A DNA stretch of 64,000 nt, taken from assembly GCA_029834535.1 (NCBI GenBank), contig JAQMWT010000009.1, positions 372,001 to 436,000 of the forward strand. Reading direction: 5' to 3'. The first letter of the stretch is position 1. Every line of letters begins with the position of its first letter. Made by a program: the position numbers and the translations under genes. This stretch comes from Chrysophaeum taylorii. Taxonomy: Eukaryota > Sar > Pelagophyceae > Pelagomonadales > Pelagomonadaceae. Shown here one piece after another: positions 1 through 64,000 of the stretch. Below the pieces are notes generated by a model. The model saw only the letters and a list, made by a program, of their open reading frames with translations, had not been told where the DNA came from and ran no database searches.

Positions 1-1416
1 CGAGTAAGAACATCCTTGAGATTGGTTTTGCGACGAGGCTGAGGGTGATGAGGACCACGGGTGAGACGTAGGACATCCTGGGAATAGAGAGACCGATAAG
101 ATGGTAAAAGTGGCAGAGTGTCGGGAGACACTTCAGATGTAGGTGTGGTGGCGGAAGTAGCGGGTGCAGGAGCAGCTGGAGCACATGCGGGAGCGGGAGA
201 GGGAGCATGGAGATGAGAAGAAGGAGTCCCCCTCTCATGGTCAGTGTCGGTAGGCATAGCATTCCCCCTCTGCGCCGCATCATTGGGGGTGCTGTGAACA
301 GAGAAGGGAATGTCGGGTGAAGGTGCGGGAGGTGGATGCTGTTCATAATCAGGAGGAGATTTAGAAATAAGATGAGGAAAAGTCAGTTTAGAGGAAACAC
401 GGACTTGACCGTTTTCAGGATTAAGGACAACATCGGCTAAATGATTAACATGGGGTGTTATTAAAGGGTTTATAACGTTAGCACCACATAAGTAGATGTA
501 GGGACGACATCGGGGTTCATATTTATGAAATTCGTTAGGTTCCAAATGCAAATAACAAACAGAACCAAAAGGTTTGAGGTAGTCTTGTTGGGGAACATTA
601 CATTGGTCTAACAAAACTTGTTGGGGGCTTAGGACTTTATTATAAATACGTTCGAGGGAAACGTTAGGGAGGAGATTATACGATTGGATAGCATGTATAA
701 CAGCCCACGGGTAGTGTGGTGCCGGATCTGATAGGGTGACCTTTATAGGATACATTAAGCATATGCCGGAGTCGTGTAGACGCGGCAGTGGCTATGTGAC
801 CAACAGCGGCTTCGACTTCATGATTAAAGACATGTAAGTAAGGGGGGAACGCGGACATATTAATACCATGTTCCACACGGAAGGGGGTTGTAACATGCTG
901 GGATAAATAGGGTTTAAAGGAATCACAATAAATTTGTTTTAGTTGTACATGAACATAAGTAGAGCAAAAATTGCGGACAAACTCACGGGCGTTACAAAAT
1001 TCGCTGGAGTTAGTGCTACGACAAAAGTACACTAACAGAAATTTAGAAATGAGACACTTGAAGACAATGATATGTCGAAAGGATCCCCATTCCGAGAGCA
1101 CAGAGACGTAACCACCGTCACATGCCCAAGCTTCACCAGGTTGAAAAATTTTTTCGAATGATGGTTGCTTGATAAGGTGGTGTGGGTGAGGAAAGCGTTT
1201 TTTATGAATCGTACAATCCACACAGAACTTACGGTAGGGTACGTCAGATGGGTGGTGTCCAGGACTAGCAATAACCTGAACAGCTTTTATGGCTTGAGAA
1301 TCACTGGAATGGTGAATGTTGTGAAAGTTAGTAGCTCGTTGTTGCGCATCTCGAAATGCAAGGGTACCCCTGGCATGGACTTTCTTATCGAAGGGTGCAT
1401 GCTTCTCATGGAGCTG
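1..1416 (-). CDS. copia integrase region, partial, with a frameshift
   Basis: After the TGA at 1417-1419 the same frame continues with an HHCC zinc-binding pattern: H-N-I-H near 1310, then C-V-D-C at about 1220. The integrase core follows, with A-C-D-G-G-Y (first Asp, about 1105), Y-C-D-S-F-K-P-Y (second Asp, about 930) and F-N-H-E-V-E-A-A-V-G (Glu, about 820). The D-D-E spacing matches the plus-strand copy at 19040-19440. Near 740 the frame shifts; the continuation (P-W-A-V-I-H-A-I-Q-S-Y-N-L-L-P-N) is in another frame and proceeds through the integrase C-terminal region and a Pro-rich linker to the window edge. Integrase joins element cDNA to host DNA. This copy looks inactive because of the frameshift. 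Confidence 0.75.
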
Positions 1417-3450
1417 TCATGGCGTTATGAGGGGTATTTGATTTTCTTTAGTGGGAGATGATATATCTGCGGATAGGATGTTAGAGAGATAAGCATGAGC
1501 TACTGAATCAGTATGAAAAGAGATAAGTTCGTGGTTAGAAGTGATAGTATCACAACATAAGAGTTTTTTATTGGAGATGTAGAACATATTAATGGAACTC
1601 TGGTGTAATGTTAAGGATGTATCTGTTGGGAATATATTTGTGAAGAAGGTTGACCTATAGTTTTTGGTTAGAGGAGCGTGATCAGGGTCAAACGATGGTG
1701 ATAGCGTTAATGTACGCAAGTCGTAAACAAGCTGACATAAGTGTTTATAAATAGTATGATATGTTCCAGCTGGAATAGCATTTGCGACGATATCACAGCA
1801 TAGGACAGGGGACAAAGACAAAAGAAAATTGACTTGGTGCGCTGTGAAGTTATTGGCGCGTGCCAATTCGCGAGTTGAGTAGTGTCGGATGCGATCGAGT
1901 CGTGGATCGTACACGAGCATATTAGCAAATCCACGAATGGTAGGAGTGGGAGTATATATAGAGTGAACTTTGGCACCCATCTTCCTGTCGCTTGATGTTA
2001 TAAAGCCCAAATATCTGCCTTGGGACAAATGCATGTCACTTAAAGCAAATATTTTGTCGATAAATTCAAGACGATTTTCCTGAGGGTAGAAGACAAAAGA
2101 ATCGTGAAATACAGGAGAGGTATATGAAACCAGTGCTTGTACTAGACGACGCGTGTCTTGATTTTCATTATGATGGTATGCTTGGCAAAGCCAAAGAAAA
2201 CCGGTAACTGGTTCGAGAGAAGCAGTTTTGTCGATTCCGGCATCGTGTGTTAAAAAGGAGTAGGTTTCGCCAAAAGCATTTATGTGTGCCTGGTATTTAG
2301 AAGAAGAGTTAGAAACTGTTATGTCTCCGCCTGTATGTCTTCCACCAGTGATGTAAATGATGGATGAAGTAGAGGATTTATTTAAGAATAACCTGTGAGA
2401 TGGTTGGTTAGATTCGATAGTTGTAATACGAAAGGACACAGGTAATGTGATGGATTTAGGGAATAATCGTCCCATAATATTATAGAGGAGCACAAAAGCT
2501 TTGAGTTCAATAGGGGATCTCATGCAAGCAAGTGGTTTTCTTGAATTAGTCAAGAATCCCAGGCGAAAGTTAGAAATGCCCTCCATTTCATCTTGACTGG
2601 GATGTTCGACTGTTTTATTAGAGTGCAGACGAAGGAACAGCATAGTTAAGGTTTCAAGCTCAGTCACAGTTAAGCGCACGGATCCTGTACGACTAAAAAA
2701 TGTTGTAGGTTTTATAGGTGTGGACACGAATGGTATGTCAGGAAAGACCTGCGTCCAAGGTTCGTCGACTATTAACTTGCGACTGATGGAGTTAGCGTGG
2801 TCTGCAATATCCAGGAAAGAAGTGACTCGTTTATTAGGCCATGAAAGCAGATCAAGAGGGCCGGTGTTATATTTGCGTGCGACGAGGATCCATCTTTCTC
2901 TGGCTTGATAATCTCCACATAAATAGCATGGAAATCGGTCACATATGTCCACCGTATAGTGCATCGTTGAGAAGATGAGATTAGCAACTCGTATATGATC
3001 TTCATACGATGCGGAGTGTGGTGGTGTCATTTCCATGAAGAGAACAAGCGGCTTTAAAAGCTCAAGTACACTTAGAGCACTTGGGAACAAAGAATCATCC
3101 ATATCGCGCTCGAAGGTGGAAATGGATCTCCCATTGATTATGTTGCGATTTGTGCATGGTGATGTCAATTCCACTATGTCAGTGTAATATCGTGCACGTT
3201 CAACGTCCGATGCTCGATGGAGATATGTCAAAAACTTAGGTAGGGATGGGAAAACTTCGATGGAATTACCAAAACGTCTTCGTAGCATGTGCGTGATATT
3301 GTCGTCGCTCTCAACAAGAACTTTAACGTTGATGTTGATTTGCAAGTCATTAGAAGCGCAAGCCAAGAATGCAGGAGTGGACATCCCAGAGCAAAGTAAA
3401 GTTACTGTAGGTATTCGTGGGCTAGGAGATGAAGTTACTGTATGGAGCAA
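1417..3450 (-). CDS. retroelement-encoded C5-cytosine DNA methyltransferase
   Basis: The 677-residue product carries the ordered motifs of DNA C5-methyltransferases, enzymes that move a methyl group from S-adenosylmethionine to cytosine C5. Motif I is LLCSGMSTPAF (SAM binding, about 3405-3365) and motif II is VLVESDD. Motif IV is LTSPCTNRN with the catalytic Pro-Cys (about 3170-3143), and motif VI is MEMTPPH (ENV-like Glu). Motif VIII is YQARERWILVARK (QxRxR type, about 2915-2877). Motif IX is STRELARANNF (about 1890-1845) and motif X is ANAIPAGTY (GNAxP type, about 1790-1750). The roughly 330 residues between VIII and IX would be the target recognition domain. The frame has no stop, unlike its plus-strand relative. 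It lies between protease and integrase; TGA at 1417-1419 separates it from integrase in the same frame. Overall divergence from host enzymes is large, so specificity cannot be predicted. Confidence 0.78.
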   Translation of the reverse strand: MLHTVTSSPSPRIPTVTLLCSGMSTPAFLACASNDLQININVKVLVESDDNITHMLRRRFGNSIEVFPSLPKFLTYLHRASDVERARYYTDIVELTSPCTNRNIINGRSISTFERDMDDSLFPSALSVLELLKPLVLFMEMTPPHSASYEDHIRVANLIFSTMHYTVDICDRFPCYLCGDYQARERWILVARKYNTGPLDLLSWPNKRVTSFLDIADHANSISRKLIVDEPWTQVFPDIPFVSTPIKPTTFFSRTGSVRLTVTELETLTMLFLRLHSNKTVEHPSQDEMEGISNFRLGFLTNSRKPLACMRSPIELKAFVLLYNIMGRLFPKSITLPVSFRITTIESNQPSHRLFLNKSSTSSIIYITGGRHTGGDITVSNSSSKYQAHINAFGETYSFLTHDAGIDKTASLEPVTGFLWLCQAYHHNENQDTRRLVQALVSYTSPVFHDSFVFYPQENRLEFIDKIFALSDMHLSQGRYLGFITSSDRKMGAKVHSIYTPTPTIRGFANMLVYDPRLDRIRHYSTRELARANNFTAHQVNFLLSLSPVLCCDIVANAIPAGTYHTIYKHLCQLVYDLRTLTLSPSFDPDHAPLTKNYRSTFFTNIFPTDTSLTLHQSSINMFYISNKKLLCCDTITSNHELISFHTDSVAHAYLSNILSADISSPTKENQIPLITP

Positions 3451-3468
3451 GCGTGTTGTAACCTTGCG

Positions 3469-4428
3469 TCATACAGGAGGTGGGAAATGCTTGCGCATGT
3501 AAGGCAGCTGCGAATGCATTGACTCCAATATGGTTTTAAGCCATGGGACGTAAATTACTCGTTCCATGAGGGTGGAATAAAGTTTGAGCATTTCGCGTTG
3601 TTCATTAAAAGCACATAGTCTGAACTGTAGTGAGCGAAGTTCCATTTTACGCGCTTTTGCTTGTTGTAGCGAGTAAATTGGTAGAGTTGGCAACAGGTTA
3701 CTGAGTCTAAACAAAGTAATCTTGACATTATCATCAATTTTACTCTGGATAGATGATTGTCCTTTAAATTCAACTCCATAAAGATGTATACCAAGTTTAT
3801 CTTCTCCCCATTGAGTCATACTGATGATGTGCAGATCGGGATCGTTATGGTCGTTTTGCTTGGGTAGAAAAAGCGCAACGTCTAGCTTTACATATCCCAC
3901 ATTTGGATGCTTTAGGAGAGCGGGAATAACGGTCCTTATAATCATAGCATGTGTGATTCTCTGCGTATCCGTAGCAGTCTGGATAGCAGGTGATAAGGAC
4001 TCGGGTAGCTTTACGATGTGGATAGGATCAGCATAACGTTTAAAGTTAATTACATGTTGAGAAGCACATGTGTCAGCATATCCTGGCGTAGTCATTAGCG
4101 GCAAATTGTACTCGTTGTACAGTTTAAGCATTGTTGCATAACAGGCATGTGTTGAGCTTTGACCAAACACGTACTGTGTCATGAAACTTTGCGTTTGTTC
4201 GGAAGGCACAACGACGAGTGTAAAACCAGTATTTAATTTTGGTAGCAACACAGGGGGATCTGTACCATCTTCGTTGGTTAAATTACTGGGGAGCTCAGAG
4301 TGCGAGGAAGTTTCCCGAGCTTGACGACGAACGATAGCATTCTGAGCTTTAGCATTTATGTGCTGCAATAGCGGCTGAGGGATGTTATCGATTTCATCAT
4401 CTTTAATGGACAGAAAAGTGTGGAACAT
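3469..4428 (-). CDS. retropepsin-like aspartic protease region of copia element
   Basis: This 319-residue frame has the outline of a Ty1/copia retropepsin: Y-A-D-T-C-A-S at about residues 118-124 where D-S/T-G-A-S/T is expected, then an I-Q-T-A-T-D stretch, then V-x-L-D-V-A-L-F-L-P followed by H-I-I-S-M, which matches the usual V-L-Y-V-P...L-I-S-V pattern. The Gly of the active-site triplet is Cys here. The C-terminal third (Q-x-A-K-A-R-K-M-E-L-R-S-L and W-L-K) is shared with the plus-strand element. It ends in TGA at 3469-3471, and the methyltransferase follows in the same frame only 19 nt downstream. Substitution of the Gly makes activity doubtful. Confidence 0.55.
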   Translation of the reverse strand: MFHTFLSIKDDEIDNIPQPLLQHINAKAQNAIVRRQARETSSHSELPSNLTNEDGTDPPVLLPKLNTGFTLVVVPSEQTQSFMTQYVFGQSSTHACYATMLKLYNEYNLPLMTTPGYADTCASQHVINFKRYADPIHIVKLPESLSPAIQTATDTQRITHAMIIRTVIPALLKHPNVGYVKLDVALFLPKQNDHNDPDLHIISMTQWGEDKLGIHLYGVEFKGQSSIQSKIDDNVKITLFRLSNLLPTLPIYSLQQAKARKMELRSLQFRLCAFNEQREMLKLYSTLMERVIYVPWLKTILESMHSQLPYMRKHFPPPV

Positions 4429-6200
4429 TTTCTCTGTATCAGCAGTCCCCCTCTGCTCCGCATCACTGGGGACGCTTCAGGAGCAGATGTTTCAGTTTGA
4501 TACTTTTCTTCTGAAACAAGAGATTCCTTATCGGCTTCCAAGAGGTTCGATATGGTATTGGACATAATATCAACTCGAGATAAGTAGAGATGAACTTGGG
4601 TGGCTTCATCAGGATCTAAGGACTGTGTCGAAGCTTGAGAAGCGGTTGTCCAGAGGGTACTCAATAAGCTTTTCATTTCCTCCTGTACCATTTTAGAGTC
4701 GGTGGAAGGATTGGGATTCGCTTCCTGCAATTTACCAAACAGGTGGCGAAGACGATCAACTTGATAAGTAGCCCGGTCCATAAGAGACATATTAGAGCGT
4801 GCATTACGGTTAGAGGAAGATGAGTAGACACGACGATCGAAGCTGGTACCTTTGACGTTATAATTTGAAGGTGGACGATAGTACGACGTGTCACGGGGTG
4901 AGATTGTCGATGCTTTATCTTTTGCATTACGAAGCTTACGAGCATTGAAGCCAGACTGTCCAGCTACAGTAGCTAACAACGAGTAAGCGTTGTTAAGAGA
5001 ATCGTGGGATTGATGAATAGTGTCCATCAATAATACCTTAGGTGGCTTGGTAGCGGTAGTACCAGGGATGTAAGGGATCCAAGAAGCGGGTTTATCTAAC
5101 CGTCGGTTAGAAGAAAGCTTTGTCTCATTATATAACTTTAACAAGAATTCCAATAGTGGACGAACGTCGTTGGGATCAACTAGCTTTAACAATTCGGGAC
5201 CGTGACTCGAGTTGTTACTAGGGCGTATCTCGTAGAGTTTACACCATTCCAATAAAGATTGAGCATAGCGCTCGTGATCCGATGGATTAGCATATAGACG
5301 GTAGATCTCCTCGTGAGCTTTAAGAGTGATTATGGAGTTATTAAATTGGATTGATGCTTCATCATTATTTAATTGCTATGCCTGAGATTGAAAGGCAAGG
5401 AGTTGTTCGACAAATACATGGGCATACCAATTAACATTTAGAGACATTCGATTAAACTGAGATTTAAGCTCAGTTACATCTGTACAAGACACTGTCTCAT
5501 AGTAATGATAGGCTAAAAGCATTACAGCACGCAATTTATTGGGATGTGCAGTAATTGCATAAATTTTCTTTAGTTGAGGCCACATAGCGAGAGCAGGCTT
5601 TTCCTGGGACTCGAGGTTAAAGAATATGTACAAAGAACCAGCATAAGTTTCGCAGTGTTTGATCCAATCGGCATTAGAGAGACCTGTAAAGGATATGTTA
5701 GTTAAAGATGAATCATACACAATTGATTTAGGAAATCGGGTATCTAATAAAGTAAGGACATGTTTAACGTCCTCATTTAATTCAGGACGGACAAGGTTGT
5801 ACGACTCTTGGTAGTAAAGTCGTTCAAGTTTATTACGGGCATCAACCGTTAGTTGATGGGAAGAGTTGACGTGCCAAGTCTTTAAATGTTCGGGCAGGGC
5901 ATCTTCATCAGGTAAGTTTAAATCGTTAACTTGTCCAGCTTTCCATTGAGCGAAGATGATATCAACTTCTTGTTCAAGGATTTAATTATATTCCGGAGCA
6001 TTCCGGGTGTAAGCTTCATATGAATCAAAGCAGAATAACGCGTCCACATATGGACGTGTCATATGCCTGCGAAGCGTTTCAATTTGCAAGCTCACCTTAG
6101 TTGAATTATCTTGGAAACGCAATCCTGCGTTAATCTTATCAACGAGGATTTGTTCTTGTTTGTATATATCAGTGGTAGATATTGTTTTTTGTATTGACAT
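4356..6200 (-). CDS. gag-like region of copia element, interrupted by two in-frame stops
   Basis: One reading frame runs from the ATG at 6200 to 4356 (615 codons), broken by TAA at 5982-5984 and TAG at 5376-5378. The three open pieces are 6200-5982, 5720-5376 and 5252-4356. The middle and last parts align by eye with the plus-strand element's first ORF: the HVF-E-LAF block, the LYN block, the RRL-(D/E)-(K/R)P-W-PY block, the FNAR-LRN block and the D-(T/L)-SYYRP block are shared. No CCHC zinc knuckle was seen. Position and sharing support gag, but no named domain was recognised. It overlaps the protease ORF by 73 nt in a different frame, so downstream expression would need a frameshift or separate initiation. 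The stops are either decay or recoded; I favour decay. Confidence 0.6.
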
Positions 6201-6976
6201 GATTGTGACCTATTAAGGGATAGGTTGGAGGATTGATAGACAGATTCGACACACACACACCCCTCTTAGCAGTCGACATTTAAAGACAGATTCGACACAT
6301 AAGAATGAAGGGTTTCTCAAGTGCGGGTTCTATGTACATTACGCGATTTTTAAACGTGGGTTTATTGACAAGACCAAACAAATCAGCATGCTATTTTAAA
6401 CAGGGTGACTTGAGACTGAAGAATGGATTAGTTCTCGAGCAGTCAGTCTTTTGTTGGGGAATGGAAGTAAAAACCCGTACAAGTTTCCGCGGCTTGTATA
6501 GGAAAAATTTTAATTTTATTACTTATGCGAGTGCATGTGACCAGTGACCGACCCAACTCGGTCACAAACCAATTTAACTGGTGGGCACATACCGCCACAC
6601 AACAAATATGTACAGTAGACCACCGCCAAACACATTGTCGCATTGTACTCGTGATCAGGCGTAAATTGATCATTCGATTTAGACGTACAACACAGTTGGG
6701 CTAACACACCTACGCATCTGGGCCCATAACCTGGAGAGATTTGACCCTCTCCGGGTACATGGTAGAGACTGCGTGCAGTTTTAGGCGTGTACAGACCATT
6801 CCGCTTGTCACATGCTACTACACAAGGTAGGGATTTAGGCCCTAACTCCTTAAGGACATTAGGTCCCATAGAAGCGTTTACACTGACAACGGGGAACGAA
6901 GTCTCTGTTAATTAAACAGAAAACCCCGTACCCGACGGTACGCACCTGGAGGCCTACTCCATGTTGGAAAAGAGCT
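6201..6976. other. non-coding stretch, probable 5' LTR and leader of the minus-strand copia element
   Basis: No convincing gene is present. A 16-bp direct repeat (AGACAGATTCGACACA) occurs at 6238 and again at 6284, next to an (AC)n run at 6249-6260. By position, between copia gag and the cut-off gypsy RNase H, this should hold the copia 5' LTR and primer-binding site. I could not identify TG...CA ends or a tRNA-complementary site without the 3' LTR, which is outside the window. Confidence 0.4.
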
Positions 6977-8635
6977 TCAGACTGGGTTCTTCATAGTCGT
7001 GAAAGAAAAGGGGCGGAAGGGTAAGGAAAAGGAAGAAAGAGGGAAAGCCGTATTACGGAGAGAAAACCCTCGTGTAGAGATAGGTGTGAAAATGTTCCAG
7101 TGTCGCACACATAATAGTGTAGCTCTCTGGAAATACTCAATTACTCGTTCCTCTCGTGTCACCTTGCCGGTTTCGTCCTTGATTTCCACGAGCTGAAAAA
7201 GATACGCACCCAGACCATTCTTGGAAGCATCCGAGCGGATTTGAAAGGGAAGATCGTAGTCAGGATGATAAACTCCACGAGAATCCACGAAAGCTTCGAT
7301 GATCGTGTCCCATGCCTGTTGGCACTCAGGCGTCCATTCAAACTTAACGCCTTCAAGACACAATCGCCTAAGCGGCTCCACAATCTTCGAATAATTCTTC
7401 ACATATCGGCGGCAATAGTTGCTCATACCAATGAAAGATCGAATCTGGGTCTTCGGGGACGTATTGGGCAACGTACCGGAAATCGGCATCTGCTGCAACG
7501 CTTCTAACGTCTTGGGATTTGGCTTCAAGCCTTCCGGAGTCGAAATATGTCCCAAAAACTCGATTTTATCCTCGAGGAGGTGGAACTTCGAAGTTCGTCC
7601 ACTATATCCTCGCTGTGCTAAATGGCACAACACTTCAATCAAAACTTGTAAATGTCGATGGAGTTCATCCGATCCCATCATTATATCGTCGACAAACGCG
7701 ACCAAGTCCTTATACATCCATGTGGACAAATCGCTAGCCATCTGCTTACAAAAGAGAGCTCTTGCTGTTTTTACTCCTAGAGGCAAGCGCAAGAAACTAT
7801 GGGCTCCAAGTGGACTAACCATCGTAACAGCGTCCTGAGCAGCGGCGTCCAAACGTAAGTTATGATAACCCCATCGAATATCAATACACGTCCGCCAACG
7901 GCGCATGGCAAGAAAAGCCAAAGCATCATCTTGCCGAATATTCGGCCAACTGTCATTGACCAGCTGATCATTGAGCTGACGCAAGTCAACGGCAGCACGA
8001 AAAGCATTCGACGTCCCGGCCTCGGCTCCCTTCTTAGGCAGCATCAGTACAGGAAATCCCCACGGAGAGTTCGCCGGTCGGATGAGTCCATCGCGACACC
8101 ACTCAGTGATCTGTTTTCTGAGACGCTCGAGCTTTGCTGGCGTCAACCTATAAGGCGTCATCTTGATCGGTCGTGGGTTTGCGTCTTTAAAGCGTAGAGA
8201 AACCGGTGGCGAGTCCACGGGTCTCATAATCGGATCAAAGAAAGCCCACGCGTATAGCACGCAATAGCTCAACATCATCTTCGCATCATCATCCAAATGC
8301 GGGTTGTCGGGAATTCCTAGATCTCGAACAACCTTCTCAACTTCTTCCTTCGTCGGGATTACGACTTTCATCGCATCATTGTCCTTGACGTGCTCGGGAA
8401 TCTGCGGTAACGGTACACCGTCCGCATCGCGCGGCGCATCCTTCCATGGCACATCGAATTTTTCTTCGTATTTGAACCTCACCTCAGGGTGGCTCTTATT
8501 GATCTTTTCACCTTTGACGCGCACATTCGGCTCGCTCCTTACTTTCGGCTCCTGTTCAGGTTCAGGATCCGGCGGAACGTCTTTTTGATTGTCGGGGGGG
8601 GGCAGCAGAAAAAGCATGAGCCGTCCCCGGCGCAT
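6977..8635 (-). CDS. gypsy reverse transcriptase and truncated RNase H
   Basis: This 552-residue frame contains a Ty3/gypsy reverse transcriptase. Visible blocks are P-V-L-M-L-P-K-K, F-R-A-A-V-D-L-R-Q-L-N, C-I-D-I-R-W-G-Y-H (first catalytic Asp), L-P-L-G-V-K-T-A, then F-V-D-D-I-M (catalytic Asp pair, about 7700-7680), and F-L-G-H followed by the connection region F-I-G-M-S-N-Y-C-R-R-Y-V. RNase H begins with I-R-S-D-A-S-K-N-G-L-G-A-Y-L (about 7240-7195) but homology ends after I-E-Y-F (about 7115); the last 40 or so residues look like unrelated read-through. It overlaps the upstream ORF by 74 nt in another frame, with the shift at a run of nine C (plus-strand G9, 8594-8602). Without integrase the copy is not autonomous. 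Confidence 0.85.
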   Translation of the reverse strand: MRRGRLMLFLLPPPDNQKDVPPDPEPEQEPKVRSEPNVRVKGEKINKSHPEVRFKYEEKFDVPWKDAPRDADGVPLPQIPEHVKDNDAMKVVIPTKEEVEKVVRDLGIPDNPHLDDDAKMMLSYCVLYAWAFFDPIMRPVDSPPVSLRFKDANPRPIKMTPYRLTPAKLERLRKQITEWCRDGLIRPANSPWGFPVLMLPKKGAEAGTSNAFRAAVDLRQLNDQLVNDSWPNIRQDDALAFLAMRRWRTCIDIRWGYHNLRLDAAAQDAVTMVSPLGAHSFLRLPLGVKTARALFCKQMASDLSTWMYKDLVAFVDDIMMGSDELHRHLQVLIEVLCHLAQRGYSGRTSKFHLLEDKIEFLGHISTPEGLKPNPKTLEALQQMPISGTLPNTSPKTQIRSFIGMSNYCRRYVKNYSKIVEPLRRLCLEGVKFEWTPECQQAWDTIIEAFVDSRGVYHPDYDLPFQIRSDASKNGLGAYLFQLVEIKDETGKVTREERVIEYFQRATLLCVRHWNIFTPISTRGFSLRNTAFPLSSFSLPFRPFSFTTMKNPV

Positions 8636-11600
8636 CTGTTGGAAGCGGAAGCATAGGAGCTTCTAGCGGTTCCCATTTATTGGGATCCTGGAGATCATCC
8701 TTTGACACCCACTTAACGACACGAGTGCGCGTATTTAACAGCGGAATCTCTACGTGACGAAAGGTGGTGTCGGAGATTCGTAAATACTGCTCAAAGGATC
8801 GATCTGTCGGGCTCAACGCGGTCGGCAGGACTTCACCACTTTGGCGGAAACCTCTGGTCACGGAGTTGTGCAGATCGACTGCTAAAATCGCAAGAGTATC
8901 TGGAGGGACGACAGACGCCAAATGTTTGAACGAATCTGTCTTAGACAAGCTAGCCCAATCATGATCCACCGGCATCGTGAGCAACTCGGCCGTCATCTTG
9001 AGAGTCAAAGGCTGAGTGTCCGAGCGATGCGGTCCCAAACGAAGAGGAACCCGCGTAACGGTGTAAGCCGTATCTGCTGCTTCTCGGGACGAGCCAAGAT
9101 TATTCAGCTGGAGAAGGTGGCGTTCATGAGCATAACCTAAAGCTGCAGCAAAGTTTTGTTGCATGTTCCCACATGTCTTCGGAACCTCTTGCAAGTGCAG
9201 TGGGTGACTGGAAACCAACAATCGCACGCGAGAGCTCATCAGAGTAGGTGTGATATCGTGAAAATTGACGACGTACACGTAAGGGTGTAAGCGCGCTATA
9301 TACGAAATAATGGACGCCTCCTGTTCAATCAGCCACATCATGAAGCCAGCCATTTTGCACAGCTTCATCGTCCAGTTAGTGGCCGTAACACCCTTGCCAA
9401 CATCTCTGGATGTCAAGTTGCAGAGTGCTGAATGAACGCAGAGCGGAGACGCTATACACATCGACGATGACCATTCCGCTTCAGGCAAATAAGCCTTGAT
9501 CAACCGGAGGGTCGAGTCATATCGTCCACAGAGCGTGTGCTGGACCACAGGTATCTTCCGAAAATTCTTCTGATGAACCTTGTTGGCAGCTGTTGACGAG
9601 TCAAGAGCGAGAACGACTCGAAACGACGTCCCGCACAACTCGTTCGCTCGTTGCAATCCTAAAGTACTTCCTCCGGCGCCGCTGAAGAGCATCACAACCT
9701 TGCGATACGTGATCGGCACCCAGTGGACCTTTTCAAACCTTCGGCGAATCTCGCATTCTGTAACTTCTCGGCATTTCTTTTCCTCCTCGTCAGTTCGTCG
9801 GTCGAAATCGTCGTTACCGAGTGATTCTTGAGGAGAATTCTTCTTCTTATCGGCAGAAGGAGACGCCTTCTGCACTGAGCTCAAAAGCATCAGTTCGGGA
9901 GCCGCATTGCCTTGAGTAAGATGGCTTGCGACCGAAACAGTGAATAATAGGTTAGCCTTGTTAGATTCAGCTTCACCATCCTTCGTTAAATCGTCGACCG
10001 TCTCAGTATTCAGCTCGTCATCAAAACGAACAATATCGCCCAAAGCAAGGACTTCACCTAGAGTGATCACGGTCGGCACATCCTGGGTAGAGGATATCGC
10101 CACTCGAGCTGCGAACTTATCATGATCCTCAGGAGAAGAACACATTCCACCGACTACCCAGAGTTGCTCGTACCCAGAAGACGTAGCAACGAAAACTTGC
10201 CCAGTTTCCACGGGCTCCGAAAGAGCGACTGGCACGCAGTAGGTGTGCCCAGGCTCGACCTTCATCGTGCGCGCAGCATAGGCTATCACTTCATAAGCAT
10301 CGCTGTTCGAACTTTGAGAAGGCGTAACTGGAGGAACTCCCCAAGTCGTCGAAGCTCCCGCTCGTTTCGGCGGTGGACGCTGGAGGTCTTCAATCTTGCA
10401 CAAGCGAGCATAGACACGGTTCTCCACTATGCTCGGGCTTTGTTGCATCGCATGGTGCTGTTGCCCATAAACCTGAACTACCACGGGATTGCTCTCGTCA
10501 TAAGTTGTTCTGAACGTCAAAATCGGAGAATCTACTCGTCGATCCTGCACCTTTAACTTCTTGCGCCCGTAAGCGACTTGTGTGCGTAGAAACGCAATGC
10601 GATTCCGCGGGTAGTTCACTATGGCTCCAAACACCCGAATATCGCGCGCTCCCAGCAAAAATAGATGATTTGTATCGGCCACAATAACAACAACTGGAAC
10701 GGCTACGTCGTCCGCAAGCGCAATCCGCAATGCAACCCATTTGTGGATAGTCGTTTTGTTCAATCCTGACCCATACAAAGTGCGCTCGACTGGAAGATCG
10801 CCCCGGTCAAGGATGATGCTATCCTTTTCCAGTTTTTCAACCATCCCACGACAAATATAAGGGACATCAGCCATTCCATCCACGCCTAAAGTCGTTACAA
10901 ACTTCGGCCCGTCTCGTCGTCTATGAATATGACCAACTATAAACGTAAGGGTGCCAGGGTCCAGGCAACCGATGGTGATGAGGTCTTGCTCGATCTTTTC
11001 CCCATCGCTCGGCGACAGGGCAGTGTGATGACATCGTATCTCCGGTTTCGCATCGCCCGGAATCTGCATCGTCACCGCTGCTATATCTGGCGTACTACAT
11101 CTCGCCGCTGAATCTATATTGGCTCTCGCCGCTTCGGCTGCTTCTTCATTCCCCAGTTTCGCTGACAACAAATTCTGACACTTCTCAATCGGAGGCACAT
11201 ATATCTCCTCCTTTATCTCTTCTGGTAATCGTTTCTCGTCCATCAAATCGGACATTCCCGTCAACTTCTCCTCCATCGGCGCCGCTGTGGTCTGCTCTGC
11301 TGCGGCCAAAACTGTATCGGCTAGAACATCGGCTAAAACGGCTAAAACGGTCTCGGGGGGGGGGCTAGGAAAAGAAGACGTCGTCCCCGACGTCAACTCA
11401 AAGGGTCTAACGTCATCATCGTGAACTGCCCTGCAAGACATGCACATTGACGAATGAGGGGACACTGGAACCTGCGGCATGGGTTCGTCGGTCTCCGAAT
11501 CTGAGTCTTCCCAGTAGTGCGGAGAATCCCAAGTAGCATCTGACATTGCTTCCACATACGATGTAGAAGGCCACCGAACGATCCGAGCGTTGGTGGTATG

Positions 11601-11702
11601 TTGCTCCTGTTGCAAACGATGGCTGCTCGTTACAGCGACATCGGCAACATCATCGGAGACTCGGGCAGGGCGCGCCGTCGGGTAAAAGTCAACCCCCGAC
11701 AT
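8562..11702 (-). CDS. gypsy polyprotein part: retropepsin-like domain plus C5-DNA methyltransferase
   Basis: A 1046-residue frame. Residues about 260-365 look like a retropepsin: V-D-G-M-A-D-V in place of L-D-T-G-A-D-V, then H-L-F-L-L-G-A-R-D-I-R-V-F-G-A matching the L-L-G-x-D flap/helix motif. Residues about 480-590 resemble the beta-rich spacer often found before gypsy RT. From about 665 it is a DNA C5-methyltransferase. Motif I is VVMLFSGAGGSTLGLQ (about 9699-9655), motif II is VLALDSS, and motif IV is CIASPLC with the catalytic Cys (about 9460-9438). A possible motif VI is WLIEQ, motif VIII is SSRVRLLVS (about 9240-9207), motif IX is LTLKMTAELL, and motif X is VVPPDTLAILAVDL (about 8918-8873). 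Leu replaces the second Pro of SPPC. The same frame upstream holds the gag-like ORF, separated by TGA at 11751-11753. The RT ORF follows by frameshift. Confidence 0.82.
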   Translation of the reverse strand: MSGVDFYPTARPARVSDDVADVAVTSSHRLQQEQHTTNARIVRWPSTSYVEAMSDATWDSPHYWEDSDSETDEPMPQVPVSPHSSMCMSCRAVHDDDVRPFELTSGTTSSFPSPPPETVLAVLADVLADTVLAAAEQTTAAPMEEKLTGMSDLMDEKRLPEEIKEEIYVPPIEKCQNLLSAKLGNEEAAEAARANIDSAARCSTPDIAAVTMQIPGDAKPEIRCHHTALSPSDGEKIEQDLITIGCLDPGTLTFIVGHIHRRRDGPKFVTTLGVDGMADVPYICRGMVEKLEKDSIILDRGDLPVERTLYGSGLNKTTIHKWVALRIALADDVAVPVVVIVADTNHLFLLGARDIRVFGAIVNYPRNRIAFLRTQVAYGRKKLKVQDRRVDSPILTFRTTYDESNPVVVQVYGQQHHAMQQSPSIVENRVYARLCKIEDLQRPPPKRAGASTTWGVPPVTPSQSSNSDAYEVIAYAARTMKVEPGHTYCVPVALSEPVETGQVFVATSSGYEQLWVVGGMCSSPEDHDKFAARVAISSTQDVPTVITLGEVLALGDIVRFDDELNTETVDDLTKDGEAESNKANLLFTVSVASHLTQGNAAPELMLLSSVQKASPSADKKKNSPQESLGNDDFDRRTDEEEKKCREVTECEIRRRFEKVHWVPITYRKVVMLFSGAGGSTLGLQRANELCGTSFRVVLALDSSTAANKVHQKNFRKIPVVQHTLCGRYDSTLRLIKAYLPEAEWSSSMCIASPLCVHSALCNLTSRDVGKGVTATNWTMKLCKMAGFMMWLIEQEASIISYIARLHPYVYVVNFHDITPTLMSSRVRLLVSSHPLHLQEVPKTCGNMQQNFAAALGYAHERHLLQLNNLGSSREAADTAYTVTRVPLRLGPHRSDTQPLTLKMTAELLTMPVDHDWASLSKTDSFKHLASVVPPDTLAILAVDLHNSVTRGFRQSGEVLPTALSPTDRSFEQYLRISDTTFRHVEIPLLNTRTRVVKWVSKDDLQDPNKWEPLEAPMLPLPTDAPGTAHAFSAAPPRQSKRRSAGS

Positions 11703-11750
11703 TGGCGGCGCGTCGCATAAAGATTGGAACGCGAAAGTTGCGCTCGAATG

Positions 11751-12269
11751 TCACGAACTATCCTGATATCTGCCTCCGCCATACTCGTCATCGTAATGTC
11801 GATGACGTCGGCGCCGGCGCGAATTGCGACTAGAGCTCCGGTGACGGCAAGGACTCGGGCTGCTTTGAGCAGTATGGGCTTTTCGATCCGGGCTCTGGCT
11901 TCGATGTCGGCATGACGATCGTCTATAAGGTGATCGTCCGTCTCGCTGTCGTGTAGAAAACGACGTAGTATCCTTGATGCTTCTGACCTCGCTCACCATG
12001 GTCGCCATTGTGGTTCCAAGATCGGTGAGGGCCGTTTGAATTTCATTAGAAGGCACCGATCCGTGCGTGGCGTTCGCATGAGATGCATCATCACACTTCG
12101 CCCAATCGGACCGCGATATGGGCTGCTTCTTCTGCTTACGAATTCGCTTCCACATCGCACAGTAGTAACGATCCGGATCGCGGTTGCAAACTACGCGATT
12201 TCCGTGTTCATCTTCATCATGGGTGGTCCAGAAGAACCCACAGTGCGGGCACGTTCTCTTGCCCCACAA
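11751..12269 (-). CDS. gag-like ORF with Cys/His cluster and Arg/Ser-rich tail
   Basis: A 172-residue product starting at ATG 12269. The N-terminus has C-P-H-C, then H-D-E-D-E-H and two further Cys (V-V-C-N and Y-Y-C) within 35 residues, a possible zinc-binding unit. The C-terminal half is rich in Arg, Ser and His (R-S-P-Y-R-R, R-H-R-S-Q-S-P-D-R-K), suited to binding nucleic acid. It ends in TGA at 11751-11753 and is in the same frame as the large protease-methyltransferase ORF that begins at 11702, an arrangement like gag-stop-pol. No standard gag domain is recognisable; the role is inferred from position and composition. Confidence 0.5.
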   Translation of the reverse strand: MWGKRTCPHCGFFWTTHDEDEHGNRVVCNRDPDRYYCAMWKRIRKQKKQPISRSDWAKCDDASHANATHGSVPSNEIQTALTDLGTTMATMVSEVRSIKDTTSFSTRQRDGRSPYRRSSCRHRSQSPDRKAHTAQSSPSPCRHRSSSRNSRRRRRHRHYDDEYGGGRYQDSS

Positions 12270-12286
12270 AAAAGGATCTCGTAAGA

Positions 12287-12616
12287 TCAGCGGATCCGTA
12301 TTCCCAAACGGTTTATCCGCATCTTGCTGGCAAAACGCTCAGCTAATCGTTCATTTTCGCGACGTCTCTGCTCGAGGTCTTCACGAAGTCGACTTCGGGC
12401 TGCAGATCCGCGCTCAATAGTAACACGCTCGCCACGGTCCGGTGTCGTTGGACTCAACGGCGAAAAAATGGCAGTATCCGGAGGCACATCAGGGGGCACG
12501 TCAGCAACGTCGACTGCCTCGGCCTCTCTTAATTCACCTTCCTCGCGGCCTATCTCATGGGCGGCGGGAAGAACTGGAGGAGATTCTCCCTCACACACGT
12601 CTGCGTTTATCTCCAT
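12287..12616 (-). CDS. small acidic/charged ORF, probable gag N-terminal part
   Basis: A 109-residue frame beginning at ATG 12616. It is acidic at first (E-I-G-R-E-E-G-E-L-R-E-A-E) with a D-V-P-P-D-V-P-P-D repeat, then has a likely coiled coil (R-L-R-E-D-L-E-Q-R-R-R-E-N-E-R-L). It stops 18 nt before the next gag-like ORF, in a different frame. I do not recognise a family. Being immediately 5' to the element's other ORFs, it is probably the start of gag, with a frameshift separating the pieces. Confidence 0.35.
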   Translation of the reverse strand: MEINADVCEGESPPVLPAAHEIGREEGELREAEAVDVADVPPDVPPDTAIFSPLSPTTPDRGERVTIERGSAARSRLREDLEQRRRENERLAERFASKMRINRLGIRIR

Positions 12617-14761
12617 ACTGTATCAAATATCGACCAAGAATCTCGAAACACGTCCGGATCCGATCACTCGAAGTAACTCACGTTGATTCCAACAACGCTA
12701 TCTGTCGCTGTAAAAACAGCACTCGCGGAATTCCAATCCGCTGGCAATTCAAAAATGCCCGTGGGTAGCGATCCCACTCGCTAAACAGCTTCCACCGTTC
12801 AGCTATACCAAAATCAATTCCCGGGAGAATGCGCTGCGATTTCCAACTCGCACGCGTGTTCGTCGTCACTCGGATCGTACGAACACAAACAACGTTCGCG
12901 TATATTCTCAACGCAAACCGGTCCAATGGAACTCCGTGTGCTTGATCAGGGCGCACGTACAAATCCGGACCACGTAATACAACACGTACGGCAGCACTCG
13001 CTCGTCGGCGACCGATTTAGTCGCACGATCTCGTGTACTCCACCACGTATGGCGGCACAGAAAAACCTTCCCGACCCCCGGGTGACAAAGGGGGTACTCA
13101 CCGACTCGTCCTAGACCTCACTGAACGAGGAAAACACGGACTCGGGGTCGGGTATGCTCGCCACACACCTTGCTCACGCTCACCAAGCCTCTCAACAAGA
13201 TAGAGAGATGGAATATGATAGCAAGGAAACTACAAGAATACATCAAGAACGCGTCTCACAAGAGAGAGGTATTGTGACGAAGAAGATGAGGGAAAGACTA
13301 GCGTTGAAGAAAGATCAAGCCTCGAGAGTGGTGCAGGGAAAGTGCATAGCTTCTTACACATGCGTCCGAGAGAAGGTGATTTTCCTTACCCCTCTTCCTT
13401 TCACACAATCAAAAGACTCAGATTTGTGACGTCACAGAGGTCAGCGCGTCCCGAGATGTAGCAACTTTCCCTCGGGTAGTTCGAGATGCCGCCGGTCGTG
13501 TGAGGATGGGAAATACCTTTTGTTAAGGCGAATTAAAACTTGAGACGTCATGATGGACGGGATGGTAGGTGACTTAAAACGAATGCAAATGCTCTGCGGT
13601 GTGGGACAGGTCCCTGAAAACATGTGAAGCAAGTACCTTGGGAGGGTCGCGAGCCAACTCAGCTTCGCCAGAAAATTGTAAAGACAAGCCATTAGCATTG
13701 GGCTATAGAATACAGCACGGAGCAGTAAGTAGTATGCCCGGGAGCAGTAGATCATAGAGCCAGTCAAAGTTGATGTGTGGAGTGGCGAATCAGGGTCAGC
13801 ACAGCAGAAGGAATAGTTTGGAGTGGCGGTCCAGGGTCGTCGGCCCAGCGGGAATCGGAATAAACAGAGCGAAGGGAGAGCGACCAAAACAAGGGCAAGA
13901 TGCCTGAGTACCGTTGAGATAAACAGAGTGTGGATAAAGCGTGCCAGCGTCCAGTGGGGTTTACCAGGATTGTGGGGAAAGGGACACCGATTGAAGACCA
14001 ACGTAGAGGTGAGACAGTTCATTGACGTCAGTGAAACGGACGGCGAAAAGGCTTGGCAGACCAACGCAGACGAGGGTGCGCCCAACGATCACAGGTGCGA
14101 TAAGAAGACGAAGGACCTGGTAGTTGAGTAACGATGAAATCATCAACCACAATCAAGAGAAGGACCTTCCAAATAAAGCACACCAATTGTTACGGCCGCG
14201 GACGACCATTCCTGAGAACGATTGTAAAGCATACTCGGTTGCAAGGAACCAGAGCCTTCGGAGCAAACTGGATGTCTTCGTGGAATGGGAGAGCGATAGG
14301 GCTTCTGACATCCAAGCTGTGATGAATCCCAGTATCAGCGAAGGACACCAACGGAGCTTTCCCAATGAACAGTTGGTCAGAAAGAAACTGTCGTAACGAC
14401 GGGCAAGGCAGTACGTTTGAAATCAATGCCGTCATTTCTTGCGGAGGATCGACTTGAGGGAAGCGGCCGAGTCTAACTTCGACCTCCCTTGCATGGTGCC
14501 CCGGACCACAGGAGCCGTTAACTCTGTGACGAGGGGCGCCGAAAGGACCGTCGCCAGTCGAATCACGACGCCATCGCCGAAAGTGGGTGGAAAACTCGTC
14601 ACTTGCGCTGCGCCCGGCCACCGCGATGTCCCACAACGAACGTTCCGGCTGCCAACCGGCCCACCCATAGGCGAATCGGTGCGAGGGAGGTGCCCTACGA
14701 AGGCTCAGGATTCATGAGGCACCGTCCTCCATCGCAACCATGCGGTCGGCGATCAGGGTAA
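12617..14761. other. retroelement leader/LTR-type DNA without a clear gene
   Basis: This 2.1-kb stretch separates the minus-strand gypsy gag from the plus-strand copia gag. Positions 13370-13597 are related to 25003-25263 (listed separately). A minus-strand frame at 14636-14190 contains F-A-D-T-G-I-H-H-S-L, which looks like a copia retropepsin active site, so a decayed fragment of a third copia-like element may lie here; the evidence is one short motif. Other open frames overlap on both strands and show no recognisable domain. The gypsy 5' LTR should be in the 12650-13360 part, but its ends could not be found. Confidence 0.35.
13370..13597 (+). repeat. diverged direct repeat, left copy (candidate LTR remnant)
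   Basis: This segment and 25003-25263 share several blocks in the same order and orientation: GAGAA-GTGAT-TTCCTTACC, CTCAGATTTGTG / CTCTGATTTGTG, AGCGCGTCCCGAG, GATGCCGCC-GTCGTGT, GGGAA-ATACCTTT, GACGTC/TTCATGATG-GACGGGATGGT, AGGTGACTTA and AAATGCTCTGC. They flank the plus-strand copia element about 11.6 kb apart, as LTR remnants would. Identity is well below that of a recent insertion and similarity stops after roughly 230-260 bp. Confidence 0.45.
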
Positions 14762-16072
14762 GGGTATGTCCATGTATTTATCGAAGCTGTCCTAGCATTT
14801 AGGCAAATCTCTTACCAACTTAACCAGGAAGAGACTGACCTTCAATTCGACTTTGGCACTCTTTGCAGAAAAATCTATGAAGAGATACATCGCCATTATG
14901 TCGATAATACCAGCAACAACCGCTACGATCGTGGTTGGGTAGATTGGCGTTATATGTACGAAACCCGATCTTCATCTCGACCTGTGCCAGAAGCTGAACG
15001 ATTGTGTCACCCTACCAACCCTAGCTATATTTTAGAATACGCATTAGACCTTTACAATGTAGTATCAAATGGGTCGAACAAAAGACGCTTAGAACGCCCT
15101 GTTTCTTGGCAACCCTATGTCGAAGGTTTATCATCTCAACCAAAGCCAAAGTTACTACTTACAAACACTTTGGACTCATCAGACAAAAGTCTGACTCAAA
15201 CTGCTAACACACTCGCCGTCATCACTTCGTCCCAACCTGGTACATCTTCCACGTTTAATGCTAGACGCTTGCGTAACTCTAATGATGCTCGCCAGCCTTT
15301 CTCTCGCAGCGATTTATCGTATTATCGTCCTGGTGATTCTTACGTCACCAAGAAAACTGCCGGACAGTCCCATGACCGTCCAATTTACCCCCGCACTTTT
15401 GACAGGTCCTCTCGTTCTAACATGAAATTATTAGATCGAACAAACCACACCTTAAACACCCTGCGAGAACAGTGTAGTGAACTTACGAAGCATGTGACAG
15501 ATAATGATACCACGGCTCAGCTACAACAGAATATCAACAAGTTATTTGAGACTCTATTACAATCAGCTGACATTCTGTCAACGACATCTACTGAGGACAA
15601 CAGTAGTTTACTTCGTCTAAACGAACAGCTCATGTTTGCAGAAGACATCATTTATGATGTAGACCTTCATCTATCCTCGACCGAAAAGTCGTTAAACTAC
15701 GTGGAGCCACAACACCATACTGTTGTTACTGCTCCCACCCCAAAGGCAACTCCTCCTACTACAAACACACAGGGTAATCCTTCCAATACTGTGCCTAACC
15801 TCTTTACCGCTTCCGCCATCTCGGCTTTACCACCAGCATTATTGTCCTCGCTATCTTCACAGGTCCAATCTGCCCTCAACACACCATCACAAGCCGAAAC
15901 CAAAAGGGATGCCGATCATACTTCGCTATCGTCATTTGATGAAAAGCACGGCATGGCTGATGAGGCTGACGGACCATCACCACCTGTTCAACCGATTATT
16001 ATTCCAACGAATCTGTTATTGCTGAAGAACTTCTTCACAGCCAGCCTCTCCACTACTTGCCCACATTCGTAA
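14762..16072 (+). CDS. gag-like protein of copia element, 5'-truncated
   Basis: The frame opens after TAA 14759-14761 and runs to TAA 16070-16072; the first ATG in a good position is 14954 (372 residues). It aligns with the second half of the minus-strand element's gag: HVF-E-LAF, LYN, RRLERPVSWQPY, FNARRLRN and DLSYYRP blocks. The C-terminal part is low-complexity Pro/Thr/Ser/Ala. Near 15689 the frame encodes T-E-K-S-L-N-Y, the first of five such motifs. No zinc knuckle is visible. The role as nucleocapsid-type protein is inferred from position and from sharing between the two elements. Confidence 0.6.
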   Translation, partial: GYVHVFIEAVLAFRQISYQLNQEETDLQFDFGTLCRKIYEEIHRHYVDNTSNNRYDRGWVDWRYMYETRSSSRPVPEAERLCHPTNPSYILEYALDLYNVVSNGSNKRRLERPVSWQPYVEGLSSQPKPKLLLTNTLDSSDKSLTQTANTLAVITSSQPGTSSTFNARRLRNSNDARQPFSRSDLSYYRPGDSYVTKKTAGQSHDRPIYPRTFDRSSRSNMKLLDRTNHTLNTLREQCSELTKHVTDNDTTAQLQQNINKLFETLLQSADILSTTSTEDNSSLLRLNEQLMFAEDIIYDVDLHLSSTEKSLNYVEPQHHTVVTAPTPKATPPTTNTQGNPSNTVPNLFTASAISALPPALLSSLSSQVQSALNTPSQAETKRDADHTSLSSFDEKHGMADEADGPSPPVQPIIIPTNLLLLKNFFTASLSTTCPHS

Positions 16073-16159
16073 AATGCCTTCCTCACCAACTACATAAAGG
16101 TAAACAGTGTCCCTCCAAATTGCTCTTTTCTATATTTTGACTCTCGTGCTACCATCTCA

Positions 16160-16741
16160 TTGATGTCCACCTACGATTTCGCAATACCCAATCATATAAT
16201 TCCATTGGACTCCAAATACGCGCCGATTGTTATTCAGACGGCAACAGGACAACAACGGGCATCACAAATGATGTTAACACGCAACATCGTTATTCCCCTA
16301 CCAGATCATCCACAAGTTGGCTATGTTAAGATCGACTTCGCTTTATGTCTTCAACCAGTGCATGACCGACATCTCGCTATCCTGAGCATGCTCGAATGGA
16401 ACCAGACCAATCTTACCACCGTGTCCAACGATCGAGCTGAGCCAAAGCTCAGCGCTGTCACGAGCCGCATAGACAAAGATATTCGTATACCCATACACTA
16501 TGTCGCAGCTAATTTACCCGCTCTCCCTTGTATCACTTACAACATCGCGCGCGACAAGCAGCTCGAAATTCGTTCTCTCGCATTTCCCCTCAAGCGATAC
16601 CATGAAAACAGGGATCTACTGGCATACTACAACTACCTACTCCAAAGAGTTTTACCAGATCGCCCGTGGATCCGCCCTTTGGTTCTTAATCTTCGGAAAC
16701 AGAACAAATTTGTTCAGCAAAACACTCCACCATTAACATGA
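16160..16741 (+). CDS. retropepsin-like region of copia element
   Basis: The same frame as gag. Just upstream of the listed start it reads Y-F-D-S-R-A-T-I-S-L, where a copia protease has D-S-G-A-T; Arg replaces Gly. Then come I-V-I-Q-T-A-T-G and V-K-I-D-F-A-L-C-L...L-A-I-L-S-M, which match the minus-strand relative (I-Q-T-A-T-D; V-K-L-D-V-A-L-F-L; H-I-I-S-M). It ends T-P-P-L-T then TGA at 16739-16741; the methyltransferase ATG follows at once in the same frame. The altered triplet suggests an inactive or unusual protease. Confidence 0.5.
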   Translation: MMSTYDFAIPNHIIPLDSKYAPIVIQTATGQQRASQMMLTRNIVIPLPDHPQVGYVKIDFALCLQPVHDRHLAILSMLEWNQTNLTTVSNDRAEPKLSAVTSRIDKDIRIPIHYVAANLPALPCITYNIARDKQLEIRSLAFPLKRYHENRDLLAYYNYLLQRVLPDRPWIRPLVLNLRKQNKFVQQNTPPLT

Positions 16742-17667
16742 ATGCTTTCTCGTCCAGTGTTTCTCTCACAAGAGCCCAATCTTCGCAAACCCTCTGTCAT
16801 GTTACTTTGTTCTGGTTTGTCAACCCCAGCGTTCCTGTCTCAAGCCACTAATGACCTAGGCTTAAATATCAATGTAAGAGTTGTTGTTGAGTCTGATGAT
16901 ACGCTTGTGCGCATGTTACGCCACCGTTTTCCTACAGTATTATTATTTGAATCTTTGCCCGCTTTTATCAACCATCTTCACCAAATCTCACCAGAGGAAA
17001 GGCGCAAATTTTATTGTGATATTATCGAGATAACTCCTCCATGCACTAACAGGAATCTATTAAAGCAGCATAAGACCGAAGACTTACACAGCCTGCTCGA
17101 CGACTCCCTTTTCGACAGCATGCTGTCTGTCATCAAACTTCTCCAACCCTTGGTACTACTGGCTGAGATGACACCACCCCACAAGTACTGTCATCAAGAC
17201 CACATAACTGTGGCCAATCTCATCTATTCCACGCTCGATTACTGTGTTGATGTTGTTGACAGGTTCCCGACCTACCTATGTGGCGACTACCAATCTAGGG
17301 AAAGATGGATCTGCATCGCACGCAGGTATTCTACTGGACCAATCAACATACTCTCATGGTTTATCCACCACCCACGCCCCTTCTTTAAGATCGTGGATGA
17401 CATACAAGCCATTCCTAAACGACTTTGGCTTTCCTAAGATATTGCCAAAGACTGGATCCGGGTGTTCCCCGATCCACCAGATGTCCCCGTTCCTAAAACT
17501 TTTGCACCTTACTCTCGCACAGGTTCTGTTCAGCTTACCATGGCTGACCTCGAAACACTCAATTTTTACTATTTCTCCGCCTTCACTCACAACAGGCTCA
17601 CGAGCAACGCACGCACTCTGTTCAATCCGAGTGTACTTATCATCAGCTGTGTTTCAAACGCTCCTCC
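16742..17667 (+). pseudogene. N-terminal part of retroelement DNA methyltransferase, broken
   Basis: The product to 17437 has motif I MLLCSGLSTPAF (about 16799-16835), motif II VVVESDD, motif IV ITPPCTNRN with a standard Pro-Pro-Cys (17028-17055), motif VI AEMTPPH (about 17163-17183) and motif VIII YQSRERWICIARR (about 17287-17326). A TAA at 17435-17437 interrupts the frame, which otherwise continues (D-I-A-K-D-W-I-R-V-F-P-D) exactly where the minus-strand protein has an open frame; then a +1/-1 shift between about 17600 and 17668 moves to the frame of the large downstream ORF, where motifs IX and X lie. The enzyme was clearly once a full methyltransferase, and this copy is probably dead unless recoded. 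Confidence 0.75.
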
Positions 17668-20600
17668 ATGGAACCACTGCCACATGCAACTAATCCATTG
17701 CGTGTCAAGGCCTTCGCCATATTATACAACTTGTTTGCCAGATTGTTACTACTTACAACCTCATCAACATCACACAACACCTACTTCTTAACCGGTGGCC
17801 ACCACACTGACGGCAACCTCACCATAGAAAACGCCGCCGCCAAATATCATGCTTCCATTGACGCGTTTGGAGGCACGTATACGTTTGCTGCCTCCAGCGT
17901 CCCCTGCGACAGAGACAGATCTGTATATTTGGAGCCATTTGTGGGTTTCTTGTGGATCATCCAAGCCCTTCCTCAAGTTGGCTCCGCTGCCGCCTATGGC
18001 ACTGCCATACAAAAGCTCTTGTCCAGATCCTCTCTTGTGATGCCTGGCTGCCTTACCTACAAGGCCACCGACAATTCTTTCGACTACAAAGATTCACACT
18101 TTGCTCTGGAAGATCACCACTTGTCCCATAGTCGCTATATAGGGTATCTTCTTGGAAGTGACCGCAAACTTGGCTCTAAAATCCACTCCATGCTTGCTCC
18201 ATTGCCCACCGTCCGAGGATATGCAAACATTATCTTACTCGACCCTCGCAACGGGAAATTGCGCTATCCCACTCGACCGGAGTTGATTCGTGCTAACAAC
18301 CACACCAAACAACAGGAGTCTTTCCTCTTGTCTCTTCGCCACGACCTTTGCTGTGACATGCTCAGCAATGCTCTGCCTGCCGGTACGTACAGCACACTGC
18401 ACAAGAACATCTCGCTCCTCGTTGCCGATATTAAGTCCCTTATGTTGGACCCTACCTTCCAACATGCTGCTGCCGTGATGAAGAAATCCTATGTATCCAC
18501 CTTCCTGACCTTTGATCCGGCCTCCACCACGTGCAGCACAGATACCTTGTCTTTGGCACAAGCCTTCATGACTTCTATCTCCAGCAACTGCTTGACCGAA
18601 ATGTCGTTAAACTATATGTCTTCGTCATCCTACGAAGATACTCTAGCTACTTGTGATGATGAGGACGCACCTCCAAGTGACCCTGCTGCGCACCAGGATG
18701 ACGACGCACCGCCTCCTCCTGCCTTGGACACCGAACTCAAGTTCGATGTTCGGCGCAAACGTCATATCCCCGCTCATCCCATTACTCGCAAATCCCTCGC
18801 ACACGGATCCGCTGAATATCTCAACGCCAAAGAACGTGCCAATCGCTTCCACCGGGTGCACCACTGCCCCGACAACGTTGCAGCCAAGGCCCCCAACGTA
18901 CTGGCTCGCCCTGGCTTCTCTGCCTCAGATCTACCGTATCGCGACTTATGCACCGACTGCATCGCGCACAACAAGCGCCACCCGCACAAGCACTTCAATC
19001 CGACCAAGCCCTCTTTTGAGCAAACTCACAAAGCCGGCGAAGTCTGGGCGTGCGACGGCGGCTATGTGACAATTCCATCAGAATGGGGAGGCTTCACACA
19101 TATTATTGTGTTCAAGGAACTTATCTCGAAGTTTCTCTTGGTGTACTTTACACGCACCACCAACGCCACGGAGTTCACTCAAGCTCTGGACTTTGTGTAT
19201 GACTTTTGTCGTACACAACTCAACGTGCACCTGCGCACCCTCTACTCCGATGCTTTCAAGCCCTATTTTAGCCAGCACATTACCGCCCCGTACCGCGTCG
19301 ATAAGGGCATTCAGCTCATCGCTTTCCCGCCGTACATGCACCACTTTAACTTTGAAGTTGAGTCAGCCATCGGCTTCATCGCCTCCGCCTCCTCAACTCG
19401 CCTTCGTTCTCTCCTTAATGCTCATTATCGTGGCTCCAAGATCGTGGAACCAGCCATCATGTTTCCCTGGGCGGTGATACACACCATCCAAAGCTACAAC
19501 CTTCTCCCGAACGCCACGCTCGAGCGCATTCACCATGCTATCCTGAGTCCGCAACAGCTACTCTACAATCAACTGAGCACTCCCCAGCATGACATGCTCA
19601 AGATCTTCGGCGCTGAATGCTACCTTCTATTGGAACCCCACGAGCACCACAAGTGGGAACCGTGCCGCCGCAAATACTTATATCTATGTTGCGCCAACGC
19701 GCAAAACCCGCTCGTCTCCCCACGTGTTGACCATATTGCCGACGTCGTCCTCAACCCTGAAAACGGACAAATCCGTGTTTCGTCCAAGCTGCAATTCCTC
19801 TACATGCTCCAGCATCCTACTCCTGATCCTGAACTTGCTCCTCCGCCTCACGCTCCTCCCGCGCCTTTCTCGCTCACACCCCACGCTGCTATCCAAGACC
19901 ATTTCATTCAGAGGGGGGCACGGACACCTCATCCTCAGAGGGGGCACTCTCCACCTCCCTCAGCTCCTTCTTCGTCCCCTGCTCCTGCTTCTCCTCCTTC
20001 CGACGCTCCCGTCGACGATTCTGGCTCTATGCCACCGCCGCCCTTGCTTCCTTCTTACAAAGACCTTTTTGCACAAGATGACCTCATTCTTGTCCCAGGT
20101 TCCAAACAACCTAACAACCGCAAGGCAACCTCCATGAAAAATATCCAAGCCCGGCTGCAAGCGTCTACTATTGGTGCTTACAAAGCCGCTGGTGGCAAAC
20201 TCGCCGATTTCCGCTGGGATCTTCGCCACCACTTTCTTACGTTCAAGTCTCCCGCCCTCTCCGCCCTTCATATCAATGGTGGTATCCTCTGGTCTGCTAT
20301 CTGCTCAGAGGGGGAACATGCGTTGTTAGCTCGTCTTCTTCTCCCGTTGCGCACTGACTTACTTGCCCGTTACCCTCACGTCGATGGTTACTTCGCCCAC
20401 GCTAAGTGCGCATCCAGCATCCCAGCCGCAACCTTTCTAACTGCTGATGGTTCACCTACGCGCTCCATTCCTCAGCCTCTTTTAGCTGCGTTCACTGAGC
20501 ACGCTGCTGCCTTTGGCATTTCTTCACTACAGTATGCACTTACGTATCTGGCGCCGACCAGCTTTATCGATCACAATTCTTCCGAGTTTGGCGCTAATTC

Positions 20601-22575
20601 TGCATCTCTGTCTGACTTGGAGGAATACCTTCTGGTCTCTACAGAGTATATCACTCAGGTCTTACATGCCGACCCTACTATCCATATTCAACTGGAATCT
20701 GCTTCCTCTACCCCTCCTACTGACGCTGTTTCCGCTTATCCCGAAGTCGCGCACACTGCCTCGACCGCAACGTCGTTAAACTATAGTTCACCAGCCACTG
20801 TTGGTCCTGATGAATACAAGGTCCAAGAAGCGGACGTTTCCATCGACGAATACAAGCTCAAGTGCCTCCACGGTATGTCGCCTGAAGACAGGCACGCCTA
20901 CCTCAAGGCCATCGCCAAGGAACTCCACGACATTGTCCGCTTTGGCTGCTTCAAGCTTTCATTACCCGACGGTGTCTCTCGCCCTATTGACAGCAGGATG
21001 GTGCTGAAGATTAAAACGGACTCTGCAGGCAAATACGTTAAGCACAAGGCTCGCCTCGTGCTACGTGGCTTCCTAGCCTCCCTTGGCGCCGATTTCTTTG
21101 GCACCTTCAGCCCAATGGCCACAATGACCGCAATCCGGGTACTACTGGCGATTGCAGCATACAAGCAATTGCCTGTCTACCACGCAGACGTCCCGAACGC
21201 CTTCGTTCAGTCTGACATTGATGCCAACGTCTATGTTCAGTTACCAGACGGCATCAAGCTTATCGACCCCGATGACGCTAAGTACAAGGGCCGACGCCTA
21301 CCGAAACTGCTGAAGTCACTTTATGGACTTCGGCAATCGCCATCTCTTTGGAACAAAGAGATAGACGGCTTCTTCCGTAGCCTTGGCTACAAGCGCCTGC
21401 ATTCGGACCCTCGCCTATATGCTCGAGTATCCGCACATGCTAAGTTCGTCGTATGCAGTCTGTCTGTAGACGACATTGTTATTGTGTCCAATGATGACAC
21501 TCTTCGTACTGAGTTACAGGATGCCCTCCACAAACGGTATGCTGTAGAGCAGTTTGAACCTGTCCATACTCTCCTAGGCATGCGTGTGTGTCGTACATCT
21601 GATGGATCCATTTCCCTGGATGTGCAAGCCAAGCTTGATGAACTCTTCGCTGATCATCCTGTCTTGCAGCAACTTACTCCGCTTAAATATCCTATGTCCT
21701 CGTCCTTCAAGTATAAAGATGGCACTCCCAGCTCTGAAACAGAGTTGTATATCAACTCGCACTTTGCCACCCTCCTTGGCAAGCTGGTATTATGTAGTCC
21801 AGATGCTAGAACACCTGCTCCGCTACCCGAGGAAGCCGGAAACCGCTCACTTCGCCTCTGGTTTCATCCTAAAGGTAATGCTATTGAAGCTCACCTTCGC
21901 ACTGTTTCCGCTAATCGAATTGATCTCTCTACTGTGGTTGACTACCAACCGCAGGATGTATCCACTGGACAGTTTGATCCCTTAGTAGCCATGGTCGACG
22001 CTGACAATGCCCCTTCCTTAGCACAGGAAGATAGGAAATCTACCACCGGGTTTGTCTTCTATCTTTTCAACTGCCTTATTTGTTGGAAAAGCAAGCTTCA
22101 ACCGATTGTCTCCTGCTCAACTCACGAAGCTGAGTTGATTGCCCTCAGTATTTGTGCTGATGAAGCTGTTTGGCTACGCAAGCTGCTGTTGGAACTCTCC
22201 TTTGTCGTCAACCCCACCTTCTACGTCAACAATGTTAATGGTGAGAACACCGCTGATCCTGTTGACTTCGATGACAATGACAACCCAATTGCTGAAGATA
22301 TGCGCTTCATCAGAAGCCTCCCTCTCTTGTCTGACAATGCTGCTGCTGTTCACACCTCTAATAACCCAGATGGATCCTCTCGCTCCAAGGCACTGTCGAC
22401 CAGATGGTTTAAGATCCGTGAGTACATCTCGCTACAGAAAATTCGAGTCCATCATGTTCCCGGCAAGCTAAACGTGGCTGATGGTTTTACAAAGCCACTT
22501 GCTGCTGAGTTCTCCACTTTTCGTTCTCTACTCGGTATGCATCATGCCTCTGATGACAAGCCTCTACAGGATTGA
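17668..22575 (+). CDS. copia polyprotein: methyltransferase C-terminus, integrase, reverse transcriptase, RNase H
   Basis: A 1635-residue frame. Residues 1-260 finish the methyltransferase: motif IX TRPELIRANN (about 18268-18297) and motif X SNALPAGTY (about 18364-18390). The HHCC zinc pattern is F-H-R-V-H-H ... C-T-D-C (about 18845-18960). The integrase core has A-C-D-G-G (about 19048), Y-S-D-A-F-K-P-Y (about 19245) and F-E-V-E-S-A-I-G (about 19350). A Pro-rich linker follows. Copia RT shows H-A-D-V-P-N-A-F (about 21180) and S-V-D-D-I-V-I-V (about 21465). Copia RNase H has D-R-K-S-T-T-G-F-V-F, W-K-S-K-L-Q-P-I-V-S-C-S-T-H-E-A-E-L and H-V-P-G-K-L-N-V-A-D-G-F-T-K-P. S-L-N-Y motifs sit at 18604 and 20773, on both sides of integrase. 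This frame is long and open, so decay is recent. Confidence 0.92.
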   Translation: MEPLPHATNPLRVKAFAILYNLFARLLLLTTSSTSHNTYFLTGGHHTDGNLTIENAAAKYHASIDAFGGTYTFAASSVPCDRDRSVYLEPFVGFLWIIQALPQVGSAAAYGTAIQKLLSRSSLVMPGCLTYKATDNSFDYKDSHFALEDHHLSHSRYIGYLLGSDRKLGSKIHSMLAPLPTVRGYANIILLDPRNGKLRYPTRPELIRANNHTKQQESFLLSLRHDLCCDMLSNALPAGTYSTLHKNISLLVADIKSLMLDPTFQHAAAVMKKSYVSTFLTFDPASTTCSTDTLSLAQAFMTSISSNCLTEMSLNYMSSSSYEDTLATCDDEDAPPSDPAAHQDDDAPPPPALDTELKFDVRRKRHIPAHPITRKSLAHGSAEYLNAKERANRFHRVHHCPDNVAAKAPNVLARPGFSASDLPYRDLCTDCIAHNKRHPHKHFNPTKPSFEQTHKAGEVWACDGGYVTIPSEWGGFTHIIVFKELISKFLLVYFTRTTNATEFTQALDFVYDFCRTQLNVHLRTLYSDAFKPYFSQHITAPYRVDKGIQLIAFPPYMHHFNFEVESAIGFIASASSTRLRSLLNAHYRGSKIVEPAIMFPWAVIHTIQSYNLLPNATLERIHHAILSPQQLLYNQLSTPQHDMLKIFGAECYLLLEPHEHHKWEPCRRKYLYLCCANAQNPLVSPRVDHIADVVLNPENGQIRVSSKLQFLYMLQHPTPDPELAPPPHAPPAPFSLTPHAAIQDHFIQRGARTPHPQRGHSPPPSAPSSSPAPASPPSDAPVDDSGSMPPPPLLPSYKDLFAQDDLILVPGSKQPNNRKATSMKNIQARLQASTIGAYKAAGGKLADFRWDLRHHFLTFKSPALSALHINGGILWSAICSEGEHALLARLLLPLRTDLLARYPHVDGYFAHAKCASSIPAATFLTADGSPTRSIPQPLLAAFTEHAAAFGISSLQYALTYLAPTSFIDHNSSEFGANSASLSDLEEYLLVSTEYITQVLHADPTIHIQLESASSTPPTDAVSAYPEVAHTASTATSLNYSSPATVGPDEYKVQEADVSIDEYKLKCLHGMSPEDRHAYLKAIAKELHDIVRFGCFKLSLPDGVSRPIDSRMVLKIKTDSAGKYVKHKARLVLRGFLASLGADFFGTFSPMATMTAIRVLLAIAAYKQLPVYHADVPNAFVQSDIDANVYVQLPDGIKLIDPDDAKYKGRRLPKLLKSLYGLRQSPSLWNKEIDGFFRSLGYKRLHSDPRLYARVSAHAKFVVCSLSVDDIVIVSNDDTLRTELQDALHKRYAVEQFEPVHTLLGMRVCRTSDGSISLDVQAKLDELFADHPVLQQLTPLKYPMSSSFKYKDGTPSSETELYINSHFATLLGKLVLCSPDARTPAPLPEEAGNRSLRLWFHPKGNAIEAHLRTVSANRIDLSTVVDYQPQDVSTGQFDPLVAMVDADNAPSLAQEDRKSTTGFVFYLFNCLICWKSKLQPIVSCSTHEAELIALSICADEAVWLRKLLLELSFVVNPTFYVNNVNGENTADPVDFDDNDNPIAEDMRFIRSLPLLSDNAAAVHTSNNPDGSSRSKALSTRWFKIREYISLQKIRVHHVPGKLNVADGFTKPLAAEFSTFRSLLGMHHASDDKPLQD

Positions 22576-22787
22576 AGATGCCTAACCCCAGTGACCGCAA
22601 CGTCGTTAAACTAGCCCTGGCCCTACCTTCTTTTGCCACAAACTTTTTTGTGCGTGTGAGTGTGTCGCCTATGTCCTTTTCTTGGCACTCCCGTGGCCGC
22701 GGCTTCTCCCCAGTCGTTCGAAGGACAGTCCCACGCTCGCTCTCCACGGCCGAACCTTCCCCCAGGTTGTCGCAAAAGCGACAAACC

Positions 22788-23612
22788 ATGACTGCTGCTA
22801 CCACACAGGCTGCTGCTGTTGCACCGACACCAGCCGTGCATGTCTCACCTCAGTCGCTGACGTTCCAGGACTGCCTCAGCATTGACTATGCTGCGTACGA
22901 GCGAGGAATCTCTCTCTTTGAGAACTACCGTGTCCCTGTCACCCCATTTCTCTCTTCTTTTATGCGAGTGGAAATCATTACTGCTCTTCATTCCGTTTAT
23001 GAGTCTAATGACTCTTCATTATTTGTGGAATTGGCTACATTCATATCTATGCGTTTACCCATTACTATCCCTTGGGAAGCTGCTCCTGCTATTGCTTCTA
23101 TTGGCTGCTATAGAGGCCCCAAACGCGAACGTTTCATTTTGTCGTCCTTTTGTGCGCAATGCCTCAATGATCTTGGACAACCGACTTTCCTCGACTCAAC
23201 TACCTATAGTTCCAAGGCGCAAACGCCTCGTGAACTACCTACCAAGGTACTGAGTCACCTCAACATGGACGACCATAAGAAGAATGGTCACATTCGCATT
23301 TCTGCTATTACAATTGGCTTGTGCCTCGCGTGTCAAAATACTGATCAGGTGCCTACGCAACCTACCGTATATGCTCGCAATGATACTTCTTTCCAATTCC
23401 CGTGTGATGCGCGCTTAGCTGGTCATATACGCGCTACCCTCATACGCGTCTATCATTTGTCAAGGGAGTTATATACTCTTTTGACAAGTATGTTAGCTCA
23501 GCACCCGTCACTTGTTAGCTTGGTCTTATCCGTATCCGCTCTAGCCACTGATCCCACCACACAATTGCCATTCGCACTTGGATCTTCGGCTTATAACACA
23601 GATGCACCTTGA
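22788..23612 (+). CDS. extra ORF 3' of copia RNase H, unknown function
   Basis: The open frame runs 22572-23612; the ATG at 22788 is the first plausible start (about 274 residues). It has an Ala/Thr-rich start, then a globular-looking sequence with two Cys pairs, F-C-A-Q-C and L-C-L-A-C-Q, about 50 residues apart, which might bind zinc. There are no membrane segments, so it is not an obvious envelope protein. It lies between pol and the coiled-coil ORF, on the element's strand. Position implies that it belongs to the element. I do not recognise a family. Confidence 0.5.
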   Translation: MTAATTQAAAVAPTPAVHVSPQSLTFQDCLSIDYAAYERGISLFENYRVPVTPFLSSFMRVEIITALHSVYESNDSSLFVELATFISMRLPITIPWEAAPAIASIGCYRGPKRERFILSSFCAQCLNDLGQPTFLDSTTYSSKAQTPRELPTKVLSHLNMDDHKKNGHIRISAITIGLCLACQNTDQVPTQPTVYARNDTSFQFPCDARLAGHIRATLIRVYHLSRELYTLLTSMLAQHPSLVSLVLSVSALATDPTTQLPFALGSSAYNTDAP

Positions 23613-23780
23613 GCATCTTAATTTCCTTGTGACTCTTGTTCGAACACAGAGTCGCAAAGCTCAGGCTATGTTCGAACTATCCAGCATGTGGTCACTACTG
23701 TTGCTCAATCTTAGGTACAACATCTTGACGACTACGTATCATCTTCAGATGATACAAAACCGCCGTCACTCCTGGATGTA

Positions 23781-24548
23781 ATGTTCGGCCCCACTTATAC
23801 TCAGGCAGAACATCAAGACTTTCTGCGCTTTTTAAACTCGAAATGCCCTCCACTCGCACAGCATGTGTTGACCGAAACGTCGTTAAATTACTTACACTCC
23901 ACGCCAGACCCTACTCTGGAGATATCTTCGCCATCGTCACATCCTACGTCTTCTGCTTCGCTTGCTGATTTCGACGCCTTGCGTCAACAAGTCGAACAGC
24001 TCCAGGAAACTCTTCGAGTCCATATTCGCAAGGTCAACGCTCTCAGTGCTGAGAATATGTCCCTACGTACAGATCTACAGGCTGCTATTGCTTCAATCAC
24101 TTCCTTGGAGAGCCGGCTCTTTCCTCCTACAGCCAACGCTCATGTGTTACTTATAACACTGTACAAGATCACGGAGCTGTTGTCTCGCTTAACACTAACC
24201 GCACATGAACAACATTCCTCCAATCACCCTTCCCCGGACGATCACCTTCTTCATCTGCGTGACAAGTTACTCTCATGTATTCAGAGTATTCCTCTCTCAT
24301 GCGAATCGGAAGACTCTTCTATCTTCACGGACCCGTTCGCCGAGTCCAACTTATTGGAAAACCAACTGGACACCTTACAACTGGACACCTTACAACTTGA
24401 CTCGCTTGATCCATCCATACTGAATGCTTTACTTGCACTCACATTTCGCATGGCACCACACCATTCAGCTATTGGTCTTCACCACCTTACAGCAGAAGCT
24501 GACGACGATTCCAACACTCTCGAACCAGTAACGATGTCTACTAACTAA
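23781..24548 (+). CDS. extra ORF with coiled coil at the 3' end of the copia element
   Basis: A 255-residue frame starting at ATG 23781. Residues about 30-40 carry T-E-T-S-L-N-Y, the last of five copies of that motif in the element. Residues about 60-110 form a likely coiled coil (L-R-Q-Q-V-E-Q-L-Q-E-T-L, N-A-L-S-A-E-N-M-S-L-R). A short internal repeat of L-D-T-L-Q occurs near residues 195-205. No catalytic motif is seen. It could be a structural or accessory protein of the element. Confidence 0.5.
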   Translation: MFGPTYTQAEHQDFLRFLNSKCPPLAQHVLTETSLNYLHSTPDPTLEISSPSSHPTSSASLADFDALRQQVEQLQETLRVHIRKVNALSAENMSLRTDLQAAIASITSLESRLFPPTANAHVLLITLYKITELLSRLTLTAHEQHSSNHPSPDDHLLHLRDKLLSCIQSIPLSCESEDSSIFTDPFAESNLLENQLDTLQLDTLQLDSLDPSILNALLALTFRMAPHHSAIGLHHLTAEADDDSNTLEPVTMSTN

Positions 24549-25596
24549 CTAACTTCATGTCTACCACCTCAGATAACCCTAACACACTGTCTGTTGTACC
24601 TGTGTTTCGTAACGTTCTGGTCAAAAGCATCAAATCTGTTCCACCAAACCTAAGCCTTAAGACACTCCTTCTATTCTCTTGACGCTTCGTATGTGACATC
24701 TGCGGTCATCAAGACTGTATACTCTTTTTTTCTTTCCTTCATCATCATCTTTCTCAAGAGAAGTTCTATAGTCGCACCTTGCGCTTAAGACATCTCGAGA
24801 GGGTCCGAGGACGGATGACGTCACTCACGGTATCCCCTAATACTCCCCCCAAACCTCCGCCTAAATCTAACAATATATGCCGCGTTTGGCTAATTGACGT
24901 TCAGCCTACAATGCTGTAAAATCCCAAATGTAGGTTTCTCGGACAATAGCCTTGAATAGGGTGCAGAGAAATCTGATGCCTCTTACCCTTATCCGTCCGT
25001 TGAGAACGTGATCTCTTCCTTACCCTTTCATCTACACAGTCAATTAGTCCTCTGATTTGTGCTCAAGCTCATCATCATGGTCTAGCGCGTCCCGAGGTAT
25101 ATAGCACTATACACTTAACCTTTCTCGTGTAGCTCTAGATGCCGCCTGTCGTGTTCTGAGGATATAGGGAACATACCTTTCATTCCCCGAATTAACCTTC
25201 CAGACGTTCATGATGAGACGGGATGGTTTCCCAGGTGACTTACCACTGCATGCTAAATGCTCTGCAAAAATACGAGACGACTGGAGCTTCGTGGGTCCAC
25301 AAGAGGCCAGTGTGTTGGAAGTTGCAACCGTCCCTCGTCATCATCGCGCGACTCTTACTCAAATCCCATGATGTTGCAATTCCCTTCCTTCGTGTCTGCA
25401 AATACCCGGCCAATGTCTCAGTCTAAGTGGTCCACGTGCGAAGCGGCGTGCCGCTGATGCACGAGCCCGCCTCGGTGTTCGGCGACTAGAATGGGTGGTT
25501 TCCTCCCAAGAGCTCGCCGAGGACACGAGAGCCTTACGTCCACTCTGACACTCCGCCGCCGACTCGGATAGACTCACGCATCGGACCCGGGGGGGG
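24549..25596. other. non-coding stretch between copia element and LINE fragment
   Basis: No gene is supported. It includes the right copy of the diverged direct repeat (25003-25263). A run of G at 25590-25597 precedes the LINE-like coding traces. The rest is plain sequence with short overlapping frames only. Confidence 0.4.
25003..25263 (+). repeat. diverged direct repeat, right copy (candidate LTR remnant)
   Basis: Partner of 13370-13597, with the same ordered blocks. It lies 3' of the last ORF of the plus-strand copia element and 5' of the LINE fragment. If these are LTRs, both are partial and old. Confidence 0.45.
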
Positions 25597-27450
25597 GTGT
25601 GGCAAAAGCTTTCAGATGTGGCTGCTTTCCGCATCAGAAACAGCAGTAACGATCAGGTTAGCTACATGGCCGCCATTCGCACCAAGCTCCAGGACGCCTC
25701 TCTCCACTGCGTGTACTCTTTGGGTCGCTACTGCATCGCCCCGCGCATGGACTACCTCGCGCAGCACTGCTACCCCACCAATGCCTTGAGCGCGCTCCGC
25801 CGCTTCGACGCTGCCGTCCTCAACTTCGTCGCCACAGCACTTGGCGCTGACCCGCGTCAGGTTTTTGACTCCACCGACATCGTCCTCCAACGCCTCCGCC
25901 TTCCTGCTCGAAATGGGGGTGGCGGCATTCGCTCCTGCGCCGACCTCAGCCCCGCCGCCTTTGTTGGCACGGCGGCCCAAGCCCTTCCACACCTCGTCGA
26001 CCTTCGTGATCCTACGGGTGACGTCGAGGTCCCTGCCTACCTCCCCCGCCGCGCCTCGGTCCTGGGTGCCACCTCTTTTCGCACAGGTAACGAGTAGCAC
26101 CGTTGGCACCACCTCCTCGCATCCGGTTGCCGCCTCGCGCGAGCACTCGAGACTGCGTGGGTCAGACTTCGCGCTGATCTCCGTACCCCGCTGGCTTCCC
26201 ACGGCGGCGCTGGTTCCGGCTACCCCGCCAACGTTCATCTCGTCGACGGTCCTCTCGTCCACGAGTTCGTCTCCATGGGCGTCCTCGTCGACCCCACCGT
26301 CTCGACACCCGTGCTCATACCCCAGCTCCAGCGTGCTAGATCTAACCTCCCACCGCGAGACAGCTTGGGCCGCTGCACTTCGGCGCCTTGCGGCCACCCT
26401 TCCTATCACCGATGCTCTTCGAGTAGCAGCGTCCTCATGGGATCGCTTATCGACTACGTTCATCAGCTCGTTGCCCAGCTCCTCCACTCAAATTCCCAAC
26501 CGCTACTCGGCCGAGATGTGTGCCCAATACTTTGGCTACCCCTCTCCAGCTTGCTCGGGCCTCGTGGGCACTCGCATTCTGGGCACTGATGTCGTTCTCG
26601 ACGCCCACGGCAAGGCGCTTCTCACGCACCTTAACCTTTTCAACCGCGGAGGAGCGCGGACCACCTGGCACGACGGCTTACTCGAATGCGCCTTCTCCAT
26701 CGTCAAAGAGCCTGCATCCCAGCCCTGTCCGAGTTTTCTGCATCTTTGCTGACGTCGTCGCCCCTGCCGTTCGCACGTGCCTCTACGGCCGGTATCGAGG
26801 CAATCTCGCCGAACGCCACGTCGTCCCGGACATCCTCACCCTGCTCAACAACAGGAAGCACCTCTACGACCTAAAAACCCTCGCTTGGGTTCGCTCTATA
26901 CCGCCCACGCCCTCCACCCTGCCCACCCGTCGCCTGTCGATCGGCGCGCAGCGCAAGTCCACTCCGAGTACCTCGCTCGCGCTCGCGACATCGACGCCAT
27001 CATCGCCCAGCCGAGTACGGCGCCACCGCCTGGCTTCTCGGGCCCTGTCGAGCAGCGGCTACGTAGCGACGACACCGTCGCCGGCCTCTTCTTAAGTGCC
27101 TCCGGTGAGGCCAGCGCGGCATGCCACGCCCTCGCCAAAACATGCGCAGAGCGCATCGCTGCGCGAACCTGGGTGGCAAGCGGCTGAGCCAACTTCACAG
27201 AGGCAAAGGCGGCCCAAACTCGCCGCATCTACCGCGAGTGGGGGATCGCCAACGCATTGGGCCGGGCGCGCTGCGCCCTCACCGCCCTCAGCCATGTCGC
27301 CGCCTCGGGCAGCCCCACCCAGGCCGCCCGCGCTCAGCAGGACGTCGCACTTCGTCGCACATACGTCCGGCGGCAGCATGCGTACGACCTTCGGGCGGGG
27401 CCCGTCCTCTCTTCGCCTGCCCCGCAGCTCGGCGATGACCCCGACTAGGC
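25597..27450 (+). pseudogene. 5'-truncated, frameshifted non-LTR retrotransposon (LINE) ORF2 C-terminal part
   Basis: The first frame (25597-26097) reads M-D-Y-L-A-Q-H-C-Y-P, then L-R-L-P-A-R-N-G-G-G-G-I-R-S and A-P/L-A-A-F-V-G-T, the pattern that follows the reverse transcriptase in many LINE ORF2 proteins (L-P-x-R-x-G-G-L-G-I-R-S). After a TAG at 26095-26097 the same frame continues coherently, then shifts near 26330 to L-L-T-H-L-N-L-F-N-R-G-G-A-R-T-T-W-H-D (the usual G-G-x-R-x-x-R-H-N/D block), and shifts again near 26720 and 26890. Downstream L-Y-D-L-K-T-L and A-L-x-K-x-C-A-E-R-I fit the end of such proteins. No RT catalytic motif is present, so the 5' part is lost. Confidence 0.65.
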
Positions 27451-27705
27451 CTCGCATGCCTATCTACGCCCTTCAGGCACATCCTCACACAACACACCAA
27501 AACCTTCACGCACCCACGCGCATCCCCCCAATGTCAGCAGTAACTTGGCCGTTGAACGCATTGAAAAGAGAGACAACAATTTCACGGAGAAAAATCCCGG
27601 AGCGTAATGTAGGAATTCGGAGTTTACCTTTTCACTTTAAATTGTAGCCTGCTTGAGAGCCCAAGGACGCCTCGAGTTCGAGGCTGACGTAATTGGCCGA
27701 GGAGA

Positions 27706-29001
27706 ATGGACGTGGCAACCCTCGAGGTTCGGGTGGATTCGCTCGAGGCTGAGCTCGAGCGGCAGTCAAGGTGGATGAGGGGGATGTTCAGCTCGAAATC
27801 GAGCCTGGGCATTGTCGTGTACCCAGATGGGAACGACGAAGTTGTTGAAGATGAGGAGGAAGACGAGGAGAACACCATGGATAGCGAAGAGCCATTCGAG
27901 GGCCCAAACATGAAGGGGAAGATGGGGTCGCGGCTCGAGTTCGGCGCGGCTTCACCTCTGATGCGCGGCGACCTCAGGGCGGGGTTCAGAGATGTCAAAG
28001 AAGCCGTCGAGACACCGTCGTTTCACTTCATTCACGCCGTGCGTCAGCCTCATAATGACAACCAGTTTTTGATGAAAATGGTGTGTTTGATCGTGGTGAG
28101 TGTCCAGATTTTCATTCCCGTCGTCACGGCGGTGAATCTGGTGACGCGTTCGCGGCCCCGTCTCGTCGCTCCCGGCCTCCACCACGGCCGCAAGCAGACA
28201 CCTCGGCGCGTCAAATGGTTCCACAACGTTTTGTGTGATCAAATGGCAGCCTCGTTTTTGGCGTGGCTCGCGTGGTCGACCTGGCACCGCCAGAAAGTCG
28301 ACAAATTCCGTTTTTTATTTTGCGCGAATAACGTTCGGCTTTGGCCGCTAGCCGTGGGCCTCGCGACCAATATTTGCGCGACCTACGCCATCGTCCTCAT
28401 CACCTACATTGCGTTCCGACTCAACCCGACGCCGCTCGAGATGCTGCTCAACGCCGTGGGCGTCGAATTCCTCATCAATTTTGACCGAGCCGTCGTCGAC
28501 ACGATTGTCAGCCGCCACCCCAGGCTCCGGAGCGTGCTCGATTACTCGAAGCAAGTCCTCGCGCGCGAGGCTGACCGCCTCGTGGAGTCCGGTAACTTCC
28601 GCGATATTGTCAACCTCAAGCGGCTCGGATTCTGCGAATTGGTCTCGCGCCACGAAGACGCTCACGTGTTTTCCGAGATCCTCCTTCGCGTGCACAAGGA
28701 AATATGGCTCTTCTACACCTTCAGTCTCTTTATCCTATCTGCGACCGGTGGCCACATCGCCCACTGGCACTTCACGCAAATCCTGTGGTTTTTCAAGATC
28801 TCGAATACCAGGGGCAAGCCCGAGACGCGACGGGTTCCCATGAAGTACATCAGCAAAGATCTCTCCTCAAAACCCGATCAAACATTTTTCCTTAACGCCG
28901 TCGTCATGACCTCCTTCACCTATTTAGTTGTCGTCCTCCTGCGCATCACCAACGGCGCCCGCCGTCGCCGCGGCTCACAGACCTGGGCGCGAGATTCCTA
29001 G
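27706..29001 (+). CDS. four-segment membrane protein, unknown family
   Basis: An intronless 431-residue ORF from ATG 27706. Residues 1-25 form a short amphipathic or coiled segment (V-A-T-L-E-V-R-V-D-S-L-E-A-E-L-E), and residues 45-65 are very acidic. Four likely membrane helices follow, at about 126-150 (M-V-C-L-I-V-V-S-V-Q-I-F), 212-238 (L-W-P-L-A-V-G-L-A-T), 332-355 (I-W-L-F-Y-T-F-S-L-F-I-L-S) and 395-416 (A-V-V-M-T-S-F-T-Y-L-V-V-V-L-L). The last residues are Arg-rich. The GC-rich codon use resembles the sulfurase gene and not the copia elements, so I take it as a host gene. I do not recognise the family; a channel- or transporter-like role cannot be claimed. Confidence 0.65.
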   Translation: MDVATLEVRVDSLEAELERQSRWMRGMFSSKSSLGIVVYPDGNDEVVEDEEEDEENTMDSEEPFEGPNMKGKMGSRLEFGAASPLMRGDLRAGFRDVKEAVETPSFHFIHAVRQPHNDNQFLMKMVCLIVVSVQIFIPVVTAVNLVTRSRPRLVAPGLHHGRKQTPRRVKWFHNVLCDQMAASFLAWLAWSTWHRQKVDKFRFLFCANNVRLWPLAVGLATNICATYAIVLITYIAFRLNPTPLEMLLNAVGVEFLINFDRAVVDTIVSRHPRLRSVLDYSKQVLAREADRLVESGNFRDIVNLKRLGFCELVSRHEDAHVFSEILLRVHKEIWLFYTFSLFILSATGGHIAHWHFTQILWFFKISNTRGKPETRRVPMKYISKDLSSKPDQTFFLNAVVMTSFTYLVVVLLRITNGARRRRGSQTWARDS

Positions 29002-29730
29002 CAGCGAGATGCCGCCGAGAAGATATCTTCTCTTCTTACGACGACGACGACGACGAATGGGCGGCGGCTTTCGCCAGGAGATCCCGCCCGATCCGGTCCG
29101 ATTCGAGCCTCCAGTGTGTTCATATTTAGTTCTTGCTCTTTTTGCAATGGGTGGTTTTTTGCAATCATGATGTTTCGGAACAACCACGCACAACGAAGGC
29201 CACTTCCTGCTTTCTGATGGCCTGCTCTTTAGGAATCGGCATCCTCATTTTAGCCTGAAGGAAGGTGGTCGACCCTGCGTGGTAAAATATGTAAAATTTC
29301 GTATTTTCTTGTTTTGATCCGAAGGTAGTTTAGTTAGTTAGATCCTGGGCCTTTTGACGAAGCAAGCTTGAGGGAAGAGAAGAACCTGGGTCCTCACGCA
29401 GCCAGTCGGCTTGAGAGAAGCAGGACCTCCTTTAAACAGCGTGGGCCCTCATCCTTTCCCGCTCCCTTGGTCGCATTCCCTGAAGGGAGCTCTCCCTAGA
29501 AACCTGGACGGGCTTGCGTGTATGTCTTAGCCGCCGACGCGGTGCTGGCCGAGTCAAAACGGTGCCAGGCGGTCCGTGCGCGACGCCCGCCATAAGTGTC
29601 GAGCGTAGACGCAGAATCACCAACTGAGTATTCGCGCCCTCGGTTGGTAGCAATACAGTCGTCCCAGTCGCCGGGTCGGTTTCTGGCTGCTCGGTGCAAC
29701 TTTGTTGCTTGCTCCTATGCTTTGCGAGCG
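29002..29730. other. intergenic region, nothing recognised
   Basis: Contains a short run of CGA-type triplets (29040-29055) directly after the membrane-protein gene and scattered short frames on both strands. None has a recognisable domain. Confidence 0.4.
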
Positions 29731-30150
29731 TCATCAGACTCGCGTCATCAGACTCGCGTCATCAGACTCGCGTCATGAGACTCGCGTCATGAGACTCGCG
29801 TCATGAGACTCGCGTCATGAGACTCGCGTCATCAGACTCGCGTCATCAGACTCGCGTCACGAGACTCGCGTCATCAGACTCGCGTCATCAGACTCGCGTC
29901 ATCAGACTCGCGTCATCAGACTCGCGTCATGAGACTCGCGTCATGAGACTCGCGTCATCAGACTCGCGTCATGAGACTCGCGTCATGAGACTCGCGTCAT
30001 GAGACTCGCGTCATGAGACTCGCGTCATGAGACTCGCGTCATCAGACTCGCGTCATGAGACTCGCGTCATCAGACTCGCGTCATCAGACTCGCGTCATCA
30101 GACTCGCGTCATCAGACTCGCGTCATCAGACTCGCGTCATCAGACTCGCG
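29731..30150 (+). repeat. 14-bp minisatellite, 30 units
   Basis: Thirty uninterrupted head-to-tail copies of TCATSAGACTCGCG. Two variants, C and G at the fifth base, alternate in blocks; reading left to right the order is C3 G4 C2, one TCACGAG unit, C4 G2 C1 G5 C1 G1 C6. Because 14 is not a multiple of 3, all three frames are open and repeat every 42 bp, which creates spurious Arg/Ser-rich frames. There is no unique spacer, so it is not a CRISPR array. Confidence 0.95.
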
Positions 30151-30340
30151 TCAGACTCTCCATAATCAACAAGATGGCCTCCGCTTTTCTCCACCCGTCT
30201 TTGATTTTTACAGGAGCCGCCGAGCTACACTCGAGAACGTACTCCGCCAGGCTTTCTCGTGTCTAGGACCGGCCGACTGCAGAAACGTGGACTGCTGGCT
30301 CGAAGGACGTCGTTCACTTCATCGATAACCTGCAGTGGAA

Positions 30341-30508
30341 GATCAGATCAGATCAGATCAGATCCCAGATCCAGATCCGATCAGATCAGATCAGATCCCA
30401 TCAGATCCTATCAGATCAGATCAGATCCCAGATCAGATCCAGATCCGATCAGATCCGATCAGATCAGATCAGATCCCAGATCAGATCCAGATCAGATCAG
30501 ATCAGATC
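30341..30508 (+). repeat. GATC-rich degenerate tandem repeat
   Basis: An irregular array of AGATC, AGATCC and CGATC units (basic unit GATCA, with GATCC interruptions) about 170 bp long holding roughly thirty GATC tetramers. The unit length changes between 5 and 6 bp, so it is a degenerate satellite rather than a clean microsatellite. Confidence 0.9.
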
Positions 30509-30529
30509 CTCGTGCTGACCCGGACGCAA

Positions 30530-30720
30530 CGGCGTCGCCAAGCGGACGATCCTCGACGAATTGCTCCTGCACCAGCGCCCAGGAACCGTCGCTCGCAACT
30601 GCTGCGTCGAAAAAAAATGGCTTGAGATCAGCGAGAAGTCGCTCGCCCGCCTCGAGGCCATGAAGCCCGATCCCCGGCCGGTCCTCCGGCTCACCCTCGG
30701 CGACGTCCAGGAAGGAAGGA
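30530..30720 (+). other. possible exon fragment
   Basis: One plus-strand frame reads A-K-R-T-I-L-D-E-L-L-L-H-Q-R-P-G-T-V-A and then E-K-K-W-L-E-I-S-E-K-S-L-A-R-L-E-A-M-K-P-D, a balanced composition typical of real coding sequence and unlike the repeats around it. It is followed by a (GGAA)n tract that cannot be coding. No start, splice site or family was recognised, so this may be a gene relic. Confidence 0.25.
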
Positions 30721-30762
30721 AGGAAGGAAGGAAGGAAGGAAGGGGGGGAGGAAGGAAGGAAG
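30711..30762 (+). repeat. (GGAA)n microsatellite
   Basis: GGAA/GAAG units interrupted by a run of seven G. Confidence 0.9.
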
Positions 30763-30935
30763 ATGGCTTTGAATTGACTCAATTTGGCGAACGCAAAGCT
30801 TTCAAGAAATGTGGTGGCGAGAACATCGTCTGCTGCGTCCCCGGTGCCCCGAGATTCGGGGAGGTCCCCCGTCCACCCCTCGATAATACTGTCATGGCTT
30901 GTTAGAAGAAGAGAGTCGAAGAAAGATATAGCATC

Positions 30936-33132
30936 TCATGTCGTCCTGGGATGGAGTATCGTCCCTCGTCGCAGGTGGACGACGCGGTGGTGGTCCGGCG
31001 CACCCTCCTCATCGTCGTCGAGCTCGAGGAAGACGCCGAAGGTGACTCGGCCGGCTCGCGCGTCGCGCCTGTAGGCCGTGAGGACCTTGAGGGCGTTGGA
31101 GGTGCGTTGGGCGGTGAGGGGGTCGACGTCTATGGCCGCGCAGCGGTCGCAGGGGCCGGAAACGCGGAGGCGGGCGTCGGGGAGGTCGAGGGAAGTCCAG
31201 TGGTCTTCGGGGTGGTCGGTCGCGGGGGGAAGGAGGTCAGAAACGACGAGGTTAGGTCGGAAGTGGTCGGCGGTGACGGGGGGTTCGCCGGCGTCCCGAA
31301 GGGCGCGATTGAGGCGGTCGACGGAGCGGCGCGACACCAGGAGGAGGGGGGCCGAGTTTGCGAAGAAACCCTCGACGAGGCGGAAGCGAGACGAGCCGTC
31401 GTCGATTCCGAGGAGCGCTCGGGAGAAGAAGCGCGAAATACGAGGGTCGCGTCGGGCGAAGGCGGTCGTCGTCTCGCCGCAGACCCGGACGGTCGTCCTA
31501 TCGACCTCATCGGAGGTGGTCGTCGTCGTCGGGACGGCGATCCCGTCGTCATCATCATCGGTGGAGAGGAGGAGGCGGTCGTCGCGGAGGGCGACGCGAA
31601 TTCTCGCGACCGCCGGATGCGACTTGGCGGCGACGAGATGGCCGAGACGATCGTCGAGGATCGCCCAACGTCGGTCGAATTCGAGGCGGCCATCGACGAG
31701 GCGGCAAGTCGACGACGAGTTTTCGAGGGCCCGACAGCCTTTGACGGGGTAGACCTTGATCTCGTCGAGGCGGTAGGGTCCTCCCGGCCCTTCCATCGGT
31801 CGCGTCGTCGCGAGGGTCTCGACGGCCGCGCAGAGGGCGTGGAGGTCCTCCCAGACCGAGTCCTTGCCAAAGGAGGCGCGCAACAAGCCGAGGGGTCGGC
31901 CGTCGGGGTCGACGTCGTCGGCGCCGCCGCACGCCGCGCCTCTGGTCCACGCTCGAACGATGTCGGCGTGAGAGAGCTCCAGAGCGAGGCCGCAGGCGCC
32001 GACGTTGCAGACGCAGCCCGCGCGCACCAGAATACCCCGGTCGGCGAGGAGGCCGCAGATTGCCGATGGGCTCAGAACTTTGTTGTCGTCGCGGAATACG
32101 TTGAATAGAACGATCGACGAGCCGCGACGCCGAGGATAGACGCGCGCTCGCGGCGAAAGAGCTAAGAGCCGGTCGGCGAGCTCGTCGGCGAGGACGCCCG
32201 CGTGCTGCTCGATGCGGTCGGGCCCGCCCACGCGGTCGAGTTCGCGGAACCCGTGGACGAGATGCGCGATCCCCCGAAAGTGCGGCGTTCCGTCCTCCAT
32301 GGCGGCCTCGAAGTCCGACCGCACCACCGTCCAGTCGTCGTCGGGTCCCGTCACCGAGACCCGGTCGACGGCGCCGCCCCCAAAATACCCGCGATCGCGC
32401 TTCGACAACGTCAACAGCCTTTGGCCCTCGGGACTCGCGAGGAGAGCTCCGAGGCCCGTCGGAGCGCCGAACAGTTTGTAAAACGAGACGGCTACGAAGT
32501 CGGGCGAGCCGAGGGCCGCGATATCGAGCGTCGCCGTCGACGCGAGCTTGGCCGCGTCGGCGCACACGAGCCAACCCCTTTGCCGGAGATCCGCGACGAC
32601 ATCCCACCTTTCGCCGCTCGCGTTGCTCTCTAACGTCACGACGGCCAGGCCCGGTCCCGGCGGCGCCTCCTTCCAGTCTCGCACGCGGAACACGCGGGCG
32701 CCGCGTTCCAGAAACACCCGCCGCATCCCGACGACCGAGGTGTGGCTGTCGATGCCATAAACGAGCGCCGGGGAATCCGCGAATTCCGCCACGATCCGCA
32801 GCGCCTCCGTCGCCCCCGACGTCCAGGCGACGCCGTACCCTCGCGCCCCGAACCGGTCCGCGACCATGCGCCGGACAGACTCGTCCGACGACGGCCCGAT
32901 GGTGTGCGGGTTTCCTAATACCGGGGTCTTCGCGATGCTCGCGATCTGCGACGCCGACGCCACTCCCGCGCCAGCGTAGTCGAGGTAGTGTCCGAGTCCC
33001 GGAAACTCGCGACTTCGCCACCGGTCGATGTGCCCGCACGCCTCGCCGCCGTACCCGTATCGCGACCCCGCGCGTCGCAGGAACGACGCCTTGAGGGGGT
33101 CCTCTTTTTCTCTTCTCGCGTACACCACCACG

Positions 33133-33166
<34 letters not shown>

Positions 33167-33224
33167 CGATTATCAAGACGATGATGATCATGGTGATTGG
33201 ACCAACTTGGACGCCGACGTGCAT
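30936..33224 (-). CDS. MOCOS: molybdenum cofactor sulfurase (aminotransferase V plus MOSC)
   Basis: This enzyme takes sulfur from cysteine with PLP and loads it onto the molybdenum cofactor of xanthine dehydrogenase and aldehyde oxidase type enzymes. The 762-residue single-exon frame has F-L-R-R-x-G-S-x-Y-G-Y-G-G near the N-terminus, Y-L-D-Y-A-G-A-G, G-N-P-H-T, T-S-G-A-T-E-A-L, then S-F-Y-K-L-F-G with the PLP lysine (about 32485) and R-A-G-C-V-C-N-V-G-A-C (about 32020-31990), the conserved Cys loop of MOCOS. The C-terminal half has the MOSC N-terminal barrel (I-K-V-Y-P-V-K-G-C) and MOSC core (F-R-P-N-L-V-V-S; R-C-A-A-I-D-V-D). Length suits the family. The true start is uncertain: ATG codons occur at 33224 and within the (ATG)n tract at 33162-33133, and the residues before K-A-S-F-L-R-R are not conserved family sequence. 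Confidence 0.95.
33133..33162 (+). repeat. (ATC)10 microsatellite at the MOCOS start
   Basis: Ten ATC units. Read on the minus strand they encode consecutive Met codons at the N-terminus of the sulfurase frame, so each unit is a potential start codon and slippage would change only the number of Met residues. Confidence 0.9.
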
Positions 33225-34698
33225 CTTTTCTCTCTTCTTATTCTTTCTTCTTCTTCGAGAAAGCGGTTTCGTCGTCGTCGGTTGGAACGGACGGAATTTT
33301 TCGTTCTCTCGGGTTCAAACGACGACGATGAGCGCTATGACTGGAGCTCCGACCCCCAACAACAACATAACGGGACCGCCCACATCGCTTCTGGTGCTGC
33401 CAAACACTACACACACTCCATCGGCATTCTTGCCGACCACCACCTTATTCATCATATTCAACGCGACTACTAACAGCACGCCGCCCACCAGTCTGCCGTC
33501 GCCAGCTCCCACGACGCTCCTCGTTTACGACGATAAAAACCGAACAAATACCACCACCACCCGACCATCCAACATCCCGACGACGACGACGACGACGCCC
33601 AACCTAACAATCAGTACCATGCTACCGACGGTCGGGCCAGCCCCGACGGCGACCTCCCTCTTCCCGAACGCGACAAACGCGTCGGCGCGTCCGACGACGA
33701 TGCCGCCGCCGACTTCTCCCCCATCGATATGGCCAACCCCGCTCCCGACCCCCTGCCTCTCATTCGTTCCGAGTCTCGCAGCGACCGCGTCGTCGTCGCG
33801 ACCCGAACCCTCGTCGTCGTCCGAGCTGGTCGTCGACCCGAGCTCCGTGCCAACCTCGACATTCGCGCCGACCAAAATTCCGACGCCCTTGCCGACACCC
33901 ATACCCACGCTCATAGCACTGCCCTCCTCGACGTTTTTTGCCTCGAACTCTCCCGCGCCGTTGCCGTCGACACTCTCGCCCGACACTTTCCCGACATCAC
34001 CGGTGTTGCCGACGATGGTTCTCCTGGTCAACGCGACCAATCTCACCACCGATTCTACCAAGCGTGGAGGCGTACGCTCGTCTCATCGCGCCTGGCGCCG
34101 CTTCAAGAGGTACGTCCGCCAAAATAAGACCAGCACCCTCTTTCTCTGCATCTATCCTCTCGTTGCCCTCGTCGTCCTCCTCTGCCTCGGCCGGACCTAC
34201 GTGCGCTTAACCCACGAGATAGCCGCCCGCAAGGACGACGAACACCACGATTCAGCAGTGCCCCCCAACCAGATACCTAACGCCAACGAGCAAAAGACGA
34301 GCGCCGACGACGAGCAAAAAACGAGCGAGGTGGAACTTGCCCAGCACCACCACCGCGTCGACCCGGAGCAAACCGACCACACGATCGACTCCACGCTCAC
34401 TGCAGCGTCAGAATGCCCGACAGACCTTCTCCAGCCCGCTGATAAGCAAAGATTCCACAGTGAGCTCAACTCGATCATTGGCGAGTTTGCCACTCACATG
34501 GACCAAATCGATCTCCTCGCGCCGTCCTACGAACGCGCAGGCTGGAGGTGGATGCGACACAAAAAAAAAAAAACCAAAGACGCCTCGGACGACGACGACG
34601 ACGACGACGACAAGAGCGTCCGCCTCTTCTTGAGACAGCCGGGGACTACGGAGTCGCCATTTCCGTTGCCCGGCGACGACCAACAGCACCTTCTGTAA
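33181..34698 (+). CDS. secreted mucin-like single-pass membrane glycoprotein
   Basis: Starting at ATG 33181, which directly precedes a hydrophobic signal peptide (C-I-F-S-L-F-L-F-F-L-L-L), the product is about 505 residues. The frame is open further upstream, but that part is antisense to the sulfurase. The ectodomain (about 40-310) is rich in Pro, Thr and Ser with many N-x-S/T sites (N-I-T, N-T-T, N-A-T, N-S-T, N-R-T, N-L-T), as expected of a heavily glycosylated surface protein. One membrane helix follows at about 320-340 (F-L-C-I-Y-P-L-V-A-L-V-V-L-L-C-L-G), then a charged cytoplasmic tail with a poly-Lys run and a poly-Asp run (34593-34611). It is head to head with MOCOS, the start codons lying within about 45 bp. 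No enzyme domain is seen; function unknown. Confidence 0.7.
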   Translation: MMIMVIGPTWTPTCIFSLFLFFLLLRESGFVVVGWNGRNFSFSRVQTTTMSAMTGAPTPNNNITGPPTSLLVLPNTTHTPSAFLPTTTLFIIFNATTNSTPPTSLPSPAPTTLLVYDDKNRTNTTTTRPSNIPTTTTTTPNLTISTMLPTVGPAPTATSLFPNATNASARPTTMPPPTSPPSIWPTPLPTPCLSFVPSLAATASSSRPEPSSSSELVVDPSSVPTSTFAPTKIPTPLPTPIPTLIALPSSTFFASNSPAPLPSTLSPDTFPTSPVLPTMVLLVNATNLTTDSTKRGGVRSSHRAWRRFKRYVRQNKTSTLFLCIYPLVALVVLLCLGRTYVRLTHEIAARKDDEHHDSAVPPNQIPNANEQKTSADDEQKTSEVELAQHHHRVDPEQTDHTIDSTLTAASECPTDLLQPADKQRFHSELNSIIGEFATHMDQIDLLAPSYERAGWRWMRHKKKKTKDASDDDDDDDDKSVRLFLRQPGTTESPFPLPGDDQQHLL

Positions 34699-35284
34699 TA
34701 TGATCCCATCCATCCATCTGAGATTTTTGAACCCCGCGAGTTCACACCACGACCTCACACAAGGACCCAAAACGGCATTATCTCCAATAATAATTACGTA
34801 AGCACTCAGAGTATTATTACATTGTGGCAAGCACGCAACTCCCTGAACCAGGTAGTTATTATTAGGGAAAAGTCAAGTTTCCAACGACCATATATGTTTG
34901 GTCACCGTAAACCCTCAACAAGTTTGGTCACTTAAGTTTAGTCAATCCGTATCTTGGCTGACTAAACTTGTACTCTTAGAGAGCAAACATACTGTTCGCT
35001 GACAAAACAAGGCCCGCCGTGATCAAGCTTTCAGCGGTTCTGCACGTCGCACTGAGACTCCGGAGTGTCCTTCGACTTCGAAACGAACACGGTATCGATG
35101 CGGGTTTCGTCGCTCAGGTCGAGCGGGAGCGTGGTGGTAACACGCCGACGTCGGTTGACCACGACGCCGAGAAAGAAAACAAGAAGTCGCGTGCCCAGAC
35201 GAAGGTAAACGACTACGAGAGATCGCCGAGTACGCTGTCGCAGCTCAGAGCGCGCAAATGCGAGGCTCCATTTTATTCGATCTA

Positions 35285-36928
35285 GCCAAGATGCCAAGTT
35301 CAGCATGTGTGTTCTCGAGGCCGACTTGCAGCAGCATCTGATGTTCGACACGGGCGGCAAGTTGACGGCGCGTACAGCATCATGGTCTACTGCGCGACAG
35401 CGCTGTCGTTCAAGTGCTATATGTAAGATGCAGCTTTTATGTGCGTGCTGGTCGTTGTGATGTGCAAGTAGACAATACCGTCACATGTGCTAAAAGGCAC
35501 ACCTGCTCCGAACCTTTTTGCCGACAAAGATCCAGCTATCGCGCGAAGCACACTTCTGCGAGGCCGTGTCGGTCCTCATCAAGGGCTTTATGGAGGGCAA
35601 GTCAGGCGGCTCGCTGGCCGGTTAGCACCCGGAAAGTCCGCGCTGGGATGGGGTTCGCTCGGTTGGGCAGAGCGCGACGGACAGGTCGATTGTTCGTGGA
35701 CCAACACGTCCGCGGCCTGCGACGCTTTTGCACGACCTCGCACAAGACCGCGCAGTGGCGGTCCACCATCAACAAGTCCGTCCTCGTCCCTCGCCTCTGC
35801 CCCAACTGCGTGATTTTCCTCCGTGATTCCGTACCGGCTCCTGCCGGTCCGGCCTGGCTCCCATGCTCGGGAGAGGTCTGAAATTAGTTAGTTAGTTAGT
35901 CAGTCAGGCGGCTCTTCTCGGCATATGCGTTTGATAGACATCTGCAACAATGTCATCCGCTAAAGGCACGAGATGACGAACCGGGATCGTTCGCTGTAGT
36001 CTGTCATAAACATCGAACTAATAAGGCGCATCCGAATAATCTTGGGCGACGAAACAGCGTGGTATCAGCGTTGTCTTGCGCAGGCCTTGTTTGTATATGT
36101 TGTTCTGCGAGTGTTCGCATGTTGATGCGTGTGTATGGTCAAACTTGGAGGCATTCAATTTGGTGTGATCAAATTTCGAACAATCACATCAAACTTGTCA
36201 TATTTTAGACTCGTACTGATGACTGGGTTAGAATTACACAGGGGTGGTGTCGGCGATCTTCCGGAACGAGGCTGTCGACGTCTTGACATCCCTTCGCGCC
36301 GCAGCTTGTATTTGCCGACTTTCTCGTACAGTGCTCGACGGTGCAGCAGCAGCTCCCGGGGAGATCTTGCGGCAGGGCGGGGTTGTCGAGATGCGCGAGG
36401 AGGAGGATAAGGAGGTGTTCTCTTACGGTCGTGCGAGTTGTTTATGCTGGCGTAACGGCACGTGCTCGCGTTGCCGTCCCATGATCAAGCTGGACAGCTA
36501 ACTCCGGATCGGGTACGCGACGGTGAGGAACTCCTGAACGTGGTCCTGTACGGTCCCGCACAAGTGTGGGACTACAATCTTTGGGTGCTTGAGGGGCGTT
36601 GCTCGCGCAGTTTCTCGAGGTCGTCGAGTTTCGCGTTCTCAACCCCGAGTCGATTATCAAAGACGCGCTCCCTCTCGAGTTTTGGGATGCAGAATGGGGT
36701 GATCCGTCTCACGCAGACCGTGTAAGTCTGGTGTCCTATGTCCGCTTGTTGTTGAAGAATGACGCACGACCACGGCAACACCACCGTGGTGAGTCGCGGT
36801 TTGGGTGGCTTCTACGAACGATGGAAGGTACGAGAATGGGCCCAGCTTAAATACGCCAAGCCGTGGGAATCTGCTCTCGAGGCCGCGCGTCGCTACCCGC
36901 TCTCCTTGCGTATCGCCGCGCTGTCTTA
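35285..36928 (+). pseudogene. decayed coding traces, unknown family
   Basis: Several stretches with protein-like composition occur in order on the plus strand but in different frames, with stops between them (pieces quoted in the entry for 34699-38130). The last piece, G-L-G-G-F-Y-E-R-W-K-V-R-E-W-A-Q-L, ends in a TAG near 36928. No domain was recognised. A spliced gene is the main alternative. Confidence 0.25.
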
Positions 36929-37079
36929 GGATGGACCTCCTTCTAAGGCGGTCATGGGGGTGCCCATGCCGCGCGTGTAACGCGACGGTAGATTCTGCGT
37001 GGCTGCAGCACCTAGCTCTCGTTTTTAAAGCATTTTCGCACCAAAAGCGCTCACGCGCCCCCTTGAAAAGCCTTCTTAA

Positions 37080-37340
37080 GTTTGATTAAAAAAGCCGAAG
37101 TTTGGTCAATACTGTGGAAGTTTGAGGAGTAGTGATCAAACTTGTTGACCAAACTTACAAGGAAATTAATCAAACTTGAAGGGTTGATTGATCAAACTTA
37201 ATGCAACTTCGGAGTGACCAAACTTAACTGACCTAACTTCTATGGAAAGTGACCACACATGTGAGTTTTTCCTTAATCATACATCAAAATCGAGCAAACA
37301 TGAAAGAAATTCACCAAACTTTTTGACCAAACTTGACGGA
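37080..37340 (+). repeat. cluster of AAGTTTGGTCA / TGACCAAACTT motifs
   Basis: About ten copies of a 10-11 bp motif (AAGTTTGGTCA, its complement TGACCAAACTT, and GATCAAACTT variants) lie in both orientations within 260 bp. Further copies are at 34900-34972 and 36137-36205, on either side of the decayed coding traces. Confidence 0.6.
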
Positions 37341-38130
37341 TCCCTTATTATTATTATTATTAGGTAATTAATTGTCTGCTTCTTATGTGTTCACTCAGTT
37401 CGTTCGCCATCACTACATTTTGGGCTCCCTAGAAGCTAGATGTTGAATCCCCCCCACACATAAACATTGTCCATTTATTGTTTTGCCCTTCGTCGATGCC
37501 CTCAGGCGAATTCGGCATCTATGCATGCATCTATCACACCTTGTACAGTAAGGAAAATGTCGCCACACAAACAAAAAATGCACAATTCTTTATATCTCTC
37601 AATTAAATTCTTGCCAAAAAACTCATCACTATCAAAAGGCCGCCAGCCCATTCCATATGATGAGGCGTAGACCAATCCCTCCGCTGTAGTAGATCGCGGG
37701 ATCAGAGTTTCTCAGGGCGTTCAGAGGAGATGGGCAGAATCCTGGAGAGTCGGGGAGACTCGAGGGTCTGTCGCCATGCGACGCGGAGTTCGCGATTCGA
37801 CTGGCAATCAACTTAGCGCGTCTGCGTCCCCCGGCCGGCCATACCCCGTCCCATTGCGAACATCCCTGCCTGTTCGGGAGCCGAACAGCTGCTGCCAACC
37901 GCCACAGGAGAACCGAGTTCATAAGACACCGTGGTCAACTCCACTCCTCCATCGCGACCCATTCCTTCGAGGGGCGAGGAAATATTAAGATCGCAAGTCG
38001 GTGGTCGAAAAAGATGCGTGGGTTGGCAGCTTGGATCAGTCACGCGCACGCACGCTACTACATAATCGGGGGTAGAAGAGTTAGCTAAAGCAAGGGCCCG
38101 CACAACGATACCGGCGGGATAATGTTACTA

Positions 38131-38974
38131 CTATACGAGGTCATCGTCGACGGCAACCGCCCATGTCTGATCGTCGTCGTGGCGGCAATCACTCGCCGCA
38201 CTCGAGGAAACTAGGTAGATGGAATTCGACGCGACGCTGTTGGTTGAGCCGGAGGACTCCTCGCGACGTCCTCTCTCCGCTTTGTCGATCTCCACGCTCG
38301 AGGTGTCTTCAACGTCCGCGTCGTCGACGGCGGTCGGTTGGGTGGTCAAATCACCAATGTGGATATCAACGAGGGGGGCGGAGTCCGCGTCCGAAGCATC
38401 GTCTTTGATATCGACCCGGTCGTCACCTCTTCGATTTTGCCCCATGTCCGAGCTCCGCCGCATTAAGCCTGCCGTCGAATGGTAGACGGTCGACATGTGT
38501 CTGTTCAAGTTCTCCCTGGTGCTGAGCATTTTGCTCTTTGCCGTCTCGCCGAGATAGTTAAATGTTTCCTTGCCAAACGAGTCGACGATGACGATGTAGG
38601 CGGCGAGGCTGAAGGATGCGGTGAACACCAAAATGAGGAATATCCCGAACACGTTCGACTGAAAGAGGGCTTCCTTCTTCTCGGCAACCGTGCTGGTGTA
38701 TATAACCATACCGGCAAAGTAAACGATCTGCGGGGAGCAGTCAGTCATCCTACGAACGTACGTATATCGACCACAACGCACGATCAACTGCGTCTGCGCG
38801 ACCTCCGAGATAAGGTCGTCGTCGTCTTCGATATAGGGTTCGTACTCGGAGAAGACGCGATGGGAGACGAGCGCAAATACGAGGCCCATCGCGACCTGGC
38901 TCAGCGAGCCGGGAAAGAACATCGTGAGCACACCGGTCATGAAAACGCGCCGCAGGGCTTCGTACACGGGAAAC
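38131..38974 (-). CDS. last exon of giant gene: membrane domain and cytoplasmic tail
   Basis: 844 bp, preceded by a 38-bp intron (39012-38975) with a CTAAC branch-like element. It encodes two or three more helices (G-V-L-T-M-F-F-P-G-S-L-S-Q-V-A-M-G-L-V; Q-I-V-Y-F-A-G-M-V-I-Y; F-G-I-F-L-I-L-V-F-T-A-S-F-S-L-A-A-Y-I) and an acidic, Ser-rich tail ending in W-A-V-A-V-D-D-D-L-V and TAG at 38131-38133. Confidence 0.85.
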
Positions 38975-39216
38975 CTGCGCGCGTCCTCGCGTTAGTCTCG
39001 CGGTGCTCTTACCACCAGCATCTGGGCTCATATTCCTCGTAAACAAAGGCGATCTTCTCGAGGTCGTGATCCTCATCTCGGATCTCTAGCTTTCGGATCT
39101 CTCGAAGCGCCGCAGCGTACTTGTTGCGGCAGTGCATGAACGCGTTTTCGGGATCTTCGAGCGTGCACGTTTCGCGGGGTTTCGGCGTCGACAGAGAATC
39201 TTCGCTACTTTTTTCT

Positions 39217-39247
<31 letters not shown>

Positions 39248-42200
39248 CGTCGTCACGATCCTCATCATCCTCCTCCTTGGTGGCCGAGTCCTCTGGGGGC
39301 GGCAGCGCTCGTTGCGCCGCGGGGTGGCTCACCCTAGCGAGGTGCGCCATGATAGCGCGTTCTTCCTCGGCATCGAGACGCGGGTTGAGGCGCTCCTTGT
39401 AGCAATAGAGGAGAATTGTCAGACCGAGCGGGAATCCGATCGGCCAGATGGCGATCATGAGCAGCACATACCAGAGCCAGCCCTTGTACCGCGCGGTCGT
39501 GCATTGGATTGAAGGGTCCGACTGGAGCGCGTGGAGGTCCCCGCGCCCGTGTCCTCGGTCGTAGCGAACGCACGAGAAGTAGCGGAACGTATTGGTACTG
39601 CACGTCGGCAGCGCGACGTAGATAAGCAGCAGGAAGAAGTACATGAGTGCGTGCCCTGCCTTCTTGTTGATTGTCTTGATGTCGGGGTAATGCCCGAGAC
39701 CGTACTTGATTCGAAGACGGGCGATGACAAACATGACGACGAGAAACGTGAAGACGAACGGGGATAGTGTCGTCACCATGAGCTTGTGAAAATAGCTTAG
39801 ATGGATCAAACAGTCCGTACTGCCAAGGCTCATGAAATCGAGGCCGATGATGTTGCTCGCCCGCAGCACTGTCTTGAAGATGTCGGGGAAATTCACCTGG
39901 GGTATGACGAACTGCGTCGACGTCGCGATCTGGTAGGCCGCGACGATTATCTTGACCTTGGTCATGATCGACTTTTGGAGGCGCTTTTGTCTCTCCTCGG
40001 CTTCCTCCTCAGCTTGTTTTCTGCGAGACGACGACATCTCGCCAAACTTGTCGGCGTCGCGCATGTTGAACTTTCCCGTCCCCACGAGCACCGCCATCTT
40101 TTTAAAATGCGCCCATCGCTCCTTCGTGAGGAACTTTTTCAGCGACCATATCCCGATTACCACGGACAGCAGAAAAACGCAGACGAGCACTCCGGCGCCC
40201 TCGAACTGCTTGGCCAACGTTTTGCATTTGAGACACTTATTCGCGACGGGATCGAAGTCGTAGTTTCTTTTGCACGCGCTGCGACGGTCGATGCGTGATG
40301 AGACAGACAGCGGATTATGATGGCATCGCACCCGCACAAAGCGCCCTTGTTGCCGTGAGAGCACTGAACCGACGTGCGCGTGTCGTTACCCCCTTCGCAC
40401 GCATGGCTCAGCGAGCACTCGTATGTCTTTGTACTGAGCGCGGTCGCCCGCCAATATCCACTTTTTACCTCCAAACCCTCGAGCACAACGCCGTCGGTGT
40501 CGCAGTCGAGCCCGTCGTCGTCGTCGCAATCGACGCAGCAGTCGGTACACTGCTCGTCGTTTGATTCGAGCGCATCTTTGCCATAGAGCTCCCAGTGAAT
40601 CGTATCCCAGTAGTAGCCCTTGCGGCACGCCTATGCCGCGAGTTCAATGTCGCCCCTGAGAGCACAAAGACAAAAAAAAAAACAAACAACACTCCTCACA
40701 TCGCAGTAATACGAGCCCGTCTTCGTTGTGTACAGAGGCGACGAGCACACCGAACAGTCCGATTGACGCGTCTTGTTATTATACTCGCCGAGCTCGCACA
40801 AGGTGCACGACGTCGAGGCCGCAGAGCTCCACGAGCCGCGCGGGCACTCCGTCTCGGCCGTCGCGCCGTAATCTGACACGACCGTACCGGCCGCTGCGGC
40901 GGTGCACTCCGTCTGGCCCACATCGGGGTTGTAGAATGGCGGGGAGCACAGCTCGCATTCGCTGGCACCCGAGCCACTGTACGATCCAGCGGGACACTCT
41001 GTCTGGTTCGACGCGCCAGTCGCGCCGACATACATCCCTGCGGAAGCAAGCGCGCAGCTTGCCTGCCCCGATGACGCCTGAAATGACCCAGCCGAACACG
41101 GACTACACGCCGACGCGGCTGCGCCACTGATGTAACCTGGGGGGCACGCCACCTGAGAAGACGCCGCCTTCGTGCCGACGTAGTAGCCCGCGTCTGCGAG
41201 CGTGCAACTCGACAGGCCCGAGCTCGCGGCGTATTCTCCCGCGGTGCACGGCGTGCAATTCACGCCGCCAGAGCCAGCAGCGATGTATCCAGTCAAACAC
41301 GCAGTCTGGGAAGTCGCGCCAGGCGTCGGCACCACGTATCCGCTCGACGCGAGCACGCACGATGTGTGCCCAGACGACGCCGCGTAGGCTCCGAGCGCGC
41401 ATTCCGTGCATTCGCTCGCACCCTCGCCGGCTGAATACGACCCTGGAGGACACTGGAATGATCTCGTCAGAGCCGTTACGTTGGCGAAGAACCCGGCAGC
41501 GGAGCGGATGCAGCTCGTCTGGCCCCAGTATGGGTTGAACGTTCCGACGACGCACGCCTATTGTGTTGTATATTTGCGTTACACCAAGGTGTTTTTTCGA
41601 AGATACGTATACAACACGAGATTGAATCATCGATGGCACAAGACTCTGGCACCTGCAACACAACTACTCGCGCCGCTCAGCGAGTAATAGCCCGGGGGAC
41701 ATTCCTGGACTCCGTCCTCGTCGTCCGAGCCGTACTCCATGATGACGTCGGCAATTGTCGTCTGTTCGACCACGTCGGCGCTTGCCCCTACCACAACCAT
41801 GGCAGAGGCGAGCACGGTGTCGTTGCCAGCCTCGGCATCGAGCGCCTCTTGGACCGCACCAGATTGAAGGTCGGCCACGAGATCGTCGATAAACTCAAGT
41901 GTCAACAGCTCAAGAACCGTCGAGGTGTTCTCGTTGGACGCGGCTGAGTAGTTGGTCTCGACCAAGAACGAGATCACCGACTCGTTCGCCGCGAGGCTTT
42001 CATCGAGACGCCGACGCTCAGACTTAAGCACAGTCACGACCAACGGGAGCGTGACATAGTCGCTAAAGTCGGACAGCGTCGAGGTGAGCGCCGTCTCGAA
42101 GCCAGATTGGGCGGCCGTATCACCCGCAAACTGCGTGAGGTTAACGACGGCCACGAGCTCCGACTCTATGGAGACGGTGAGCGTTGTCCCAGATGGCGAG

Positions 42201-45200
42201 ATAGTGCCGGCCGACGACGACACGCAGGCCGAGTCCCCTTCATCGCTCCACGTACCAGTGGCACATTTGGAGCAATATGTCTGCCCGGTTCCCGAGTAGC
42301 GGCCAGCTGGGCAGGCCGTCTGGGATGTCGCACCACTCTCAAAAACATAGTAACCAGGACTTGCGAGCGAGCATTCGGTCGACGCATCATCCGGCGTCGC
42401 GTCATACGTGCCCGCCGAACACGAAGTGCACGTCGTCGCACCCGAGCCTGCCGATATCGTGCCCGCAGCACACGCGGTCTGTGCGGTCGACCCCTCCCCC
42501 AACGCGTAGTAGCCCGCGCTGACTGAAGTGCAGCTCGTCGCTCCGGCACTCGAACCATACGTCCCGGCTGAGCACGACGTGCACGATGTTGCCCCCGAGC
42601 CCGAATAGCTTCCTGCCTCGCAATCAACCTGGGCCGTCGCGGCGGACGCATTCACATACGATCCTGCATCCGAAAGAGTGCACGACGTACTCCCCTCGTC
42701 GCTCGCATAGCGCCCCGCCTCGCAGTCCGTGCATGCGGAGCTACCAGAGCCCGCAGCGATGCGACCAGCCTCGCACGGGGTGTCAGCACTTGCTCCCGTA
42801 GTCGCGACAATGTCGCCTGCGCCAGCCAGCGTGCAGCTCGTCGAGCCCTCACTCGACGCGAAAGTTCCGACATCGCATTCCGCGCAGGACGAGCTGCCAG
42901 AGCCGGAATACGAGCCGACTGGGCATGGCGTTTGCTCCGAAGCACCTAAACTCGAAACGTAGTATCCAGCGTCCGCGAGTGTGCAGCTCGTCGATCCCGG
43001 GCTCGACGTATAGGTGCCCGTATCACAGTACGAGCAATCCGTCGCACCCGAACCCGACGTCCTGCCCGCAGGACATGCGATCTGTTCGGACTGACCCGTC
43101 TCGTTTACAAAATTTCCGGCGTCCGCGATTATGCATGTACTTGCGCCATCCACTGGCGAATACGTGCCAGTGTCGCAGTCTTCACAGTTGCCCGAGCCCT
43201 CACCCTTGTACCGGCCTGCGGAGCAATACGAACACGTGCTTGACCCGGCCGTGAGACTCGTCTGGCCCGCGGGACAGCTCGTACACGTGGACGACCCTGC
43301 AGTGGAGTACGTGCCGGCACTGCACGAGGAGCACTCGCTCGCGCCCGACCCAGAGTAAAAGCCAGCATTGCACTTCGACTGTTGCTTAGCGCCTGTCTCG
43401 TTGACAAAGTTTCCAGCATCGGCGATTTTGCATGAGCTCTGGCCCTCCTCGTCGGTGTAGGTCGAGATCGAACACAATGTGCACGACCCAGAGCCCTCCC
43501 CTTTGTACTTCCCAGCTTCACAGTCCGAACACTCGCTCGAGCCGGCTGAGAGACTCGTCTGACCCGACGGACAACTTGTACACGTAGCACTTCCCGAATC
43601 GCTGTAGGTACCGACCAGGCACCGTGAGCAGATACTTGCACCCGATCCCGAAAAGTTTCCAGCGGCGCAAGCTGTTTGCTCCGAGGAACCCAAGCTTGAG
43701 ACGTAGTACCCAGCATCGGCGAGCGAGCAAGAGGTGGCGCCCGGCGATGAAGAATACGTTCCAGCGGAACAGTCCGTACACGCCGTCGCGCCCGACCCCG
43801 AGATGGTCCCAGCTGAACATGCCGTCTGTTCTGACGCGCCCGTCGTATCAACGTAACCGCCGGCGTCGGCAATAAGACATGTGGAGGCCCCATCCTCGGG
43901 TGCGTATGTTGCGAGGTCGCACTCCAAGCAACTGCCGGACCCCTCGCTCTTGTATCTTCCCGCTTCGCAATCAGAACATCCGCTTGAGCCGGCCGTGAGA
44001 CTCGTCTGCCCTGCGGGGCAGCTGGTACATGTGGACGAGCTATCGTCGCTATATGTGCCCGCAGCGCACGCAGAGCACTCGCTCGAGCCCGAGCCGGAAT
44101 AGTAGCCAGCGGGGCACGCGGTCTCTTCCGAAGCGCCCTCGGTCCCAACGTAGTATCCGGCGTTGGCCAATTTGCACGTGCTTTGTCCAGCGGAGTCGGC
44201 AAAGGTCCCTGCATCGCAGCTGGTACAACTGCCAGACCCCTCTCCTTTGTACTTGCCCTTTACGCAGTCCGTACATTCAGAAGAACCAGCAACGCTGTTC
44301 GACTCTCCGGCGGGGCACGCCGTGCAAGTCGATGAGCCCTCGCTGCTGTAATACCCCACCGAGCAATCCGCACACTCGCTGGCACCAGACCCAGAGTAAG
44401 TGCCTGCCGCGCACAGCGACTGCTCCGACGAGCCCGCGGATTCGGCGAAGGATCCAGCGTCGGCGAGCGAGCAGCTCGACGAGCCTGATGACGACGAGAA
44501 AGTACCAGGGGAGCAATCTGTACAAGCCGTTGCGCCACTACCCGAGATCGTGCCAGCCGCACACGGTGTTTGTTCCGATGCACCCGTCGTCGCGACAAAG
44601 CTACCAGCATCGGCAATCAAGCAAGTGCTCGAACCTTCCTTGTCGACGTACGTGCCCGTCTCACATTTCGTGCAACTCCCTGAGCCATCGCCCTTGTATG
44701 AGCCCGCCTCGCAGTACGAACACTCGCTCGATCCCTCAACTGTTGTCGTCTCGCCGGCGGGGCAGCTCGTACATGTTGCGCTCCCGGAGGTCGAATACAT
44801 TCCCGTCGAACACTTCAAGCATTCGGTTGCGCCAGCACCCGAATACGTCCCGGCCGCGCATTTCGTCTGTGCTGAGGCACCAGAGCTGGAGACAAAATAC
44901 CCAGCATCCACAAGCGCGCACGATGTCGCAGCGTCATCGGAGGAATACGTCCCGGACGAACAGCTTATACATTCCGTAGCCGCAGAGCCACTATACGTCC
45001 CTGACTCGCATGCCATCTGTGTTGAGGCACCATCGCTGCCCACATAGAAACCTGCGTCAACTAGCGAACACGAAGTGGCTCCAGACGATGCTGCGTAAGT
45101 TCCAGCGTCACAATCCACGCACACCGATGCGGCAGAACCGCTATACTTCCCGGCGGGACACAAAGTTTGTGTTGCTGCGCCGTCAGACCCGACGTAGCTG

Positions 45201-48200
45201 CCGGCATCGGCAAGGGAACACGAAGTCGAACCCGTGTCTTCTGCGTACGTTCCACTCGAACAATTCAAACATTCGGATGCTGCAGAGCCGCTGTAGGTAC
45301 CCGCCTGGCACTTCACCTGTTCTGACGCCCCATCGGAGTCAACGTAGTAGCCCGCATCGACGAGCGTGCACGACGTCGCGCCGTCCGATTCTGTGTAGGT
45401 TCCAACACTACAGTTAGAACATTCGGAAGAACCAGAGCCCGAGATCTTGCCAGCAGGGCACAATAGTTGTGATGAGGCTCCGGAAGAGCTGACGTAGCTG
45501 CCTGCGTCGGCTAGATTGCACGCGCTCTGCCCAGCGGACGCGACGTATTCGCCTATGCTGCAATCATCACACTCGGACGCGCCCGAACCCGCCGAGATCT
45601 TGCCAGCGGGACATGCGTAATTGAACGCGGATCCGTCCAGAGGCACGAAGAAACCAGGACTAGCAGACGCGCAGGACGACTCGCCGGGGCTGGCACTATA
45701 GGAGCCCGCACTACAATTCGTGCATTCGGTGGCTCCTGAGCCGGCGGAGATGGTGCCGTACGGGCCTATGTTTTGTTGGCTCAAGCAACGAAACAAGCAA
45801 AGGACGGGCAAAATTGAAAAAGAAAACTAATAAGAAAGAAAAGTGACCGGAAACGCTTACATTCATTTTGTTCCGACGCGCCATCGACTTGTACAAAGTA
45901 GCCAGGAATGGCGCTCTCGCAACTGGTCTGCCCAGCCAGAGGTTGATATGATCCAGCTGAGCACAAATCACAAGTAGAGGCGCCAGAACCGCTCGTCCGG
46001 CCAGCGGGACACGGAATCTGCGCCGAGGAGCCCGTAGTGTTGACGTAGCTCCCGCCGTCAACAAGATCACAGGCGCTCTTGCCCTCCGAATCAGCATATT
46101 CTCCAGCGCTGCAATCCGAACATTCCGACGCACCGGACCCCGCCGAGATTTTGCCAGCCGGACACGCGTACTCGATCGCCGACCCATCCAAAGGTACATA
46201 AAAACCAGGACTAGCAGACGCGCACGATGACCCGCCAGGGTTGGCACCATAAGAGCCTGCAGTGCAATTTGTGCATTCCGTTGCTCCAGATCCAGCGGAT
46301 ATGGTGCCACTCGGGCCTGTGTGACGACAAGTGAGTACCAAGGGCAAAAGACAGGCAAGTAAGGTAAAAAGGCTCGAGACACTCACATTCAGTTTGCTCC
46401 GATGCGCCGTCGTCCTTGACGAAGTACCCAGGAACGGCACTCTCGCAACTGGTCTGTCCAGCCAGTGGTTGATAAGATCCTGTTGAGCACAAGTCACAGG
46501 TCGAGGCACCAGACCCGCTTGTGCTGCCCGCAGGACACGAAATCTGCGACGTGGCGCCCGACGCGTTGACGTAGCTCCCGCCGTCAACGAGACTGCATGC
46601 GCTTTCGCCTTCGGAATCAGCATATTCCCCAGAGTTACAATCTGAACATTCCGAGGCGCCCGAACCAGCCGACACCTTGCCAGCCGGACACGCGTACTCG
46701 AACGCCGACCCATCGAAGGGGACGTAGAAGCCAGGACTAGCAGACGCGCATGAGGATTGGCCGGGGCCGGCACCGTAGGAACCTGCACTACAGTTTGTGC
46801 ATTCAGTGGCACCTGAGCCGGCAGAAATGGTGCCATTCGGGCCTAAGAGCAGTTCTGTCAAACAACATCGGCAACGACACGAGAAGGGACGCTTACATTC
46901 CGTTTCCGTCGTCGCGCCGTCATGCTTCACAAAGTACCCAGGAATGGCAGTCTCGCAACTGGTTTGTCCAGCCAGTGGTTGATATGATCCTGCTGAACAC
47001 AATTCACAGGTCGAGGCCCCAGACCCGCTTGTCCGGCCAGCGGGACAAGATATCTGCGCCGAGGAGCCCGTCGCGTTGACATAGCTTCCGCCGTCGACGA
47101 GATCGCACGCGCTCTTGCCCGCCGAATCGGCGTACTCCCCAATGCCACAATCTGAACATTCCGAAGCGCCCGAACCAGCGGAGATCTTGCCAGCAGGACA
47201 TGTGTACTCACGCGCCGACCCATCGAAAGGTACATAGAAGCCAGGACTAGCAGACGCGCATGACGACATGCCGGGGCTAGCACTGTAGTAGCCCGCACTA
47301 CAATTTGTGCATTCAGTGGCTCCAGAGCCGGCAGAGATTTTTCCCGTAGGGCCTACGTCGCAACGACCTTAGACAAGCAAGAAAATTTGGACAACGTTTT
47401 TAAACGCTCACATTCGGTTTCCTCCGACGCGCCGTCGTCCTTCACGAAATACCCCGGAACGGCACTCTCGCAGCTGGTCTGCCCAGCGAGTGGTTGATAA
47501 GATCCTGCTGAACACAAGTCACAGGTCGAGGCCCCAGACCCGCTGGTCCGACCAGCAGGACACGAAATCTGCGCGGAGGCGCCCGAGGCGTTGACGTAGC
47601 TTCCACCATCAACGAGATCGCAAGCGCTCTCACCCGCCGAATTAGCGTATTCCCCAATGCCGCAATCCGTGCATTCAGAGGCGCCAGATCCCGCCGAGAT
47701 CTTGCCTGCAGGACACGCATACTCAAAAGCCGAACCGTCAGAGGGTACATAAAAGCCAGGACTAGCCGACGCGCATGACGAGCCACCAGGCCTAGCACCA
47801 TAGGAGCCTGCACTACAATTGGTGCACTCGGTAGCTCCAGAGCCGGCAGAAATTGTGCCGTTCAGGCCTATGTCATGTTGAGTCAAGGACCTTAAGAACG
47901 AATAGAAATGGGCATGAAATGCTCACATTCAGTTTGCTCCGATGCACCGTCGTCCTTCACGAAGTACCCGGGAATGGCACTCTCGCAACTGGTCTGTCCA
48001 GCCAGTGGTTGATATGATCCTGCTGAGCAAATATCACAAGAAGTGGCCCCCGACCCGCTAGTGCTGCCAGCAGGACACAAAATCTGCGCTGAGGCGCCCG
48101 TTGTGTTGACGTAACTACCACCGTCGACAAGATCGCATGCACTCTCGCCCGCTGACTCAGCGTATTCCCCAGTGTTGCAATCCGAACATTCTGAAGCACC

Positions 48201-51200
48201 TGAACCCGCTGAGATCTTGCCCGCGGGACATGCGTATTCGAACGCCGACCCGTCGAAAGGTACATGAAAACCTGGACTAGCTGACGCACATGACGAGCTG
48301 CCGGGCGTAGAACCATAGGACCCCGCACTACAATTCGTGCATTCCGTGGCTCCAGAGCCCGCAGAGATTGTGCCGTTGGGACCTATGTCGCATTGAGTTA
48401 AGCATCATGAGGAAGAATGGTAAATGCCTGAAATGCTCACATTCGGTTTGTTCCGATGCACCGTCGTCCTTCACGAAGTAACCAGGAATGGCGCTCTCGC
48501 AACTGGTCTGTCCAGCCAGTGGTTGATACGATCCTGCTGAGCACGAGTCGCAAGTAGTGGCACCCGAGCCGCTCGTGCGCCCAGCAGGACACAATATCTG
48601 CGCTGAGGCACCCGTAGTGTTGACGTAGCTTCCGCCGTCGACGAGATCGCATGCGCTTTCCCCGGCTAACTTAGCGTATTCCCCAGTGCTGCAATCCGAA
48701 CATTCAGAGGCCCCCGAACCAGCCGATATCTTGCCAGCGGGACATGCGGACTGGAAAAACGACCCGTCCACAGGCACAAAAAGGCCCGGACTAGCAGATG
48801 CGCATGACGACCCGCCGGGGCTAGCACGATAGAAGCCCGCACTGCAATTTGTGCATTCGGTGGCTCCAGAACCGGCGGAGATAGTGCCATTTGGGCCTAC
48901 AAGGTGTTGAGTCAAGTACCCATAAAAAGCAAACAATCACTTGCACTAAGCGCTCACATTCAGTTTGCTCCGACGCGCCGTCGTCTTTCACAAAGTAACC
49001 AGGAACGGCACTCTCGCAGCTGGTTTGCGCCGGCAGTGGTTGATATGATCCTGCTGAGCACAAGTCACAGGTCGAAGCCCCCGATCCACTTATACGGCCG
49101 GCGGGACACGAAATCTGCGCAGAAGCGCCAGACGTGTTGACGAAACTCCCGCCGTCAACGAGATCACATGCACTCTCGCCCGCTGATTCAGCGTATTCAC
49201 CAGTGCTGCAATCTGAACATTCCGAGGCCCCTGAACCCGCCGAAATCTTGCCAGCGGGACAAGCGTACTCGAATGCCGATCCGTCGCGGGCTACATAAAA
49301 GCCAGGACTTGCAGACGCGCAAGACGATCCGCCGGGGCTCGCTCGATAGGATCCTGCGCTACAGTTTGTACATTCGGAGGCTCCAGAGCCAGCAGATATT
49401 GTACCCTTTGGGCCTAAATGATGTGGATTTACTGTAAGAAAGTACAGCGAAGGGCGTAAAATAAACTCACATTCTGTTTGCACGGATGCACCGTCCTCCT
49501 TCACAAAGTATCCAGGAATCGCACTTTCGCAGCTGGTCTGCCCAGCCAATGGTTGATATGATCCTGCAGCACACGCATCACAGGCTGAGGCACCAGACCC
49601 GCTTGTCCGGCCAGCAGGACATGAAATCTGCGCCGAAGCACCGGACGTGTTAACGTAGTTCCCGCCATCAACGAGGTCGCATGCGCTCTCGCCAGACAAA
49701 GCAGCATATTCTCCGGTACCGCAATCTGAACATTCTGAGGCACCCGAACCCGCCGAGATTTTGCCGGCGGGACAAGCGTACTCGAACACGGACCCGTCGA
49801 GAGGTACATAGTAGCCAGGACTAGCCGACGCGCAAGACGAGCTGCCAGGGCTAGCCCCATAGGATCCCGCAGTACAGTTTGTGCACTCGGTGGCTCCAGA
49901 GCCAGCGGAGATTGTGCCGTTGGGGCCTACATTGCGTTGAGTCAATAGGCGTAAGACAGGTGCGTAAGACAGGTACGACAGGTACGAAGAGAAGATGGCA
50001 TGAAATTCTCACATTTAGTTTGCTCTGACGCGCCGTCGTGCTTAACGAAGTACCCAGGAACCGCGCTCTCGCAACTGGTCTGCCCAGCTAGTGGTTGATA
50101 TGATCCTGCTGAGCATGCATCACAGGCTGATGCGCCAGATCCGCTTGTCCGTCCAGCAGGACATGAAATCTGCGCCGAGGCGCCGGACGTGTTGACGTAG
50201 CTCCCACCATCAACAAGATCGCATGCACTCTCGCCCGAAAAAGCAGCATATTCTCCAATGCTGCAATCTGAACATTCTGAGGCACCCGAACCCGCAGAGA
50301 TTTTGCCAGCAGGACATGCGTATTCGAATGCCGACCCGTCTAGAGGAACATAGTAGCCAGGACTAGCCGACGCACACGACGAGCCGCCCGGGCTAGCACC
50401 ATAGGACCCCGCAGTACAGTTTGTGCACTCGGTGGCCCCAGAGCCAGCGGATATTGTGCCGTTCGGGCCTACGGTGCATTAAGTCAGGAACCAAATGGGC
50501 AAAAGACAGATAAGAAGCAAAAATGGTCATGAAATTCTCACATTCAGTTTGTTCCGACGCGCCGTCGTCTTTCACGAAATAACCAGGAATGGCACTCTCG
50601 CAGCTGGTCTGCCCAGCTAGTGGTTGATATGATCCTGCTGAACACACATCACAGGTCGAGGCCCCAGACCCGCTCGTTCGACCAGCAGGACACGAAATTT
50701 GCGCCGAAGCGCCCGTAGTGTTGACATAGTTGCCGCCGTCGACGAGATCACACGCGCTCTCGCCCGCTGAGTCGGCATATTCTCCAGTGCTACAATCCGA
50801 ACATTCTGAGGCGCCCGAACCAGCCGAAATCTTGCCAGCAGGACATGCATACTCGAACGACGACCCGTCGAAGGGTACATAATAGCCAGGGCTAGCAGAC
50901 GCGCAAGACGACCCGCCAGGGCTAGCACGATAGGAACCCGAACTACAGTTTGAGCATTCGGTGGCTCCAGAGCCAGCAGAGATTGTGCCTCTCGGGCCTA
51001 AGAAGCGTCAAGTCAGGCCTACCCACAAGAAAGAATAAACATGGGCCTGAAAAGCTCACATTCAGTTTGCTCAGAGGCACCGTCGTCCTTCACGTAATAC
51101 CCAGGAACGGCACTCTCGCAGCTTGTCTGCCCGGCTAGTGGCTGATATGATCCTGCTGCGCACGAGTCACAGGTCGAGGCCCCTGAGCCACTTGTCCGGC

Positions 51201-54200
51201 CGGCGGGACACGATATTTGAGCCGAGGCGCCCGTAGCGTTGACATAGCTCCCGCCGTCGACGAGATCACACGCACTCTCACCCGCCGAATTGGCATATTC
51301 TCCAGTGCTACAATCCGAACATTCAGAGGCACCCGAACCCGCAGAGATTTTGCCAGCAGGACATGCATACTCAAATGCCAACCCATCGAGAGGTACGAAA
51401 TAGCCAGGACTGGCTGACGCGCACGACGAGCCGCCGGGGCTAGCACCATAGGATCCCGCAGTACAGTTTGTGCACTCCGTGGCTCCAGAGCCAGCAGATA
51501 TTGTGCCGTTCGGGCCTGCGCGGCATTAGTCAGATTAGAACAATGGCAAAAGCTAGACAGATAACGAAACAAAAAATGGCTAAAACACTCACATTCAGTT
51601 TGTTCCGAGGCGCCATCGTCCTTCACGAAATACCCAGGAACGGCACTCTCGCAACTAGTCTGCCCGGCCAATGGTTGATATGATCCTGCTGAACACATTT
51701 CACACGTCGAGGCCCCAGACCCGCTCGTTCGGCCAGCAGGACATGAAATCTGCGCCGAAGCGCCCGTAGTGTTGACGTAGCTGCCGCCATCGACGAGATC
51801 ACACGCGCTCTCGCCCGCTGAATCGGCATATTCTCCAGTGCTACAATCCGAGCATTCTGAGGCGCCCGAACCAGCGGAGATCTTGCCAGCGGGACATGCG
51901 TACTCGAATGCCGACCCATCGACAGGTACATAAAAGCCAGGACTAGCTGACGCACACGAAGAGCTGCCCGGGCTGGAACCGTAAGATCCCGCACTACAAC
52001 TTGTGCATTCGGTGGCACCAGAGCCGGCGGATATTGTTCCGTTCGGGCCTAAGTGGCATTGAGTCAGGTGACAACAAAGGCAAACGGGCGAAAGGCAGAC
52101 AAATTAAGGAAAAAAAAGGCTCGACACGCTCACATTCAGTTTGTTCCGAAGCGCCGTCGTCCTTTACGAAATACCCAGGAACAGCACTCTCGCAACTAGT
52201 CTGCCCTGCCAGTGGTTGATATGATCCTGCTGAACACATTTCACAGTTCGAGGCCCCAGAACCGCTCGTCCGGCCAGCGGGACACGAAATCTGCGCCGAG
52301 GCGCCCGTAGTGTTGACGTAGCTCCCGCCATCGACGAGATCACACGCGCTCTCGCCCGCTGAATCGGCATATTCTCCAGTGCTACAATCCGAACATTCTG
52401 AGGCGCCCGAACCAGCGGAGATCTTGCCAGCGAGACATGCATACTCGAACGCCGACCCGTCGAGGGGTACATAAAAGCCAGGACTAGCAGACGCGCAAGA
52501 CGACCCGCCAGGGCTAGCACGATATGAACCCGAACTACAGTTTGTGCATTCGGTGGCTCCAGAGCCAGCAGATATTGTACCCTTTGGGCCTAAGTGGTGT
52601 GCATTTGGTCAACGCAAGAAAGAATAGCAAAGGGCGAGAAAATAACTCACATTCAACTTGCTCGGACGCGCCGTCCTCCTTCACAAAGTACCCAGGAACC
52701 GCGCTCTCGCAACTTGTCTGCCCGGCCAGTGGTTGATATGATCCTGCTGAACACGCATCACAGGCTGAGGCACCAGACCCGCTTGTCCGGCCAGCAGGAC
52801 ATGAAATCTGCGCCGAGGCTCCGGACGTGTTGACGTAGCTCCCGCTATCAACGAGATCACACGCGCTTTCGCCGGAGGAATCAGCATATTCTCCAATGCT
52901 GCAATCTGAACATTCTGAGGCGCCAGATCCCGCAGAGATTTTGCCCGCAGGACATGCATATTCAAGTGCCAACCCGTCTTGAGGAACATAGTAGCCAGGA
53001 CTAGCCGACGCACACGACGAGCTGCCGGGGCTAGCACCATAGGATCCCGCAGTACAGTTTGTGCACTCGGTGGCTCCAGAGCCAGCGGAGATTGTGCCGT
53101 TGGGGCCTACATTAGGCAATAAATAGGCATAAACTGGTACGAAGAGAAAAATGGCATAAAATCTCACATTCAGTTTGCTCTGACGCGCCGTCGTGCTTAA
53201 CGAAGTACCCAGGAACCGCGCTCTCGCAACTGGTCTGCCCAGCTAGAGGTTGATATGATCCTGCTGAACACATTTCACACGTCGAGGCCCCAGACCCGCT
53301 CGTTCGGCCAGCAGGACATGAAATCTGCGCCGAAGCGCCCGTAGTGTTGACGTAGCTGCCGCCGTCGACGAGATCACACGCGCTCTCGCCCGCTGAATCG
53401 GCATATTCTCCAGTGCTACAATCCGAACATTCTGAGGCGCCCGAACCAGCGGAGATCTTGCCAGCGGGACATGCGTACTCGAATGCCGACCCATCGACAG
53501 GTACATAAAAGCCAGGACTAGCTGACGCACACGAAGAGCTGCCCGGGCTGGAACCGTAAGATCCCGCACTACAACTTGTGCATTCGGTGGCACCAGAGCC
53601 GGCGGATATTGTCCCGTTCGGGCCTAAGTGGCATTGAGTCAGGTGACAACAAAGGCAAACGGGCGAAAGGCAGACAAATTAAGGAAAAAAAAGGCTCGAC
53701 ACGCTCACATTCAGTTTGTTCCGAAGCGCCGTCGTCCTTTACGAAATACCCAGGAACAGCACTCTCGCAACTAGTCTGCCCTGCCAGTGGTTGATATGAT
53801 CCTGCTGAACACATTTCACAGTTCGAGGCCCCAGAACCGCTCGTCCGGCCAGCGGGACACGAAATCTGCGCCGAGGCGCCCGTAGTGTTGACGTAGCTCC
53901 CGCCATCGACGAGATCACACGCGCTCTCGCCCGCTGAATCGGCATATTCTCCAGTGCTACAATCCGAACATTCTGAGGCGCCCGAACCAGCGGAGATCTT
54001 GCCAGCGAGACATGCATACTCGAACGCCGACCCGTCGAGGGGTACATAAAAGCCAGGACTAGCAGACGCGCAAGACGACCCGCCAGGGCTAGCACGATAG
54101 GAACCCGAACTACAGTTTGTGCATTCGGTGGCTCCAGAGCCAGCAGATATTGTACCATTCGGGCCTAATACATGGCTTGGATTTAGGCAACGCAAGAAAG

Positions 54201-57200
54201 AGTAGCAAAGGGCGAGAAAATAACTTACATTCAACTTGCTCTGATGCGCCGTCCTCCTTCACAAAGTATCCAGGAACCGCGCTCTCGCAACTTGTCTGCC
54301 CGGCCAGTGGTTGATATGATCCTGCTGAACACGCATCACAGGCTGAGGCGCCAGACCCGCTTGTCCGGCCCGCAGGACATGAAATCTGCGCCGAGGCGCC
54401 GGACATGTTGACGTAGCTCCCGCCGTCAACAAGATCGCATGCACTCTCGCCCGAAAAAGCAGCATATTCTCCAGTGCTGCAATCTGAACATTCTGAGGCG
54501 CCCGATCCCGCAGAGATTTTGCCCGCGGGACACGCGTATTCGAATGCCGACCCATCTAGAGGAACATAGTAGCCAGGACTAGCCGACGCACACGACGAGC
54601 CGCCGGGGCTTGCACCATAGGATCCCGCAGTACAGTTTGTGCACTCGGTGGCTCCAGAGCCAGCGGAGATTGTGCCGTTGGGGCCTACATTAGGCAATAA
54701 ATAGGCATAAACTGGTACGAAGAGAAAAATGGCATAAAATCTCACATTCAGTTTGCTCTGACGCGCCGTCGTGCTTAACGAAGTACCCAGGAACCGCGCT
54801 CTCGCAACTGGTCTGCCCAGCTAGAGGTTGATATGATCCTGCTGAACACATTTCACACGTCGAGGCCCCAGACCCGCTCGTTCGGCCAGCAGGACATGAA
54901 ATCTGCGCCGAAGCGCCCGTAGTGTTGACGTAGCTGCCGCCGTCGACGAGATCACACGCGCTCTCGCCCGCTGAATCGGCATATTCTCCAGTGCTACAAT
55001 CCGAACATTCTGAGGCGCCCGAACCAGCGGAGATCTTGCCAGCGGGACATGCGTACTCAAACGCCGACCCATCGACAGGTACATAAAAGCCAGGACTAGC
55101 TGACGCACACGACGAGCTGCCCGGGCTGGAACCGTAAGATCCCGCACTACAGTTCGTGCATTCGGTGGCACCAGAGCCGGCGGATATTGTCCCATTCGGG
55201 CCTAAGTGGCATTGAGGCAGGTGACAACAAAGGCAAACGCGCAAAAAACTGACATATACAGAAATAAAAGTGACACGAAACGCTCACATTCATTTTGTTC
55301 CGAAGCGCCGTCGTCCTTCACGAAATACCCAGGAACGGCACTCTCGCAGCTGGTCTGCCCGGCCAGTGGTTGATATGATCCTGCTGAACACACATCACAG
55401 GTTGAGGCCCCAGACCCGCTCGTTCGGCCAGCGGGACACGAAATCTGCGCCGAGGCGCCCGTAGTGTTGACGTAGCTCCCGCCGTCGACGAGATCACATG
55501 CGCTCTCGCCCGCTGAATCGGCATATTCTCCAGTGCTACAATCCGTACACTCTGAGGCGCCGGAACCAGCTGAGATCTTGCCAGCTGGACATGCACTCTC
55601 GAACGCCAACCCGTCGAGGGGTACATAAAAGCCAGGACTAGCAGACGCGCAAGACGACCCGCCAGGGCTAGCACGATAGGAACCCGAACTACAGTTTGTG
55701 CATTCGGTGGCTCCAGAGCCAGCAGATATTGTGCCTCTCGGGCCTAAGTAACGTGGATTCACGCACCGTAGCACGGAATAGCAACGGGCGAGAAAATAAC
55801 TCACATTCGGTTTGCTCGGACGCGCCGTCCTCCTTCACAAAGTACCCAGGAACGGCGCTCTCGCAACTTGTCTGCCCAGCCAGTGGTTGATATGATCCTG
55901 CTGAACACGCATCACAGGCTGAGGCACCAGACCCGCTTGTCCGGCCTGCAGGACATGAAATCTGCGCCGAGGCGCCGGACTTGTTGACGTAGCTCCCGCC
56001 ATCAACGAGATCGCATGCACTCTCGCCCGAAAAAGCAGCATATTCTCCGATGCTGCAATCTGAACATTCTGAGGCGCCCGATCCCGCAGAGATTTTGCCC
56101 GCAGGACATGCGTATTCGAATGCCAACCCGTCTAGAGGAACATAGTAGCCAGGACTAGCCGACGCACACGACGAGCCGCCGGGGCTTGCACCATAGGATC
56201 CCGCAGTACAGTTCGTGCACTCGGTGGCTCCAGAGCCAGCGGAGATTGTGCCGTTGGGGCCTACATTAGGCAATAAATAGGCAAAAGACAGGTACGAAGA
56301 GAAAAATGGCATGAAATTCTCACATTCAGTTTGTTCCGAAGCGCCGTCGTCCTTCACGAAATACCCAGGGACGGCACTCTCGCAGCTGGTCTGCCCGGCC
56401 AGTGGTTGATATGATCCTGCTGAACACACATCACAGGTCGAGGCCCCAGACCCGCTCGTCCGGCCAGCAGGACATGAAATCTGCGCCGAAGCGCCCGTAG
56501 TGTTGACGTAGCTCCCGCCGTCGACGAGATCACACGCGCTCTCGCCCGCTGAATCGGCATATTCTCCAGTGCTACAATCCGTACACTCTGAGGCGCCCGA
56601 ACCAGCCGATATCTTGCCAGCTGGACATGCATACTCGAACGCCGACCCATCGACAGGTACATAAAAGCCAGGACTAGCTGACGCACACGACGAGCTGCCC
56701 GGGCTGGAACCATAAGATCCCGCACTACAGTTTGTGCATTCGGTGGCTCCAGAGCCAGCAGATATTGTCCCATTCGGGCCTAATACGTGGCTTGGATTTA
56801 GGCAACGCAAGAAAGAGTAGCAAAGGGCGAGAAAATAACTCACATTCAACTTGCTCTGATGCGCCGTCCTCCTTCACAAAGTATCCAGGAACCGCGCTCT
56901 CGCAACTTGTCTGCCCGGCCAGTGGTTGATATGATCCTGCTGAACACGCATCACAGGCTGAGGCACCAGACCCGCTTGTCCGGCCCGCAGGACATGAAAT
57001 CTGCGCCGAGGCGCCGGACATGTTGACGTAGCTCCCGCCGTCAACAAGATCGCATGCACTCTCGCCCGAAAAAGCAGCATATTCTCCAGTGCTGCAATCT
57101 GAACATTCTGAGGCGCCCGATCCCGCAGAGATTTTGCCCGCGGGACACGCGTATTCGAATGCCGACCCATCTAGAGGTACATAGTAGCCAGGACTAGCCG

Positions 57201-60200
57201 ACGCACACGACGAGCCGCCGGGGCTTGCACCATAGGATCCCGCAGTACAGTTTGTGCACTCGGTGGCTCCAGAGCCAGCGGAGATTGTTCCGTTGGGGCC
57301 TGCGTCGCGCGACGAGTGAGCCAAACAAATATCAAATGATGACAGGTAAGATTGAAGTACTCGCATTCAGTTTGCTCTGAGGCGCCGTCGTCCTTCACGA
57401 AGTATCCAGGAATAGCACTCTCGCAGCTGGTCTGCCCAGGTAGTGGTTGATACGATCCTGCCGAGCACGAATCACACGACGAGGCGCCAGAGCCGCTCGT
57501 CCGGCCCGCGGGACACGAAATCTGCGCCGAGGCGCCCGATGTATTCACGTAGCTCCCGCTGTCGACAAGATCGCAAGCGCTCTTGCCCGCCGAATCTGCG
57601 AACTCCCCGGTGCTGCACTCCGAGCATTCAGAGGAGCCCGAACCCGCCGAGATCTTGCCGGCGGGGCACTCAGCCTGTTCGGTGGCACCGGCACTCGCCA
57701 CGTAGCTTCCCGGCTCTGCTGACGAGCAGGACGACGATGCGTTCAACGCACTAAAGGCCCCCGCCGAGCACGAGGAGCATTCGATCGCACCCGAGCCGGC
57801 GGCGATCTTGCCGGCGGGACACGCCGTCTGGCTCGTGAGGCCCGAGCCCGGGACGTAATAGCCCGGGCTCGCCGTCGAGCACGAAGACGACGCATTATTC
57901 GCGCTAAAAGAGCCCGCCGAGCACGAGGAGCATTCGGTTGCACCCGAGCCGGCGGCGATCTTGCCGGCGGGACACGCCGTCTGGCTCGTGATGCCCGAGC
58001 CCGGGACGTAATAGCCCGGGCTCGCCGTCGAGCACGAAGACGACGCGTTATTCGCGCTAAAAGAGCCCGCCGAGCACGGGGAGCATTCGGTTGCACCCGA
58101 ACCGGCGGCGATCTTGCCGGCCGGACACGCCGTCTGGCTCGCGAGCCCGTCGAGCGGCACGTGGTAGCCCGGGCTGGCCGTCGAGCACGAAGAAGACGTG
58201 ACGTCTCCGGCAAAGGTTCCAGCCGAACAGTTGGTGCACTCGGTGGCGCCCGAACCCGCCGATATCTTGCCGGCCGCGCACGCGATTTCCTCGGTCGCGC
58301 CCTCGTCGGAGGCGTAATATCCCGGGCTGGCGGACAAGCAGGATGTGGAGGCTTCGCTCGCGGCGTAGGTACCCGGGTCGCAGACTTCGCAGTTGGACTG
58401 GCCCGAGCCTGCCGTGTAGTATCCCGGCTCGCAGGCGGTCTGTTCCGACGCGCCGTCGGCCGATACCTCGTATCCCGGGCTCGCCGAGTCGCAGGTGGTC
58501 TGCCCCGTCTCTTGTTGATAGGTGCCCGAGTCGCAGGGCGTGCACTCGTCGTCGCCGCCGACGCTGTAGCGACCGGCTTGGCAGTCGGTGCTCGAGTTCG
58601 AGCCGACCTCGCTCACAAAAGTTCCAGGCTCGGCGGTCGTGCAGAAGATCGATTCGTAATCGCTGGCGTACTTGCCGGTTGGGCAGTCGGTACATACGCT
58701 CGAGCCGACCGAGTCGGAGTATTTTCCGGGGGGGCACGCCGAGCAGTCGTCCGCGCTGTCGTGCTTGGTCTCGTCGGCGGAGGAGTCGTTTAAGTATTTG
58801 CCGATCGGGCACGTGTCGCACGACGACTCCCCGATCAAACTGTACCTGTCGAGCGTGAACTCGACGTACCTTCCCGACGGGCAGGTCGAGCAGCTATCGG
58901 AGCAGGGGGAGGAGGTCGAGGCACTGCTACACGTAGGGTCGTTGGTGTCGATCGTGTAACCGTTGGCGTCCTCGTACAACGCCAAATCGCCGTGCTCGAG
59001 GCCGTCGGTGCTGTATCTTCCGGCGAAGCACGGGAAGGTCCAGTACGTGCGGACGGCCGTGCCCGCGCCCGTAAACACCGAGCCGAGGACGGCGTCGTTG
59101 AAGGCGGCCGTGCCGTTGTCGTTGGTGAGATACATGAAGGTCGTGCACGACGAGGCGAGGTTCAAGTCCTGGGACTGGTCGAGGACGCTGAAGGCGGCGT
59201 AAACCGTACTCGACGACACGCAGTAGACGGCCGCGCCGCTGCCCTCGGGGAGGTTGGCGTTGAAGACGACGTGATGGAGCTGAAGGCTGCTGATGCCGCC
59301 GATGACAAACCCTCCGCCGCCATCGAGGCCTTGGTTTCTCGTGAAATTCGTCTTCCTGACGGTCGCCTCCGAGCCGGATAAAATGATGCCACCACCGTAC
59401 TGGCTCGCGAGGTTGTCGTAGAGGTGGCAGGCCGTGAGGTCGAGGGTGCTGTCGTCGGCGACGTAGACGGCGCCGCCGTCGAAGATGGCCGAGTTGTCGG
59501 AGAACGAACAGTCCGTCGCGTCGAACTCGCTCGAGTCGTAGACGCCGACAGCGCCCCCGATCTCTGCGGCGACGTTCCCTGCAAATATGCAGGATGTCGC
59601 GTCGAAGGTGCTCGACGCGTTGACCGAAACCGCGCCGCCGCGGTTGTCGCTGACGTACTCGCTGCTCGCGATGTTGTCGCGCCACGCGCAATCGACGGCC
59701 TCGAACATCGAAGAATCGGTCGCGTGGACGCCTCCCCCGTACGCCTTGGCGTCGTTGCCCTTCCATTTTGAGGCGGTCGCCGTTAAAACCGACGACGCCG
59801 CGAACACGGCGCCGCCCGCGCCGTCGGCGAGGTTTTCGTCGAACGTCGCGTTCGTCAATTCCAAGGTGCTCGACGCGACGTAAATCGCGCCGCCGCCGGC
59901 CGCCGCGTAGCAGCACGAGACCGCGCAAGAGGTCAAAACAATCGAAGCTCCGCCTTCGGCCAAAATAGCGCCGCCGTACCCGGTTGCCACCGAGGCGTCT
60001 TTGATTCTGATATTTTCGAGCACTAGAGTCTTGCCTTTCACGTAGAAGAGGCGCGTCGTCGCGTAGTCAGAAGACAGGCACTGATCCTTATCGCCCGCGT
60101 CGAAGGTGGCCATGGTACCGTTGACCGCCGAGATCGCCACGTCCGACGAGGTGACCGAAATCTCGGCTTGGAAATAAAAAACGACCGCCTCCACCGTCAG

Positions 60201-63200
60201 CACCTCGTAACCGGCCTCGATCGCGCCGCGAAGGCGGTCGTATGTCTGGACGTTGACGGTGGTCGGGGAGAGACTCGGGGGGGGGGACGCGGTGGGCGCT
60301 TGGCTGCCCGTGGGAGCCCCAGATATGGTTGGCAAGATTGTCGGCGCCGCCGTCGGCGCCCGCGTCACCAGCGTCACGTTGTCGACGGCCATGTCCGATC
60401 GGAAGCCGTCGCCCGTATATCCCGCGAATCTGATTTGCTCGGCGTCGCGCGGCAGCTCGAGGTAGCCCGAATCGTACCAGGCGTCGCCCATATTCCCTTC
60501 TTGGTAAAAGCCCTGCTCGACCCAGCCCGTGCCGTTGTAGAATTGAAGCGACAGCGATCCGATCTCCTCGCCGTACATGTGGTACTGAAAAGCGACGTGA
60601 ATGTTCGTGAGGTGCGACGACGTGCGGACGTGGAAGCCCGGCGACGTCAGGTAGAAGGGTCCCTTGTTGGGGTTGTTTGATCCCGAGCCCTCGATATACA
60701 TGTAGTAGCCCCACCACGTCGAGGGCCCCGTGTTGGCCGACGACGTCTCGCCCGTGTGTCGCGTCCACGTCAACTCGTCCTCGTCGTCGTCGGAAAAGTA
60801 GCCGCCGTTCGTCCACGAGCACAGCGACGGCGTTTCGAACCAACACGACACCTCGTAAATCGACCCGAACGTCGGGGCCGCCGTCGGTGTATCGGATGGT
60901 CCGGGGGTCGACGTGGGCGCGGGGGTCGACGTGGGCGCGGGGGAGGTCGTCGGCTCGAGCGTCGGCCGCGGCGAGAGGGTCGGGGCGCGCGTCGGCGCCG
61001 AAAACGGCCGGCCCGTTGGCTTGGAGGTCGGGGCCGGGGTCGGCCCCGCCGACGGAACCAAGCTCGTCGTCGGCATGGACGTCGGCTTGAACGCGACGAA
61101 CGACACGTTGTCGACGGCCATGTCGCTCGAGAAACTCGCTCCCGTATACCCGACGAACCGCACGCGGATCGCCTCGGGGGGGACCTCGAGGAAGCCCGAA
61201 AAAAACCACTCGTCCCCGCGATTTCCGGTCCTGTTGAATCCCTGAAACACCCAGGCGGTCTCGTTGAAGTACTCGACCCACAGGCTCCCCATTCCCGCGC
61301 CGTACATGTGGTAGTAGAACGACACGTACGCCGCCTCCAGCTGCGACCGGACGTTGAACGGCGGACTCGTGAGAACAAAGGGCCCCACGTTCGGGTTGTA
61401 CGGGTCGCTCGCCTCGACGTACATGTAGTAACCCCACCACGTCGACGGCCCCGTGTTGGGCGACCGGGTCTCCCCCGTCGTCCGCGTCCAGTTGTACGCC
61501 CGAGAACCGCCCGACGTCCACAGACACATCTCGTAGTCCTCGAACGTGCACCCCCCCAACTCCACGAAGCTGTTGTACGTGGGCTGCGAGCTGGGCACGG
61601 TTGTCGGCAGCGCCGTCGGCGCGGGCGACGGTATCCCCGACGGCTCGCTCGTCGGCACGTCGGTTGGATTTCCCGATGGAACCGCGGTCGGGACCGCGCT
61701 CGGGACCGCGCTCGGCACGTCGGTTGGATTCCCCGATGGAACCGCGGTCGGGACCGAGCTCGGGACCGCGCTCGGCACGTCGGTTGGATTCCCCGATGGA
61801 ACCGCGGTCGGGAGCGAGCTCGGGACCGCGCTCGGCACGTCGGTTGGATTCCCCGATGGAACCGTGGTCGGGAGCGAGCTCGGGACCGCGCTCGGCACGT
61901 CGGTTGGATTCCCCGATGGAACCGCGGTCGGGAGCGAGCTCGGGACCGCACTCGGCACGTCGGTTGGATTCCCCGATGGAACCGCGGTCGGGGAGTGGGT
62001 CGGGAGCGGCGAAGGCTGCGGGGTCGGGAGCGGGCTTGGGTACGCCGTTGGTGTGCCGGTGGGAACGCCCGAAGGCAGCGGGGTCGGAGCGGGCGACGGC
62101 AGCTCGGTCGGCGCGGGCGTCGGCTTGTCTGTGGGAGCCGCCGTCGGATCAGGGGTCGGGACAGACGTCGGCACATCCGTTGGCAACGACGAGGGTAAAT
62201 GCGTTGGCACTGACGAAGGAATCGACGTCGGCGCGTCGGTCGGAAGCGACGAAGGACTCGACGTCGGAAGCGGTGAGGGACAAGATGTCGGCGCGGCCTA
62301 CGCTTCCTATCATTATCAAGATCGAACGAACGAACGAACGAACGAACGAACGAACAAAAGGCTCCTCCTCACCGTCGGCAGTGATGATGGGATGCTCGTT
62401 GGCAGGCTGCTCGGGAAGCCTGATGGCACGGGCGTTGGATATTTCGACGGCACGGGCGTTGGGTCCATGGAAGGCATCGAGGTGGGCGCGCCTGTCGGCA
62501 CAGGCGAGGGCACCGGTGTGGGATCTCGGGTTGGGGCAGAGGTGGGATTCGACGTCGGGGCAGATGTCGGGTCGTCGGTCGGCAGCGAGCTCGGGAAGGA
62601 CGACGGGATACTCGTTGGTGGCAGAGTTGGAATGGGTGTCGGCGAGCTCGACGGACGAGATGTGGGCACACCGGTCGGAACCATTGACGGGACAGCCGTG
62701 GGAACTTCGGTGGGCATGTCAGTAGGCAGGCCTGTCGGCACCGAAGATGGGATCGGAGTGGGGTCAAAAGTAGGGATATCAGTGGGCAGGCTCGTCGGCA
62801 CAGCAGATGGAATCGGAGTGGGGTCAAAAGTAGGGACGTCGGTAGGCAGGCTCGTCGGCACAGCAGACGGGATCGGAGTGGGGTCAAAAGTAGGGACGTC
62901 GGTAGGCAGGCTCGTCGGCACAGCAGACGGGATCGGAGTGGGGTCAAAAGTAGGGATGTCGGTGGGCAGGCTCGTCGGCACAGCAGACGGGATCGGAGTG
63001 GGGTCAGCAGATGGGATCGGAGTGGGGTCTTTTGTGGGCATGTCGGTGGGCAAGCTTGTCGGCACAGCAGATGGGATCGGAGTGGGGTCAGACGTAGGGA
63101 TGTCTGTGGGCAGACTTGTTGGCACAGAAGATGGGATCGGAGTGGGGTCTTCAGTGGGCATGTCCGTCGGCCGGCTTGTCGGCACAGAAGATGGAATGGG

Positions 63201-64000
63201 AGTGGGGTCTTCTGTGGGCATGTCGGTAGGCAAACTTGTGGGCAAAGAAGATGGGACCGGAGTGGGGTCTTCTGTGGGCATGTCGGTAGGCAGACTTGTT
63301 GGCAAAGAAGATGGGATCGGAGTGGGGTCTTCAGTGGGCATGTCGGTGGGCAAGCTTGTCGGCACAGAAGATGGGATCGGAGTGGGGTCAAAAGTAGGGA
63401 TGTCGGTAGGCAGGCTCGTCGGCACAGCAGACGGGATCGGAGTGGGGGCAAAAGTAGGGATGTCGGTGGGCAGGCTCGTCGGCACAGCAGATGGGATCGG
63501 AGTGGGGGCAAAAGTAGGGGTGTCGGTGGGCAGACTTGTCGGCAGAGAAGATGGGATCGAAGTGGGGTCAAACGTAGGGATGTCTGTGGGCAGACTAGTC
63601 GGCAAAGAAGACGGGATCGGAGTGGGATCAAAAGTAGGAATGTCGGTGGGGAAGCTTGTCGGCACAGAAGATGGGATCGGAGTTGGGTCTTCAGTGGGCA
63701 TGTCGGTAGGCAGGCTAGTCGGCACGGAAGATGGGATCGGAGTGGGGTCAAACGTAGGGATGTCTGTGGGCAGGCTAGTCGGCACAGAAGATGGAATTGG
63801 AGTGGGATCAAAAGTAGGAATGTCGGTGGGCAGGGTAGTCGGCACAGCAGATGGGATCGGAGTGGGGTCAAACGTAGGGATGTCTGTGGGCAGGCTAGTC
63901 GGCACAGAAGATGGGATCGGAGTGGGATCAAAAGTAGGAATGTCGGTGGGCAGGCTTGTCGGCAAAGCAGATGGGATCGGAGTGGGGTCAGCAGATGGGA
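38131..64000 (-). CDS. giant modular surface protein (PT repeats, MAM, beta-helix, GCC arrays, membrane domain), 5' end outside window
   Basis: One minus-strand gene with at least 29 exons and about 8000 codons in view. Exon blocks in order are: 64000-62373 (Pro-Thr repeats, enters from the right), 62297-57365 (Pro-Thr, two MAM, beta-helix, GCC modules), 22 exons of 456 bp (57299-45861), 45765 to about 41660 (GCC and a Cys-free domain), 41557-40700, 40630-40332, 40278-39013 (membrane domain) and 38974-38131 (membrane domain and tail, TAG stop). Splice phases agree at every junction I checked except the donor near 41660. The parts resemble large stramenopile proteins that join ephrin-receptor-like Cys modules to a multi-pass C-terminus. 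It is probably a cell-surface or adhesion/sensor protein (inference). The signal peptide must lie outside the window. A split into two genes cannot be excluded without transcripts. Confidence 0.8.
39013..40278 (-). CDS. exon of giant gene: membrane domain, first part
   Basis: 1266 bp. After C-L-K-C-K the first membrane helix is G-A-G-V-L-V-C-V-F-L-L-S-V-V-I-G-I. A charged Arg/Glu-rich helical loop follows, then helices at T-L-S-P-F-V-F-T-F-L-V-V-M-F-V-I-A, H-A-L-M-Y-F-F-L-L-L-I-Y-V-A-L-P and W-L-W-Y-V-L-L-M-I-A-I-W-P-I-G-F-P-L-G-L. The motif S-T-N-T-F-R-Y-F-S-C is typical of this multi-pass domain in related proteins. An acidic loop is encoded by a GAC repeat (39203-39250). The donor GTAAGA starts at 39012, phase 2. 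Confidence 0.85.
40332..40630 (-). CDS. exon of giant gene: Cys/Asp-rich juxtamembrane region
   Basis: 299 bp, phase 0 in and phase 2 out. It encodes A-C-R-K-G-Y-Y-W-D, a Cys/Asp-rich run (C-C-V-D-C-D-D-D-D-G-L-D-C-D) and C-S-H-G-N-K-G-A-L-C-G. The intron 40331-40279 (53 bp) joins it to A-C-K-R-N-Y-D-F-D in the next exon, giving a continuous G-A-L-C-G-A-C unit typical of the juxtamembrane Cys region in related stramenopile proteins. Confidence 0.85.
40700..41557 (-). CDS. exon of giant gene: last GCC modules
   Basis: 858 bp (286 codons), phase 0 to phase 0. The acceptor is TAG before 41557. It encodes GCC modules with recognisable landmarks: W-G-Q-T-S-C, C-P-P-G-S-Y-S-A-G-E-G-A-S-E-C, S-S-G-L-S-S-C, C-P-A-G-S-Y-S-G-S-G-A-S-E-C and Y-T-T-K-T-G-S-Y-Y-C-D. 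The donor GTGAGG is at 40699. The intron to 40631 is 69 bp with a long poly-T tract. Confidence 0.85.
41660..45765 (-). CDS. exon of giant gene: GCC modules and a Cys-free domain
   Basis: About 1370 codons, phase 1 in. Most of it is a long series of diverged GCC modules (A-G-T-Y-S-G-S-G-A-S-E-C, S-C-x-x-A-D-A-G-x-(Y/F)-V), more varied than those in the 456-bp exons. From about 42240 to 41690 a Cys-poor stretch (V-S-I-E-S-E-L-V-A-V-V-N-L-T; L-V-V-T-V-L-K-S-E-R-R-R-L-D) might be an SEA-like or similar extracellular domain; I cannot name it. A last partial module (C-P-P-G-Y-Y-S-L-S-G-A-S-S-C) precedes the exon end. The donor is unclear: phase 0 is required, and the available GT sites (41659 and 41644) are poor. 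Confidence 0.75.
45861..57299 (-). repeat. tandem array of 22 exons, each exactly 456 bp, phase 1-1
   Basis: Exon starts (minus strand; each ends 455 bases lower): 57299, 56779, 56260, 55743, 55201, 54684, 54164, 53623, 53106, 52589, 52048, 51515, 50997, 50468, 49926, 49413, 48896, 48382, 47867, 47352, 46842, 46316. Each encodes 152 residues, three GCC modules of about 50 residues, starting (G)PNGTISAGSGATECTNC and ending near D-G-A-S-E-Q-T-E-C. Introns are 54-95 bp, with donors GAAT|GTGAGC or GAAT|GTAAGY and acceptors TAG or CAG before GCCC. The split codon T|GC restores Cys at each junction. Copies differ by scattered substitutions only, with no indel changing exon length. Confidence 0.95.
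57365..62297 (-). CDS. exon of giant gene: PT stalk, two MAM domains, beta-helix, GCC modules
   Basis: A 4933-bp exon, phase 0 in and phase 1 out. It starts with Pro-Thr repeats, including six 60-bp units near 61985-61660. MAM-like domain 1 spans about 61565-61090 (C-T-F-E-D-Y-E-M-C-L-W; G-P-S-T-W-W-G-Y-Y-M-Y-V-E-A; D-M-A-V-D-N-V-S-F), and MAM-like domain 2 about 60865-60365 shares the same landmarks. From about 60270 to 59100 are repeated G-G-A-(I/V)-x-V/A segments typical of polymorphic outer membrane protein-like parallel beta-helices (G-G-A-I-Y-V-A-S-S; G-G-A-V-S-V-N-A-S-S). From about 58960 GCC2/GCC3 Cys modules begin and run to the end. The donor at 57364 is GC, not GT. Extracellular location is inferred. 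Confidence 0.85.
61660..61985 (-). repeat. second 60-bp coding minisatellite (P-S-G-N-P-T-D-V type)
   Basis: Six almost identical 60-bp units encoding V-P-S-G-N-P-T-D-V-P-S-A-V-P-S-x-(L/V)-P-T-A/T. It has the same period as the array in the upstream exon but a different sequence. Near identity indicates recent expansion or homogenisation. Confidence 0.95.
62373..64000 (-). CDS. exon of giant gene: Pro-Thr-Ser repeat region
   Basis: The whole exon in view encodes a 20-residue repeat of the type PTPIPSSVPTSLPTDIPTFD (60 bp), about 22 units, followed by less regular P-T/S repeats. It ends in a phase-0 GT donor at 62372 (GTGAGG); the intron 62372-62298 contains an (AACG)n run. The frame stays open to the window edge. 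Such regions usually form extended, O-glycosylated stalks. Confidence 0.85.
62690..64000 (-). repeat. 60-bp coding minisatellite in PT exon
   Basis: About 22 units of 60 bp (20 codons) in register to the window edge, with one extra 24-bp partial unit near 63001. All length changes are multiples of 3. Confidence 0.95.

Follow-up and report, generated by a model that had tools for sequence, protein, structure and literature searches.

Does a Ty1/copia retrotransposon carry a C5-methyltransferase of its own and, if so, how would the enzyme be made and what would it mark? This question is raised by a 64,000-nucleotide stretch of the Chrysophaeum taylorii genome (hereafter the window; C9:372001-436000), in which an earlier note, made from the sequence alone, had described an open methyltransferase frame inside a copia element. 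Our genome searches covered the 70.8-Mb, 697-contig assembly. A red-type rbcL on contig C697, assumed to come from the same organism, has its best PDB score against 7yk5, a diatom enzyme, and by this marker the host is probably a photosynthetic stramenopile. As judged from sequence comparison, the identification of this frame as a C5-methyltransferase carried by a Ty1/copia element is well supported.

The methyltransferase frame

The frame lies on the minus strand at 1417-3450, where the earlier note had placed it, and its 677 residues, starting with a TTG codon, are uninterrupted by internal stops. Its description draws on the ORF list, on motif positions and on conservation. Along the protein, motif I (LLCSGMST, residues 18-25, window 3376-3399), motif IV (TSPCTNRN, residues 96-103, window 3142-3165) and motif VI (FMEMTPPH, residues 138-145, window 3016-3039) are followed by DYQARERW (residues 180-187, window 2890-2913), STRELARAN (residues 525-533, window 1852-1878) and ANAIPAG (residues 556-562, window 1765-1785), all on the minus strand, the last three of which we take to be motifs VIII, IX and X. 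The residue positions thus bear out the motif order that had been claimed. Between the end of motif VIII (residue 187) and the start of motif IX (residue 525) we counted 337 residues, close to the previous figure of about 330; judged by its position alone, this spacer is probably a target-recognition domain.

The host element

The frame belongs to a 12.2-kb Ty1/copia element (subfamily 1) bounded by two 401-bp direct LTRs that are 97.5% identical. Repeat comparison places the 5' LTR at 6732-7131 on the minus strand and the 3' LTR to the left of the window (C9:366913-367313). A primer binding site lies just inside the 5' LTR (6713-6731, minus strand); its sequence, GGTTATGGGCCCAGATGCG, is presumably complementary to the anticodon arm of the initiator tRNA-Met. 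Half-tRNA priming of this type is found in Drosophila copia.

The C-terminal part of ORF1 (Gag-protease) occupies 3469-4428 on the minus strand, ends at a TGA and includes a copia-like aspartic protease region (3766-4104, minus strand) in which D-T-C-A-S takes the position of the catalytic D-S/T-G. Since Pfam gave no match, the protease assignment rests on motif and position. Beyond the methyltransferase, the ORF at 676-1221 contains an integrase core (rve) match at 841-1143 on the minus strand (E 9.8e-4, under the Pfam cut-off), and the copia reverse transcriptase (RVT_2, E 1.2e-32) lies to the left of the window. The placement of the methyltransferase between protease and integrase, as claimed previously, was seen in the window copy and, when related copia elements of the genome were surveyed for domain order, in its sister elements too.

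Outside its methyltransferase frame the window copy has suffered damage, and no target-site duplication is evident for it. In copy C523, LTRs and a 5-bp target duplication (ACTCC) are present and ORF1 is 769 aa long; its methyltransferase frame comes with SH3_retrovirus, RVT_2 (E 1.9e-42) being in the next frame. Copy C242 joins methyltransferase, rve and SH3 in one frame of 1184 residues, and copy C331 has rve, SH3_retrovirus and RVT_2 in that order in a single frame; note that the rve and SH3 matches of C331, like those of the plus-strand element described below, are each under their own Pfam cut-off. Among the fetched copies scanned, none has methyltransferase, integrase and reverse transcriptase in a single open frame. 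Pairs of repeats of about 400 bp flank the methyltransferase in five of the eleven fetched stretches (the window copy, C523, C317, C314 and C546, the last 84% identical), the remaining six being possibly too short or too damaged to show them.

Methyltransferases in other lineages of the genome

Methyltransferases occur in three copia subfamilies and in a gypsy-type family, with at least 117-151 matches each. For subfamily 1, at least 71 matches to the whole 677-residue frame and at least 150 to the protease/methyltransferase junction were found; subfamily 2 gave at least 150, subfamily 3 at least 151 and the gypsy-type methyltransferase at least 117. These totals are not exact copy numbers, because fragments and probably duplicate contigs are among the matches listed.

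Subfamily 2 is that of a plus-strand copia element in the window, with which the earlier note considered the enzyme to be shared. A homologue is indeed present there (16763-18648, plus strand), with about 50% identity over its N-terminal part, but a stop and a change of frame interrupt it: the N-terminal part (16763-17659) contains one stop and the C-terminal part (17557-18648) is in another frame. An in-frame TGA followed by ATG precedes it (16739-16741, plus strand). A 1635-aa frame (17668-22575, plus strand) carries the C-terminal part of the methyltransferase, an integrase under the cut-off and RVT_2 (E 2.5e-41), the integrase being upstream of the reverse transcriptase.

Subfamily 3 (L048, L049; G000:C582:15601-19800) has a canonical DNMT with PCQ, ENV and ANAVP, flanked by a protease-like region on one side and integrase-like sequence on the other. 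In C582, one copy of this subfamily, Gag and Pol are in different frames and the protease-like region runs into the methyltransferase without a stop. The gypsy-type element (RVT_1, RT_RNaseH_2) adjoins the subfamily 1 element at 6977-11702 on the minus strand; its upstream frame has a DNA_methylase match with an FSGAGG motif (E 3.5e-4, 20.5 bits, cut-off 22).

Several other features were recorded. The protease active site reads D-T-C-A-S in those subfamily 1 copies that show it; three subfamily 2 copies have D-S-R, D-S-C or G-S-C followed by A-T, not D-S/T-G, and one subfamily 3 copy has D-G-G-A-S in its place. The locus L047 (G000:C621:16501-19500) has a frame listed as 2086 aa with a C5-methyltransferase, ENV and T-S-C at motif IV, which may be a host gene or part of a mobile element. 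Elsewhere in the window, a run of about 24 tandem repeats, each roughly 510-550 bp long, overlaps long minus-strand frames at 45396-57750, followed towards the window end by arrays of 153-bp and 60-bp repeats, and a 14-bp repeat forms a tandem array at 29630-30245.

Family assignment

A Pfam scan of the full-length window protein gave no match, and its core scored 11.9 bits against DNA_methylase (PF00145), under the cut-off of 22 bits. P0005, a protein from an ENA record that is 38% identical to the window frame (23.0 bits), and subfamily 3 (34.3 bits, E 2e-8) were above this cut-off; P0002 (20.2 bits), L041 (15.2 bits) and the plus-strand copy (13.7 bits) were under it. Membership of PF00145 is therefore reached via the relatives P0005 and subfamily 3, and not via the window protein alone. 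Moreover, the family profile matched C5-methyltransferases of the PDB at E 1.4e-5, so that the profile search proposed in the earlier note came out in favour of its reading. None of P0001, P0002, P0005 and the plus-strand copy had a fitting NCBIfam match, and a protein search with the subfamily 3 query gave no matches. No relatives were found in viral contigs, in scans that may omit records near the window's own genome.

A comparison with the M.HhaI fold had also been proposed, a fold other than a methyltransferase being named as evidence against the reading. In a low-confidence AlphaFold model the best fold matches were DNMT1, DNMT3 and M.HhaI; DNMTs thus ranked first, albeit from a model of low confidence, in which DNMT1 and DNMT3 were within 1 Z unit of each other. 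The model of the whole protein was poor, and its Foldseek list mixed dehydrogenases with DNMT3.

These results bear on the possibility that the enzyme, being DNMT2-like, methylates RNA (the tRNA primer or the genomic RNA) and so protects or regulates priming. The apparent priming from an initiator-tRNA-Met fragment, if our presumed tRNA match is right, and co-packaging with the reverse transcriptase would bring the enzyme near tRNA. However, the 50 rows of the fold comparison comprised DNMT1, DNMT3, MET1, DIM2 and M.HhaI, with no DNMT2, a result with which a DNMT2 is still compatible, and the assembly has a separate DNMT2-like gene. Profile comparisons with two frames of the assembly, the DNMT2-like one and a second DNMT, gave weak results (P 0.029 and 0.15). 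We consider an RNA target highly improbable.

Conservation and selection

Conservation was assessed in 25 copies from the same genome, the best 20 of the 71 whole-frame matches plus five more divergent ones. The catalytic cysteine of motif IV (the P98-C99 pair) is present in all 25, and the P-C pair also occurs in P0002, P0005, the plus-strand copy and the subfamily 3 copy. The glutamate of motif VI is kept in 24/25 copies, the two arginines of QARER (motif VIII) in 25/25 and 24/25, and the glutamate of motif IX and the asparagine of motif X in every copy. In motif I, for which the reference pattern is F-x-G-x-G-G, the first glycine is invariant (25/25) and the later ones are replaced (CSGMST). 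The residue after the motif VI glutamate, the asparagine of ENV, is methionine in subfamilies 1 and 2 and asparagine in the subfamily 3 copy. The earlier note would have abandoned its reading had the motifs varied among copies; in these 25 the key positions are nearly invariant.

Ka/Ks was calculated for the 300 pairs of these copies, 298 of which fall inside the Ks bins. The median was 0.16 at Ks 0.01-0.15, 0.13 at 0.15-0.5, 0.085 at 0.5-1 and 0.071 above 1. The catalytic cores had the lowest medians (0.069 for residues 1-205 and 0.075 for residues 486-590), compared with 0.099 for residues 206-485 and 0.21 for the tail, where constraint is weakest. These medians of 0.07-0.16 indicate that the methyltransferase copies are under purifying selection. 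Note that 21 of the 25 copies have no internal stop, intact ones having been favoured by picking the best matches. Taken with the relatives at or above the Pfam DNA_methylase thresholds and the PDB profile match, the Ka/Ks values make the frame more than a chance occurrence; purifying selection and conservation in 25 copies rule out a chance or artefactual origin of the motif set.

With motifs I and VI altered, the subfamily 1 and 2 enzymes could be catalytically weakened. In these subfamilies the domain could have lost some or all of its activity and now act within Pol by binding DNA or cDNA, for instance when an integration site is chosen. The replacement of the later motif I glycines and of the ENV asparagine in subfamilies 1 and 2, P0002 and P0005, when the subfamily 3 copy keeps PCQ and ENV, is what this proposal would predict, as is the lack of a clear mutational trace of self-methylation (see below). 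However, the catalytic residues of motifs IV, VI, VIII, IX and X are kept in 24-25 of 25 copies and the catalytic cores are the most constrained parts of the protein, which makes such a loss unlikely.

An in-frame UGA before the methyltransferase

The protease region and the methyltransferase of the window copy are separated by an in-frame TGA (TGA CGC AAG; TGA at 3469-3471, minus strand). A TGA stands in frame directly before the methyltransferase in ten of the eleven fetched subfamily 1 copies, including one that is 71% identical, the exception being C572, which is rearranged upstream. The same was observed in 19 of the 20 loci L001-L020 (L008 is shifted). In the wider junction tallies, for which stop counts were listed and the exact codon inferred, the searched stretch contains a TGA in 147 of the 150 subfamily 1 matches listed (two have no stop and one has TAA only) and in 146 of the 150 subfamily 2 matches listed (four have no stop).

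The codon after the subfamily 1 UGA is CGC, or CAC in 2/20 loci. After the subfamily 2 TGA it is CTA at 93 sites, ATG at 25 and ATA at 11, among the 129 sites matching the three patterns searched; the reversed-pattern controls gave no matches for any of them. According to the relevant passage of PMC4207609, UGA CU(A) is a leaky stop context by experiment. Reinitiation at an ATG after the stop is possible at 25 of the 129 matched subfamily 2 sites, 93 carrying CTA instead. None of the 20 subfamily 1 loci has an in-frame ATG between the stop and the start of the frame, so readthrough is more likely than reinitiation. A stimulating RNA structure 3' of the stop was unsupported in four copies (z-scores -0.11, -1.16, 0.18 and -0.26). 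Given the conserved UGA, and the UGA-CUA of subfamily 2, the methyltransferase probably heads a Pol made by readthrough in both of these subfamilies.

Proposed mechanism and traces of methylation

Our preferred explanation, to which we give a probability of roughly two in three as a whole, is that a Ty1/copia lineage captured a C5-methyltransferase, makes it as part of a readthrough Pol, packages it in the particle and marks DNA with it. Capture would, most simply, have preceded the split of the three subfamilies. Gag-protease would be the main product, and a minority of ribosomes would pass the UGA (often UGA-CUA in subfamily 2) to yield methyltransferase-integrase-RT-RNaseH. Since the enzyme would be made as part of this readthrough Pol, it could be packaged with the reverse transcriptase and integrase in the virus-like particle, and might then methylate the element's new cDNA, or DNA near the insertion, before or at integration, target recognition probably residing in the long VIII-IX spacer. 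Our guess at the benefit is that the new copy would arrive looking like ordinary methylated chromatin, which would keep damage or DNA sensing in check. Self-methylation of retrotranscribed DNA has been proposed before for dinoflagellate and charophyte elements. A more specific version, in which capture before the split, metering by a leaky UGA in two subfamilies and a particle-only enzyme marking cDNA are combined with convergence of two LTR superfamilies on DNMT carriage, seems to us evenly balanced between true and false.

The observed/expected CpG ratio is 0.87-0.99 in the element and 1.12-1.32 in three GC-richer window stretches outside elements, a mild difference that base composition may explain. 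Within the methyltransferase frame, to which the comparison was restricted, the excess of C-to-T changes at CG was not significant (20/143 vs 63/622, p 0.18). No clear signature of CpG depletion or decay was found in the element, a result that is hard to square with heavy CpG self-methylation and subsequent decay; methylation in another sequence context, a low dose or efficient repair would fit this result.

A further possibility is action in trans, in which the enzyme would work on host chromatin and so shape the host's methylome or counteract silencing by the host. The number of matches to each of the four families would be in line with this, and host epigenome effects have been suggested for such elements (PMC5890265). 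However, a readthrough position in Pol predicts low, particle-bound amounts, and the three stretches outside elements, with their CpG ratios above 1, show no decay. Action in trans is, in our opinion, very unlikely.

An element with such an enzyme is a good system in which to ask why mobile DNA should add a tag that hosts use for silencing. With at least three copia subfamilies and a gypsy family, canonical beside divergent enzymes and a translational switch that apparently ties the enzyme to the particle, direct tests become possible of the DNA that is methylated, of the timing and of whether the methylation is required by the element.

Comparison with known elements

Ty1/copia elements, the diatom CoDi elements included, have LTRs and a protease and integrase before RVT_2. 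The window lineage differs from this plan by a methyltransferase between protease and integrase, and two subfamilies of this genome differ further in that a UGA splits Gag-protease from the remainder.

Retrotransposon DNMTs were described in 2018 in dinoflagellate LINE and DIRS elements and in charophyte Gypsy elements, in a paper which states that Symbiodinium Copia elements have no DNMT domain (PMC5890265). A single sentence of 2025 names LTR Copia and DIRS as carriers of embedded DNMT3 (PMC12344493); its source is the 2018 paper, in which the streptophyte element is of Gypsy type, and the passages concerned mention no stramenopile copia element. Diatom DNMTs and CoDi copia elements are treated, in the relevant parts of PMC9998398 and PMC3145265, without a copia-borne DNMT. 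In listings from the open-licence literature (subscription papers and preprints being outside this scope), we recognised no other paper on copia elements whose protease and integrase flank a DNMT. The earlier note's remark that the arrangement is not a standard one therefore stands for copia, within the literature searched, but not for retrotransposon methyltransferases as such, which had already been published in 2018 (PMC5890265).

Among the closest likenesses is KnitGypsy-Dnmt3 of Klebsormidium nitens, as described in PMC5890265: it too is an LTR element, its Pol includes a C5-methyltransferase domain that is under purifying selection, and it is present in many copies. KnitGypsy-Dnmt3 is of Gypsy type and of the Dnmt3 clade, whereas the window element is Ty1/copia and, compared with what is given there, has its methyltransferase before the integrase, a long VIII-IX spacer and a UGA at the protease/methyltransferase border. 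SymbioLINE-Dnmt and SymbioDIRS-Dnmt3 are similar in that one algal genome holds hundreds of retrotransposon DNMTs in more than one element type; the Symbiodinium elements are LINE and DIRS, whereas those reported here are copia and gypsy-type. SymbioLINE-Dnmt shows CpG loss according to the same paper (PMC5890265), of which the window's copia element has no clear trace. Copia elements of a stramenopile, probably a photosynthetic one, join the LINE, DIRS and Gypsy cases of DNMT carriage. The copia DNMT is a new version of the known retrotransposon DNMTs, and its main new points are the readthrough arrangement and the occurrence in multiple lineages.
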